Notes under the pieces: generated by a model
Told to the model about the DNA's origin: nothing
Database searches by the model: none
What the model saw: only the letters and a program-made list of their open reading frames with translations
In this document: in pieces, positions 1 to 64,000 of the stretch
Layout: each line of letters begins with the position of its first letter
Numbering within the stretch: the first letter of the stretch is position 1
Source: Selaginella tamariscina
Lineage: Eukaryota; Streptophyta; Lycopodiopsida; Selaginellales; Selaginellaceae
Reading direction: 5' to 3'
DNA: 64,000 bases
Assembly (NCBI GenBank): GCA_003024785.1
Contig: PUQB01000907.1
Coordinates: forward strand, 1 to 64,000
Position numbers and translations under genes: made by a program

Positions 1-186
1 TGTGTGTGTTGTGTTTGCTTTTAACACCAGAACATGATAAAACTTGATTATATTCTGAATCAGGCCAAATGATTTCGATGAGAAACTCGAAGTAGACAAA
101 GCATGGAAGTCCATGGTTGGAAAGATATTTCAGTAAATCATTAGGTTATGTTATGTATATTATATACATATTTTTAGCATGTTTGT

Positions 187-188
187 GT

Positions 189-249
<61 letters not shown>
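187..249. repeat. compound (TG)n(AG)n microsatellite
   Basis: A TG run passes directly into an AG run. The same compound type recurs many times in this window, for example at about 17,620-17,660 and 23,895-23,946, in intergenic and intron DNA. Open frames across it are low-complexity artefacts. Confidence 0.95.
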
Positions 250-253
<4 letters not shown>

Positions 254-255
254 CA

Positions 256-417
256 TTACCATTTCCCATGGTTACACAAAGCAGCAACCAACACATCAGT
301 GTCGTATTGCATTGCAGGTTTCTCATGCGGAGCTTTCATAAACGACTGTCTCTTCGCACTGGCTGCCTTTTCAATCTCAGCCTTCCAAGCGGAGATCTTC
401 CTGTCCGAGTCGTCCAT
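256..417 (-). CDS. small host exon, unrecognised
   Basis: The minus strand has a 53-codon frame opening MDDSDRKISAWKAEIEKAAS, with normal composition, sitting in AT-rich and microsatellite DNA. It is rich in Lys, Glu and Ala and is probably helical. The frame ends soon after a GTAATG sequence that could serve as a splice donor, so this may be the first exon of a gene leaving the window to the left rather than a complete small protein. The ATG at 417 follows a GCC context. I do not recognise the family. It could also be a pseudogene fragment. Confidence 0.4.
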   Translation of the reverse strand: MDDSDRKISAWKAEIEKAASAKRQSFMKAPHEKPAMQYDTDVLVAALCNHGKW

Positions 418-824
418 GGCTCTTTTTTTAATTATTTTTTTTTCTGGAAAATATTTATTACATTTTATCTACAAAATTTCCGAACTAAACATATATAAAA
501 TATTATATATATTCATATAAACACTGAAGTGCAGCTGGTAAAAAACGGCCATCTTATTTGCAGCATTGTACTAAACACACCTCTAAACAAATACATTATA
601 TATTTAAACTAAAAGAGAAGTTTATAAATAAAGAAACAGCTCCGTAACAAAAGAAACTACCTATCGTAGGCCCTAACCGAAATGGTGCGTCGGGACTGGA
701 AAAGTACGTCCACGTGTCAAAAGGATGAGCTTAATTTCTAAAATTTCAAACTTTAAAATTGTTAAACATTAGAATAATAATAAAAATTATTAGATAATAA
801 TAAACAAATAACTTTTGTTGGCAT
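418..824. other. AT-rich intergenic DNA
   Basis: Nothing recognisable was found here: AT-rich sequence between the small exon and the retrotransposon. Confidence 0.6.
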
Positions 825-1028
825 TGAAAGAGCAGATATATTAAATGAAAATCTGATATATTAGTTTACAAAAACCCTGCTTATATACAGGAGGTCTCCT
901 GCCACGTGGCACACATGCGACACGTGGCGCTGACACATGGGGGCCAGATCACCACCCATGTGTCACTACGCATGTGTGTATATACACATGCGTATATACG
1001 GTACGTTACTAATATACAGTATCTTACA
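825..1028 (-). repeat. LTR (3' LTR in element orientation)
   Basis: It matches 5542-5743 almost throughout. It contains the G-box palindrome GCCACGTGGC and a second ACGTGG core, followed by a CATGTGTG/TATATACACATGCG stretch. The internal side abuts a purine-rich tract on the minus strand. Confidence 0.92.
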
Positions 1029-4000
1029 CTATCCTCCCCTCTGCGGCTGTGTAGATGGTGATGGATCTGATGGTCCTGGATCCGTGTGAGCTGGGCCATC
1101 TAAGGTATGACCAAATGTACTCAACGAGTCTCGAACGACAAACCGTTTCATTCGAACCACGTGAACTATCTCAACCTCATGAGATCCCACCAACTGTACT
1201 TGATATACCTGAGGACCAACCTTTCGGAGTACTCGGTAGGGACCAAGCCACTTGTGTAATAAACCAGTTGCAAGCCCAGGTGCAGTCAGCTTGGGAAAAC
1301 GTACCAGGACTAAGTCACCGTCAGCAAAATCTGGTGGAATTTGATGTCGTGCATTGTAAGAAGATTGCTGCCGCATTTGAGCTCGACCAAGATGTTCAGC
1401 AGACTCTGCACGCAGAAGAGGCAAAACAGCATCCAAATGTCGAGCCCACATCTTTGCATCCTCGGCACGTGGCAGATTCGATGATAACCCCAATTCACTA
1501 GGCAACTTAGGATCATATCCATACAATGCCTTGAATGGAGAGATACCAATCGAACTCTGAATGCCTGTTACATAAGCAAATCTCAAACATCGCAAATACC
1601 AATCCCAGTCCGTGTGATTGAAGTTCACATACTTCGAGATCATACCCTTGAAGGTCCGATTCAATCGCTCCACCAAACCATCAGTTTGTGGATGATACGG
1701 AGAGGCAAATGAATGTTTTACCCCTAACCTCTCACACAACACTCGGAATACCTCTGCAATGAAAGCGGGGCCATTGTCTGATAACATCCGCTCTGGACAA
1801 GAATGCTGCAAAACCACATTATCGAACAGAAACAAAGCTGTTGACATGGCAGTTGCATCCGGAAGAGCACCAACCTCCACCCATCGAGTTAAATAATCAG
1901 ATACAACAATGATGTACTGGTTACCTTGAGAAGAACGTGGAAAAGGTCCCATTAAATCCACTGCAATTAACTCAAAAGGGCGAGAGACATTGATGGATTC
2001 CAACACCCCATGGCCCGAGTCGTAGAGGAATTCCGAGTTTGACAAGTGGGACAACTTTGAATATACCTGATCACATCACCACGCATGCTGGCCAATAAAA
2101 TGATCGGCGCAGCTTCTCCAACACTCGTTGTGACCAAGATGACCTCCAACAATAGGTGAATCATGATATGCTCGAAGAAGGTGTGGAACATATGTAGAGG
2201 GTACAGCCAAACGCCATCTGTCCTCTGGATTTGTCCCAATAAAATACAATAAACCATCCTGAAGTCGAAACTGAGCATGATATTGTCGAAACCGAGGTTC
2301 GGAAGACGGATTGCAAACGCATCGCGTAATTGCCTCGTCCATGGTTCGTTTTTGAGCATCCTGCCACTGTTCCAAGGATGGTAAGTCGGCATCGAATACC
2401 TGAGGGGCTTGTATCAAACCGAATGCTGCAGCTACTGCATGAGCAGGCAAAGTGGAATCGGAGAGGGGTGCTCGAGAAAGTGCATCCGCATCCACCATTG
2501 TTCGCCCAGGCCTGTGCACCACCTTAAAGTTATATACCTGGAGACGTAATGCCCATCTGGCTACGCGACCCACTAAATTCTTCCGTTTTAATAAGGAAGT
2601 GACAGCAGCATGATCACACTCCAAAAGTGTTTCACTCCCATGTAAGTAGGCATGAAGTCGTTCAAAACCCCAAACAGCAGCAAGGCATTCTTTTTCAGTA
2701 GTGGAATAATTCCGCTCAGCCGGCGTGAGTACTCGACTAATGTAAGCCACCGGGTGTCGAATTGAAGAATCCACAGCATCAGTTTGCATCAATACACCAC
2801 CAATACCAACATCTGAGGCATCTACTCGTAAAATGAACGGACGAGTAAAATCTGGGTATTGAAGCAATGGTGGAGTTGTCAGGAACTCTTTTAACTGGTC
2901 AAATGCCTGCTGACACCTGCGAGTCCACCTGAAAGATACCTGTGGACGAACTAACTCCCGAAGAGGGGCAGTTCGATCAGTGAGATGATCGATGAATCGA
3001 CCCAAGTACTGCACCGTGCCCAAGAAACGCTGGACTTCCTGTACTGTACGGGACGAGGGAACTCTCGAACAGCTCGCAACTTCATTGGATCCACCTGTAA
3101 ACCCTCTCGAGATATACGGTAACCCAAGTAAGTGGTGTCGGTCGAACCAAACACACACTTTTCAAGTTTCAACTTCAGGCCAACTTCTCGAAATCGATCA
3201 AGAACGCGCCGTACATCACGAATGTGATCCTCCCAAGAACCAGACCCATGAATGAGCACATCGTCGATAAAATCGGCAGTGATATCAGGCATATCGGAAA
3301 GAAGCTCATCCATCATGCGTTGAAAGGTGGCAGGAGCTGAAGTCAATCCAAAAGGCATGACCAAAAACTCGTAAAGACCAAATGGTGTCCGGAAGGCCGT
3401 TTTTGGAATATCCTCCTCAGCCATAGGAACCTGCCAATATCCTGATGCCAAATCCAACTTAGTAAACCATCGACTCTGACCCAAACGATCTAATAGATCG
3501 GCAGAGTTCGGAAGTGGATAGACATCTTTGATGGTAACATCGTTAAGAGGTCGGTAATCCACACAAAATCGGAGAGATCCATCAGGCTTGGGAACCAAAT
3601 GAGGTTCACATGCCCATGGACTCCGTGACGGACGACACACTCGTTTACCAATCATATCAGTAACAGCTGTTCGCATGGCTGATAACTCCTTTGGTGACCT
3701 GCGTCGAACCGGGACTTTGAAAGGCTTTGCATTGCCGGTGGGTATACAGTGTCGAGTCTTCACACGTGCACCTTGGGACAGATCAAATTTGAACAAACTT
3801 GCATACTGTTTCTTAAGTTGTTCGATGCAGTGTGCTCGACACTCAGGTGACGGATCCGGCATTTGAACCTGTTGAGATGAACACCACCCAAGACCGGAAT
3901 CAAAGGAGCTGTATGCGTGATACAAACAGCAACAAACTTCTCTGGACGTAAAGGAACAGACTGCAAAGACACAGACTCCAAGCGTAATACAGGAGGAGAG

Positions 4001-4389
4001 AGTGAAAAATCACATGTACCTTTCGACTGCTTTAACCAATCACATCCCAGAATGATGTCAAAGACCTGGGAAGGGACAACCCTAAGAGACCCAGAGGGAA
4101 ACTTACAGTTGGCACCCATAACCAGTGTAGTCGAAGTGGTGTACTGTGATACTGCACGAGACTGCCCATTACCATATAAAATGTGCAAGACCTTATCTGC
4201 TCGTCTAAGGGTAATGAGCACCGATGCCAGAGAAGTAGTTATGGAAGACATACTAGATCCTGTATCCACAAGCACTGTGACTGAAACATCATTCACTCGT
4301 GCAGAAAATGTGAAAACTGGATGATTTGGTGGAACTTGCAACCCTTGATATGCATAGCGAAAAAAGCATGGAGGGAGTTTCCATCGCAC
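1029..4389 (-). pseudogene. pol region of the Ty3/Gypsy fossil
   Basis: From right to left the minus strand shows an aspartic protease with a VDTGSS active site (about 4,250-4,280), a reverse transcriptase with the FIDDV catalytic box (about 3,250-3,270) and an LDLASGYWQVP-type block. These are followed by an RNase H of the LRVDAS/TTEKECLA type (about 2,550-2,840). The integrase core comes last, with a DLMGPFPRS start and a DNGPAF block (about 1,700-1,960). This domain order is diagnostic for Ty3/Gypsy elements. In life these parts would copy the element RNA and insert the DNA. The region is broken and is treated as a fossil. Confidence 0.9.
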
Positions 4390-5488
4390 GGGATCCCTCC
4401 GTCGCCCGTACGATTACTGGTTTTCCGCAACAGATCCACCGCAAGAGAGGTCATCATCTGGAAGCTCATCATCAGACATAATGGCCGCCACAGGTACACC
4501 ATCCGGAACATATGGTCGCCAGCCTGGATGTGGTGGACGCCAATCAGGATACACATCGCATGCCCGCCAAGTATGTCCAGGTGCCCAACAGGCCCAACAA
4601 TGAACTTGATTGGGTGACCTGCATTGTTCCGATTCCTCCTGTCACGAATCCGTGGATTTTGACCACCACGGGCAGGAACTGGAGCAGGTGCAGGACGATT
4701 TCGTGGAGGTGGTCCACGGGGTGGGCCCCGAGGTCGACCACGAAAGGCTTGTCGTGCGGGCACATATGCAGCAGCATCAACCTCCATTGGATCAGCACGC
4801 TGAACAAGAGGAGCAGGTAACCCAAGGGGAACACGGCCCTCACCAGGCACCAACTCAAAACGTTGAGCTAGTGCAAAAGCTTCCTCCAATGTGGTAGGAC
4901 GAAGAGCCCGAACGAATCGAACAAGTTCGGGTCGCATAGTTGGCCATAACATACCGAGCTTAATAGGCTCAGGCATGTTAGGATATGCACGCCGAACTAA
5001 ATCCCCGAACCTAATACTGAACCGCATAACAGACTCACCAGGATGTTGTCGTATCGCATGCAGTTGTTGGAAAGCATCATCTGAATCCTCAACTTTGCCA
5101 AACGTACGTTTGAGACATTCCGTTAACCGATTACTATTGGCTTGAATCTCGCAGCCAATCCATTATACCACTTGAGCGCAGGGCCTTCCAAACATGTAGG
5201 GAATTCTCTGAGAGCACGGGCCTCATCCCAACCATAACGAACAATGACTTGGAAATGATCAAACCAGTGGTATACATCATCTCCCGGATCACCACAAAAA
5301 GATCGGGGTCGAACCCTCGGATTTGTGGCCTGTGAAGAAGATGAAGGAGTACTAGAAGCAGATCCCCCGGCATGAGGCTCAGACGGGGAAGAGGAGGACG
5401 GACCCTCAACGAAGCGCTCCAACAACTTAGTTTGTGCATCAATAGCAGTAGCAATAATGCTAAAAGCCGTCTCCATGTTCATTGTCAT
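4390..5488 (-). pseudogene. gag region of the Ty3/Gypsy fossil
   Basis: A retrotransposon gag-type capsid segment (WFDHFQ, ALREFPTCLEGPALKWYNG) lies at about 5,100-5,300. A Pro/Arg-rich stretch and a CCHC zinc knuckle (CWACWAPGHTWRAC type) follow at about 4,550-4,600. The N-terminus, starting near 5,488, has a Ser/Pro/Ala-rich segment. The order and motifs match plant Ty3/Gypsy gag. Broken fossil. Confidence 0.82.
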
Positions 5489-5541
5489 GGAAACAAGAAA
5501 AAAGAAAATGCGGAAGAAAGGATACCCAACTTCTCCACCAA

Positions 5542-5743
5542 TGAAAGAGCAGATATATAAATGAAAATCTGATGATATCTAGTTTACAACCCTGCTTATA
5601 TACAGGAGGTCTCCTGCCACGTGGCACACATGCGACACGTGGCGCTGACACATGGGGGCCAGATCACCACCCATGTGTCACTACGCATGTGCGTATATAC
5701 ACATGCGTATATACGGTACGTTACTGTTATTAGGTATCTTACA
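5542..5743 (-). repeat. LTR (5' LTR in element orientation)
   Basis: Partner of 825-1028, with the same TG...CA ends and the same G-box cluster. The internal side in element orientation reads TTGGTGGAGAAGTTGGG, the expected place of a primer-binding site; I could not assign the tRNA. Confidence 0.92.
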
Positions 5744-6950
5744 GCATATATAAATGATTATTAATTTACTATTGAAATGTTTCGTATAATTATAATTTCT
5801 GTCACGGTCCTCAACCAGGGTTTTGGCGTTCCGTGTTTTCTAAGTATTCGGGAACATTGAAATATTTTAATTAAAATTTTTTAAATATTATTTAAATAAA
5901 TCATTCATGTAGAATTTAATTAAAAAATATTAAAGAAAACACGAAATGTTCTCAATCGAAATTTCTTAACTAAAGTATTTTCATGTTCCGGTACTTCGAA
6001 ACCCATAGAACGCTAAACCATGTCCTGAACACTTTTATTTAAATTTTTTATAGAATAAGGAATAACAAATATTTAAATTTTAATGGCATATATAAAAAAT
6101 TATTAAAAATTCATTTATTATCAAAATGTTCCTGTGCAACTCTAATTATTTATTTATATATATGCACCAAAATCATAGTGCTATATATGCTACAAAACAA
6201 GGTAGTTTTCCATAGCACTTTGTATGTGTGCGTGTGTGTTTAGAGAGAGAGAGTGAGAGAGAGATTTACAATTATATTCTTTTTAAATATGTATATATGT
6301 GTTTTATTTGTATAATGAAGAACTTAGCATCCAAACTTACACATAAACAATGTGAACTATACGATATACAATGTATATATACGTATTTGAAGTCATGATC
6401 TATAGTGATTTGTAAAAATATATATATATTTATAAGTATGATCCTTAAGATTAAGAAAATATTTTAAATATGTTCTGATAATTAATTAATGCAACCATAC
6501 AAGGACTATAAAATGTGCGACCTACTTTTTGATATAAAGTTTAGAGCAAATACACATTAGGAAAGTTTGTAACATTTATATACAACCTTTAAATATAAAA
6601 AGAGACAATGATGTGAAATCAACATCTATTTAGTTACTTTAATACTATAATTGTATAGAAAATCATTAATTTATATTTAATTGTAATGCCTAGAGCCTGT
6701 GTAGCTACTGTATATACACACTATATATTTAGTCAAGTTTAATTAAGATCCTAAACCTTATTTTACACAAACTAATTCTATTGTATTACATTGCAAGTTG
6801 TTACTTTAAACGGCATCAAACATATTACACACTGTTTTAAACATATAAGTTCACATTTACATATTAGCCAGGTGTGCATGCGTGTGTGTTTGAAGAACCA
6901 TAAATAAGTATAAGAAGATATCAAATGATATGCTCATATATATATACACA

Positions 6951-6994
<44 letters not shown>

Positions 6995-7542
6995 CTGTGT
7001 GTGTATAGCTTATTTAAAAGTACAATGATAGAATACTATAGAGTTAGTTCATTGAACCAACTTCGAATAATAATTATACTATATTGAATTTATTAATAAG
7101 TCTTTTCAATTAAATTTAAGTAAAGTTTGTTTTGTTTAAAATTAAGGATCATACTTGTAACTATTCTGACAGATTTTTCTTAGTTTGTAACATGTCCATT
7201 TTGCAGTTACGGTGTTGTGGTGGTCTTGAAGCTTTAAACAAGTTCTTATATTATTTATCTTTTTTAATTTATTTATTTAACATGTAGTTTAAGTATATGT
7301 ATGAAGTTCCATGTTTAATCTTTTTATAAGTGTAAAAATTATTACAAAATAATTTATACATATATTCAAATTAAATTAACTAGATGATGAGTAGCTTAGA
7401 ATGGTAAATTATTATGAACACATGACAGTGATATTGTTTTCAATGTATTAATTAAATAACAGTTTGATGATGTAAAACCCAATTAATATAACAGTTTGAT
7501 GATGTAAAACCCAAGTTTGTAAATTCCACATTAGTAAAGTTC
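5744..7542. other. AT-rich intergenic DNA, repeat block A
   Basis: No gene was found. It contains the landmark GCACCAAAATCATAGTGC at about 6,160 and the GAGCCTGTG...TTTAGTCAAG segment at about 6,690-6,740. Both return at about 9,790 and 10,265, so this is one copy of a degenerate duplicated block. CA/TG microsatellites lie at about 6,945-7,005. Confidence 0.6.
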
Positions 7543-7615
7543 TGGAGACGCCGGGTATCGATCCCGGAACCTCTCACATGCTAAGCGAGTGTTCTACCAT
7601 CTGAACTACGTCCCC
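7543..7615 (-). tRNA. tRNA-Ala (AGC)
   Basis: 73 nt on the minus strand. The acceptor stem GGGGACG pairs with CGTCTCC and includes G3-U70, the alanine identity pair. The anticodon loop is TTAGCAT, the A box TAGTTCAGATGG fits the pol III consensus, and the B-box region is GGATCGATACC. The D stem keeps pairing as GTTC/GAAC. The anticodon stem has one G-U wobble. It is probably functional, but one of three related copies. Confidence 0.9.
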
Positions 7616-10503
7616 CTTAATTTATATTTAATTAATTATGATTTATAGTAATTTAAAAGTATGAAATGAAACAATGTTTTCAAGATATGTTGGTATTGAT
7701 AAATGTTCATGTCTGTTTATTCAATGGTTTAAAATTCAAATAAAACTATAGCAATTGTCAGGAATCACGCTTCCACGTATATATGTTTCTAAAGCTTATC
7801 TTTTTTCAGTGAAATATAGAAGTAATGAGTTCTAATTTTATAAGAGAATGGATTATAATTAATAATACAAGAACTTTAGCAAATGTGAAAGTAAATTATA
7901 AATTGTGTACAACATAACAACTTAGTTGCTGAAATTGTTATTAGCTTGGTAGTTTCATCCTCGAAGTGTTTGTGTGTGTGTGTGTGTGTGTAAAATGCAA
8001 CTTAAGTAAAATATTCATCTTTTCTAAACTTACAAAAGGAGATCCAAAGACCTTTATAATGCATTTCACACACACACACACACACACATATATGTATGTA
8101 TGTATGATTTGGAATTCCTGATTTTTTATATTTGTTAATTAATCAAATTTTAATTAATTATTAATAATACAAAAGGGTGCTGAATTGTGAAAGTGTTCCA
8201 ATACGATTTCTTCCACTTTTTCAACTGCCTTCTAAAATTTATTTAAAATTATTAAACAATAAAGAATAACAAAAAATTAAATTTTGATATATTATTACAC
8301 AACAAAGAATAATAAATATTTAAATTTCGATGGCATATGTAAATGATTTTTGAAAAACCCGTTTATTATCCGAACCGAATGTTACATATAAATATGATTT
8401 CTCCAACGTCCTTCTATGTTTTTATTTAAAATTACTAGACAATAAAGAATAACAAATAATTTAATTTTAATACATAAATGATTATTAAAAATTCATTAAA
8501 TATTATAAATCCCAGCTATATATACATATATGTGAATAAGAGTTATATAGTAACTATTATAGTTAGTTGTGAATAAGAGAGAGAAAGTTATACGAAGTCC
8601 TTAGTGCGGCAAAGAACCCCAATTATGACATAATTAGTTAATGGAAACACAAGAAATATATGTATATGTTTCACACACACATGTGCACACACACACACAC
8701 ACGTATATATGTATACATATACATTTATCTAACATGTTGTGTGTATGTGCACAGATGTCGGTATAATGGCATAATTGACTACACACACATGCACACATGG
8801 ACTCATTGACTGCATATTATTCTATGTACACATGCACACAATTATATGTACATACAAATTATATATGCACATATGTCACTTAAGAATTGTGTTCTTTCTC
8901 CCAATCCTAACTACTTTAGTTGTTATTAGACGCAATTTTCTTAATACACTTACTTTAACACAAGTATTTGACAAAAAAATATTTGTTATTATGTAGAAGA
9001 ATGACATTGATTAAACTCAAATGTTATTTAAATAGAAATTTAAATAGCTTTTAAATTAATTATTCATTGTACATTTTAAAAGTTATTCCAAAACGATCAG
9101 CAGTGATTAAATCCGTAGTCGAAAAATGCTACGGAAATGTTTAATTACTAATCTGATTACTAATTTATTAATTATTAATTTAGTTTAATATTAATCCGTA
9201 GCATTTTTTTTATACGGGCATATATCACTGATGATCAGAGTTCATTTGAAGTTCTAATCATATTTAACATTGAACAATTTTGCCTTTATATCTTTAGTAA
9301 ACAATAAAATCTTTGAACAAATCCGTCACTAGCAGAGAAAGTTCTATATATATAAAAGTCACTAGTGCGACAAGTTAATGGAAACACACACATGTACATA
9401 AAAATATATTGTATATGTATTTACACACACAAACACATATGTAAATCTCTGTGTGGGCAGACGTCCATATAATGGCATCATTGATTACACACACACACAT
9501 GAACACGTGTGTAAAACTATGGTTGAATAATCCACGTTCGATGTTTCGTAAGTACATAGTAAAGGTTTATACATTGTACAGATTAGACTTTAAGTTCTGA
9601 TTAAACTATAAGTGTATATACAATTATGAATCAGAAAATAATATCATGTTGTCATACAACTTTTCTTTTATTTAATTTTTTGTGGCTTATAAATTATATG
9701 CATGAGAAGTTCTTAAACTATATTATTAAGCATTACAAATTTGTAACATTATTGCCCATGTGCAACTATAATTATTTATTTATATATATGCACCAAAATC
9801 ATAATGCTATATATGCTACAAAACAAGGTAGTCTGCGTGTGCGTGTGCGTGTACGTTTAGAGAGAGAGAGAGAGAGAGAGTTAGAGATTTACAAATAGAT
9901 TCTTTTTAAATATGTATGTATGTGTTTATTTGTATATTGAAGAACTTTAGCACATGATCTATAGTGATTTGTAACATTAGTAATGCACTTCTTTATGGTG
10001 TAAATTATAATGTTACTTGTCAAAATATATATGTTTATAAGTATGATCTTTAAGATTAAGGGAATATTTTAAATATGTTCTGATAATTAATTAATGCAAC
10101 CATACACGGGACTAAGTTAAAAGAGTGGTGGTTTAAATATAAAAGAGACAGTGATGTTAAATCAACATCTATTTATCTATGTATTTGTTTAAACCACGTA
10201 AGTTATTTTAGTTACTTTAATACTACAATTGTATAGAAAATCATTGATTTTATATTTTATTGTAATTCTAGAGCCTGTATATACACACTATATATTTAGT
10301 CAAGTTTAATTAAGACCCTAAACCTCATTTTACACAAAAATTATTCTATTGTATTACATTTGCCAAGTTAAGCATCAAACGTGAACATGCACTGTTTTAA
10401 ACATATAAATTTCACATATACATATTAGCCAGGTGTGCGTGTGTGTGTTTGAGAGAGATGTCAACCATAAATAAGTATAAGAAGATATCAAATGATATGC
10501 TTA
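7616..10503. other. AT-rich intergenic DNA with microsatellites
   Basis: No gene was found. CA/TG runs occur at about 7,970, 8,065 and 8,690. The stretch 8,130-9,290 returns in diverged form at about 12,510-13,510 (shared landmark ACAAAAGGGTGCTG), and 9,745-10,460 repeats the block that starts near 6,130. Confidence 0.6.
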
Positions 10504-11812
10504 GGGTCGTTTCACACCACACTTAACTTAACTTAGCATGCATAAGTTAAGTAAAGGTTAAGGGTGCATTTGATTCGCACCAACTCTTTCTTAAAAAGAG
10601 AAATTAAGGGTTGTGGATCCGACTAACTCTTAATTTAAATTAAGGGATTGTGTTAAGGGCAATTGATTCACACTCATCAATCTTTTTACTTTTTTACTTA
10701 AATTAAGAGATTGTTGTTAAGGGCAATGGATTTGCATATTTACTTATAATAAAAATATTAAAGGCCATGGATTCGAATATTGCCCTTAATATAATATACT
10801 TTTATATTTACATTTAAGTTAAGATTATTAACTTAATTATTTTTAATGAACTTAACATGTTTACAATTAATTTAACATTATTATGTTAAGTTATAATAAA
10901 TATTTTGAAATAATTTTCAATTTGTAATAAAAAATTATTTTCAATTTGTAATAAATATTTTAACCACTTTAAAATATATTTATAATATTTATAATTTAAA
11001 TAATATGTGCATCCTTAATTTTTATTAACATTTTAAAGTAATTTTACTTATTATAAAAAATAAAAAAATATGGTGAGATGAAATTATATACTTATATATA
11101 ATATTATATATGGGTACATTCTATAGATAATTAAATTTTATGTATTTTGAATATGTTTAAACAAGTAAAAACTTCATGAAAAATATTATATATACATATG
11201 CATGTGTGTTAACATGTGTGTATACATGTATTTGCATTTCATATTTTTATTTATTTAATAAAAAAATAATTTTAATTATATATGTTAAAATAAAAATATA
11301 AAATATAAATATATATTTTTTACATATAAAAATACACATTATGCATGTAAAATTTTATTTTTTATTTTAAAGAAGGTGGCACATCGTGGAAGGGACAGCC
11401 CACCTCCCTTAAATTTTCTTTACTAATTTTCACTGTTCCCTTATGGGGTGAGAGAGGCTTGAACTCTCGACCTCAAGATCACTCGATAGCTATGAGAACC
11501 TACGCACTAACCATCTTGCGCCACCACCCCAAGATACGCAACAGCTTTGCCGAGCACCCAGAGTGTCAAGGCCGATGGTTAGGAGTGTAAGTTAAATTAA
11601 GGGAAGATTCCGAAAGCACTGCCCTTAGTGTCAAACCCTTAAAAATTCTTAAGTAAGTGGCTTCTTAGGTTAAGAAGCAGGTGCAAATTCAATGCCCTTA
11701 GTGGTCAAACCCTTAAAAAAAGTTAAGTAAGTGGTTACTCAAACTTAAGGGCGAGTACGAATCCATTTTCCCTTACTTAAGCCACTTAAGTTAAGTATGG
11801 TGAAAACAACCC
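10504..11812. mobile_element. PIF/Harbinger-like non-autonomous element
   Basis: The 1,309-bp element has imperfect terminal inverted repeats: the left end reads GGGTCGTTTCACACCACACT and the right end, reversed, reads GGGTTGTTTTCACCATACTT. TTA flanks both sides (10,501-10,503 and 11,813-11,815). TTA duplications and GGG termini fit PIF/Harbinger (Tourist-like) elements. The subterminal regions are rich in repeated TTAAGGG and AGTTAAGT. There is no transposase frame. It carries a tRNA-Met-like gene near the right end and interrupts one of the repeated tRNA-Ala blocks. Confidence 0.78.
11444..11530 (-). tRNA. elongator tRNA-Met (CAT) with intron, possibly decayed
   Basis: The minus strand matches plant elongator tRNA-Met: acceptor GGGGTGG with CCACCCCA-type pairing, GGCGCAAGATGGTTAG D arm, CTCATAG anticodon region and the T arm GAGAGTTCAAGCCTCTC. 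The 87-nt length leaves room for the short intron usual in plant tRNA-Met after the anticodon. Extra or altered bases in the anticodon stem suggest decay. It lies inside the PIF/Harbinger-like element, so it is a captured passenger or pseudogene. Confidence 0.72.
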
Positions 11813-12065
11813 TTATATATAAAAAAGAGAGAGATACATCGTACATACATACATACATATGTAGGTACATACACACACCTGCGTGTGGGGGCACCTTTTG
11901 CAATTGATTTATTTGTTATTTAAATGACAATTTATTTATTTATTTAATTTGCTTTAACTTGTTAAGTAATAGCTCTTGAGTAGTGTGTGTGAATAATGTA
12001 TTATTTATATATATAGTTTCACAAATATAACTTTTCACATATATACTATTAGTAGGTTAAAATTC

Positions 12066-12138
12066 TGGAGACGCCGGGTATCGATCCCAGTAGCTCTCTC
12101 ATGCTAAGCGAGCGTTCTACCATCTGAACTACGTCCCC
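12066..12138 (-). tRNA. tRNA-Ala (AGC), second copy
   Basis: 73 nt with the same G3-U70 pair, AGC anticodon and A box as the copy at 7,543. The anticodon stem has one mismatch (CTCGC against GAGAG) and the T stem has a G-U pair, so it may be drifting toward a pseudogene. The flanks match those of the other copies. Confidence 0.82.
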
Positions 12139-13962
12139 GTTAATATATAATACAATACAATAGAATATACACAAAACGTTATAATTACAGTAGAATGCCT
12201 GTGTGTATATATAGTAGCTATATATACACATTATGTATTTTCGTTGAGTTTAATTAAGACCTTAAACCTCATTTTACAAAAAATGCCACTTTGTATTATA
12301 AATGATACATTACATACGTAACACTTGCAAGTTGTAGGCATCAAGTATGTGAACATGCACTGTTTTAAGCATATAAGTTCAACACACACACACACACGTG
12401 TGTTTGTTTGCGAGAGAGATGTCAACCGATGTCGAATGGTATGCTTTTTACAACACACACACACACATATATGATTTGGTATATAAGTTTTAAATATATA
12501 TTTTTTCCTGATTTTTTGTATTTGTCAATTAATCAAAATTTAATTAATTATCAATAATACAAAAGGGTGCTGGATTGTGAAGTGTTCCAATACGATTCTT
12601 CCACTTCCTCAACTCCCTTCTAAATTTTTATTTAAAATTATTAAACAATAAAGATTAACAAATAATTAAATTTTGATATTATTACACAGCAAAGAATAAT
12701 AAATATTTAAATTTCGATGGCATATATAAATGATTTTTAAAAAAAACCCGTCCTATAAATATGATTGCTCCAACGTCCTCCTAAAACTTTTATTTAAAAA
12801 ATTACTAGACAATAAAGAATAACAAATAATTAAATTTTAATGCCATATATAAATGATGAATCAAAAATTCATTATTATCTACATATATGTGAATAAGAAC
12901 TATATAGTTAGCTGTGAATGAGAGAGAGAGCTATATATAATATATGAAGTCCTTAGTGCGACAAAGAACCCCAGATTATGACACAATTAGTTGCATGTAC
13001 ATAAGAAATATATGTATATGTATTTCACACACACATGTGCACACACACACACACACACACGTATATGTATACATACACATTCATCTAACATATGTGTGTG
13101 TGTGCACAGATGTCGTTTGTAATGGCATAATTGACTACACACATGCACACACATTGACTGCATATTATTCGTATGTACACATGCACACAAATTATATATT
13201 ATTTATATGTACATATGTCACTTAAGAGTTTGAAAAAAAATGTGTTCTTTCTCCCAATCCTTTAGTTGTTATTAGACAATTTTCTTAAGACACTTTAACA
13301 CAAGTATTTGACAAAAATAAAAATAAAAATTATTATTATGTACAAGAAAGACATTGATTAAACTCCAGTAAATGTTATTTAAATAACAACGTATATAACC
13401 ATTAATTAGAAATTTAAATAGCTTATAAATTAATTAATTCAGTGTAGATTTTGAAAGTTATTCCAAAATGATCAGAGCCCATTTGAAGTTCTAATCATAT
13501 TTAACATTAAACAATTTTTGAAGTTGTAAGTCATCAATACTATTAAAATAAGTAGTATACAGATTGCTCTGTATTAAAATCAGTTTTATGGTTTAATCGC
13601 TTTTAGTTTTAAGTTGAGCGATCCAGATTCAGACAGCTGCTGATCGTTTCTGAAGTGACTTAAATATGTTACAATTTTAACAAAGCAAAATTCATATATT
13701 ATGCACTCAAGTATAAAATTATACTTAGTTTGATTAAATTAATTAAAAAAAGGACCATGCGAAATTTGTCGATGTATATTTATTTGCTTACGATAACTTT
13801 CAATTAATTAACACACAGACGCTTATGAAGCTCAACTATATGAGTATATACATTAGTTCTGTATACACATATAGTTGTTTTGGGGTTTATTAGCATTTCC
13901 ATATAATTTAATTGTGTGTGTGTGAAACCATTGCTGGATAACAAAGTATGTACTGTTTAACA

Positions 13963-14008
<46 letters not shown>

Positions 14009-15037
14009 ACATCTATGAGTATACACCATCACTTGGCTGACTCAGACAATACATGTATATACTTACGGTATATTTGAGAAAATTACGTATATGAGTAATA
14101 ATAATGTTACCCTTAATGTGAATATTAATAATTCTTTGGAAGATGGTTTGGCTGAAATATAGTAGTGACCAGATGATTAAACGTTGTTAAAGTTTTTTAA
14201 ATATTTTATTTAAGGATCCTCGCTTCTGCTTCCTTATGTATTTTAATACATGAATGTTCAATGTTTTAATATTTATTTATACGCAATGATGTTTATATCT
14301 GTTACAATTAGATACTTTCCAAGTACATATGTATATAAGATTAAAAGGATATTCTAAATATGTTCTACTTGTACATTTGCATTTATGATGTCGTGGTCTG
14401 AAGCGTTAAACAAATTCCTATCTTATCTTATATTTTTTTTTTATTTATTTAACATGTAGTTTAATCTTTTCTTCCATGTATAAGGTTCCATGTCTAATCT
14501 ATTTATAAGTATATAATTATGAAACTACCACGGAAAGAAAATAATATTTTCATCCACGTAAAGTGTCTTACCTTATAACACTTATAACGTGTCATAATTC
14601 TTAGCTTTTGTGTGCGTGCGTGCGTGTGTAAACTGGAAGTATGAACTCTCTATGTTAACAGTATACTTTCACACACACACACACGCACACATGCGCACAC
14701 ACGTTTCATGTTGATTTTTATTACATTTACAGAAATGTTGTAATATGTCAAACTACAATTATGGATTAATATAGATCTTCCATATGTTCATAATAATTTC
14801 CATTCTCTTAATTTAACTTAAATATATGTATAAAATATTTTGTACTACATTGTAGAATTCTATGTTTATACAATTTCATTATCCTTTTATATATTTAATA
14901 GATAATCAAAAATGATATGTATGGTATGTGAGTATGAGTTAAAACAACTGAAGCATTTAATAAGACTGGTACATTTATTAAACTGATATATACATATGCG
15001 TAGACGAGTTAAAAAAATTCGTAATATAGAAGAGGCC
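12139..15037. other. AT-rich intergenic DNA, further repeat-block copies
   Basis: No gene was found. 12,510-13,510 repeats 8,130-9,290. The stretch at about 14,370-14,500 (GTCTGAAGCGTTAAACAAATTC) repeats the region near 7,215. CA/TG and TA microsatellites lie at about 13,025-13,060, 13,965-13,995 and 14,670-14,700. Confidence 0.6.
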
Positions 15038-15110
15038 TGGAAACGCCGGGCATCGAACCCGATACCTCTCGCATGCTAAGCGAGCGTTCTACCATCTGAA
15101 CTACATCCCC
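15038..15110 (-). tRNA. tRNA-Ala (AGC), third copy
   Basis: 73 nt, with a perfectly paired CTCGC/GCGAG anticodon stem, AGC anticodon, G3-U70 and a consensus GGTTCGATGCC B box. Its stems are the best paired of the three copies. Confidence 0.9.
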
Positions 15111-16243
15111 ATTAATATATATTTTGGGATATTAATTAATAGTTTTGGGATATTTACTACTTTTAATTATATAATAAGCATATCAATAGCTTTGATAAAG
15201 TAAAATTGTTCGTAAAGCAATAAACACACTTTTTCTTCTTTGTGGTCAACAATGTTTACATATGAATGCATTTTATATAACATGAATAAAAATAAACATT
15301 TCAACATTTAATAATATAATGAAATATAGTTAAACCATATATAATAGATTTGAATAGTAAAAAATATAAATTACATAATTATTAAATAAGCTGTTAAAGT
15401 ATTCACTTAGAATTGTTAGGCATTATAGTTTGGTTAGGTTAGCATTAACTAACACTTAATAAATAACTAATTTATTTTTTTTGATATCACAATTAGTTAA
15501 TTATGAGTTTAAGTGTTTTCACGTATAAACATAGTTAAGTTATAAGAATTAATTAAGTTTAACTTAATCATAATTATAATTAAATAAAAATAATTTAATT
15601 CTGTTATAGTTTAATAAACTTACATGATTACTTATTCACCTAGCTAATATGTGAAAGAACTTTAGTTAAAGAAGATTCAATTCGATTCTATTGAATTACG
15701 AATAACATAATTAACTTCATGTAAAGAGAATATCTCAATTATTTCTTAATTGAAGGATAATGAAATGCCATAGTTCTATATCTTGTACGGAAGCTTAACC
15801 GAGTTCTATACCTTGTACGGAAGTACGAGCAGCTGATTTACTTTTAAAAATGAATGTCAAATTCTTATTTATATTTAAAGACCTTAATATATAATGAATG
15901 GTATACGACTGATTAATTTGTTAAGCTTAAATAATTAACATCTACTAATTCATTCTATATACGTATATTTTACAAACATTGTAGAAGTTGAATCCTTAAC
16001 CAAATAAGGTCCCATTGCGTGGAATATATGTTATCTAACAAGTCATTGAACATACTTGGGTTATTCAGCACACACACACACACGCACGTTCATATGCGTA
16101 TAATATGTAGATCAAAACAGTGTTGATTCTAAGTAGTAAAGAATACAAACTTGAACCTCAACAGGCATAAAAGTACTAGGCACGCACACACGTGTTGGGC
16201 GTGTGTATAAATATGTATATATATATATATATATATATTTAAT
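15111..16243. other. AT-rich intergenic DNA
   Basis: No gene was found. A short direct repeat (TTCTATA...CTTGTACGGAAG) occurs at about 15,773-15,830, and CA and TA runs lie just downstream of the F-box gene stop. Confidence 0.55.
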
Positions 16244-16898
16244 TTATTGTTTGAAAAACCTGTCACCTTTTTGGCCTACACCAGTGCCAGCTAGGCTTGC
16301 AGCAAGGAGTGACCTTGTATCAGGGCGCCACTTGAACTCCTTGAGGGAAGCAAGACAATTGGCCAGGGCCGGGCTGACGTCATCATCACGGATGTTATCA
16401 CAGAAAGTGACACGTAGTCTTTGAAGTTCCTTAGAAGCCATTATTACCGTCTCTAATCCACTCGTTGTTAATAGTGAGCATCCTTCGATGGATAGCAGCC
16501 TCGTCCTCCTGCTTAATTTGTATTATTATACATAAGTATGCAATTAGTTCTAGTAATTTATGCTTAATAAAACTTTAATTCGACTTAAGTGTCTACCTGG
16601 ATACTCTTAACTAGATCTACTTATTGTATAAATGAGAAGTTTCTATAAGTTGCACACCTCTCTCTCTCTCGTGTTTTATTATAGTAAGTTGAAAGAATAA
16701 ACGAGTTCATCCATAAGGTATCAACAGCAATACACATAGAATGCATATAAACATGAGCCATCAAATGTCCTATCATATGAATAATATATTGGATAAACAT
16801 CCATACAAATATAAGAAACACCTGCTATGCACATATAACACACTCACATGTAATGGACCTATTAACCACGGTATATATTCTATGCAGTCAGCTACTCT

Positions 16899-16942
<44 letters not shown>

Positions 16943-17626
16943 ACCTGCATTTAGCTGCCATGCTGAAAATATCATCTTCCAATCCCCAGCAATCACAGAA
17001 CTCAAGCTCCCTCACATTCCTGCAAACACTCAATAGCGCGGCAAACCCGAGCCGGTCTCTCAGATCGCACTTGGACAGTCTGAGACAGTCTAGAGCCGGA
17101 CAGTGCCCGAGGTACTCAGGAGGGCCAGGATCCACATCTATATATCTGCAGCTCACAAAGCTAAGCGTCTTCAAACAAGCACACAGAGAAAGGGCGGCTA
17201 TCCACCCTTTCTGAAACCCTTTCGTGGATAAGGTCAGCTCTTCAAGCATAATGCAGCACTGTCCTATAGCAGCTATACCATGGTAAACTCGCCTCGCAGC
17301 ACATAATCTCGAGCTTAACCAGCCTGCTAAACCTGTTTGCCACTATGGTTAAACCGATGTCCGTGATCCGACATGGGAATCCGTGAGCAACCCGACCAGT
17401 TTCACGATCTGTAGGTTCTGGCATGCTGACATGGCCGCCAGTGCCTCGTCCGTGCACTGAAAGAGTTCCAGCTCTTGTAACACCGTGCAGTTGCGTGCTA
17501 CCAAGCAATCCCTGTCTCGAATTCAGGTACTACCTTCAAGGGATTCTCTGATACTTTCACCACTGCAATGGTTTTCATTCCCTTCGTCCTGGTTCTGGTT
17601 AAAAGAAAGATATAAGCATTTGTGTG

Positions 17627-17658
<32 letters not shown>

Positions 17659-18510
17659 CTAACTTGATAGTTCAAAATAAGCATCTTCAAAACTTGTGTA
17701 CCATAGCAAAACTAATTAGTAAGAAGTAGACTGAGAACGTGTATATGATGAAACTGGCATTTATGAATGTAATCAGTAATCTGCAGAGATAAACTATCTA
17801 TACAACTATGGTACTCTTGACAACTCAATACATAATATATGTGTGTGTAACACACTCTGAGTACATATAAACACTTATGTCTACTACACACAGTCATTTA
17901 GATATAACACACACACACACACACACACATATTATATAATTACAATCTGTTTGTATGTCTATGTATATTCGCACATATGTGTGTCTCTCAACTACAGACT
18001 CAGCACACACACGCACGCACGCAGGCACCTTTGGAGTCCCATGGGTTAAGAAATGCACAACCCCTTTGGTGGCCATTTCCCTGTACACATCCACCATAGC
18101 AAGCTTCTGCAGGGCAGGATAGCTGTCCGCCATATATCTTGAGCCCGTTATCAAGTGCAGCCGGAGACAGCTCGTGCTCCTGAATACACCTCTCAATGGG
18201 GAATATATCAACCACGTCAGGAGAGAGAGGCAGCGTGTAGGAGCCATGCGTGAGGAGCACTGCAGAAGGGTTTCTGGGTATCAAAACACTGGCCTGAGTT
18301 ATATCATCTCTGTGAGATTCGGAAACCTCGCCTTGAGTCTTCCACTCTCCAGGTAGCTCCATTCGTGTAGCTTGAGCGAGTTCCGCAGCATGCTTTGGAG
18401 CCTCAGCCAGCGCTTACACACCAGGGAGCAAGGATATGATGAACCCATCGGCTGCTGTCGGCTGAGGACGTTCAGAGCAGCTCGTCGCTCAATACCGATG
18501 TGAGATCCAT
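16244..18510 (-). CDS. F-box/leucine-rich-repeat protein, At5g07670/At5g51380 type
   Basis: This is a predicted substrate receptor of an SCF ubiquitin ligase. The N-terminus has an F-box (LSDELL, then SLVCKRWLRLQ) followed by the conserved LESGRLKARFPNLTE. LRR segments follow: LQELELFQCTDEAL, ITDIGLTIVANRFSRLVKLE, MLEELTL, CPALDCLRLSKCDLRD and FCDCWGLEDDIFS. The C-terminus (KELQRLRV, FKWRPDTRSLLAASLAGTG, ending RFFKQ) matches the Arabidopsis proteins to the end. Exons run about 18,029-18,510, 16,945-17,594 and 16,244-16,508, with GT-AG borders; the 5' side of the middle block may hold a further short intron. Homology jumps frame by single bases near 18,474, 18,305, 17,505 and 17,284, so this is either a recent pseudogene or uncorrected sequence. 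I favour the latter because neighbouring genes show the same pattern. Confidence 0.85.
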
Positions 18511-19455
18511 CGTCGTGCTGAGGCCGCCCTTGGCAGGGTCTATCTTGTTCCCCATACCCTTGCCTCCTCTCATCTGCTGCTGCTTGTGCTGCATATCTGT
18601 CTCCTCTTGCTGACACATCGATCAACCTCCTAAATGCGCAGACAATGACGATTCATATGAATGTGCAGCGGATTATTACCTCTGGATTGTCGCTAATCTC
18701 TTGCTTGCAGTGCGGTACGCAGGCGCAGGCACGGACAGGAAGAACCCTAAAAACAGAGGGATTAAGAAAATGTCAGAGGTCAATAATAATACGCTCCTTC
18801 CATTTCCAACGTGTCCCTTGTGTCCTTCCCGGGTACGATTCTACACATATACCCCGTTTAAATAAAACAATTATCATTTATATATATTAAATATACATAT
18901 TATATAAAAACGCATTTAAACTATATATACAAAGAATATATACGTATAATGAAAGAGTCAAATGTCAAACGACACGCTTATACATAAATGTGTACATGTT
19001 TAATATACATATATTATATTTATGTTCATGAGTAAAATTCAATCAACTAAAAATATACTCAATTAACATGTAGTTCATTAAATTCAACGAATTAAAAAAT
19101 GTACTCATTTAATGATATTGGATATAATACAGTTATATATGCGACATGGTACTTCCTCATTTAAGTGGAATATTTTATATAATACATTGTTTAAAACAAA
19201 GTTTAATATATATTCATATATAGTATAACAAAAACAGAGATACCCCACCTAAGAAACGATGGAAACAGACACTTGTAGAGGACTCCACTTGCCAATAAAG
19301 AGTTTGGTACCAAGTCCCCTCTGTATTCTGTTGGCGAGTAACGTCCGAGGATTAGTATATATAACACTAGATAATGCACAGTTTACATAACTAATTATAA
19401 ATTATTTCATAAATTAGTAATATTTAGTTAATTATGATGGTTTTGCATACCTGTT

Positions 19456-21064
19456 CTACAGCTCATCCCCATCAAATTCGCACCTTACTGTCTCCATAAG
19501 CTCATTAATGGACTCGACAGAGTGTTGTAGGCTCGTCACGGTCTCTTTATGTGCAGCCAAATACTCGGCCTCCGCTTGGCATTCTTCCAGACCTGCTAAT
19601 ATCATATATATATATATATATATATACACACTCTGGAATTTTCATATAAAAAGCAGAAATATGAATTAATAATTGTTAATATTAATATTCAGTTACAGAC
19701 CTGATATGTCATCGCTGCATGATAATGAACATACAACCGAACTCATGTGCATATCGTGGTTGGTCTCTCTCTCGTTAGGATGTCCTGCCCTTTTCAGTAT
19801 CTGGAGAGTAGCAGTCTGTCATACAACACATGCATTGATATCAAGCAAATACACACACACACAAGAATATTTTACTTTAATATATACGGGCCCAAACTAA
19901 ACTATATACAGTTCTATATATACATATCATATACAAAGACAGGTGGAATTATATATACTTTACGCAAACATTCATATAGAATGTATTAAATTAAGTTTTA
20001 TTTACATATACGAATTTATATTGAATTAACATATATAATATAGTAAAAGATACTTCTACAGTAGATAAAGTACTACATGCAGTATAATATTACTATACAT
20101 TTTGCAGCCAAACTAAACTATATATCGAAATGTATTGTGGGATGGGCATGCAATGCACACCACAAGTTATATACACGCATATGTGTGTGTGTGGAGAGAG
20201 AGAGAGAGAGAGAAGAGAGAGATAAATATTACAAATTGAAATATGTAAAGTCTATTCACACCATTAATGAGAGTACTACCATTATACTCTATTCTATGTA
20301 CTCCGAGCATTTTCTTTTGTGTGGTTAAAAGCAACCTTACATTAAATCTATTCATACGAGTACCCATGTTCACCATTATGAAATGGAAAGGGATGTGTTA
20401 CTACTTGTCACATACACACACAATATATATTCTTGTTTATCTTATACTTGGTCAGTTTTTCTATTTCTATATACTGTATTATTTACAGAGTCAATGTGAG
20501 CACCGTTTACATGTAACATCATGTATATGTCTGCCACAAAACACGCACGCACGCGTACGCAGGGTTACATGATTTATATTAAAACCGGTTAATAATTAAT
20601 AAAGTTTACCATTTGTAGCTTGGTTTTCTCATGAGACTGTACCGCATGAAGAAGATTGGCAAGATCCTCACGGTTACATGGAGGCTCTCTCAATGCACTC
20701 TCAATCTCAATAACCTTTAAACAAGACATAAAAACTCAGTACACGGTATCATACACATATACACAGATATGCATGCGTGTGTACATGTGTATATATGGTA
20801 TATACGACTGTCTGCGTATTATACATGTACAATCTTTACCTGACGGGAGCAATCACTAAACTCTGTTGTCACTTTGCTACAGAGCTCTTTGTATGCAATC
20901 TCTGATTTAGTTTTCTGGTACTCTGTGAAACCTCTGTAAAATCTAGATTTTAGCTAATGAGACAGAGATAGAGAGTAGAGAGAGAGACCTTTGTAGCTCA
21001 CTGTAGATTGCTGCTCGCCGTTGTTGAATCTCCAAAAACCGCGAATGAGCTCCGTCTCCTCCAT
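19456..21064 (-). CDS. REX1-B domain protein
   Basis: A small coiled-coil protein resembling the Required-for-excision-1-B family, which is linked to DNA repair in Chlamydomonas and is of unknown mechanism in plants. Five exons have GT-AG borders: 20,989-21,064, 20,840-20,933, 20,610-20,714, 19,701-19,815 and 19,456-19,592. Visible in order are SRFLEIQQRRAAIYSELQR, GFTEYQKTKSEIAYKELC, VTTEFSDCSRQVIEIESAL, LLHAVQSHEKTKLQM and TATLQILKRAG. The last exon (EECQAEAEYLAAHKETVTSL) ends FDGDEL and stop. The ATG at 21,064 is one base out of frame with the first conserved segment, so the start is uncertain. It is divergent from the unknown gene at 21,672, sharing about 600 bp. Confidence 0.75.
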
Positions 21065-21123
21065 CGTCCAAGAACCCTAGCCAGGAGCCCAAAACAGAGT
21101 ACCAAGCCCTAACAAACCGAGCT

Positions 21124-21131
21124 TATTTATA
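21124..21131 (-). promoter_or_regulatory. TATA box of the REX1-B gene
   Basis: TATAAATA on the minus strand lies 60 bp upstream of the presumed ATG at 21,064. The spacing allows a short leader. No experimental start site is known. Confidence 0.5.
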
Positions 21132-21671
21132 GAGGTGTGTCTTAGGTGGTAAATATATTAAAGATGTTCAACATTCTCTATATGTCATGCAAATGAATAC
21201 ATATATTCTCTTGATATTGTACACGTTACAGTATTCAATTGTTGTGTATGCGTGCACGCACATGTGTGTCAACAAGTGGTAAAAATAAATTACATTCTGA
21301 AGGGGAACTCTAGAATGCTTTTTTTGTTTGATGGTTCCCATGGATAGCTTCTCTCTCTCTCTCTCACACACACACACGCACACACGTACACGCACACGCA
21401 CGCATACGCACGTGGGAATGTGAAAGATATGGTTCAGGGGGTCTATAAGGAGAGAACTAGAATGAGATATGAGATAGTCTAGACTCTTAAATGACAACAC
21501 AGGCAGACAGAGAGGTTTGATTGTATATCATTTTAGTAGATGCAGTGTGTGCCTGAGTAGTTCTTTTAGAAATAGTATTATACATGTATATTTATATATA
21601 AACTAACAAGTGCATAGCAGGAGCTTCTCGAGGCGCTGCAATGGAACGGTTGCCCCTGTATAGGTTCTGAT

Positions 21672-22904
21672 ATGGTTGCATATGGCACGTCACTGAAGGT
21701 AAAACCGTTCTATGGGATGATCCCTAATCCGTTTGAAAACGCTTTTGAACCATCCAAGAGTGCTCCATGGAAGAGATACAAACTTATCAAGCGATGGCAT
21801 GTCGAGATGCCAATCTCTTCGTGCTACATACACTCGGCCCTGCAAGATTTTGCAGACAAATCTCTTCGTGCATTTGCACTTGGTCTTGAGCTAGAGCTAA
21901 GAGCAGAGAAGGTGCTCATCTTCAGAGGGAAGGAAGAGTTCGTTTACTGCCGCGATAAGGAGCCCGGTTTACTGGGCACGATCATGGTCGAGGTTCCTAC
22001 TAAGTCTCCTGCCAAGGCTGAGGTTGTGCTCGTCCGCAGCGGCAAACAAGTGAAAAGGGTGTCCCCAGAACTCGAGAGGCAACGGGGGTACCACGCAACG
22101 ATCTTCCTTAGTGGGTCTGAGTTCTGTTTGTTCAAGGCGATAGATGGGTATTCTGCGTACGTAAGCGTGGCCGTACTCAGCAGACCTGCGTGGCAGCTCC
22201 GAGACAGGTTGAGTGATATCCCTTTCTTCAATTCTGTCGTCTCCCATATAGAAACTTTTCTTAGGTAAGATTGTAGAGAGAGAGGGAGAGAGAGAGAAAT
22301 TTAATTGCAGTAGTTTCAGGAAATGGTTTGAGTACCACGGGCGGGAAGATGTACCTAAGAAGCTTGGGGTACCTCTGCAGCACACGTATAAGAATGAACA
22401 GGGTGTTTTCTTGGAGCAGGACAGAATGGTGGTGGAGCTTCTTAGGAATGTGAAAGGCATACAACTTCAGCTGTCTAATTTCCGCGGGATGGAATTCATT
22501 ACACAAGTTGGATACTACAGTCATGCAAAACCTAGGGAACCCGACTTGAAGGTGTTACTGCAGAGGAATGAGGAAGAGGCGATTCAGAGATACATGAAGG
22601 AGGATTGCTGGAAGTGCGATATGGAGGACAGGACGGTGTTGGTGTTCTGGCCGGAGTCTTGGACGACGTACGTGGTTTGCTACGAAAACATGGACAATGC
22701 ATTGGACGTGGCAGAAGGGATGGCACGCTTAGACGTGGGCAGAGCACGAGACTTTCTCAGGAAGCATGTTCTTGCAGTGCTACCTATGTTCAGAATAGAT
22801 CGACGCTACCATGCTCCAAGTTTACTGCAGTCTAGGTTACTGCAGCTGTGTTCTAATATAGGCGAGCATGATGACGTGACCAAGGCGGAAATGATGTTAA
22901 AATA
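21672..22904 (+). CDS. unknown two-exon protein
   Basis: Exons 21,672-22,264 and 22,311-22,904 are joined through a 46-bp intron (GTAAGA...TTGCAG), giving about 395 codons with no break. The protein begins MVAYGTSLKVKPFYGMIPNP, is mixed in charge and has no obvious membrane segment, signal peptide or repeat. Phrases such as WHVEMPISSCYIHSALQDFA and FWPESWTTYVVCYENMDNAL look like a folded globular protein. I do not recognise the family. An upstream ATG at 21,640 is in another frame and reaches this frame only after a one-base shift, so the N-terminus may be slightly longer. This is one of the few clean genes in the window. Confidence 0.7.
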
Positions 22905-23890
22905 AGATTAATTCAAGCTTAACTTTTTTTATATCTTTGAGCTTAAAAATTGAATTTAATATATTATGAGTTTTAAAAGATAAAATTAATATATTATAAT
23001 TCTATGACTTATTTATGTAATTTCAAATTGAGCCTAAAATATAATACATTCTGATTATATGGTTATTTAAACTAAATCCCATTATTGATTATATTAATTT
23101 TTTTTTTATTAAACTTTACAAACTTACATTTTAAATCTTAAATTAACAATAATACTTGATCAATTTATTAATGTTGCTTTTTTGACTTAATTTTTTTATA
23201 TAATTTATTTATTTATACCCTATTTTTTCGGTTCATTTCTACTATTGTATTTTTAACTACCAAGGCGTATTTAAGTTGTAAAATATAAGATATAAAAATT
23301 CTATATTTATATAAAATTATAAAACATTTTTAATAAAGATTTTGTTATACATGAATTTAATTCACATTAGCTAATTCAACATTACATTGAAATTTATTTA
23401 TTTTATATCTCTGCGTGTTTATAATGCATTTTATAAAAAAAATGTATAATCTATATAACTTATAAATTGACAATTTGTATTTTAAAATGTTTTGGAATTA
23501 ATATTATATACTTTTTACACACACAAGCATCTAATCACGATTATTATCTTAATAATATATTAAAAATTATTAAAACAAGAATATTCTGATTTTTACTAAA
23601 GTATTAATGCGTGTCTCATATAACTGAAATAAGCGTTATCATGTACTATTATTTACATACATTACATATGTGTTATCCTCATGCATGGAACAACAAAACT
23701 ATATACACGTGTATCTGTCCCGTGTGTGTATGACCCCTGTGTGAGTCCATATATGCATAAGTGTATGAGAGACCACAAGGAGACACACACGTATGTGTGT
23801 GTCTGTGAGGCGGACGTATGCATTCCTTCAGTAATAGTATAATGTTTAACGTCACGAGATATGCAAAGTTCCTATTCATTGATATTGCTC

Positions 23891-23946
<56 letters not shown>

Positions 23947-23996
23947 GCAAAAACGAACTTATTTATGAAAATGAAAAAATAACATGAATAGACTCA
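22905..23996. other. AT-rich intergenic DNA
   Basis: Nothing gene-like was found. It carries the convergent 3' ends of the unknown gene and SCYL2, and a long (TG)n(AG)n tract at about 23,895-23,946. Confidence 0.6.
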
Positions 23997-25395
23997 CTAC
24001 AAAAGGTCCAACGAAGATGGCTCTTGTTGTGGCTGTTGCTTTCTCATTCCTGGAGATCTCATAGCATTTCTTCCTCTTCCTCTGCCTCTTCCCAAACCCG
24101 TGACTGTTAATTAAATATAATTTGTTAATACTTTTTTAAAACCTACATAAATAAACATGTATTTATATTTCCGAAGGTTAAGAAGAGGGTATCGTCTTAT
24201 TAAATATCTACTATTATAAAGCCTATAATATGCATTGACTAGTTTAACTTAGTTAAAAAATGTTGTGTTTATGTATTGAAGTACATAGACAGTATATATA
24301 TACATATTGTGTGTGTATGTGTGTGTGCACTTCAATTTATAATTATATTAGTAATATAACACAGTATGTGTGTGTGTATAACAAAGACATGTACATATAT
24401 AGTAAGCAAACCTGTTTGTGTAGTTCCCGTTGGAGGGGTGCAAGCTTCATTGGCTGGTTTTGAACCATAGTTGTCGTCGGAACAAGGCCTCCAGATTCCC
24501 AGGTGTTGATGCCCCATTATTACTTGAAGACTGCATAGAGAAGAAAACACATAAATATATACTGGACACTGGACAGTATATATATATCTATATATATATA
24601 TATATATATATAGTTAAGCTAGCTAAAATAGTAAATAGTAGTTCATACTGCATAAGTTGAATATTTGTATCTCTGTGTATATATACACATACCACTCCAT
24701 AAGAAGTTCCTGGGGTTTTACGAGGGGGCCAATCAGCAAAAGGATCAAAATCGTCCCCATATGCTGCGTCGTGGTCGAACTAAGCGGTGTATCAGATGAG
24801 ATACCAAAACTCGGACTTTGCATACTGTAGTTATTATTGCTTAAACTCAGAGGCTTAGCGTTTAAACTCGTTTGAGTATTGCTTAAACTAGTTGGTGGAG
24901 GCCACTCGAAACTATTTGCGGACGCTGTTAACAGAACATGTTATCAACATCTCAAATACTGTGCGTGCGTGCGTGTGGGGGAAGAGAGAGAGAGCCGGGG
25001 GAGGAGTAGGGGCTTATATAGATATATTATATATAATTAGTATATATTGCTTACTTGAAGGAGTTTTCATAGGTAAGGAGATGTCTGGAGTGTTTGCTGG
25101 TTTAGAAACCGAAGAACTCCAGCCGGGAATATCCTGAGTATCACGTTTGTGACTGAACTTGTTGTCTGGGACCTGCTTATTACGTTAGACAGTGATTAAA
25201 CACTACACAGGTAGCATGTGCATTGTGTATGTGTACGTACCAGAATCCGAATCCCAGCTGCTGTTAGTAGATTTAACCTTCGTTACACCACCATTCATGC
25301 CGGATTCCTTGGATAGTCCGTCGCCTGTAACCTGAGAACTTGCTTTTGCATCTCTTAACCCACGCTTTTCTTCAATTTCTCTACAAAATAAAAAC

Positions 25396-25486
<91 letters not shown>

Positions 25487-28400
25487 ATCTATCAGACAAG
25501 TATAATGTGCACAAGGCTGCATATACATACATGACTATGTATGTATAGGGCTATGGTTGTCTGTGTTTATGCATGCGGTTTGCGTATGCATGTATGTATA
25601 CATCCAAATACAATATATGGGGGAAATTTTACTGAGGACACACATGTAGAGGTGTCAGTAAATTTCTTCTTCTATGCAATCGCACCTATAAATGCATTCT
25701 ACGACATGTACACCTACTGTATGTCTCTAAATTGTGTCCAAATACGATTCTTACATACGACCGCATCAACATGAACATACATACATATACGACATAAATG
25801 AACGTTACCTTAGAATTTCCTTCACGAAATGCATGTACTTTGCAAATTGCTGAACATTTAGTTGTTGTGCTACGAGAAGAGGTGTCATGAGTGGTAGTAA
25901 GTTCTCTGCTGCAAACTCAACCCCAAACTGTACAGACAAAAGAAGAAAAAAGAAAAATGCTAAATAAAAAGCAAAGCGATTAAATCATAAACTTGAAAAA
26001 TACATAGTTTATATCATTACATATTTTCTGCAGTTTAATCAAACAATTTTTCTTCATAACTAAGTTATATCTTAGCTAGTGATTAAGAACTTAAATATAG
26101 AAGTATATTAATTTGTGTATTATACCTGTTTATAAACTTGCATCAGCTACACCCAAAGTACACATAAGAGTGGGAGGTGTGTGATCAACCGCAGTACAAC
26201 GTTGTAAAGTTTGCAAAACTTCCTTAACCGCGTTTTTATCCAGCCTGTGTACAAGCTCACCCAGGCATAGTAGTGCATTTACGCGTACCTAATATCGAAT
26301 TAATCCAGTAAATAAATTATATTCTATGCGTGTCACTTATGACATTACCGCGGCTATCGTAGTCTTGAGACCAAACCATGTATCCTTGGTAGTATTGACT
26401 GCTTTAAGATCTGAGAGATGTAAACAAAAATATTTACATATATAATGATACACAGTAATAAAGTACATAAAATACCGATAAGTACTAAGTATAATCTACC
26501 AAATTGTGCGAACTATATGCACATAAGTTCGCGCGCACGCACGCATATACACACACACACACACACACCTGATAATCGATTTGCTTAGCAACACTTTGGG
26601 TTCGTTTCAAAACTTCCTCTTGCATCCTTGCATCGGGATCGTCAAATGCTCGAACAAGCATAGGTACCACACTAGTCGCTAGATGCTCGGGACCAACCTG
26701 TAACAAGTGATATGCATATACATGTATACGTATCCATATACACATACAAACAGGTATTCTACAAAGTTCTCTCTCTCTCTCTCTCCTCTCTAAATGTGCT
26801 GTATATAAACATTTCCGATATATAACAGTACCTTGTTACCTTGTTTATCAATAAGGCAGCGTGCTTAACAAGAAGCAAAAGGGAGTCTCCGGTTGCCGAG
26901 CTTAACACAGGTAGCAATGCTGGAAGGGTTGAGGATTCAAAATCAGCCTTTTCCTGCAATTTAATTAAATTAAACTTCCTTAATTAAACCCGTCATTTGA
27001 TGTGTGCGTGTGCGTGTGTGTGTCTGCGTTGGTGTTGTGACGAAATTCGAACCTGTGTTTCTGCAATTGTGAGAACCATTGGTAGCACCATGGGCAACAT
27101 AACCACGTTCCTAAGCTCCAAACACAATGGTGGCAACACCTGGTTTAACGATAACAAAATTTATAATTTAAGGCGCGAAAACAGGAGTTTATAAAACAGG
27201 AGTTGTATGTGGAGTTTCTCCGGGCTATATTTAATTTGGTTTATCGTTCACGTATGAAAGAACATCACTACTAATATACAATCTTCTATTATATATATTT
27301 TCAACTAATAGATAATTCAGTGTACATGGCATTGAGATAAGATACTCTCTCTCTCTCTCTCCACACACACACACACATATATGCTTTATACGTAATAAAT
27401 AATATAACCTTGTAGCGAAGCACACGAGCATCGAATTCGGTCCACATTCCAGACAACGCCTTTAAGAAATCAGACTTTTGAATATTGTCTCTTTCCTGAA
27501 AATAATCCAGTTAAAATAATTTTAAATACCATATTAGCCATACGATTATATAATACTATATTGCCATACGATTATATAACACGTACAAGCATATGATCCA
27601 AAAATCGCAGCGCTCGCAATCTTGTATCTTCACGGAAAAAAGGAGATCCTAAACAACCATATAACAAAATTAGCAGTATAAATCACATATATTTATATGG
27701 ATGTGTTGTATATACATATAAACATTCAGCATTTGCAGAAAAAAAACGCAATGCCCATACATGCAAAATGCGTGTGTGCGTGCGTGTACCTGTGAATTCC
27801 ACAGCACTTGCTCTAGACATCTCTGAGACATTTAACATGCGCTGTAAATCTTGCAAGAGGTCTGCGGGTATCTTTGTAAAACTTGCAGAACTCAAATATT
27901 GTATTTTGTTCTTGTACTGTAAAAAAAACAAGAATTAGTATGTTAGTTACTTATTAAGCTTAATATAGCTCCAGATTAGCAAGGATATGTTATTGATTTA
28001 TTGCTCGTGTTAAAGATATCACACACACACACGCAGACAACATGTAATTACCGCTCTCAAGTTGTTTTTGCACTGTATCAGAGGCTCCTTAGAAAGAAGA
28101 TGGTATAGGACGCAAGCGAGACTGATTATTGGCAAGTGTTAGCTTAATTGAGGGAAAATGGACAATGAACTTACCTGAAAATATCGGAACATGGACCAGG
28201 GCTTCCATGGCTGCGTGTGAGCTCAGGTGCTGTATAATTCAATGGCGGTTGTAAAGGCATTACTACTTCATCCACATCATATTCCTGGGATATCGAACAA
28301 TATAGAATCACTAGATATCTATACAAATACACAAATACACACACACATGGTATGTATGCATGCACATGCATGCATGCATAGAGATACAAATACACTTTTC

Positions 28401-29398
28401 GAAATTTATGAGCATAGACACATGCAAATACACGTAGTGACGGATACGTGTCTGTGCGTATGCATAATAGACAACTATTGTACAATGCAAATAAGCACAC
28501 ATCCCCTCTCTAGTATAATACTTACTGGATAGTGAAATGCAGGACCTATGCTTGCATCTGCAGCGGCCTGCTCTACAGTTGTTGGCAAATCCAAATCCAC
28601 CAAACTTCCAAGATCCATTCGAGGTAATAAAAACTGTCTAAAATGTTTTAAAATAGAGAAGTTAATATAATACATTAATGTAATATATTTCTACTAATGA
28701 CCTTATAACATATATTCATAAATAGAAATTTATTGTATCATATATCTGACCTCTGGTGATATAGCTCTGTGTACGAGCTGAGCGTTGTTGTGTAAGAAGC
28801 TTAGCGTCTCCGCAAGTTGAAGAAATCCATGCTTTATTTCTAGCAGCCCAAGTTCCTGCTCTTATTATGTGTAAGTTAGGTTCTAACAGGTATACGTAAG
28901 TATATGTTTAAGGGACTATATGTAGCATACATACAAATACAGATATAAATATAAATATAAAACTAAATAAATAAATAAGTAAATGTGTGTGTGTGTGTGC
29001 ACAATCAACTGGGAAGATAATGTGCTATAATGGATGCATTATAATAATAAACACCATGGGTAAACCAGGACATAGAAAATATATATATAAACGATACATA
29101 TAATTTATTTGCACTTCATACCAGTCCTTTGAGCTCCTTGGGAATCTTAGAAACATTGTCAAAATTTCCAAGCACATTCGCAACAGAGGCAAATATGGGC
29201 TCAGTAACCATAGCCATTGCCGTTTTACTTTCGTCAAGTGCCTGCACCACTCTAAGAACACCCGGATGCCTGAAAAAACATACATATTCATAAGCATATT
29301 ATAAAATGAGACATGCAGACCTATTATAAGTATACACGTGTTTCTCTCTCCCTCTTTCTAAACATAGACACAAACACACGCGCGCGCCGCGCACACAT

Positions 29399-29438
<40 letters not shown>

Positions 29439-30234
29439 GCTCGCCTGAGTTTGAGTAATTGTGCAGCATCAGCTCGAAGAACTTCCAAAAATGCATCCTC
29501 TGCAGCCTTTGTAATACCGATTCGTTGCCTTGTCTCTGCTAAATTCTTCTTGTCTAAAACCCAAACGCAAACTTCTGGATTGTGTGCATGTTCTGCTTTG
29601 TTACGTGGTCTTCCCATGTAAAGCTTCCATGCAAGCGCTGGACCACCAGATCCAATCTAAAACAATTCATAATTATAAAACTAACACATCATTACGATAG
29701 CAGACATCAAATCCAAAACTTTATAATGCAGAAATACATAACCTGTCTGTAGCTTACTAAATCGACTCATATATGATAATATCGTTAATATAAAAGAAGA
29801 ACTATAACGAAGCAGAATACAATAATATATAGCTTATATGTAAATTATAAAAATAGAGCTTAAATGCAAGTTACACAATTATAATTTATGATATGATGTT
29901 GATGTGAATCTTACTCTATAATATGAGCTACTTCACGACTTCATGTGCAGTTAAGGAGGAATATAAAGCAAAGTCATAAAGCATAACTTAGTTCCATTTT
30001 AACGCATAAACACTGAATTTTAAACATAATGCATACAACATGCAACTAGGTCACAGTTTAGATATATCACTATATATTAGTTTTATACAAGATTAGAATT
30101 ACCTGTTCGACCAATTCGTAGTCCTGTAGTGGTTTGGGCCCAGTCACTTCCTGAACAGTACTTTGTACATGCTTCTCAATAACAGCAGCTGTTTTAGCGA
30201 GTGCCTGAGTCAAACTCTTCATATTAAGCGCCAT
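23997..30234 (-). CDS. SCYL2: SCY1-like protein 2 (SCYL2), pseudokinase with HEAT repeats
   Basis: A trafficking factor of clathrin-coated vesicles at the trans-Golgi network and endosomes. The first exon (30,103-30,234) encodes [20 protein letters not shown] and ends in LVEQ. The second (29,445-29,656) starts [11 protein letters not shown]. Later exons give [33 protein letters not shown] with HRAISPE in place of the kinase HRD loop, GFGF in place of DFG, and [14 protein letters not shown]-type segments follow ([35 protein letters not shown]). The tail is low in order and ends in GRGRGR and EPSSLDLL, a clathrin-box-like terminus also found in Arabidopsis SCYL2. There are more than 15 short exons. 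The pseudokinase exon near 28,540-28,640 needs a small frame change (about 28,598) to follow homology. Confidence 0.92.
25397..25483. repeat. (AT)n(AG)n microsatellite in a SCYL2 intron
   Basis: A TA run of about 24 bp is followed by an uninterrupted AG run of about 60 bp, inside an intron near the 3' end of SCYL2. Confidence 0.95.
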
Positions 30235-30954
30235 TCCGTGTGAAATCTATGAGATCATCCACTCCTTAAGTCCGATTAGATCCAAATTACCGCTAATCTA
30301 CTCCTTAGTACGACTATGAAATCAATCTACGGTGAATCTGATATAATCATGCTTAGATCCGGCAGGCGCCTCGCATTCCTGTGAGGAATCATGAGACAGA
30401 CAGACAGACAGACAGACAAGACCGTTCAGAGCTCACCTGAATCGCCTGTTCTTCATCCGCGCAGCCCTAAGGATTTCTAGGGTTCTTCAACGATAAGTCA
30501 TAGTTTAAATTTTAAAATGGGTTTAACATTTTAAAATGCGTTTAAATCAGTTTGTTTATCAATTAAAACTATACATCACACACACGCACACACACACACG
30601 TACACACACACGCACACCCGTACACACACACGTTTTTCCTCCACATCTCATATATATTAGCCATCGCTGAACTCTTAACCTCACCCTCACTAATCTTAAT
30701 TAACGTCCCAAAACACACCATACACGTAATGTGTAAGGCATATTCCTCGCCATCTCATAGGTATATTCCAAGTGATTAGCCCTCCCTAATCCATCAATAA
30801 TACACTGGTAATGCCAGTATGAGTTCTGTCCAGACCACCGTATCGCGTATCTGCATCGTATCAAATACGTACATACTTCACTACCACGCTGCTTGAAAGC
30901 TTTATGTCCCTGTCATATACAGTGTATATTATACACAGTTTCATAACATAGCAT

Positions 30955-31010
<56 letters not shown>

Positions 31011-32048
31011 CCACACACACGGGTATACCTACATCATTTACTGGTTAAATATACATAGAGGAAACTAATGTTATGAAATCTAGCTAATCCAGCCTGTATA
31101 CTACATGTTACGTATATATACTATATATATATACACTCGTATGCAATATATATACATGTATCATTATAGAATTAATATAAAATATTTATTAATCTTAATG
31201 TATTTTATATAAATTAAACTGAGCTGATCAGGGTGGAAAAGTATACAAGTTGGTAGGATTATGACAGCCAAATATCAACAATTCTGACATTATAAACGTG
31301 TTGTTCATAACTACACTGCCGTATGATATATACACATTGATAGAATTAATGTGTTAATTTGAACTATTACTTAAAATTTAAAATCATTTTTAATTTAAAA
31401 ATAAAAAAAACATTATTTGGTTTGACCAAGTCAAACAATGGTTTTCGGCGTTCGAATCCCGTTGGTGGGACGTTTCCATGCGGCCATCATTCGGCGTCCG
31501 TACTCTCCGGCCCAAACGGTCGTACGGAAGACAAGCACCGACTTTTCGGATTTGTGCCAGACGGCCCATCATTGTCTGCCATGTACAAATATATAAATAT
31601 AAATTATATCTTATATGGATTGATATTCATATTAAACCATAAAAGACAAAAATTATTCTATATAAAAGAAGTATCCAACCATAGCCAATGTAATATATCC
31701 ATTTACAAATTAAAAATAATAGTGGAGGTTGATGATAGAAAAAGAATATTTATCTTTTCTTTGTCATCTCATGGTACTATTAGAATATTCTTGCGCACAT
31801 TCTAGAATATTCTAATCGCTAAAGGTCAAAACCATTTAAGATAGAATACGAGTACACCAAGAAATATCCATTTCACATGGTACGTTTCTAATTAAATAAT
31901 ATTTTCTAGTACGGTTCTAGAATACTAAAGATACATACAGTCGAGCGAACAGCTTTTTAAGAAAGCTGTTTATATTGTTAATTAAGTGAGTAAACAAGCA
32001 ACAACGACACAACTTTTCAAACAGATATATAAATACACACACATACGT

Positions 32049-32079
<31 letters not shown>

Positions 32080-32796
32080 CATAATTTTCGAATATTTGCA
32101 TAACTCGAACCTTATAAAGTTGTGATGTGATACTGATCAACAGTATTTTCAAAGCTTTAAAGAATTCAATGTCCGTATGTATACACGTGGAAAGGACAGT
32201 GGTCTTCGTATGTCACATCTTTGGCGTATGTGTATACTATATATATAATTATTAAATCATAAAAAAACTAAATTAATATAATTAAGTTCTTAATCATGTT
32301 TATTTACTAAAAACTTAAACTGGGAACTTTCACGTTTCCTCCTCGGAGAGTGGTAAAGACAGGCAGTCACAGAATGTGAGATAATACTGCCTGTCAAATA
32401 TATATATATATAATTATATATATATAAAACTGAAGTAACTTCTGTTTTAAACAAGACCATAATTTAAATATAAAAATTTAAAAAATTTAAAATTATTAAG
32501 TTTAACCTTAATCAGTTTAGACTTGTAACTCCTGCTGCACTGTGTCTTGTATTTGCAGTTGCATAAGATCATCAAAATAAAAATAAAATCTATATTTCCC
32601 GTCTTTTTCTTAATTAAATTTATATCTTCTCCAGGCACATTGTTTCCACCACATAATACACACCCAGTCTCCCCCAATGTAGTTTGATCTCATATACATA
32701 TGGAACATTAGTATTATGCATCGATTCTTCAAGTAGAACATTATAGTGGTAGATTTATTAAATAACAAACACAATATATATACACACACGCACGCT
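30235..32796. other. intergenic region between SCYL2 and the AUX1-like gene
   Basis: The divergent upstream regions of SCYL2 and the auxin carrier. It holds a (CAGA)n tract at about 30,390, CA-rich runs at 30,575-30,630, a (CT)n tract of about 45 bp at 30,958-31,003, a GC-richer island at 31,435-31,585 and an AGAATATTCT-rich stretch at 31,785-31,820. No gene was found. Confidence 0.6.
31435..31585. other. GC-rich island, possible SINE or transposon fragment
   Basis: A sharply bounded GC-richer segment in AT-rich DNA. It contains GTTCGAATCCC, which resembles a pol III B box, but I see no convincing A box, tRNA fold or poly-A tail. The origin is unknown. Confidence 0.3.
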
Positions 32797-35162
32797 ATGG
32801 GCAGTATGGACTAGCAAAATAAAATGGGAACTATACAAAAGTAGAGAAAATAGGCAGGAGCAAGATGGACTTGTTGATAACTCTACTAAGGCTCTAATTA
32901 AGAAGCTGTTTTGGCATGGTGGATCGGTTTATGATGCTTGGTTTAGCTTGCTTCGAATCAGGTATTTTATATATTATCATGTGATTTATAACAAAAATCT
33001 TTATTTACATCTATTTGGGTTTATATAACAAGTACTACTAATTACTTATATATTTTTATTAAATATGTGTTTGTGTGTGTGTGTGTGTGTGTGAAGGTTG
33101 CGCAAGTACTGCTGACGCTACCGTATTCGTTTTCTCAACTGGGGATAGTATGGGGAGTGACGTTTCAGATATTCTATGGACTGTTGGGGTCGTGGACAGC
33201 GTATCTTATCAGCTGCCTATACGTAGAATACCGTGCTCGCAAGGAGAAAGAGAATGTCAACTTTAAAAACCACGTCATTCAGGTAAACACACATACGTGT
33301 ACACGTGTGTGTGTGTATGCTAGTCTTTGTGTTAGTAGAAGTTATACACATGTGTGTGCATATGCATATGAGGGTGTATATATATAGATTTGATGATTAC
33401 AGTGGTTTGAAGTTCTTGATGGACTCCTAGGACCTTATTGGAAAGCTGCAGGCTTTGCATTTAATTGTACATTCCTTCTGTTTGGTTCTGTTATTCAGCT
33501 TATTGCTTGTGGAAGGTAATTAATAGTTTAATTAAACAGTACTAATATGTTTATTTAACTAATTAAGAGTTAATTACGTGCAGTAATATATATTATATAG
33601 TGATAAGCTCGACAAGAGAACGTGGACAATAATATTTGGTGCTTGCTGCATGATGACGGTGCTAGTCCCCTCTTTTCATAATTACAGAATATGGTCCTTT
33701 CTAGGCCTGGGAATGACCACTTATACTGCCTGGTACATGACTATAAGTGCCCTCATTCATGGCAAGGTATTTTTATTTAAATAAAAAATTAATATGAACA
33801 TCAATACATATATGCTAAATGATCATATCATAATAAACAGCAGAAGTATGTATTTAATATTATAAATTAGTATAACTAAGCTTTTATTTAATTAATAATT
33901 AAGATGTTATCCCAGGATCCAGATGTAAAGCACTCCGCTCCAAATGACCTTGTGCAGTACTTCACTGGAGCAACAAACATTTTATACACTTTCGGTGGTC
34001 ATGCAGTCACTGTGTGAGTTATATATAACATATAAGAATTAACGTATTTTTTTTATTTAATTAATAAATAATTTAATATTAATATATTAAATTCAGGGAG
34101 ATTATGCATGCAATGTGGAAACCTTCAAAGTTTAAGTCAGTTTACCTCTTCTCACACTATATGTGCTGACATTAACAATACCATCGGCAACTGCGGTATA
34201 TTGGGCATTTGGTGACGAGCTTTTACATAATGGAAATGCCCTTGCTTTGTTACCAAAAAATATATTCAGAGACATTGCAGTTATATTAATGTTACTCCAT
34301 CAGGTATTTAAATTTATTATATTAATATAAAATAATAATAATTTAAATATATAATATAATATGGTACTAATCATAGTTGCAGCCAAAGCCGTTCGGCTAC
34401 ATATCTGAACGTTCGCGAACGCGTTCGGAAGTTGATATCAATTTCCGAACATATCTGAACGTTCGCGAACGCGTTCGGAAATTGATATCAATTTCCGAAC
34501 ATATCTGAACGTTCGCGAACGCGTTCGGAAGTTGATATCAATTTCCAAACCGTTTGCGAACGGTTCGGATATGCAGCCGAACGCGTTTGGCTGCAACTAT
34601 GGTACTAATTGTTTTAATATTGAACAGTTTATTACGTTCGGATTTGCATGCACACCGTTATACTTCGTTTGGGAGAAAATAATAGGAGTTCATAGAAGTG
34701 AAAATTTATTATTACGTGCAGTTGCAAGGATTCCCGTGGTAATTCCCATATGGTTTATGGCGGTAATTTTCCCGTTTTTCGGTCCCATAAATTCTGCAGT
34801 CGGTGCTTTGCTTGTTACATTTACAGTTTATATTCTACCTTGTGTGGCTCATATGTTAACGTTCAGGAGTGCATTTGCCCGACAGGTATGTATTAATTTA
34901 TTAATAAATATTATATATTAATAATATATGTAAATTATGTATATTAATGTGTATTAAACAGAATGCTGTGGAAAAGCCTCCATTTATCATGCCAAGCTGG
35001 GCAGCAATATACGTATTTAATTTCTTCGTGGTGGTCTGGGTGTTCATTGTTGGGTTTGGATTTGGAGGGTGGGCGAGCACTGTTAACTTTGTTCACCAGA
35101 TTAAAACCTTTGGGTTGTTTGCAAAGTGCTATCAGTGCCCTACTAATCCTCGACATCACTAG
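32797..35162 (+). CDS. auxin influx carrier, AUX1/LAX family
   Basis: A proton-coupled auxin importer of the plasma membrane (AAAP family, about 11 membrane helices). Conserved blocks appear in order: LFWHGGSVYDAWFS, VAQVLLTLPYSFSQLG, GLLGSWTAYLISCLYVEY, WFEVLDGLLGPYWKAAG, FTGATNILYTFGGHAVT, FITFGFACTPLYFVWEK, PFFGPINSAVGALLV, and GFGFGGWASTVNFV near the C-terminus. Exon borders include 33,097-33,282, 33,403-33,515, 33,584-33,766, 33,916-34,013, 34,628-34,885 and 34,962-35,162; the first visible coding exon ends at 32,961. The start is unresolved: the frame before LFWHGG is open but has no ATG, and the ATG at 32,797 is in another frame. Single bases seem missing near 32,948, 33,600 and 34,150 in highly conserved blocks, so it is either an uncorrected sequence or a young pseudogene. 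A MITE sits in the sixth intron. Confidence 0.93.
34372..34601. mobile_element. MITE in an AUX1-like intron, built of 50-bp repeats
   Basis: The ends are inverted: CATAGTTGCAGCCAAA on the left, and the right end reversed reads CATAGTTGCAGCCAAA. GGTACTAAT lies on both flanks (34,363-34,371 and 34,601-34,609), so the duplication is 8 or 9 bp depending on one shared base, fitting hAT or Mutator-type MITEs. The core is three 50-bp tandem units starting at 34,401, 34,451 and 34,501, each with the palindrome CGTTCGCGAACG. It lies in an intron and leaves the exons intact. Confidence 0.85.
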
Positions 35163-35459
35163 TGTATTTTGTACTAGCCTTTTTAAGTGTGAATATGTTT
35201 ACATGGTTTTTAAACAATATTAAAATTCTTTAATCTAACTATGGCTTAAATTTGAGTATAATAATATATTCAGGTTTCTCCAAACAGTCTCTCACTGCTT
35301 AACATGTGTATAAGATATGTGTGTATGCACCTGCAGAGTGTGTGTGTGCGTGCGTGCGTGAGAGAGAGAAACCACTTATATTAACCATGAACTCTTATTT
35401 ACTCAAGGTAGTACATTTAGTAATCATATAACCAAAAGTGACGCTGTAGACTATTAACT
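35163..35459. other. 3' flank between convergent genes
   Basis: A short AT-rich spacer between the AUX1-like stop and the wall-glycoprotein stop, with a TG/GA microsatellite at about 35,337-35,368. Confidence 0.6.
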
Positions 35460-37088
35460 TCATGCACAGGGACAGTAGTAGCCAGGCGGCACAGGCCAGT
35501 ATGTCTGTGTGGGAGATGGTGAAGGTGAAGGTGTATAGTGCATATGCGATGGTGAAGGTGAAGGTGTATAGTGCATCTGTGATGGTGAAGGTGAGGGTGA
35601 GTGTGCTGGGTGGGATGGAGCTGACGGTGAGAGTGCATTTGCATTGGGAGCTATTGTAGGTGAAGGTGAGGGTGAGTGTGATGGTGAGACCCATGATGAA
35701 GGTGGGAGTGCATTAGATGGTGCTACTGAAGGTGAAGGTGAGAGTGCATTAGAGGGTGCTACTGAAGGTGATGTTGAGTGTGAGGGTGAGGGTGAAATCC
35801 AGGATGGTGAAGGTGAAGGCGACGGCGAAACCCACGATGGAGGTGAGAGTGCATTAGACGGTGCTATTGAAGGTAATGTTGAGGGTGAAGGTGAGGGTGA
35901 AACCCATGATGGTGAATGTGAAGGTGAAGGTGAGGGAGACACCCGTGATGAAGGTGAAGGTGAGGGAGACACCCGCGATGAAGGTGAAGGTGAGGGAGAC
36001 ACCCGCGATGAAGGTGAAGGTGAGGGTGATACCCATGATGAAGGTGAGGGTGAAATCTTCGGTGAAGGTGAAGGTGAAGGTGAAACCCATGATGAAGGCG
36101 AGGGTGAAATCTTTGGTGAAGAGGAAGGTGAAATCTTCGGTGAAGGTGAGGGCGAAGGTGAAACCCATGATGAAGGCGAGGGTGAAATCTTGGGGAAGGT
36201 GAGGGCGAAGGTGAAACCCATGATGAAGGCGAGGGTGAAATCTTTGGTGAAGGGGAAGGTGAAATCTTCGGTGAAGGTGAGGGAAGGTGAAACCCATGAT
36301 GAAGGCGAGGTGAAATCTTTGGTGAAGGTGAAGGTGAAATCTTCGGTGAAGGGAGGGCGAAGGTGAAACCCATGATGAAGGTGAAGGTGAAGGTGAAATT
36401 TTGACGAAGGTGAAGATGAGGGTGAAATTCTTGACGAAGGTGAAGGTGAGAAAGCATTAGAGAAGGTGAAACCGACGAAGGTGATGGTGATGGTGCAAAA
36501 GCGTTAGAAGGAGGTGAAACCGATGAAGGTGATGGTGATGGTGCAAAAGCATTAGAAGGAGGTGAAACTGACGAAGGTGATGGTGACGGTGAGAAGGCGT
36601 TAGACGGAGGTGAAACTGACGAAGGTGATGGTGATGGTGAGAAGGCGTTAGAAGGAGGCGAAACTGACGACGGCGAAGGTGAAGGTGGTGGTGAGGATAT
36701 ACCGGATGCAGGTGAAGGTGAAGGGGACTGTGACTGTGGTGATGGAGGTGACACTGGATTAGGGTTTGTAGGCGGTGGTGGTGTAAACAAGACAGCGCTA
36801 GGAGCTAGTGAAGGTGACACCGACGGTGAAGGTGAAGGCGAAGGTGCCCATGGTGAAGGTGGAGGTGGTGCCAATGGTGAAGGTGGTAGCGGGGAAGCGG
36901 TGACTGTGACGGTGGCGGGGTGGATGGTGGTGGTGCTGGCAAAACTTCTTTGGGGGACAAGGCAATTTGCATCTTTTCTCCATCACATTAGGAATTACAC
37001 ACTTTGGAGGCAAATCATCATCGTTATAATCCACTGCACCTGCAACAATTGAGAGAATCCATAGCAGATATACATACCTCAATGCCAT
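35460..37088 (-). CDS. hydroxyproline-rich glycoprotein, Ser-Pro repeat (AGP/extensin-like)
   Basis: A cell-wall or cell-surface glycoprotein. The N-terminus MALRYVYLLWILSIVAGAVD is a good signal peptide. A short Cys-containing segment follows (PPKCVIP, KRCKLPCPPK), then a very long Ser/Pro region: PPPPSPWAPSPSPSPSVSP, several 16-residue units of the SPSPSPSSVSPPSNAF type (about 36,460-36,660), and many SPSPSPKISPSPSSW units. Non-contiguous SP repeats are the sites where proline is hydroxylated and arabinogalactan attached. The C-terminus has PGYYCPC. The repeat tract reads open in more than one frame and shows apparent length errors near 36,920 and in the repeats, so the exact protein is uncertain. 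Confidence 0.75.
35500..36700. repeat. coding minisatellite, GGTGAAGGTGA-type units
   Basis: A purine-rich plus strand made of 6-bp GGTGAA/GGTGAG steps combined into units of about 36-50 bp with ACCCATGATGAAGG and GAAATCTTCGG. It underlies the Ser-Pro protein on the minus strand. The strong strand asymmetry gives long open frames on both strands. Confidence 0.9.
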
Positions 37089-39110
37089 TTCTTCACTCTC
37101 CAGATAACAAATTGATTACTACAAAATTTGTGTGTTTTTCTGGTTATAAATATGCTAGCTGCTTCCTAATTCTGTACATTATTTCTTGTTTTAGTTTTTT
37201 TTAGATGAGTGCAGGCTCTATTCTTGTTTTATATATATACAATTATAACATTCCAGCATTTGAAAATCACATGGATAGTTTAATATAGTAGTATATTATA
37301 TATAGTGATAATACTATTTAAATGATATATATTTTATATATAACAAGTATATTCATGTGTCATGAGAATTTTAGAAACTGAAATGTTAGGTTTTAATGAT
37401 CAACTTTTATACCTATTTAATTAACAGCATCTTGTGCATTAATATTTTTTATTACAAAACTTATTGTGTGCATATATATATATAAATATATATCTTCTCC
37501 CAAATCACTGATATGTAATTAAAACTACGTATCAATGTTGCAAAATGTATATCATATGAAGTTTTATATATAACTAGTCCAGCACACTGAAATGCATAAG
37601 GATACACAATTATTTGTGAGGCAAGCATTTTAATTAATGATTTCACTTAACATACATATATTATTAATTTTTTTTCTATAGTTAATATTAGATAGGTTTA
37701 GCAATATAATTAGAATAGTATTTTTCTTTAGGAATCTGTGGGTAATAACGTTGTGGGGGAAACACGCTACAGTGTGGGTGTTTATATATATATATATATA
37801 TATATATTGAAAAAATTAATGAAACAAGCTAATAAAAATTATGGGAGATGAACGTTTTTCATCTTTATACTTAAATACTCTTCAAGTCTTAATAAATATA
37901 CATCCAGTCATTTTAAGGATTAGCTAATAAAATTATTGACATGTATCAACATTGAAAAATAACCAAGAGTTCTGGAAATTAAACGTATATGCATACTATA
38001 AGTATTAACTTAACTACATTTAATTTAAACTATTTTGCAATACAGTATATACCATGTATATATACATAATTCATATATATATATATATATATATAATATA
38101 TATAATTATATATTGTAACTATAAATATTGTAATTGATATATCATTATTAGTTTTAATCATACATTTTTATTTAATTATTTGTAAAATTTAACGAGAACC
38201 ATAGGAAAGATGGGGATTCAGTCACTTGGTTTCAAGTCCGATCAGAGTTTAGTAAATTTTATTCTTATATAAATTTTAATTTAAAATTTATACATTTTAA
38301 AGTTTAAAACATAAATATACTTTTAGAAACTTATTAAATATACATATTACAATGCAAAATAATTATTTTTAAAAATATGTCTGTTTCTAAACATTTGCTA
38401 CTATGGTAATTTTTAAAATATTAACAGTTCATTTTATTTCGTTGTAAATATGTTATGAATTAAATAGATATTCATGATTAATTATTATTATTTTAAAGTT
38501 AAAATACAATGATTGAAAATTTCAAGGGTATATATGTAAATATAAATATAAATATGATAAATTACAGGAATTTTTTTTTTAAAATTAATTAATCTTGTAA
38601 TTTTCTGTTTTTAACACACTCTCTCTCTCTACATATATCCGTAAGAAAAAATATGTCTACAAATGTGTGTGCGTTCGTGCGCGTGCAAGACGTTCTTCTA
38701 TATGACGTATACACGAAATAGTATAGAGTGCGTAATACAATTCTTAACCATCTTTGACAAATAGTAAAACTGAAAATAATAGTAAGTAATTTTTTAAAGG
38801 TGCAAAAATATTTCACTTTCTTTTTAAATTATTGGTTTGTTTAAATAATAAGAATTATATAACATTTATATTTATCTAGTTTGAGCATTATATAAGCTTA
38901 TACATGTGCATACTGTTTGTTTATGACTATGTTTCCTTAATTTTAATTAACTAATTTGCCAATTTCCTAGTTACAATGTTACGTATATATTGTATAGCTA
39001 CATTTTATGTTCGTCCCACGTGGCTCATAATCAAAGGTCCGGACCATGTACATTTGCAATCTTGATACAATAGAATACATTACAAGACTATATACTGGAA
39101 CCGTATAAGG
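37089..39110. other. AT-rich intergenic DNA
   Basis: No gene was found. TA microsatellites lie at about 37,785-37,806 and 38,076-38,103. Confidence 0.6.
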
Positions 39111-40363
39111 ATGCCAGGCAGTCCCAATCTGTGCCGTTCATACGCTTACAGGGTTATCTTTGCTATTATGGATGTTGAAGACGATGCGGAAGTATTCACT
39201 GTTGTCTATTGTATTGTGGATAGTGCGGAGAGGCTAGATCCGACGGAAGATGCAGTAAAGCGGCACAACTCATCGGCAGCACTAACGCCAGATATTGAGA
39301 ACATGTATGGCGAAGTGATTGAGAGCATTAAGCATTGGCCTGGATTTGCGTGCGTATTTGAGCAGCGGGCCTGGCATGGCTTATTGGACAGTCAGCAACG
39401 CCTGCAATTGGCCAAGGGTGCCACCGTTTATCTCAAGCTTATCCGCCATCAAGGTATATGATCTGCCACCCCTTTTTCTGGTGTGGCTCGATCATATTTG
39501 TTTGTCGTTCCGCTTGTTGGCGGATCTGTGTGCGCTTTTTTTGATGGCAGTAGTGCTTGTGGTGCTCCATGGCCGTTGGGTTGTGTTTTCTTATTGTGTG
39601 CTCTGGATGTGTTATTGCGGGTGTTGTTCTGTTCGTTTTTACGTGGCTTTAGCCATGCCTACATGTAGCACTGATAAGCAAATGCAAAAGCTTCTCCTGC
39701 GTTTACTAAACCATGATATATTTTGTTAGATTGGTTGCCACTTACTCACGTTCTTCAGAAGCTCGACGCTCTGAAATTTCTGCTACATGAAGCACTCTGG
39801 TATTTAATGCTGAGGACTTCGAATTAGTACGTCAGGCGCTGAAAATCGTTGGGCCTATCAGCGAAGACAAAGATGGGAAAATGTTGACGTTGTAGAGCAA
39901 CTTTTGGGAGATGAGCAGTTGTGGATCAAAGGTACGAGGAGCAACAGCGAGTTAGATACTGTAAAATCGTGGAGGGCTGGATGGCAAGCAAGAGAGTTCA
40001 CAGATTCATCAGATGGGTGAACGGGAACCAGGAAACTATACGGCGCAGGTTTGAGGGCCTGCATTTCATAAGAACGATCTGGTTGCAGTGGTGAGAGGTT
40101 TCGGGCAGCTTTTTGGATGTGCTGGGTGTGAACTTTGACGAGGACTTTCTGATGGCAGCGTTGATGGACTTTTTTTCTCTGGGCTGATGCATCGTGCGTT
40201 CCGTTTGTTCAGCTCATCACGGATGGAGTAGCAATTTACTGCAAGCGGATAGATGCAGTAACTGGCATTGAACTGAGGCAGGTGGTGCTCAGAAACATGG
40301 ATGAAGTTGAGGAATTCGTCTCTAGTACGGGGATGCTCTTCCAGATAGGGTCTCGGCGAAAAT
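39111..40363 (+). pseudogene. unrecognised gene remnant left of the MULE-like element
   Basis: An exon-like frame from 39,111 (MPGSPNLCRSYAYRVIFAIM) ends at a splice-donor-like CATCAAGGTATATG near 39,453. Further coding-like DNA with normal composition continues to about 40,363, for example FEEFVSSTGMLFQIGSR-type text near 40,310-40,350, but no frame stays open. I do not recognise a family. The MULE-like element starts directly after it, and similar GC-richer DNA resumes at 48,370, so the element may have landed in this gene or older element. Confidence 0.35.
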
Positions 40364-40510
40364 GAGGCTCCGGCTCAAGAGGCTTCGTATATTCTAGTAT
40401 TCGTGGATATTCCAGGTATATTCTAGCATATTCTAAAATATTCTCAAGAATATTTTAGAATATATAAGTTTTTTTAATATGCCGACTGGCTTAATATTTG
40501 CCGACCAACA
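40364..40510. repeat. left terminal inverted repeat with HSE-like array
   Basis: The AGGCT-rich outer part is followed by multiple ATATTC/GAATAT blocks, many at 5-bp steps, then TGCCGACTG and TGCCGACC. The relative at 48,825 shares this end clearly, which defines the terminus. Confidence 0.7.
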
Positions 40511-40779
40511 AATAAATCATTTAAATTTTTAGAATTTTTTTTTGAATACTTTATAAAAAAGTTCAATAAGTTACTATTCAAACAAAGCATTTTTATGTAA
40601 ACCATTTATCCTTGTCGCACCAGTGGGTCATGAACTCTGCTGCAATTCACCAGCAAACGGTGGACCTCCATCTCACTAAGCAATTGCCTTTGTAGAAAAT
40701 ATGTGACGTCCGGGTTCAAGCCAAGCACACGGCTATAGACGAAGTACATGTGTATACATGGGCTCCAACTTTTGCTCTT

Positions 40780-43675
40780 CTAAAAGGTAGAACAATTACA
40801 TGTAGGATAAGTATTAATAGTCACCTTTGCAGAGTCATTTCTTGTCGACACAATGAAAGCCTCCTTCCGTCCTCTAATTGTCACTTCAACATTTCTCACA
40901 CGACCTAAAAACGTCTTGGCCTTGCAGAAATTCTTCTCTTGTTCCTTAGACATTTTTGTTGGAGTCCGGACCATGCGTCCTTCGAAAGGTGGAATTGTTG
41001 TAGATCCAGCTCCACGTGGTGGCGATGGTGTTTTGTCCTTCTGACCCTCATTTACTCTTCATGCCGTCCCTGTAAACCTTCCAGAACAAAGCCTACATCC
41101 TCCTCACTTGTCAGCTTCGTTTCCTTGAGCACAGGCCAAACCGTTGGTGGTGTTGGAATTCTTGTCTGAAGAATTTTGCCATTTGGCTGCGTGAAACACC
41201 CTGAATCTTTTGGGCAAAACCACATCATCTGTTGTACATACTCCTCATTCCCAAGGCATCACTGTACATTCGTTTTCCATAGAATCCTGGTGCTGGCACT
41301 CTGCTTGGATAACCGATTGATTTTCCACACAGAGCAGTTCCTTCCTGATTCATCCCCAAACACTTAACCTTACTGGATGCTCCGATTCGTCTGATGGCCC
41401 ACTCTGTTTGTGCAATCTCTCTTTCCAAACCTCTTCGAACCTTAACCTTTTCTCCTGTTGTTTTGGACCACCCGCTCTGTGTACTCTACATCATGTCTGT
41501 GTGAACGTTGAGCATTAGACTGTTCTGTTCCTGTGATTGTTCTCCTAACAGTTTGCACTCAAACGTTAGTGGTACTCGTGAACTCTGGGCTGGTCAAGTG
41601 TTCCTCGTCTTCCACCAGATTGATAATTGTTGATGGAGATACACTTTTCCCCTCAAAGAGTTTGCGTTGCACTCGTTTCAACAAAGTTTCCTTCGAAGGA
41701 CCTGACCCTGTATACCTCCCTTCTATTGCCGCTTTCACCTTTGCACTCTGCATAACTGCATCGGTGAGGTCTAACATTGTCGCCTCCAGCAGTGGTACTC
41801 TTTTGACCAATCTTGCTCTTCTTGCTCTCGTGTGAATCACTTCAGCATTGTTTTTAGTTGGAACGCTCGCGAGTCCTTCTTCTGTCATGTCTCCCAGTTC
41901 CGCCATGGAGATGTGGTTCTCATGCCTGATCCACCAAGACAGCCATGTCTTCAAAGCACGAATGTTTAACACTCATCCTTCCCAAAAAGACTCGAGAATT
42001 GCTAGTTCTTCTGCGATCCATTTCTTTGTCACCTGACACACGGATTGCATAAAGTGAAACAGACAGCTTCTTTCCCTCCCTTTCATCTTTTCTCCGTTGT
42101 TGAATACTTGGCGCAAGGCTATCCATATCGCTCCAGCCTCATCCGACATGAAACCAGCAAAGTTGACATTCTCCAAACCCTGTTTCTTACAAACCTCTAG
42201 CATTGTGTTCAAGAACTTCAGCACTGCAACATTATCTTCGGCACATATCTGCGTAAGCTATAGTCACCATGGATCTGACACTGTAAGAGAGCATTAGATA
42301 ACAAAGATTAGAAAGTGTTATGAAGAGTTCTACAACTTACAATGGGTCATAAAGGTGTATTCCAATTGTCGCCCAGTCTGGTATACGGTGCGTGTGGTCC
42401 AGAACAACCCATTGATCATGAAGGTCTCCTCCACTTTGACACCTTCTGATGTAGTCAACTCCTGAACCCGGTCCCTCAACTGTCATTTTGAAGATCAGAG
42501 GCTGCTCCTCAGCACCATGCAGTTCCATCCCTGGAACATGTATGACGTGAATGAAAGGTATTGGCAACTTTGTCTTCAGCTCCAGAAGACCCTCGTAACC
42601 CTCTCTAAAGTGTGTCTCCTTCTGTCTTGATTGTGTAATCCAGTCCCGAGTCCTAAAGGAAAGGTCACGTCATGTGTAGAGATCTAAAGAAAAATACCTT
42701 CGATGGTTTGTTAAGGTTCAAGTTTTGAGAGTAAACCAGTGTACGAGACTTCTCCTTCTTCCTTGAAAAGTTCTTCAAAGATGAGCTCACACGCAGCTTG
42801 AAACTCAATCACTCGTTGATTGGTTCGCAGACTGCTCTTTACCACGTTGCTGACACTAGATCTGGCACGCTGAACGTTTGAAGCTGACACTGAGGGGCTG
42901 ACTGGATGCTGATGAACACCTCTGTGAATGAACAACCTTGTAAAAGAAATGTCGTCTGGCAGAATGTAGTACACATAAGCCGGACAAGTGTGCACTAGCA
43001 ATGGCTCCTCTCCACAATGCTTACATTTCATGCCTATTACTTTGCCTGTCTCAGTTGTCTTTGCCTTCTCCACAGCACCCTTGAAGTGACATTCATTTGC
43101 TTTCTTCTCAAAAGCCAAGTAGGGGCAGGTAGGATTGATGCATTTGAGATGTCCGACACATGAACTTCGACTGACTCGCGCCGGAACATGCCAGTGTGTT
43201 GTGCTCGGGTGTGTCCAATGGTAGCAGCCATCCTTGCGATTCATCCCCAAGTACTTCTCTGTGCTTTCTTTCTTTGGAGGAAGTTCGTAAATGACATTTC
43301 CATTGTATATCTGCGGTAGTTCAGAGACTCGTTTAACTTCAGACGAACCAATGAGATCCTTCCCTATCCTACATTTGTCTGCTCTTAGAAGACACACCAG
43401 CATGGATTCCTCACGCTCCTTTGTCCGCAACCTGAACAACGGTCCCTTGCCGGGCACAATGTGTAAAAGACAAACTGGTTTGATGCATTGCCTTCTGGTA
43501 ACAACTCCACATCTTCTCCAGAACTCGCAGAAACTGACATCAATTGAACCACATGTATACTGAACCAACAAGGAATGTTGAAAGCAAAGTGAAGATCATG
43601 TTCAAACACAAAAGCATTTCCATCTTCATCGACTGGGAAATCTTTGTCAATGCCTTCATAGGTAACTCTGGCCAT
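40780..43675 (-). pseudogene. MULE transposase with GCM/WRKY-type zinc finger (broken)
   Basis: The transposase would cut and reinsert the element in the nucleus. From the N-terminus: an MARVTYEGIDKDFPVDEDG start at 43,675, then a Cys/His finger (CVGHLKCINPTCPYL, MKCKHCGEEPLLVHTCPAY, HRGVHQHP, about 42,890-43,170) of the GCM/WRKY superfamily known in MULEs. The DDE catalytic core follows: VVLDHTHRIPDW near 42,400, then GFMSDEAGAIWIALRQVF and CLFHFMQ (about 42,060-42,170), the typical D...C-x2-H block. The C-terminus has a SWIM-like VEVTIRGRKEAFIV ... CNC segment (about 40,790-40,900). Several frame changes and stops separate these parts; some could be introns or sequence errors. Confidence 0.78.
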
Positions 43676-43959
43676 GACAACGCAAGGAGAAAGCTCGGTG
43701 GTTTAGGAAAGCAAAGCAAAAGATTAAACACACTCTCGTTCGCCAAAAAAAATTATAATCGTTGATAATAAACGTGAATACACTTTTGTATATAATTAAT
43801 TCTACGCTGCCCAGCTCACAGTGTTCTTAATGCTGTCCTCTCTAGTATCACCGATTTAATTTAATTACTACCTTTTATGATTTGAAATATCTTCACCTTT
43901 ACCAATTATTCACATATTTTAATATTAACCCTAAATATTAATGTCACATTTATTCCGTA

Positions 43960-44040
43960 GGGTTCACTGTTTTCATTGCGGCTAGGGTTTTTTGGTAGAT
44001 AGGGTTTACTGTTTCCACTGCGGCTAGGGTTTTTTCAATC
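43960..44040. repeat. duplicated telo-box leader sequence
   Basis: GGCTAGGGTTTTTT occurs twice, each after a related AGGGTT(C/T)ACTGTTT(T/C)C segment. AAACCCTA-type telo boxes are common in plant promoters and leaders. It lies in the shared upstream region of the two divergent genes. Confidence 0.6.
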
Positions 44041-44138
44041 TCAGATCTGATTCTGAAATCTCCTCCAAGGGGCTTGAGAGGAGCGGCGCCATCCATTTCG
44101 AGTCGATTCGTGCACCAAGTAAATCAATCGAGATTTCT

Positions 44139-44925
44139 GTGCCGATTTAGATTGTCGGCACCATCCTGCTCAGTCGGCGGCCACAAGGTATGTGCAATTT
44201 CTTTATTTTATGATTTGCGGCTCAAATAATTTATTTTTCAGAGATAAAGGGTCTTCCCATTTGTGCCGTGAGAGAGACGGCACCATCCTGGTTCAGTCGG
44301 CAGCCACAAGGTATTTTCAATTTGTTTATTTTTTGCTTTGCGGCTCAAGTATCCGTATCACAATGTTTTTTTTTTCAGAGTTAATGGGTCTTCCCATTTG
44401 TGTCGGAATCCCAGAGATAAAGGGTCTTCCCATTTGTGCCGACTGAGAGTGACGGCACCATCCTGTTCAGTCGGCAGCCACAAGGTATTTTCAATTTGTT
44501 TATTTTTTGCTTTGCGGCTCAAGTATCCATATCACAATGTTTTTTTTTTCAGAGTTAATGGGTCTTCCCATTTGTGTCGGAATCCCAGAGATAAAGGGTC
44601 TTCCCATTTGTGCCGACTGAGAGTGACGGCACCATCCTGGTTCAGTCGGCAGCCACAAGGTATTTTCAATTTGTTTATTTTTTGCTTTGCGGCTCAAGTA
44701 TCCATTCACAATTTTTTTTTTCAGAGTTAATGGGTCTTCCCATTTGTGCCGTCTGAGAGGGACGGCACCATCCTAGCTCAGTCGGCATACTTACATTATC
44801 TCTTCAGTGCCGTCTGAGAGGGTCGGCACCAACCTGTCTCAGTCGGCAGGATTGCTCTTCTACTTTTCTGTGCCGACTGAGAGGGTCGGCACCATCTAGC
44901 TTGAGTCGGCAGCCACAAGGTTAGT
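44139..44925. repeat. seven hairpin repeats GTGCCG...CGGCAC between divergent transposon genes
   Basis: Units start at about 44,139, 44,258, 44,434, 44,610, 44,746, 44,808 and 44,870. Each reads GTGCCG(A/T)CTGAGAG, then CGGCACC, then CAGTCGGCAGCCACAAGG, so each can form a hairpin. Two neighbouring units lie in a 176-bp tandem repeat that also contains GGGTCTTCCCATTTGTG and splice-like borders (poly-T CAG|AG before, CACAAG|GTATTTTC after). The array precedes the ParB-methyltransferase start codon, with a final acceptor-like CAG at about 44,987. Confidence 0.85.
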
Positions 44926-44997
44926 CATCTTTGATTTTTATTTTTATTTTGTCTCCTAATCAATTGACTTGTGTGTTTGCTTTCCAGAGTTTACAAA

Positions 44998-47900
44998 ATG
45001 GTGAGAGCTTCAAAACGTCTACTAGAGACTACGCCTGATGAAGAGCCACGGGAAGAGAAGAGGATATCGAAGCACAAGCGAGGCAAGAGAGGAGAACCAT
45101 CTAATGTAGCAAAGGAGGATCCTCCAGTGACTCAGTCTGAAGTAGTACCAGTTGAGCAGGAGTAGCCTCCATCAACCATCACAAATTTCTCGGAGAGCTC
45201 GTCGCAGTTGCCTCCTTCATCCGCTGGTTACAGTCCTGAACGAAGGCAAGTGCAGATGACAGAGGCAGTTGAAGCTAGCGAGGACGACTTGGAGGAGGCA
45301 GTCAGCAAAAAGAGAGGCCGCGGGAAAGCTGATCCAAAAGGCAAGAAGGCGAAGAGCGATAAGGAGCCGAAGGAGTTATACAGCATACCGGCTAGCCTGC
45401 ATTTGGAGAGCTCAGCGAACCTGCTCGACAAAATTACTATCAAGGGACTTGGTGATCCTCCTGATGTGCCCATCTGTAGAATGCATTCGAACGAGGTGGT
45501 TCGGAGTGAACCCAGGGGACTTGGACATGCTGGTGTCATCGTTGAAGAAGGCTGGTTATCTACGCAACACGGCCTTGTTCATTCTGTCCATCGGAGATCC
45601 ACTCACTGCTGAGGAGCTATCGGAGCTGTCGAAGGACACGGTTCAGTACGAGCAGCACCGGTCTTTCGAGCAAGCTCTTACTCAGCCGGAGTACAAACAG
45701 TGGGCTTCGAGGCTCTCAAACCGGAAGTTCAGCTGCTGGGACGGGAACCATAGGCTACAGGCTTTGCAGAAGCTCTACCGGGAGGATGCAGAGGACAACC
45801 AGCGATGGGCTATTCGCATTCGATCGAGTTTCATCTCCACGGAGAACCTCGACAATCTTCAACTGGTTTCGATGTTCCAATCGATAAACATGTGAGTATT
45901 TTCTTTTCTTTTCGTTAAGGGTCTAGACTTACAGTTTCATTGAACAGATCTTCAGCAACATCTGTGGAAACAACGCTACCACATATTCTCCTCGCTGTAA
46001 AGGCGGTCTGCACTAGTACCGAAGGAACTCAGAAAATCCTCGAGTCACTCACGAGGTTGATCGTCTTGAGGTGCGGAAGTGGAAGGAGAGTTCAACAGGA
46101 AAGACGGCTTGGCATCCTCTTCCAAACCTGATCTGCGCAAAGATCCTTTTCAAGGTAACCTGATTTGATTTATAGGAAAGAAGTTTTTAACTTATTCTAT
46201 GTGCAGAACGAGATCGACGATGATCTCGACAGAGCAGTCACCAGTGCTAAAGGCAATCCACAGCTTGAGCTGAACCTGAAGCAGCTAGTGTACAAGAAGC
46301 ATGACAAGCGTATGCACAAGTTCCTCTCTATCATAGACCCAGAGTTGGGGGAGGAGTGGTTCCAGAAGGTGACGAACATCTCTCATAAGCAGTGTCGCTG
46401 GATGGGCATTGAGAAGCTGTATACGATGTCAAAGGCGAAGATTTCAAACATGCTGCGACTCCGATACTTGAACAAGCTCACTCGTCTCGAATCCAAGGCA
46501 GAACAACAGACACTTGGGCTACCAGGCATGCAGGACAAAGAGTGGATCAAGTGGTTCACCTTGGACTTATATTGGAAGGCTGTGCGCGAGGAAGCCATTC
46601 AGATCCTTAAGGGGTTGCGAGAGGATGGTGAAGAAGTTGGAACGGATGTCGACTTCATGAGCTGGTTTGACGAGATGCGAACTCGGAGCAAGTGCCTGGT
46701 CTTTCAGCCCTTCCATGACTGCATACGGTTCACTTATTCGATGGAGCCGAATGAGTTTCTGGAGCGTGAGGAGTCTGCTCGGATGATATGGAGGTAAGCT
46801 TTCATTCCAGCATTGCTACTGACTAACTTTGTGTTACAGGTTCATACTGGCGAAGAAAATGGCACCGTCTCAGACGATGAAGCTGTGGACAGATCATACA
46901 AGCGAGCCTCACATGTGGTCGAAGAGCAGAGGAGCTCTAACACCGTTCGAACGGGAGCATGTTCCATTCTGGCTCGACTGTCCGTCGCAACAGCCACCAG
47001 CTTGGGAGAGCTCACTATTCGACGTGCATGGCAATGATCTCCAGCGATTGTTTGGGAGCCGGACGAAGTAGAGGCTATCAAGAAGAGCAAGATGAAGAAG
47101 ACGGTGCGGAAGACAACTACACCTGCAAAGGGATCGGGAGCGGGACCAAGCTCTTCTACAGCACCTCCGCGGCAATCGACTTTACAATCAATGAGGTGCA
47201 GCCACTTGTAGCTGGTTTGGACATCAAGGACGACCTGATGACCTTCATCCCGACTGGCTGCATCCCGTGGATCCTACGACCTGGCTGTGTGCGATATGGA
47301 GGGATGAGCAGGTCTTTCTTCGAGCCGGGTGCTTCCCAGACAGAGGTGTACACCAAGCTCCGACAACAGGTTGACAACTACATGGCTGAGTCACAAACGG
47401 TGTTCCAGGAAGTGGTAGGTGAATACGGCTTCAACCTCATCATCCTCGACTTGCCCAATGAGCTTGTATATGGAGGTGCTAGCATCAACAAGGACATTGT
47501 GCAGCTAGATCCGGTGAAGTTTGAGGAGGCCTTGCAGTTCAGTGGAATGCACTTGGCAGCGAGTGGTTTCATGGTCGTCTTCGCGAGTTCTCCTTCTGTT
47601 TCGGCGGTGATTCAGGGCTGCGGTAATCAACTTGGAGGTTGCAGGGACTTACAGCGTCTACCGTGCACGAGGCTGGGGATACCGTGACAAAATTAAGGTA
47701 AGCTAGCTATTCAAGTTCAAGTTTAACTTGGTCTATGTGGCAGGATAACTTGTTGGTTCTCTTGGTGCTGCAAAGCTCTGAGAAGAAGTCGAAGAGGCCA
47801 AACCCTCTGGCGTTGACGAACACGATCCTCGTCGATACCGACCGTTTTCAGGAGGCTTGGTAAGGAAGTACTTTACTTTGTTTATCCTAATGGAAGTTTG

Positions 47901-48182
47901 TGCAGGATGATGATTCAACCGAAGAGTGTTCGACTCATGCAGCTTTTGATCGAGCGTCTCAGTAGACCTGGCGACCTAGTCTGGGATATTGGTTCCGGAA
48001 CCGGATCATCGTTGTTAGCTGCCGTCGAGCTCGGAAGGAATATTATAGGAACCGAGAAGAGTTTCGAACTCTCTAGGTTGGCAACAAACAAGCTCGCAGA
48101 GAACATTAGACCAGAGGAAATACCTACTCACACCTCCACGTCCAAGCCTAGCTGGTGGTTCGAGAACTGCAGCTTTACTTAA
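44998..48182 (+). pseudogene. ParB-domain DNA methyltransferase-like gene of the MULE-like element
   Basis: A multi-exon gene, nearly whole. It begins MVRASKRLLETTPDEEPREE with a basic tail. A ParB-like domain follows (PICRMHSNEVV, NPGDLDMLVSSLKKAGYL, then SCWDGNHRLQAL at 45,735-45,770). A helical middle region covers 46,200-46,800 (EWIKWFTLDLYWKAVREEAI). The methyltransferase part has a motif-IV-like LIILDLPNELVYG near 47,435 and then X-I text: KSVRLMQLLIERLSRPGD, VWDIGSGTGSSLLAAVELGR, IIGTEKS (47,930-48,070). Order IV before X-I matches beta-class N4-C/N6-A enzymes. Introns with GT-AG borders lie near 45,894-45,948, 46,156-46,204, 46,797-46,841, 47,698-47,743 and 47,862-47,907. Apparent breaks: a TAG at 45,163 and frame changes near 45,503, 46,045, 47,070-47,190 and 47,625. 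The usual DPPY is replaced by DLPN, so activity is uncertain. Confidence 0.78.
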
Positions 48183-48259
48183 GATGAAGAAGAAACTTTA
48201 GCTAATGTGTATTGAGTAATAAATTAAGCTAATATAAAAAAGAATAAGTAGAAATACAA

Positions 48260-48368
48260 CAGTTTTACTAGAATTTTTTTTGCCGACTGAGGCAATACTG
48301 CCGACCAGAAAGAATATTCTAAAATATTCTAGAATATTCGAGCCCAGGCCTCCTGGGCCCCAAGCCTC
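48260..48368. repeat. right terminal inverted repeat with HSE-like array
   Basis: TGCCGACTGAGGCAATACTG and CCGACC are followed by GAATATTCTAAAATATTC and TAGAATATTC, and then the GGCCTCCTGGGCCCCAAGCCT terminus. It is inverted relative to the left end in its outer part. Confidence 0.7.
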
Positions 48369-48369
48369 C

Positions 48370-48824
48370 AAATGGCGACACTCTTTCCAGATAATCTTGG
48401 GGATGATGGTCCGGACGGTCTGATCCCCCTCAGGCTTGTCTGGCCAAGAAGTTCAAGCAGATGGAAAAGACGAGCGTGATTATGGTGGAAAGGTCTGTTA
48501 GATGGGGGAAGAGCGGGCTACCAAAGCGCAGATCCTACATGTAGCATTGATTTTTTGGCAGTCCTGCCCCTGCTCTTGCTCCTGATCATGCTGGTAAGTT
48601 CATTTATGGCTACTATTGCCCTGGTTGCTTGTTTTTCCATGCCATGACGATGTATGGATCTATGTTTGCCCCATCTTATTGATGCACTATTGGTTGACTT
48701 TCTGGCGCATTCTGTGGCTGTTTTGTTCATCATAAGTGAGCATCACGGTCAAGTCAATTGAGTTCAACCCAGTCAACTTGGGGTTTTGAGGTCAATCTTG
48801 ACCATGAACCTCTTGTTCACGACA
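48370..48824. other. spacer between the two MULE-like copies
   Basis: GC-richer, coding-like DNA without a sustained frame, probably remnants of the same unknown sequence seen left of 40,364. GTCAA-rich text (AAGTCAATTGAGTTCAACCC) occurs at about 48,751. No gene is identified. Confidence 0.4.
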
Positions 48825-49094
48825 GGAGGCTTTGGAGTATTCTGGTATATTTGTGGATATTTTGGGTATATTCTAGCATATTCTAGAATATTGTTAGGAA
48901 TTTTTTTTTTTTTTTAATATGCTGACTGGCTTAATATTTGCGATCAACAAATAAATCATTTAAATTTTTAGAAATTTAAATATTATATAAAAAGTTCAAT
49001 AAGTTAGTATTCAAAGCAAGCATTTTTATGTATACCATTTAATCTTGTAGCATATGTGTGCCATGAACTCTACCGCAAATAGTGAACCTCCATC

Positions 49095-51430
49095 TCACTC
49101 AACATTTCTTACTTGACCTAAAAGCCTTGGCCTTGTGGATATTCTTCTGTTGTTCCTTAGACATTTTTGTTGGAGTTTGAACCATGCGTCCATCGAAAGG
49201 TAGATCCAACTCCATGTGGTGGTGATGGTGTTTTGTCCTTCTGACCTTTTTCTACTCTTCCTGTGGTCCCCTGTAAACCTTCCAAAACAAATCCTGCATC
49301 TTAATTCTTTGACCTTCTCAGTTGTTAGCTTTGTTTCCTTGAGCACATGCCAAACCATTGGTGGTGCTAGAATTCTTGACTAAAGAGTTTTGTTGTTTAG
49401 CCACTTGAAACACCTAGAATCTCTTGGGCAAAACCACATCATCTGCTGTACATACTCCTCATTCCCCAAGGCATCACTGTACATTCGTTTTCGTAGAATC
49501 CTAGTGCTGGCACTCTGCTTGGATAACTGATTGGTTTTCCACATAGAGCAGTTCCTTTTTTTTCATCCCCAAACACTTAACCTTATTGGACACTCCTATT
49601 CGTCTGATGGCCCACTCTGTTTGTGCAATCTCTCTCTCCAAAACCTCTTCGAATCTGAACCTCTTTCAGTTGTTTTGTACCACTCGCTTTGTATACTCCA
49701 TATCATGTCTATGTGAACGTCGAGCATCAGACTGTTCTGTTCTCATGACTGCTCTCTTGACAGTTTGCACATGAACATTAGTGGTACTTGTGAACTTCGG
49801 GCTGGTCAAGTGTTCCTCATCTTCCACTAGATTGATAATTGTTGATGGAGATACACTTTTCCCCTCAAAGATTTTGCGTTGTACTCGTTCAACAGAGTTT
49901 TCTTCGAAGGACCTGACCCTGTATACCTCCTTCTATTGCCACTTTCACCTTTGCACTTTGCAGAATTGCATCAATGAGGTCTAACATTGTTGCCTCCAAC
50001 AATGGTACTCTTTTGGCCAATTTTGCTCTTCTTGCTCTCGTGTGAATCGCTTTCGCATTGTTTGTAGTTGGAATGCTCTCAAGTACTTCACCTTTCATGT
50101 CTCCCAGTTCTAACATGGAGATGTGGTCCTCATGCTTGATCCACCAAGACACCCATGTCTTCAAAGCACGAATCTTTGACGCTCATCCTTCCTGAAAAGA
50201 CTCAAGAATTGCTAGTTGTTCTTTTTGGATTGTTCATCCAATGCTACAGGCCAGGCACAAGCAAGCTTCATGTGTTCTTCACAGTGTTCTTCTACGATCC
50301 ATTTCTTTATCACCTGACGCACAGATTGCATAAAGTGAAACAGCATTTCTTTTCTTTCCTTTCATCTTTGCTCCATTGTTAAATACTTGACGCAAGGCTA
50401 TCCATATTGCTCCAACCTCATCCGACATAAAACCAAAAAAGTTTACATTCTTCAACCCTATTTCTTACAAACCTCTAGCATTGTGTTTAAGAACTTTAGC
50501 AATGCAACATTATCTTCGGGACACATATCTACATAAGCTATAGTAACCATAGATCTGACATTGTAAGAAAGCATTAGATAACAAAGAATAAAAAGTGTTA
50601 TGAAGTGTTCTACAATTTACAATGGATCATAAAGGTGTATTCCAATTGTTGCCCAGTCTGGTATATGATGTGTGTGGTCCAGATCAACCCATTGATCATG
50701 AAGGTCTCCTCCACTTTGACACCTTCTAATGTAGTCGAGTCCTAAACCCAGTCCTCAATTGTCATTTTGAAGATTAAAGGCTACTCCTCATCACCATGCG
50801 CTGGAACATGTATGATGTGAATGAAAGGTGTTGGCAACTTGTTTTTAGCTCCAAAAGATCCTTGTAACCCTCTCTAAAGTGTGTCTCCTTTTGTCTTGAT
50901 TGTGTAATCCAATCTTGAAAAGATCAAGTCAGTGTGCAGAGATCCAAAGAAAAATACCTTTGATGATTTGTAAGAGGTTCAAGTTTTGAGAGTAAACCAG
51001 TGTACGAAACTTCTCCTCCTTCCTTGAAAAGTTCTTTAAAGATCAATTCATGTGCAACTTAAAACTCAATCATTTGTTGATTGGTTTGTGGACTACTCTT
51101 TACCGTGTGGCTGACACTAGCTCTGGCATACAAGACGTTTGAAGCCAACACTGAGGGGCTGACTAGATGCTGATGAACACTTCTGTGAATGAACAACCTT
51201 GTATAAGAAATCAAAATGTAGTACACATAAGCTAGACAAGTGTGCACTAGCAATGGCTCCTTTCCACAATGCTTACATTTCATGCATTGCATTTTGCCTA
51301 GCTCAAATGTCTTCACCTTCTCCACAACACCCTTGAAGTGGCATTCATTTGCTTTCTTCTCAAAAGCCAAGTAGGGGCAGGTAGCATTGATGCATTTGAG
51401 ATGTCCGACACAGGAACTTCAATTGACTTG
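49095..51430 (-). pseudogene. MULE transposase remnant in the second copy
   Basis: It parallels 40,900-43,190 of the first copy. Recognisable parts include the finger segment (FEKKANECHFKGVVEK, MKCKHCGKEPLLVHTCLAY, about 51,220-51,370) and the stretch near 49,890-50,160 (MKTWVSWWIKHEDHISMLEL). The DDE region survives only in pieces with several stops and deletions. Clearly non-functional. Confidence 0.8.
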
Positions 51431-51467
51431 CATTGGAACATGCCAATATGTTATGCTTGGGTGTCCA

Positions 51468-52025
51468 AGAGTTGAACACTCTTCGATTGAACCATCATCA
51501 TGTACGAACTTCTATTAGAATAGACAAAGCAAAGTACTTCCTTACCAAGCTTCTGAAAATGATCGGCAGTATCGACAAGGATCATGTTCGTCAATGCCAG
51601 AGGGTTTGGCTTCATCGACTTCTTCTCAGAGCTTTGCAACACCAAGACAACTAACAAGTTATCATGCCATATAGATCAAGTTAAACTCGAAATGAAAAGT
51701 AAGCGTACCTTAATTTTGTCATGGTATCCCCAGCCTCGTGCACAATAGACCCTGCAACCTCCATGTTGATTACTATAGCTGCCTGAATTACTATCAAAAC
51801 CGAAGGAGAAGTCGTGAAGACGACCATGAAACCACTCTATGCCAAGTGCATTCCACTAAACTGCAAGGCCTCCTCAAACTTCACTGGATCTAGCTGCACA
51901 ACATCCTTGTTGATGCTAGCACCTCCATATACAAGCTCATTTGGCAAGTAAAAAATGACGAGGTGAAGCTGTATTCACTTACCACTTCCTGGAAAAACGT
52001 TTGTGACTCAGCCGTGTGTAGTTTA
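51468..52025 (-). pseudogene. inverted fragment of the ParB-methyltransferase gene
   Basis: The minus strand matches 47,380-47,943 of the first copy: LPNELVYGGASINKD, DPVKFEEALQFSGMHLA, and the NPLALTN(T/M)ILVDTAD segment. In the first copy this gene is on the plus strand. The intron borders seen in the first copy are partly kept. LPNELVYG in place of a DPPY motif is shared with the first copy, so it is a family feature rather than a chance mutation. Confidence 0.8.
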
Positions 52026-52240
52026 TCAACATGTATGCACGTTGTAATTAAAGTGGGCATGATACGTGAAAATGGGAATATAAAATAAATTACTATTAAT
52101 ACTAAGTTTTATTATTAATTAATCATTTAATTAATATGTAATTAAGACTTAAATATTAATTTAATTAATTAATCCTTCAATAACCTTACTTAGTAAGGAA
52201 TATTCCTAAACTATCTTAGAATATTCATATATTTTAAAAA

Positions 52241-52960
52241 TAGTTTACGATAATGAAGAAATACTATCAAACATAATTACAAATGAATCATTTCCTTATC
52301 AACATGTTAATTTATTTATAAATACTTTCTTCCTAACCATACAGAGAAACTCCTCATTTTGTCTAAATCATCACTCTCCGGATTAATCAAATCATTTGGT
52401 CAATATCTTGATGTTGCCACCACCTAACACTCTCACGAATGCAATGGGAGTTGCCATCCTTGTTAATACATAAGATGTAATAAGACCAGGTCTGCATAAA
52501 GGCTCATCTAAAAAATGACGTTCCTTAAGAATAATATTATAAAGCGCCCGGTTGCTATCCTTCATTTATAAAATTCAAATCAACGAGAAAGAAAAGCTTC
52601 AGGAAATGTATGATACGGTGATACCTCACAAAAATTTTCGAGATTCTTTTTTCTGAGGCACGTATCCAAGTAGTTCACTAGCCATCCATGATATCGGTAT
52701 CAGAATATGGATCGAAAGTGATTGGGATGAATACAAGTAATGTTTTGGTTGAGCATAGCCTTCTGAAGAGTCGTCTACTACTAACCTTAAGCGACTGACT
52801 CCCATGAGTCCCAATTATTCTTTCATTCTTGAAGAAGTATGGCTTGCTTTCCTTTCTTATATTGTGAAATTCGAGAGGTTTATAACACATTCGCTGGTCA
52901 AAAATCCAATCTTTACGAATCACCTCTTCTGCACACTACAATGTTTCTTAAGCAAATTCA
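52241..52960. other. AT-rich DNA with a short coding-like stretch
   Basis: AT-rich at first. The minus strand at 52,678-52,923 holds an 81-codon frame (RKDWIFDQRMCYKPLEFHNI near its start) that may belong to the gene remnant at 52,970-53,422. No family is assigned. Confidence 0.35.
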
Positions 52961-52969
52961 ACAGCGGTG

Positions 52970-53422
52970 TTAAGTTATGAATCGGCATGCATACCAAATC
53001 CCCACAAGCGCACCCATCTCCTTAAGCTTTTGAAAGAGACGATCCAACCCTAGACGGAAAAATAATATCATATCGAAATTTACCATGACAAGAATGAAAT
53101 CTCCTTGTTTGATTTCTTTTTTCCTATCCTCGGGCCTTGTTGATGAAGCAGAACACCATTGACATCCAACAACACAATATGGCCATGAGTAACATGGAGA
53201 TAGCGTTGCCTCTTGAATACTTTGCAAATCACTTGTTTGCTCCCTTTCACATTTATCCGTTGCCACTATCTCGTTGCCTATCCCTTCATCATTTAATTGT
53301 ACATCATCCTTACAAGATTCAGATATTGCATGCGCTGAAGAAATTGATTTCGGAACTGAAGCCAATAAAAATGATGATAAAAACTGAAGTGGCCCCCATG
53401 GTAACGATGTTTTGAGCTGCAT
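52970..53422 (-). pseudogene. unrecognised remnant, faint MT-A70-like resemblance
   Basis: A 150-codon minus-strand frame. The first half is acidic and Ser-rich. The end reads NFDMILFFRLGLDRLFQKLK then EMGALVGIWYACRF, which recalls the strand-helix-strand around the DPPW motif of MT-A70 methyltransferases (DxI.DPPW ... L..GxLxxIW), but the DPPW itself is absent. This is weak. It may be the 3' part of an element gene, or unrelated. Confidence 0.25.
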
Positions 53423-53732
53423 TATTATCCATTTCCTGCATGAACTCTGTCATTCTGACATGTGGCACAAGAAATTGTCGCCAAACCCCTCTCTTACCTC
53501 ATGCCAATGCTGAAAATCCATGTTCTCAATTTTTCATTACATCTGCAAAATGATAATTAGCTGACCTTAAAATTATCAAGGTATATTATTTACCTTGTTA
53601 ATGTGTGACCCATGTTTGAACTAAAAGCTTCATTAATCCTTGAGAATTTATTTTCTGTACAAATATAAAAGAAATATACAAAAATGCCTTATGTTACACT
53701 CATTTACAACTATTCGTCACTCTAACAATTCA

Positions 53733-56635
53733 TTACAATTCTTCGCTATTACCTTCTGAGTGAGGCGAAGAAGGTCTAAGCCGCTTGTGAGATGGTTCAA
53801 GATCTTCTGCATCTTCTATTGATGTTTCCATGGGTAATGGAGTGTGCGAATGTTCTGTACTCCTCGAGATAACTTCCGGTCTAATATCTGATTGAAGTTC
53901 GTTCTCAGACTCCGACATTGAACCAGATTCCTTCAGAGCTATCGCACTTATCTGGAGGGAACTTTCTCAAATACTCCTTTATGGATTCGTTGGGGTACTC
54001 AGTTGAGAACCTATCTATCCACTTGTTCAGGTCCTCAACCATGGTCTTATCCTTTTCAACGGCAAACACACATGTATGCCGAAGGTAACACTCCTTCAAG
54101 ACGGACCCCCTAGTGCAGTAGTCAAAAACCCACGCATCACTGTGAGGACCCCTGATCAAGTTGACGATGCTCCGTGCCGCTTGACTTGTGATGTTTGGAT
54201 AACGTACATTGCCGAATACGTCACTCTACCTATCGGTGTATCGGATGGAGGTTCAGGGCCGTTGGAGTGCAAACAGATGCCTGGCCAGTCATTTGGAAGT
54301 TTGAAATTGTTTGGCGCATTCCTAACAACCAAGTGAACAACGAATCAATGCACTTCGGATCAGCATCATTCATATAAAATCCTGTCCAACGATGTTTATT
54401 CTCTTGGCAAAGGAGAAGGCAAAGTATCGGTGACATGAGCAAGAATCAAGAAATAAATACCTGAAAAGTAGATATCAGAAGAGTGCAAATGAATTCAATA
54501 ATAAATACCTTCTTGTATGCTTGCACGGCTAAGTTTCTCCACCAATCCTCTAGTGTCCTGTCTGTCGAAGGATTTTTTGACACCCGCCGATCCATCACGA
54601 ACAATTGAAACGGTTTCCTACAAGCAGTGATGTACCCCATAAAGTCTCCGAATCAACAACAAACATCTGTAGGGCTTGTCGTGATTCGTAGCATCCTCCT
54701 TTATAAGGTTCAACTCGGTTCTCCGCTGCTGAAGGACTGCCATAAGAGAAGGCGTCATCCAATGTTCTCCTTTTTGGCGTTGGCGTGCAATAGATTCTTG
54801 CCCAGATCTTCCGATTGATTCACCCATTCGACAAGCATATCATCATTTGTCACATGCAAATATTTGCTGACCTCTTCGTATGTTGAAGCCGATCCAACCC
54901 AGTTTGTGGCAGTGTATTCCCAACCACTCCTTGAAGTGCCTGACCGTCTTCAACTCCATTGCCTTGAGATGAAAAGGAGAGGTGGGCTGCTGTTGTTAAT
55001 TGTAATTTGCCATCAATCACCAAATCAGCCAAGACTTCCATCTCCTCCATCGTTGTTCCATTTAAAGGCTTCAACCATGTGAGCTTGAAATCGTTGTCTA
55101 CATCCTTTATAGATTGAACAGACTTAGCCTTCGGCGTCTTACTGGGTTTCTTTGCAGACTTCTCTGAGGGCTCCACTTCACTTGTCTGCTTCTTCTTCAG
55201 TGTTCCTTTTGCAAAGGATTCCATAATCCCCAACCATTTGGCAAAGATCCTATCCTCGGGACAAGAAATCAACATCATCAAAAGGATGTTTCCTTCCCGC
55301 CCACCTGGGCAAAATCAACTGCTACAATTTCTTCAACTCTCTGAGGAAAAAGACAGATTAATATACCGGCGAGATAAATCCCGCCCAAACAATTTGCTTA
55401 CCCGGTATTCCGCAGATTGTGTATTCCCTGCGGTAGCTCTTTGTGGTCGCTGAAGAGATTCCCACACGGCTCGCGTGTGTTTGAACTTCTCCCATATTTT
55501 GCTGTTGTAGTGGTTGGTGTGCAGCGTCCCATTCCGCCGATAACTTATGGTACTGCTCGATTGTGAGATTCGGCTTCGCTAAAAACGCCGATCTTTTTCG
55601 TCAGCTTCTCACGGGTATGCTCGGAAAGTTTTGTTGCCATCGTTCCTTTGTTGTGTTCGTCGAGAAGTCGTTGGGCTGCCGTTATTGTGTGCTGGCCACT
55701 AATGATGTAGTACTTGATGATTTTCTATTCTCCGTCTGAATTCTCATTTGTTCGGTGTTGTGATCCACACTTTGTCAGCGCCTTTTCTCTCGTAGTATGC
55801 GCACAAAACAGCATTATGTGGAACGGTGTAAGAATTGTCGTCCTTCATCTTCTCCATGAGCTCAGCTACACGTTCCTGGTTGAGTGGCCTGTAATTGAAG
55901 TTTGGGTTGACGCTGCAATACTTAACCCTACACTAGGTAAATCTATCATCCAACATCATTTCCTTGTGGCTTATTGCAGCATGGATGCCACAGGTGCAGC
56001 TGACAAAACGACTAATGATTTTCTTTTGCGATCCGAATCAACATGTGTGATCCCCGATTGATGCTGTTCTATGTTCTCGGCACACTCTTCCAGCTCCCGA
56101 AATTTCTAAGCAAATTGAACGTGATCTGTAAAGAACCTGAGACCAAGCCACCCTCTCAATCTCCTTATGATGTCGCTGTGTTCTTCTTCAATGTGAAGAG
56201 GGACGATTGCTCCACTTGTGATTTTCTGTATTGTGAAGCAATATCTCCTGACAATACACCTACTCGATGAGTCTGAAGATCTTCGAAGTAGACATCCAGA
56301 TGGATCCCCTCCATAGATGGGCTTTCGTTGAGTTGAAGAAGAACTCCAAGGTCAACATCATTAGTGAACACGTGAACGTCATTATCCACAAGTCGACAAA
56401 ACCACCCGAAATTAATGTTGTAACTGGCGACCTCTGGATCCGAGAACGTGACATTGGATGGAACAAGGCATATGTGTCGAGCATCGTTCAATCTGGGTTC
56501 ACAGCATGCTTTCGGTGCTTGACTAGCACACCCACTTTCCATTGTTTTGCTTGTCCATGCGATGTGACAGAGGTTAGTTTGACAGCAACCATGGTTGTTC
56601 CAATGCGCTTCCCGTTTAGTTTGAAATATGGCCAA
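53733..56635 (-). pseudogene. second, divergent ParB-domain methyltransferase-like gene
   Basis: Minus strand. The N-terminal stretch (56,165-56,635: NINFGWFCRLVDNDVHVF) is unrecognised. A ParB-like domain follows: VNPNFNYRPLNQERVAELME (about 55,850-55,915), then, one frame over, KYYIISGQHTITAAQRLLDE (about 55,650-55,720). The middle holds a basic linker (SEKSAKKPSKTPKAKSVQS) and KLTWLKPLNGTTMEEMEVLA. The methyltransferase part shows a possible motif IV (FVVDSETLWG, about 54,650-54,680) and a motif X-I region (SDAWVFDYCTRGSVLKECYL, CVFAVEKDKTMVEDL, about 54,015-54,145). An acidic Ser/Pro tail ends at 53,733. Domain order equals that of the gene at 44,998, but identity is low. Several stops and frame changes; some may be introns. 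Confidence 0.6.
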
Positions 56636-56639
56636 GTTG

Positions 56640-57120
56640 ATTCCAGAATCCCCCTGCCCATCTCTTCTCCTGCTCTGTCTTTAATGTCACCTCAATTCCA
56701 CATCTGAATACAAAAATGATTAGTTCAAGTATCCGAGTATAACAGATTTTATTTTAATTCTTACCCAGAATTTGACGACGACTCCATACTAATGACTCGA
56801 TCTCCTTGTTTGATAAATCGTCCTTCTGCAAAATAATACACTATGAATACAAATCATATAAAAACGCACACACACTTGTATAAACCCGAATATACAAAAA
56901 TAATACACAGAGAGAAGTAGACGGAATTAACTGTCCAAAGCTCACCTTTGTGCTAGTTCAAAAGAAAGATAACATTTCGTTTTAGAACCACCACAAATGT
57001 GAGCTCTGGACAGTTTTACATAGTTTCCTAGCTTTTACTCGAAATATTATGATAAGATGATAAAAGTAAATAAAATGAGATATGCAACTTATATATACTA
57101 ATACACATATATATTCACAT
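56640..57120. other. spacer upstream of the second ParB-methyltransferase gene
   Basis: No gene was identified. It may hold 5' exons or the promoter of the minus-strand gene. Confidence 0.35.
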
Positions 57121-57127
57121 GGAAGGT

Positions 57128-58232
57128 GCGGCGGGATTAATCTCGCCACCCCTTCAATGCCTCCTGAAAGAGTGGGCGGGATTAATCTCGCCACCTTTCT
57201 GGAGGCCTTGAACGGGAGTGCGGAATTAATCTTGCCACCCTTCTCGGTCTCAGAGAGAACTGGGCAGGATTTATTTGGCACACCCCTTCAGTGACTCCAG
57301 AAAGGAGGCGGGATTAATCTCGCCCACCATGTAAGGGATGGTTAAATGAATTTCCCCACCCTTCCCTTCTCTCCATTGGTATGTTGTAAACCTTCTACGT
57401 CTCAGACAGAAACGTTTGGGATTGGTCCGACTCACCAATGGAAAAAAAGGAAGGGTGGCGGGATTCATTCCTCCAACAGGCATTGAAGGCTCGGCGGGAT
57501 TAATCCCGCCGCCCAGGGCCTTCACTCGGTCCCTATGCGGCGGGATTAATCCCGCCGGACGCCAATTCCCTGCGAATCGGGGGGATTAATCCCGCCGCCT
57601 AGGCCCTTAGGCAGGCCTTTGGGCGGGATTAATCCCCCCGATTCCGGCAGGGCAGCGGGATTAATCCCGCCGCCCAGGCCCTTCACTGGGCCTAGGCGGC
57701 GGGATTAATCCCGGACGCCAATGCCCTGCGCGGAATCGGGCGGATTAATCCGCCGCCTAGGCCCTTCAGGCAGGCCAATGGCGGCGGGATAAATCCCGCC
57801 CGATTCCGCGCAGGGCATGCGTACGCGGCGGATTAATCCGCCGCAGGCCCTTCACTCGGCCTTAGTCGGCGGGATTAATCCCGCCGACGCCAATGCCCTG
57901 TGCGAAATCCGGCGGGATTAATCCCCGCCTAGGCCCTTCAGCAGGCCAATGGCGGCGGATAAATCCCGCCCGATTGCGCGCAGGGCATGCGTACGCGGGA
58001 TTAATCCCGCCGCCTAGGCCCTTCAGGCAGGCCAATGGCGACGGGATAAATCCGCCCAATTCCGCGCAGGGCATGCGTAACGGAGGGATTAATCCTGCCG
58101 CCCAGGCCCTTCACTCGGGCTGAAATGGCGGCAGGATTAATCCCGCCGCCGAGTGGCTAATTATATAGCGGCAGGATTAATCCCGCCGCTACACACGTCT
58201 CACCATAAGCGGCATGATTAATCCCGCCGCTA
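57128..58232. repeat. array of about 25 GGATTAATCC palindromes, about 43-bp spacing
   Basis: The consensus GGCGGGATTAATCCCGCC is a perfect 18-bp palindrome. From about 57,490 to 58,210 successive centres fall about 40-46 bp apart. Spacers are related to each other (GCCTAGGCCCTTCAGGCAGG, CAATGCCCTGCGCG, AATTCCGCGCAGGGCATGCG). Units at the left end (57,133-57,470) are degenerate, with TCTCGCCA in place of TCCCGCC. No protein is encoded. Confidence 0.93.
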
Positions 58233-58239
58233 CACACAC

Positions 58240-58619
58240 ACACACACAGATATATATATGTATATGTGTGTGTAGGAGAGTGCGTGTGTGTGCCATAGAT
58301 AGTCAAATCAGATAAAATTATACAGATACACACACACACTATATGTATATGTATATACGCGTGTGTGTGCGAGAGATAAATAAATAAATAAAATTATACA
58401 ATACTGGTACACATAATATATGTATGTATACATAGGTATATAATATATATACGTGTATATGTATATCGTGTGTGTGTGAAACAAATAAAATCATACAGAT
58501 AAACAAAACACACACACACACATATATATACAGGGTGTGTGTGTGCGAGAGATACAATTAACAAATCAATAAAATTATACAGATACACACACACACACAC
58601 ATATATAGATAAATAAATA

Positions 58620-58673
<54 letters not shown>

Positions 58674-58934
58674 GTGTGTGTGTATATGTATACGAGTGTG
58701 CATGTGTGCGAGAGATAGAGATTTATAGAGAAGAGAGAAGAGAAGGAGATATATATATATATATATATCTGTGTGTGTATATGTATACGAGTGTGCGTGT
58801 GTGTGGAGAGATAGAGATCTATAGAGAAGAGAGAGAGAGAAGGATATATATATATATATATATCTGTGTCTGTATATGTATACGAGTGTGCGTGTGTGTG
58901 CAAGAGATAGAGAACTATAGAGAAGAGAGAAGAG

Positions 58935-58972
<38 letters not shown>

Positions 58973-59150
58973 GTGTGTATATATGTATACGAGTGTGCGT
59001 GTGTGTGCGAGAGATAAAGATCTAAATTATATTATTAAGATACACACACATATAAATATATGTGAATAAAATAAATAAATAAACTCAGAGGAGTGTGCGT
59101 GTGAGAGAGAGAGAGATCTCACCTGTGTGTGAGAGAGAAGGAGATTTCCA
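58240..59150. repeat. microsatellite-rich tract with about 100-bp tandem units
   Basis: Mixed (CA)n, (TA)n and (GA)n. From about 58,672 a compound unit TCTGTGTGTGTATATGTATA, then CGAGTGTGCGTGTGTG and GAGAGATAGAGATCTATAGA, recurs four times (about 58,672, 58,768, 58,862, 58,970). Open frames here are repeat artefacts. Confidence 0.9.
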
Positions 59151-61340
59151 TGCCGCCGCCGCCGCCTTACAAACCCTAGGAATATACTTAAACCTTAAAA
59201 GGAATAGAATATATTAACCCTAATCGAATATTCCTTCTAAGAATATACTTAAACCCTAAAAAGAATAAACTATAGATTCGCCCTAAACGAATATTCTTTC
59301 ATTATATTATCAGCGTGTGTGTGTGCATGGGTGTATCACATACACCCCAAGAATAAATATCATGCAAGGGTTTAACACATGTGTGTCCATGAGAGTGTTA
59401 AAGTTTCACATGCAGCGATACATATATACACACATAATATTATACACATAGACATACATACATATTAGTATATATTAATATTAGAGAGACAGAGTACAGG
59501 ATCATGTATGGTGTGTATGTATGAGAGAAGAGTGACAATACATATTATGGATCATGCATGGTGTGTATGTTTGAGAGAAGAGAGACAGTACATATTTACA
59601 TGGATCATGCATGGTGTGTATGTATGAGAGAAGAGTGAGAGTGTTAACAAATTAAATTCATACACATTGGATATATAGTACACACATATACATACACACG
59701 TGTATACACACAGACATACATACATATTACATGTGTAAATTCAATGTAGGGTTTAGGGTTTAGGGTTAGGATGGATCATGCATGGTGTTTATGTATGAGA
59801 GGAGTGAGTGTTATACACAGATATACATTATACATATTATATAATATTGTAACATCAGTATATTATGAATCATGCATGGTGTGTATGTATGAGAGAAAAG
59901 ACAAGCTACATTTATGGATCATGATCATGCATGGTGTGTATGTATGAGAGAAGGGATTATGCATGGTGACACTATGTATGTATGAAGAAGAGATAGAGTG
60001 TTAACAAATGAAAATCGTACACATTGCATATATTATATTAGTACACATATATACATACACACGTGTATACACACAAACATACATATATATTACATGTGTA
60101 AATTCAATGTGTTACATACACACACACTGAGTACATATAAATCATACATGCATTGAACATGATGTTTTTCAATAAAGAAGCAACATATAATTTCTCAAGT
60201 TTGGTTTAGGGCAATGTGCATGTGTGTGCATATGTGTCTCTGTAAGTGCTTCTAATGCGTGTGCACATGTATATATAAATTTATGATTGTGTTTATATAT
60301 AATATGTGCAAAACAAACATCGAATAATTAAGAAAATAATATTAATATACACACTATGAACATATTTTAAATTATACATAATAATATATGATTTTATCTA
60401 ATATATAGCCATATATAGTTTTAATAATATATATTAATTTAATATTGATAATAAGGTTTAACACTAGAATATTCTTGAAATAATAACAAATTAATTGAGA
60501 AAATCCCATTAATATATACAAATGTAGAATAATTACTGAGATAATTAAGAATAAGACTAATTTAATTATGATAATCATGTTTAATATTGGAATATTCTTT
60601 GAATATTAAGAAAATAACAAAGAATATCCATTAATAGTAGGAAATGTAAATTAATTACTCGAGTAATTAAGAAAATAATAATAATAAACAGACTATGAAT
60701 ATATTTTAAATGATACATAATAATATATCAATTTATTTATTGTATTAGTGTATATATATATATAATATAAACTAATAATATAACTTGAATATTAAGAATG
60801 TAGAATAATTACAAAATTTCGTAATATTAAACAGCTTGAAGCACTTGAATGACATTAAATGCAATTTTAAAACACTCATTGGAATTGGAGAGTATATATG
60901 TCAGACTGTCGGTTATTGTTTCAACTCATCTTAAATTTTCTTTTTTGTTATTTCAAAAATTTTGAATTTCTGACATAAGTATTATCAGTCTGACATGTAA
61001 ATTTGAAAATACATTTAATTTCCCACTCAAATTCAAATCTGGTTCTTTCTCCGGCAAGGGTTTCTTCATTTTCACTCTTCAGATTTTCTTTTTTCTTCTT
61101 AGTGATCAGTTCAAGAGCGACATTAAATTGGGTGCGCTATTGTTTATAGGAAAGCACGCGCCCTTCAGTGCTGTTTACAAGTAAGTATTATAAATAAATT
61201 TAGATATATTTATAAAGATTCACTCTCTTACATTCTCTCTTAAATTTTAGAATTTAGGGATTTAGGAATGCATTAAGATTACAATATATTTTGTTAGGGA
61301 TTTATCCCGTTTAAATATACTTTTAACTTAGTATTCTCGG
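59151..61340. other. AT-rich DNA with CATGCATG tandem units
   Basis: GGATCATGCATGGTGTGTAT followed by GTATGAGAGAAGAG recurs about seven times between 59,498 and 59,960, sometimes with a GTGTTAACAAAT segment. ACCCTAA-type telomere-like text occurs at about 59,170-59,290 and 59,748-59,772. From 60,300 to 61,000 it is plain AT-rich. 61,030-61,180 resembles a leader with a splice donor (TTTACAAGTAAGT). Confidence 0.6.
59748..59772 (+). repeat. short interstitial telomere-like repeat
   Basis: About three plant-type TTTAGGG units (AGGGTTTAGGGTTTAGGG). Too short for a true telomere. Confidence 0.8.
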
Positions 61341-61344
61341 TTAG

Positions 61345-62062
61345 CCGGGGCGGCGGGATTAATCCGGCCATTTTTTTTTCGCCTCTTTGAAAGAGTGGCG
61401 GGATTAATCCTGCTACCATCTCTTTCATAGTTATGGCAGAATTAGTTCGGGCAATGCTTCTCCGCCTCTTAAAAAGAGCGGCGAGATTAATCCCACCGAT
61501 AACTCTCTCAACTGATAATGATTTACTTGAATTTATTAGAAAGAGTTGTCGGCGGGATTAATCTCGCCAACCATTTTAGGAGGCAGAGAAGGGGTGGCGG
61601 GATTAATCTCGCCATTACTTCCCTGTTTTAAATATTTGTGGGCAGAATTCATCCCGAATCTTTTTGAAATTATAGTTTCAGAGAAAGTTGTGGGCGGGAT
61701 TAATCCTGCCGCTTATTCCCCGTCGTCAGAATTGTGGGCGGGATTAATCCCGCCGCCTATTCTCCGTCGTCAGTGTTGTGGGCAGGATTAATCCCGCCCC
61801 TCTTCCTCGTCGGAGGAATTTGCGGCGGGATTAATCCCGCCGACTCTCACAGACGAGGAAGATTCGGCAGCGGGATTAATCCCGCCGCTTCTCTCCGACG
61901 AGGAAGTATCGGCGGGATTAATCCCGCCGCCTCTCTCCGACGGGGTAGAGTCGGCGGCGGGATTAATCCCACCGACTCTCTGCGATGGGTAGAGTCGACG
62001 GCGAGATTAATCCCCCGACTCATTCTGAAGGGGTAGAGTCTGCGGCAGGATTAATCCCGCCC
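61345..62062. repeat. second array of about 16 GGATTAATCC palindromes
   Basis: The same GGCGGGATTAATCCCGCC core as at 57.1-58.2 kb and similar about 43-46-bp spacing, but with different spacers (CTCTCCGACGAGGAAG, GGGGTAGAGTC). Again the left units are degenerate (TCTCGCCA, GAATTAGTTC) and the right units canonical. It ends about 150 bp before the transposon-type gene at 62,216. Confidence 0.93.
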
Positions 62063-62215
62063 ATCAGTTATATTAATAAAGCATAAGATATTATTTTTAT
62101 ATATAATTATGTATTATTGCACATGCATATTATTAAGCACCACAATTTAGATTTCTTAGAAAATATTGCATAAACAGATATCATAAATAACACAATTATT
62201 TATGTGTAGGACAAT

Positions 62216-63892
62216 ATGTATAATACTGGAGATAAAGTATGTCTTCTTCGGAACAACGAGATAGTTGGCACTGGAACTGTGGAAGTTCGAGATGATAATG
62301 CATCATGTCATAATATTGCCCAAGGATCTTGTGTGTACGTATGGGTGAACACCATTTTCAAACATGTGAGGTTCCTGGAATGGAATTTGAGGAGGGTTCT
62401 CCTGTATTGTGGAATTTGGATGAAGTCAAGGCTGACACAGAATATACAAAGTCACAAACAAACAGTAGCACGAGTTTCCAGATGATGGCTTGCCTGCTGT
62501 GATGGATGAGGTGATTCTCTTTCTTCATGAGATTGAGGTTGGGAGAGGCATCATCACAGCTATAAATCCAATGGAAGCAATGTCAGAAGAGAAACTAGGG
62601 TCCGACTTCGTGGGTGTAGTTGTGACAGAGGTTCACCTAATGGCACTTTGCATCCTGGATCCCTTGTGAGGTGGCGAACATCTGAATTAAGACGGCAAGA
62701 TGGTTCAACATATTCTGGGTTGGATATCAATAATAACAACCCGGAAGATAACCCATATTTGAAGAGGTCCTTGCATTGGTCCTATTGTAAGAAAAAGGCG
62801 ATTCAATGGGTTGCAGATCTTCCCCTACATGTTTCAGCAAGAGGATGAAGATGGATCCTACATCTTCCAAAAGTTTACGAGCATTTCCACGATTGACTGT
62901 TGCAGAAGAAGTGTTGTCAGATGGCAGACCAGAATGAAATTACCCAATGTAGACATGTCTTTTGTACGCTCACCCAAACAAAGGCATGAGTTTGTATATG
63001 CTGCACTAACTGGGTATATTGATGGAATGGCTTCGGACACAGGCTATCAGAGTACATCCATGGTATTTAATAAGGTGGCCATCTGCTTCAAAGCTTGGTA
63101 CAATATATATGGGATTCCAAAGACCACGTTCTACCATCGGAGGGATGAGTGGTTAGATGGAGCGCGAACCTCAGTACATGGGAACACTGGCTTGGTCAAA
63201 ACCGCTCTCACATTATGGCAGCCATAGAGATACTCAAGGCTTTTGTGGAAGCAAATGCAGACAGGATGCCTCACAAATGCCGAACCACAAATGCAGGGGT
63301 CAGGGAAAATCTCAAGGTTTTGCCTTCGATCTACACTCAATTGAAGTTGTGTGAACATGTGAACAAGTGCCTCAACTTGATGGGGCTGCAAGCAATCTGC
63401 ACTGGTACCTTCAACAACATATGGAATACTCATTTTAAGGATGTGGAGATTGCAAAACACTCTAGCTTTTCCAAGTGTGACACTTGTACATCATTGAAGG
63501 CTGCAGAGGCTTGTGCAAAAACCTTGGTGGAGATCACTGCCATTCAAAAGAAGATGGAGGCCCACATGATTGCACAACAAACTTGCCGGTCTCAGTACTA
63601 TGCACACCGCATGCTTTCTGTGTCACGCCCATCAGAGTACCTGTGCTTGATCCATGACAAGATGGATCATTCAAAGACCAGCATTCCAAAGCTCGTTGCA
63701 ACACCAAAGTGCCTTGGAAATGTCATGAAACTTCCGATTTCATTGACAGGTGTGCTAACACATGGACACGGTTGTGAGTCATATGGACACTTTTCACTTC
63801 CACATTGGTCTAGCGACTCCAATTTCACTATTGGGTCGTTGGCCATGTGTTTCAGAAACCTTGAAGCCCACTCACAGACAAGTCCTAAGTGA
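62216..63892 (+). pseudogene. transposon-type gene, DUF8039-like then DUF7869-like
   Basis: It begins MYNTGDKVCLLRNNEIVGTG and continues SCVYVWVNTIFKHV, resembling the DUF8039 module of plant transposon proteins. Further frames give EVPGMEFEEGSPVLWNLDEV (about 62,370-62,430), LPNVDMSFVRSPKQRHEFVY and MVFNKVAICFKAWYNIYGIP. The last frame (63,149-63,892) contains KCDTCTSLKAAEACAKTLVE and LIHDKMDHSKTSIPK, with LTGVLTHGHGCESYG, as in the DUF7869 family, which looks like an RNase H-fold transposase-related domain (established only loosely). At least four frame changes separate the parts (near 62,367, 62,640, 62,820 and 63,160). The gene continues past the window edge. An array of palindromes lies directly upstream. 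Confidence 0.6.
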
Positions 63893-64000
63893 TCTCAAAG
63901 TGAAGAAACAACACCTTCAACCTTTACATAATGCTCTCATGAACACGTCTGCACTTGAGGCTACTTGGGAATATGAGAGGCATTGTCAGCAACCTGCACA

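Follow-up and report, generated by a model that had tools for sequence, protein, structure and literature searches.

Background

Accessory genes encoding proteins with a ParB-like region and a DNA methyltransferase domain have been published for transposons of brown, green, and red algae, and the authors have suggested that these proteins act in self-modification (as described in PMC12477816). The accessory gene of Sola1-1_Ec32 in Ectocarpus, for example, encodes a protein of 1104 aa with a ParB-like and an N4C/N6A methyltransferase region (PMC12477816). Phage proteins that fuse ParB and methyltransferase have also been described (PMC12704722), as have retrotransposons with DNMTs in dinoflagellates and charophytes (PMC5890265). 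Among Mutator-like elements (MULEs), anti-silencing has been shown for the VANC proteins of Arabidopsis VANDAL elements, whose target motif is element-specific, located in non-coding tandem repeats, and variable between copies (PMC5735166). Other MULEs carry second ORFs, and in maize integration apparently depends on one of them (PMC6446971). Among the papers listed by searches of the open-licence literature, which included the Ectocarpus study, none described a MULE with a ParB-methyltransferase gene or such a gene in a land-plant transposon. Since the algal genes are already published, what is new in the locus described here is the version carried by a MULE of a vascular plant.

Structure of the element

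The window, a 64,000-nucleotide stretch of Selaginella tamariscina contig PUQB01000907.1, contains a complete Mutator-like element at 40348-48384 with a divergent gene pair inside (Table 1). Transposase and methyltransferase-like genes diverge between matching ends, as the original prediction had proposed; the ends, which it had placed at 40364 and 48368, lie 16 bp further out on each side. The homology of other copies begins at 40345-40349 in 18 of 20 left-end loci, and each element end recurs at 40/40 scored places. The terminal inverted repeats are imperfect and approximately 100 bp long.

MULEs are recognized by target-site duplications of 8-11 bp, long terminal inverted repeats, a MULE-type DDE transposase and, in many groups, a SWIM zinc finger. 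Perfect target-site duplications are present in 9 of the 14 distinct copies with both ends (the window copy, L016=L017=L018, L019, L021, L023, L028, L029, L030, and L031; those of the last three were read from the flanks, and that of L029 is 8-9 bp). In L015, 8 of 9 bases match, and no duplication was found in L022, L024, L025, and L026. The transposase has DDE-like motifs (WVVLDHTH, FMSDEAGA..CLFHF), a C..H motif, and a C-terminal SWIM-like CxCx(n)CxH, as identified by motif reading, and an N-terminal part that reads as Cys-rich and zinc-finger-like. The Pfam MULE profile gave no match to it in repeated profile searches, and the SWIM zinc finger was sub-threshold in the young copy L030 (E 0.0087, 16.0 bits versus a cut-off of 19.6). 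Two distant relatives of the transposase were found, and the relative P0001 matches Transposase_mut at E 0.18 only. The assignment as MULE-like is therefore based on the ends, the target duplication, and the motifs, with no Pfam MULE profile matching the transposase.

Table 1 Features of the element and of the second copy (window coordinates)
Feature	Position	Strand	Basis or remark
Left target-site duplication, TTCCAGATA	40339-40347	.	9 bp, identical to 48385-48393
Left terminal inverted repeat, GGGTCTCGGC..., ATATTC-rich, imperfect	40348-40470	+	In young copy L031, aligns with the right end when reversed
Left iteron pair, TGCCGACTGGC...TGCCGACC	40480-40507	+	Three tandem units in L031
MULE-like transposase gene, pseudogene here	40600-43675 (lower boundary approximate)	-	Three exons by sequence reading
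Divergent promoter region with TAGGGTTT boxes	43676-44136	.	Sequence reading
Array of TGCCGACTGAG / CTCAGTCGGCA inverted pairs, repeated leader units	44137-44911	+	Motif search
Exon 1, charged N-terminus, ParB-like motifs (VVRRVN..DLD.L..SLKK.G, DGNHRLQAL)	44998-45891	+	Open in L031
Exon 2, without known domain	45948-46793	+	Genome matches, young copies; partial conservation in S. moellendorffii
Exon 3, first half of methyltransferase domain, DLPN at motif IV position	46840-47697	+	Young copies
Exon 4	47744-47859	+	Young copies
Exon 5, SAM-binding motif I DIGSGTG, N6_N4_Mtase	47906-48182	+	Pfam match
Right iteron pair, TGCCGACTGAG...TGCCGACC	48281-48307	+	Sequence, motif search
Right terminal inverted repeat	48308-48384	-	Recurrence in other copies; alignment in L031
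Right target-site duplication, TTCCAGATA	48385-48393	.	9 bp, identical to 40339-40347
Decayed second copy, portion with left end and transposase	48823-51464	-	78-86% identity in three pieces
Second copy: inverted methyltransferase-gene fragment	51466-52034	-	Matches 47366-47939 reversed, 85%

Copies in the genome

Across the 300.7-Mb genome, the ends and both genes are found again at many sites, in the same order. We read 20 left-end loci of 533 left-end candidates, plus 3 loci chosen by gene. Sequence of both genes is retained in 13 of 17 distinct left-end loci; the other four comprise three left-end fragments and one copy masked inside (L024). Exon 2 was matched at all 150 scored places (1690 candidates), 45 of them with the same score and no stop. 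Copies with the inverted ends and without the gene, which would have counted against the original prediction, were sought, and no untruncated, unmasked one was found among the 20 left-end and 3 gene-chosen loci. The claim that the gene is part of the transposon and does not merely lie beside it by chance is borne out, and the second gene is almost certainly an integral accessory gene of a high-copy MULE. A host gene or chance neighbour was rejected, as the gene recurs with the element ends and at many places. Copies L030 and L031, which occupy different insertion sites, share 99.65% identity across 8.34 kb; such near-identical copies have probably been active recently.

A second, decayed copy with the same two genes had also been predicted in the window. 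It is present as joined fragments, with the methyltransferase piece inverted, and no match to its right end was found within the window. Tandem duplication is disfavoured as its origin, given that the homology begins with the element end rather than in flanking sequence.

The accessory gene

In young copies, the accessory gene has five exons and four short introns of 56, 46, 46, and 46 nt. The window copy is a pseudogene with a TAG at 45163-45165 and several frameshifts, one near 45500. A further intron at approximately 46156-46206 was considered and rejected, since this stretch is open, and hence coding, in all three young copies. In the product of approximately 1010 aa, a ParB-like region is followed by a middle stretch without an assigned fold and by a methyltransferase-like domain of the class-beta N6/N4 type, in which SAM-binding motif I is kept and DPPY is absent.

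Profile searches suggested with the original prediction gave a significant match for N6_N4_Mtase and none for ParB or MULE. The N6_N4_Mtase match has an E of 7.7e-10 on the window ORF 47898-48182 and of 8.9e-10 in L030 (39.3 bits versus a cut-off of 26.7). The C-terminal methyltransferase region also matches the phrog_67 DNA methyltransferase (E 5.2e-11), and comparison with MboIIA gave E 5.8e-4. No ParB match to the gene was obtained in Pfam, PHROGs, NCBIfam, or PDB sequences, and a search of phage DNA with the ParB region returned three records at E 2 or more, none of them relevant. A single-sequence structure model of this region reached pLDDT 34 and was unusable. Because no ParB profile matches the gene, the N-terminal region is called ParB-like from its motifs.

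DLPN occupies the place where DPPY is expected at motif IV in 19/19 readable sequences, and the decayed second copy in the window has YLPN. This placement draws on local context and a very weak alignment to CcrM (score -3.0); a MAFFT alignment left it unsettled. No [DNST].P[YFW] tetrapeptide occurs anywhere in the 1010-aa protein. Two phage relatives have DPPY (EmiRose gp39) and DIPY (an ORF of MT836278), suggesting that position 2 may vary while the aromatic residue is kept. Given DLPN in all readable sequences, it is doubtful that the protein methylates DNA, and we do not class it as an active methyltransferase. The original prediction of a DNA-marking or DNA-recognition protein encoded by the element consequently fares better for recognition than for marking, as DLPN or YLPN stands in place of DPPY.

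The accessory gene shows the signature of selection in an excess of synonymous changes (536/1207 substitutions, 0.444, versus 0.305 under neutrality). For the window copy the count is 41/87 (P 8e-4), where copies share ancestry. C>T and G>A account for 646 of the 1207 changes, as would result from methylation of the copies by the host.

A protein search with young-copy exons identified one relative, in Selaginella moellendorffii (E 8.5e-46), whose gene model is without the DGNHR and motif IV stretches; the broken window protein gave no match. Two queries found no relatives in viral contigs. This relative, together with the published algal accessory genes, suggests that an old accessory-gene class is likelier than a recent capture, which is not supported.

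A recurrent motif at the ends and in the leader

The motif TGCCGACTGAG is located just inside both ends; it also forms a variable array in the accessory gene's leader. With at most one mismatch, it occurs 12 times in the window element (mean of 0.15 in 100 shuffles) and 15 times in L031 (shuffle mean 0.14). Of 15 matches in the window, 13 fall inside the element, a specificity that applies within the window. Allowing one mismatch, TGCCGACTG was counted in 13 copies: the central count is 5 to 19, at least one match is present at the left end in 13/13 and at the right end in 10/13, and the right-end motif is absent in three. Most motif copies are in the fast-varying central array and not at the ends. 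By sequence reading of splice sites, the leader units resemble mini-exons (CAG|AG...CACAAG|GTA). The transposase may be what binds TGCCGACTGAG, or the motif may have its role in the leader RNA.

A second, unrelated and even more abundant element extends from 53.5 kb to beyond 63 kb of the window; it has a ParB-like motif, and its divergent genes are separated by GGCGGGATTAATCCCGCC arrays. Direct comparison of the ParB-methyltransferase element with pieces of this element was not significant (E 0.77 and 0.087).

Possible functions

By analogy with VANDAL MULEs, we tentatively favour a sequence-specific self-recognition factor that probably counteracts silencing. The accessory protein would recognize the TGCCGACTGAG clusters that its element carries inside the ends and in the leader of the accessory gene, load there, perhaps spreading like ParB clamps, and keep copies accessible so that they can be expressed and transpose, in the way that VANC acts on VANDAL MULEs; binding to the motif, spreading, and anti-silencing are what we infer. 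It is possible, if rather doubtful, that VANC-like self-recognition evolved independently from a ParB-methyltransferase protein with a lost catalytic motif, and that the second element, from 53.5 kb onward, shares this plan; a SAM-binding, ParB-like protein loaded on the iterons would then block host silencing instead of methylating.

Active self-marking, in which adenine-N6 or cytosine-N4 methylation in or near the iterons labels the DNA for the transposase or against silencing, appears unlikely. It would fit the significant N6_N4_Mtase match, the motif I intact in young copies, the self-modification suggested for algal relatives (as described in PMC12477816), and the possibly variable position 2 in phage relatives, although these keep the aromatic residue. 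The missing tetrapeptide and the invariant DLPN argue against it. Subterminal binding sites are typical for transposases, and the iterons could be such sites, with another role for the ParB-methyltransferase protein. The zinc-finger-like N-terminal part of the transposase is consistent with this, but the largest motif cluster sits in the leader of the other gene, and we consider this explanation improbable. A transposition cofactor that binds the iterons beside the ends, brings the ends together or shields them for the transposase, and autoregulates via the leader array is unlikely: the position of the motif immediately within the ends, in addition to the leader, and the second ORF apparently required for integration in maize (PMC6446971) are in its favour, but the majority of motif copies lie in the central array, which varies fast. 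That the gene is a functionless captured passenger, as in Pack-MULEs, is very improbable; many copies are broken, including that in the window, but the synonymous excess, the open exons in young copies, the retention of the gene in 13/17 distinct loci (among the loci read, every copy that is neither truncated nor masked has it), the parallel cases in algae, and the relative in another Selaginella all speak against it.

ParB-methyltransferase transposon genes are a proposed accessory class that is not known to have been tested. With its near-identical copies, degenerate catalytic site, and candidate recognition motif in a vascular plant, the Selaginella element makes marking, a silencing shield, and end pairing directly testable. 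If anti-silencing is true, sequence-specific element proteins of this kind would have arisen more than once.

Comparison with known systems

Like the accessory gene of Sola1-1_Ec32, the gene described here encodes a protein of approximately 1000 aa with ParB-like and N6/N4 methyltransferase-like regions and lies in a DNA transposon, where its transcription runs opposite to that of the transposase. Its host is a Mutator-like element of a vascular plant and not Sola1; set against the published descriptions, by which we know the algal sequences, DLPN at motif IV and the TGCCGACTGAG arrays are features of the Selaginella element. The domain pairing is that of the phage fusions, whereas here the gene is a spliced plant gene on a transposon, with a degenerate motif IV and a ParB part too diverged for profiles. 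DNMT retrotransposons likewise carry a DNA methyltransferase-type gene, but of the C5-cytosine type, in contrast to the N6/N4-type domain in this MULE. With VANDAL elements, compared by their description, it shares an accessory gene in a MULE and a short element-specific motif in non-coding repeats that varies between copies; it differs in its ParB- and methyltransferase-like architecture, and its anti-silencing role is putative. The TGCCGACTGAG motif inside the ends and in the leader appears to be new in such an element, and seems much like the VANC targets of VANDAL MULEs.

Element structure and retention of both genes

The Mutator-like element (MULE) in the window starts with GGGTCTCGGC at its left end and, read in reverse, with AGAGTGTCGCC at its right end, and a perfect 9-bp duplication, TTCCAGATA, lies on both sides. 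Its minus-strand transposase gene is broken by stops and frameshifts, and the divergent plus-strand gene is likewise broken in this copy. A search of the genome (300,702,823 bp in 1391 contigs, the window being contig C1290) found matches at 40 of 40 scored places for the left end (533 first-look candidates), 40 of 40 for the right end (508 candidates), and 150 of 150 for exon 2 of the plus-strand gene (1690 candidates), the window included in each case. Twenty loci picked by the left end were read, representing 16 distinct insertions as judged from their flanks. Sequence of both genes is present in 15 of these loci, corresponding to 12 of the 16 insertions, or 13 of 17 distinct loci with the window counted. 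The original prediction that the plus-strand gene belongs to the mobile element is borne out by this retention; the gene is integral to the element.

The remaining loci are partial. L009 and L013 (a single site) and L027 each retain a left-end stretch of about 370-380 bp, L020 stops at element position 42401, and no right end of the same element was seen in the stretches read at these four loci. L024 is masked from 41686 to 47890, with both ends and the last exon present. Some of the 13 loci with both genes are also incomplete, the right end not being found in the stretches read at L010, L014, and the locus shared by L011 and L012. Among the matches listed, exon 2 lies at the expected distance from at least 11 of 40 left ends and at least 12 of 40 right ends, which are lower bounds because the exon-2 matches listed are 150 of 1690 candidates. 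Separately, L013 (at 5762) may be an empty site for the inverted element copy in L009 (at 5880, both stretches reversed); the flanks are 96% identical, a comparison limited to one flank because the contig ends.

Three young copies (L029, L030, and L031), picked for an intact exon 2, are all full length. L030 and L031 share 99.65% identity across 8.34 kb at different insertion sites, L030 sitting within another copy of the same family. The plus-strand gene has five exons; each of the three copies has exons 2, 4, and 5 open, L031 also exon 1, and L029 and L030 also exon 3. The other lesions look like small indels and may reflect decay or assembly error. Since 45 of the 150 exon-2 matches have one common score and no stop, the sequences point to a recent burst of element copies.

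Selection and protein domains

Substitutions were counted against the young exons in 12 copies, one of them the window copy. Of the 1207 changes, 536 are synonymous (a share of 0.444), 626 non-synonymous, and 45 nonsense; a neutral model matched for mutation spectrum predicts a synonymous share of 0.305. C>T and G>A account for 646 of the changes. Nine of ten copies tested singly exceed the neutral expectation (P < 0.005), L019 being the exception (P 0.18), in tests that are not independent because the copies have common ancestry; L015 and L025 were omitted for having too few changes. The plus-strand gene thus shows selection. For the transposase, the window and L031 differ by 28 synonymous, 50 non-synonymous, and 4 nonsense changes, for which no selection is claimed because there was no separate neutral model.

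The gene had been proposed to encode a ParB-methyltransferase, of which a methyltransferase-like part is supported: the last exon scores E 8.9e-10 against Pfam N6_N4_Mtase and, taken with exons 3 and 4, also matches phrog_67 (E 5.2e-11, window read-through) and the PDB structure MboIIA (E 5.8e-4). These matches span motif I and its surroundings and nothing beyond. The ParB-like region is recognizable by motifs (VVRRVN...DLDRLVSSLKKAGYL...DGNHRLQAL), and profile searches gave no ParB match for it. The SAM-binding motif DIGSGTG is intact in the young copies. The expected position of DPPY (motif IV) reads DLPN in each of the 19 sequences where that stretch could be located (24 scanned, several being one insertion) and YLPN in the decayed second copy in the window, and the tetrapeptide [DNST].P[YFW] is absent throughout the 1010 aa protein; two phage relatives carry DPPY and DIPY. 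Motif IV was placed by context and by an alignment to CcrM that is itself very weak (score -3.0). Its degeneracy makes methylation by this protein doubtful.

One protein relative of the plus-strand gene was found, SELMODRAFT_402005 of Selaginella moellendorffii, whose gene model contains the VVRRVN part and motif I and is missing the DGNHR and motif IV stretches. The transposase has no match to MULE profiles; a sub-threshold SWIM finger is its sole profile match, and it shares 30-31% identity with two ENA proteins.

Motif arrays and the second family

The window element contains 12 matches to TGCCGACTGAG with up to one mismatch and L031 contains 15, compared with means of 0.15 (100 shuffles) and 0.14 in shuffled sequence, and 13 of 15 window matches to GCCGACTGAG (up to one mismatch) fall within the element. 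The motifs lie in two settings, inside the ends and within a centrally placed array whose repeated units could represent small leader exons of the plus-strand gene (CAG/AG...CACAAG/GTA, slashes marking putative exon borders). Across 13 copies, the central array holds 5 to 19 motifs, and at least one is present at the left end in 13 and at the right end in 10. The leader array resembles tandemly duplicated small exons, each unit apparently combining a TGCCGACTGAG inverted pair with a splice acceptor and donor.

A second transposon family is also present (Table). Allowing two mismatches, 30 of 31 window matches to GGCGGGATTAATCCCGCC lie at 57.1-58.2 and 61.3-62.1 kb, between its divergent genes, and the exon piece 53953-54216 matches at 99-100% identity at 150 of 150 scored places (3728 candidates). 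Its ParB/methyltransferase reading has no significant profile (best, phrog_1033 ParB-like, E 0.1), and comparing it with the first element gave no significant match.

Table. Features of the window and related copies
Feature	Position	Strand	Basis
Putative Gypsy-type retrotransposon	1029-5027	minus	ORFs resembling integrase, reverse transcriptase, and protease, by eye
Three tRNA-Ala(AGC) genes or copies; AT-rich stretch	7543-15111	minus	~27% GC in AT-rich stretch
Transposable element (MULE)	40348-48384		ends and 9-bp duplication
Putative leader array	44137-44911 (L031: element position 3870-4820)		
Second family, copy L036	53500-64000		
Decayed gene with ParB-like motif	53.5-56.7 kb	minus	motif YYIISGQHTITAAQRLL; methyltransferase-like piece by eye only
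Transposase-like ORF with DUF7869	62-64 kb	divergent from 53.5-56.7 kb gene	E 7.3e-6, 26.1 bits, cut-off 26
Second family, further copy, same contig	70833-72986		

Comparison with known systems

The transposon Sola1-1_Ec32 carries a gene for a ParB-like and N4C/N6A methyltransferase protein on the strand opposite its transposase (PMC12477816), the same arrangement as in the MULE studied here. That paper cites green and red algal cases and suggests self-binding and self-modification (PMC12477816). This class of transposon gene is therefore already known; what is new, within the literature searched, is its occurrence in a MULE and in a vascular plant, together with the iteron system and the lack of the catalytic motif. 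VANDAL MULEs encode the VANC protein, which binds to repeats of a short motif in non-coding DNA and causes DNA methylation to be lost (PMC5735166). The motif clusters of the Selaginella element resemble these VANC target repeats, and its ParB-methyltransferase-like protein may play a VANC-like part.
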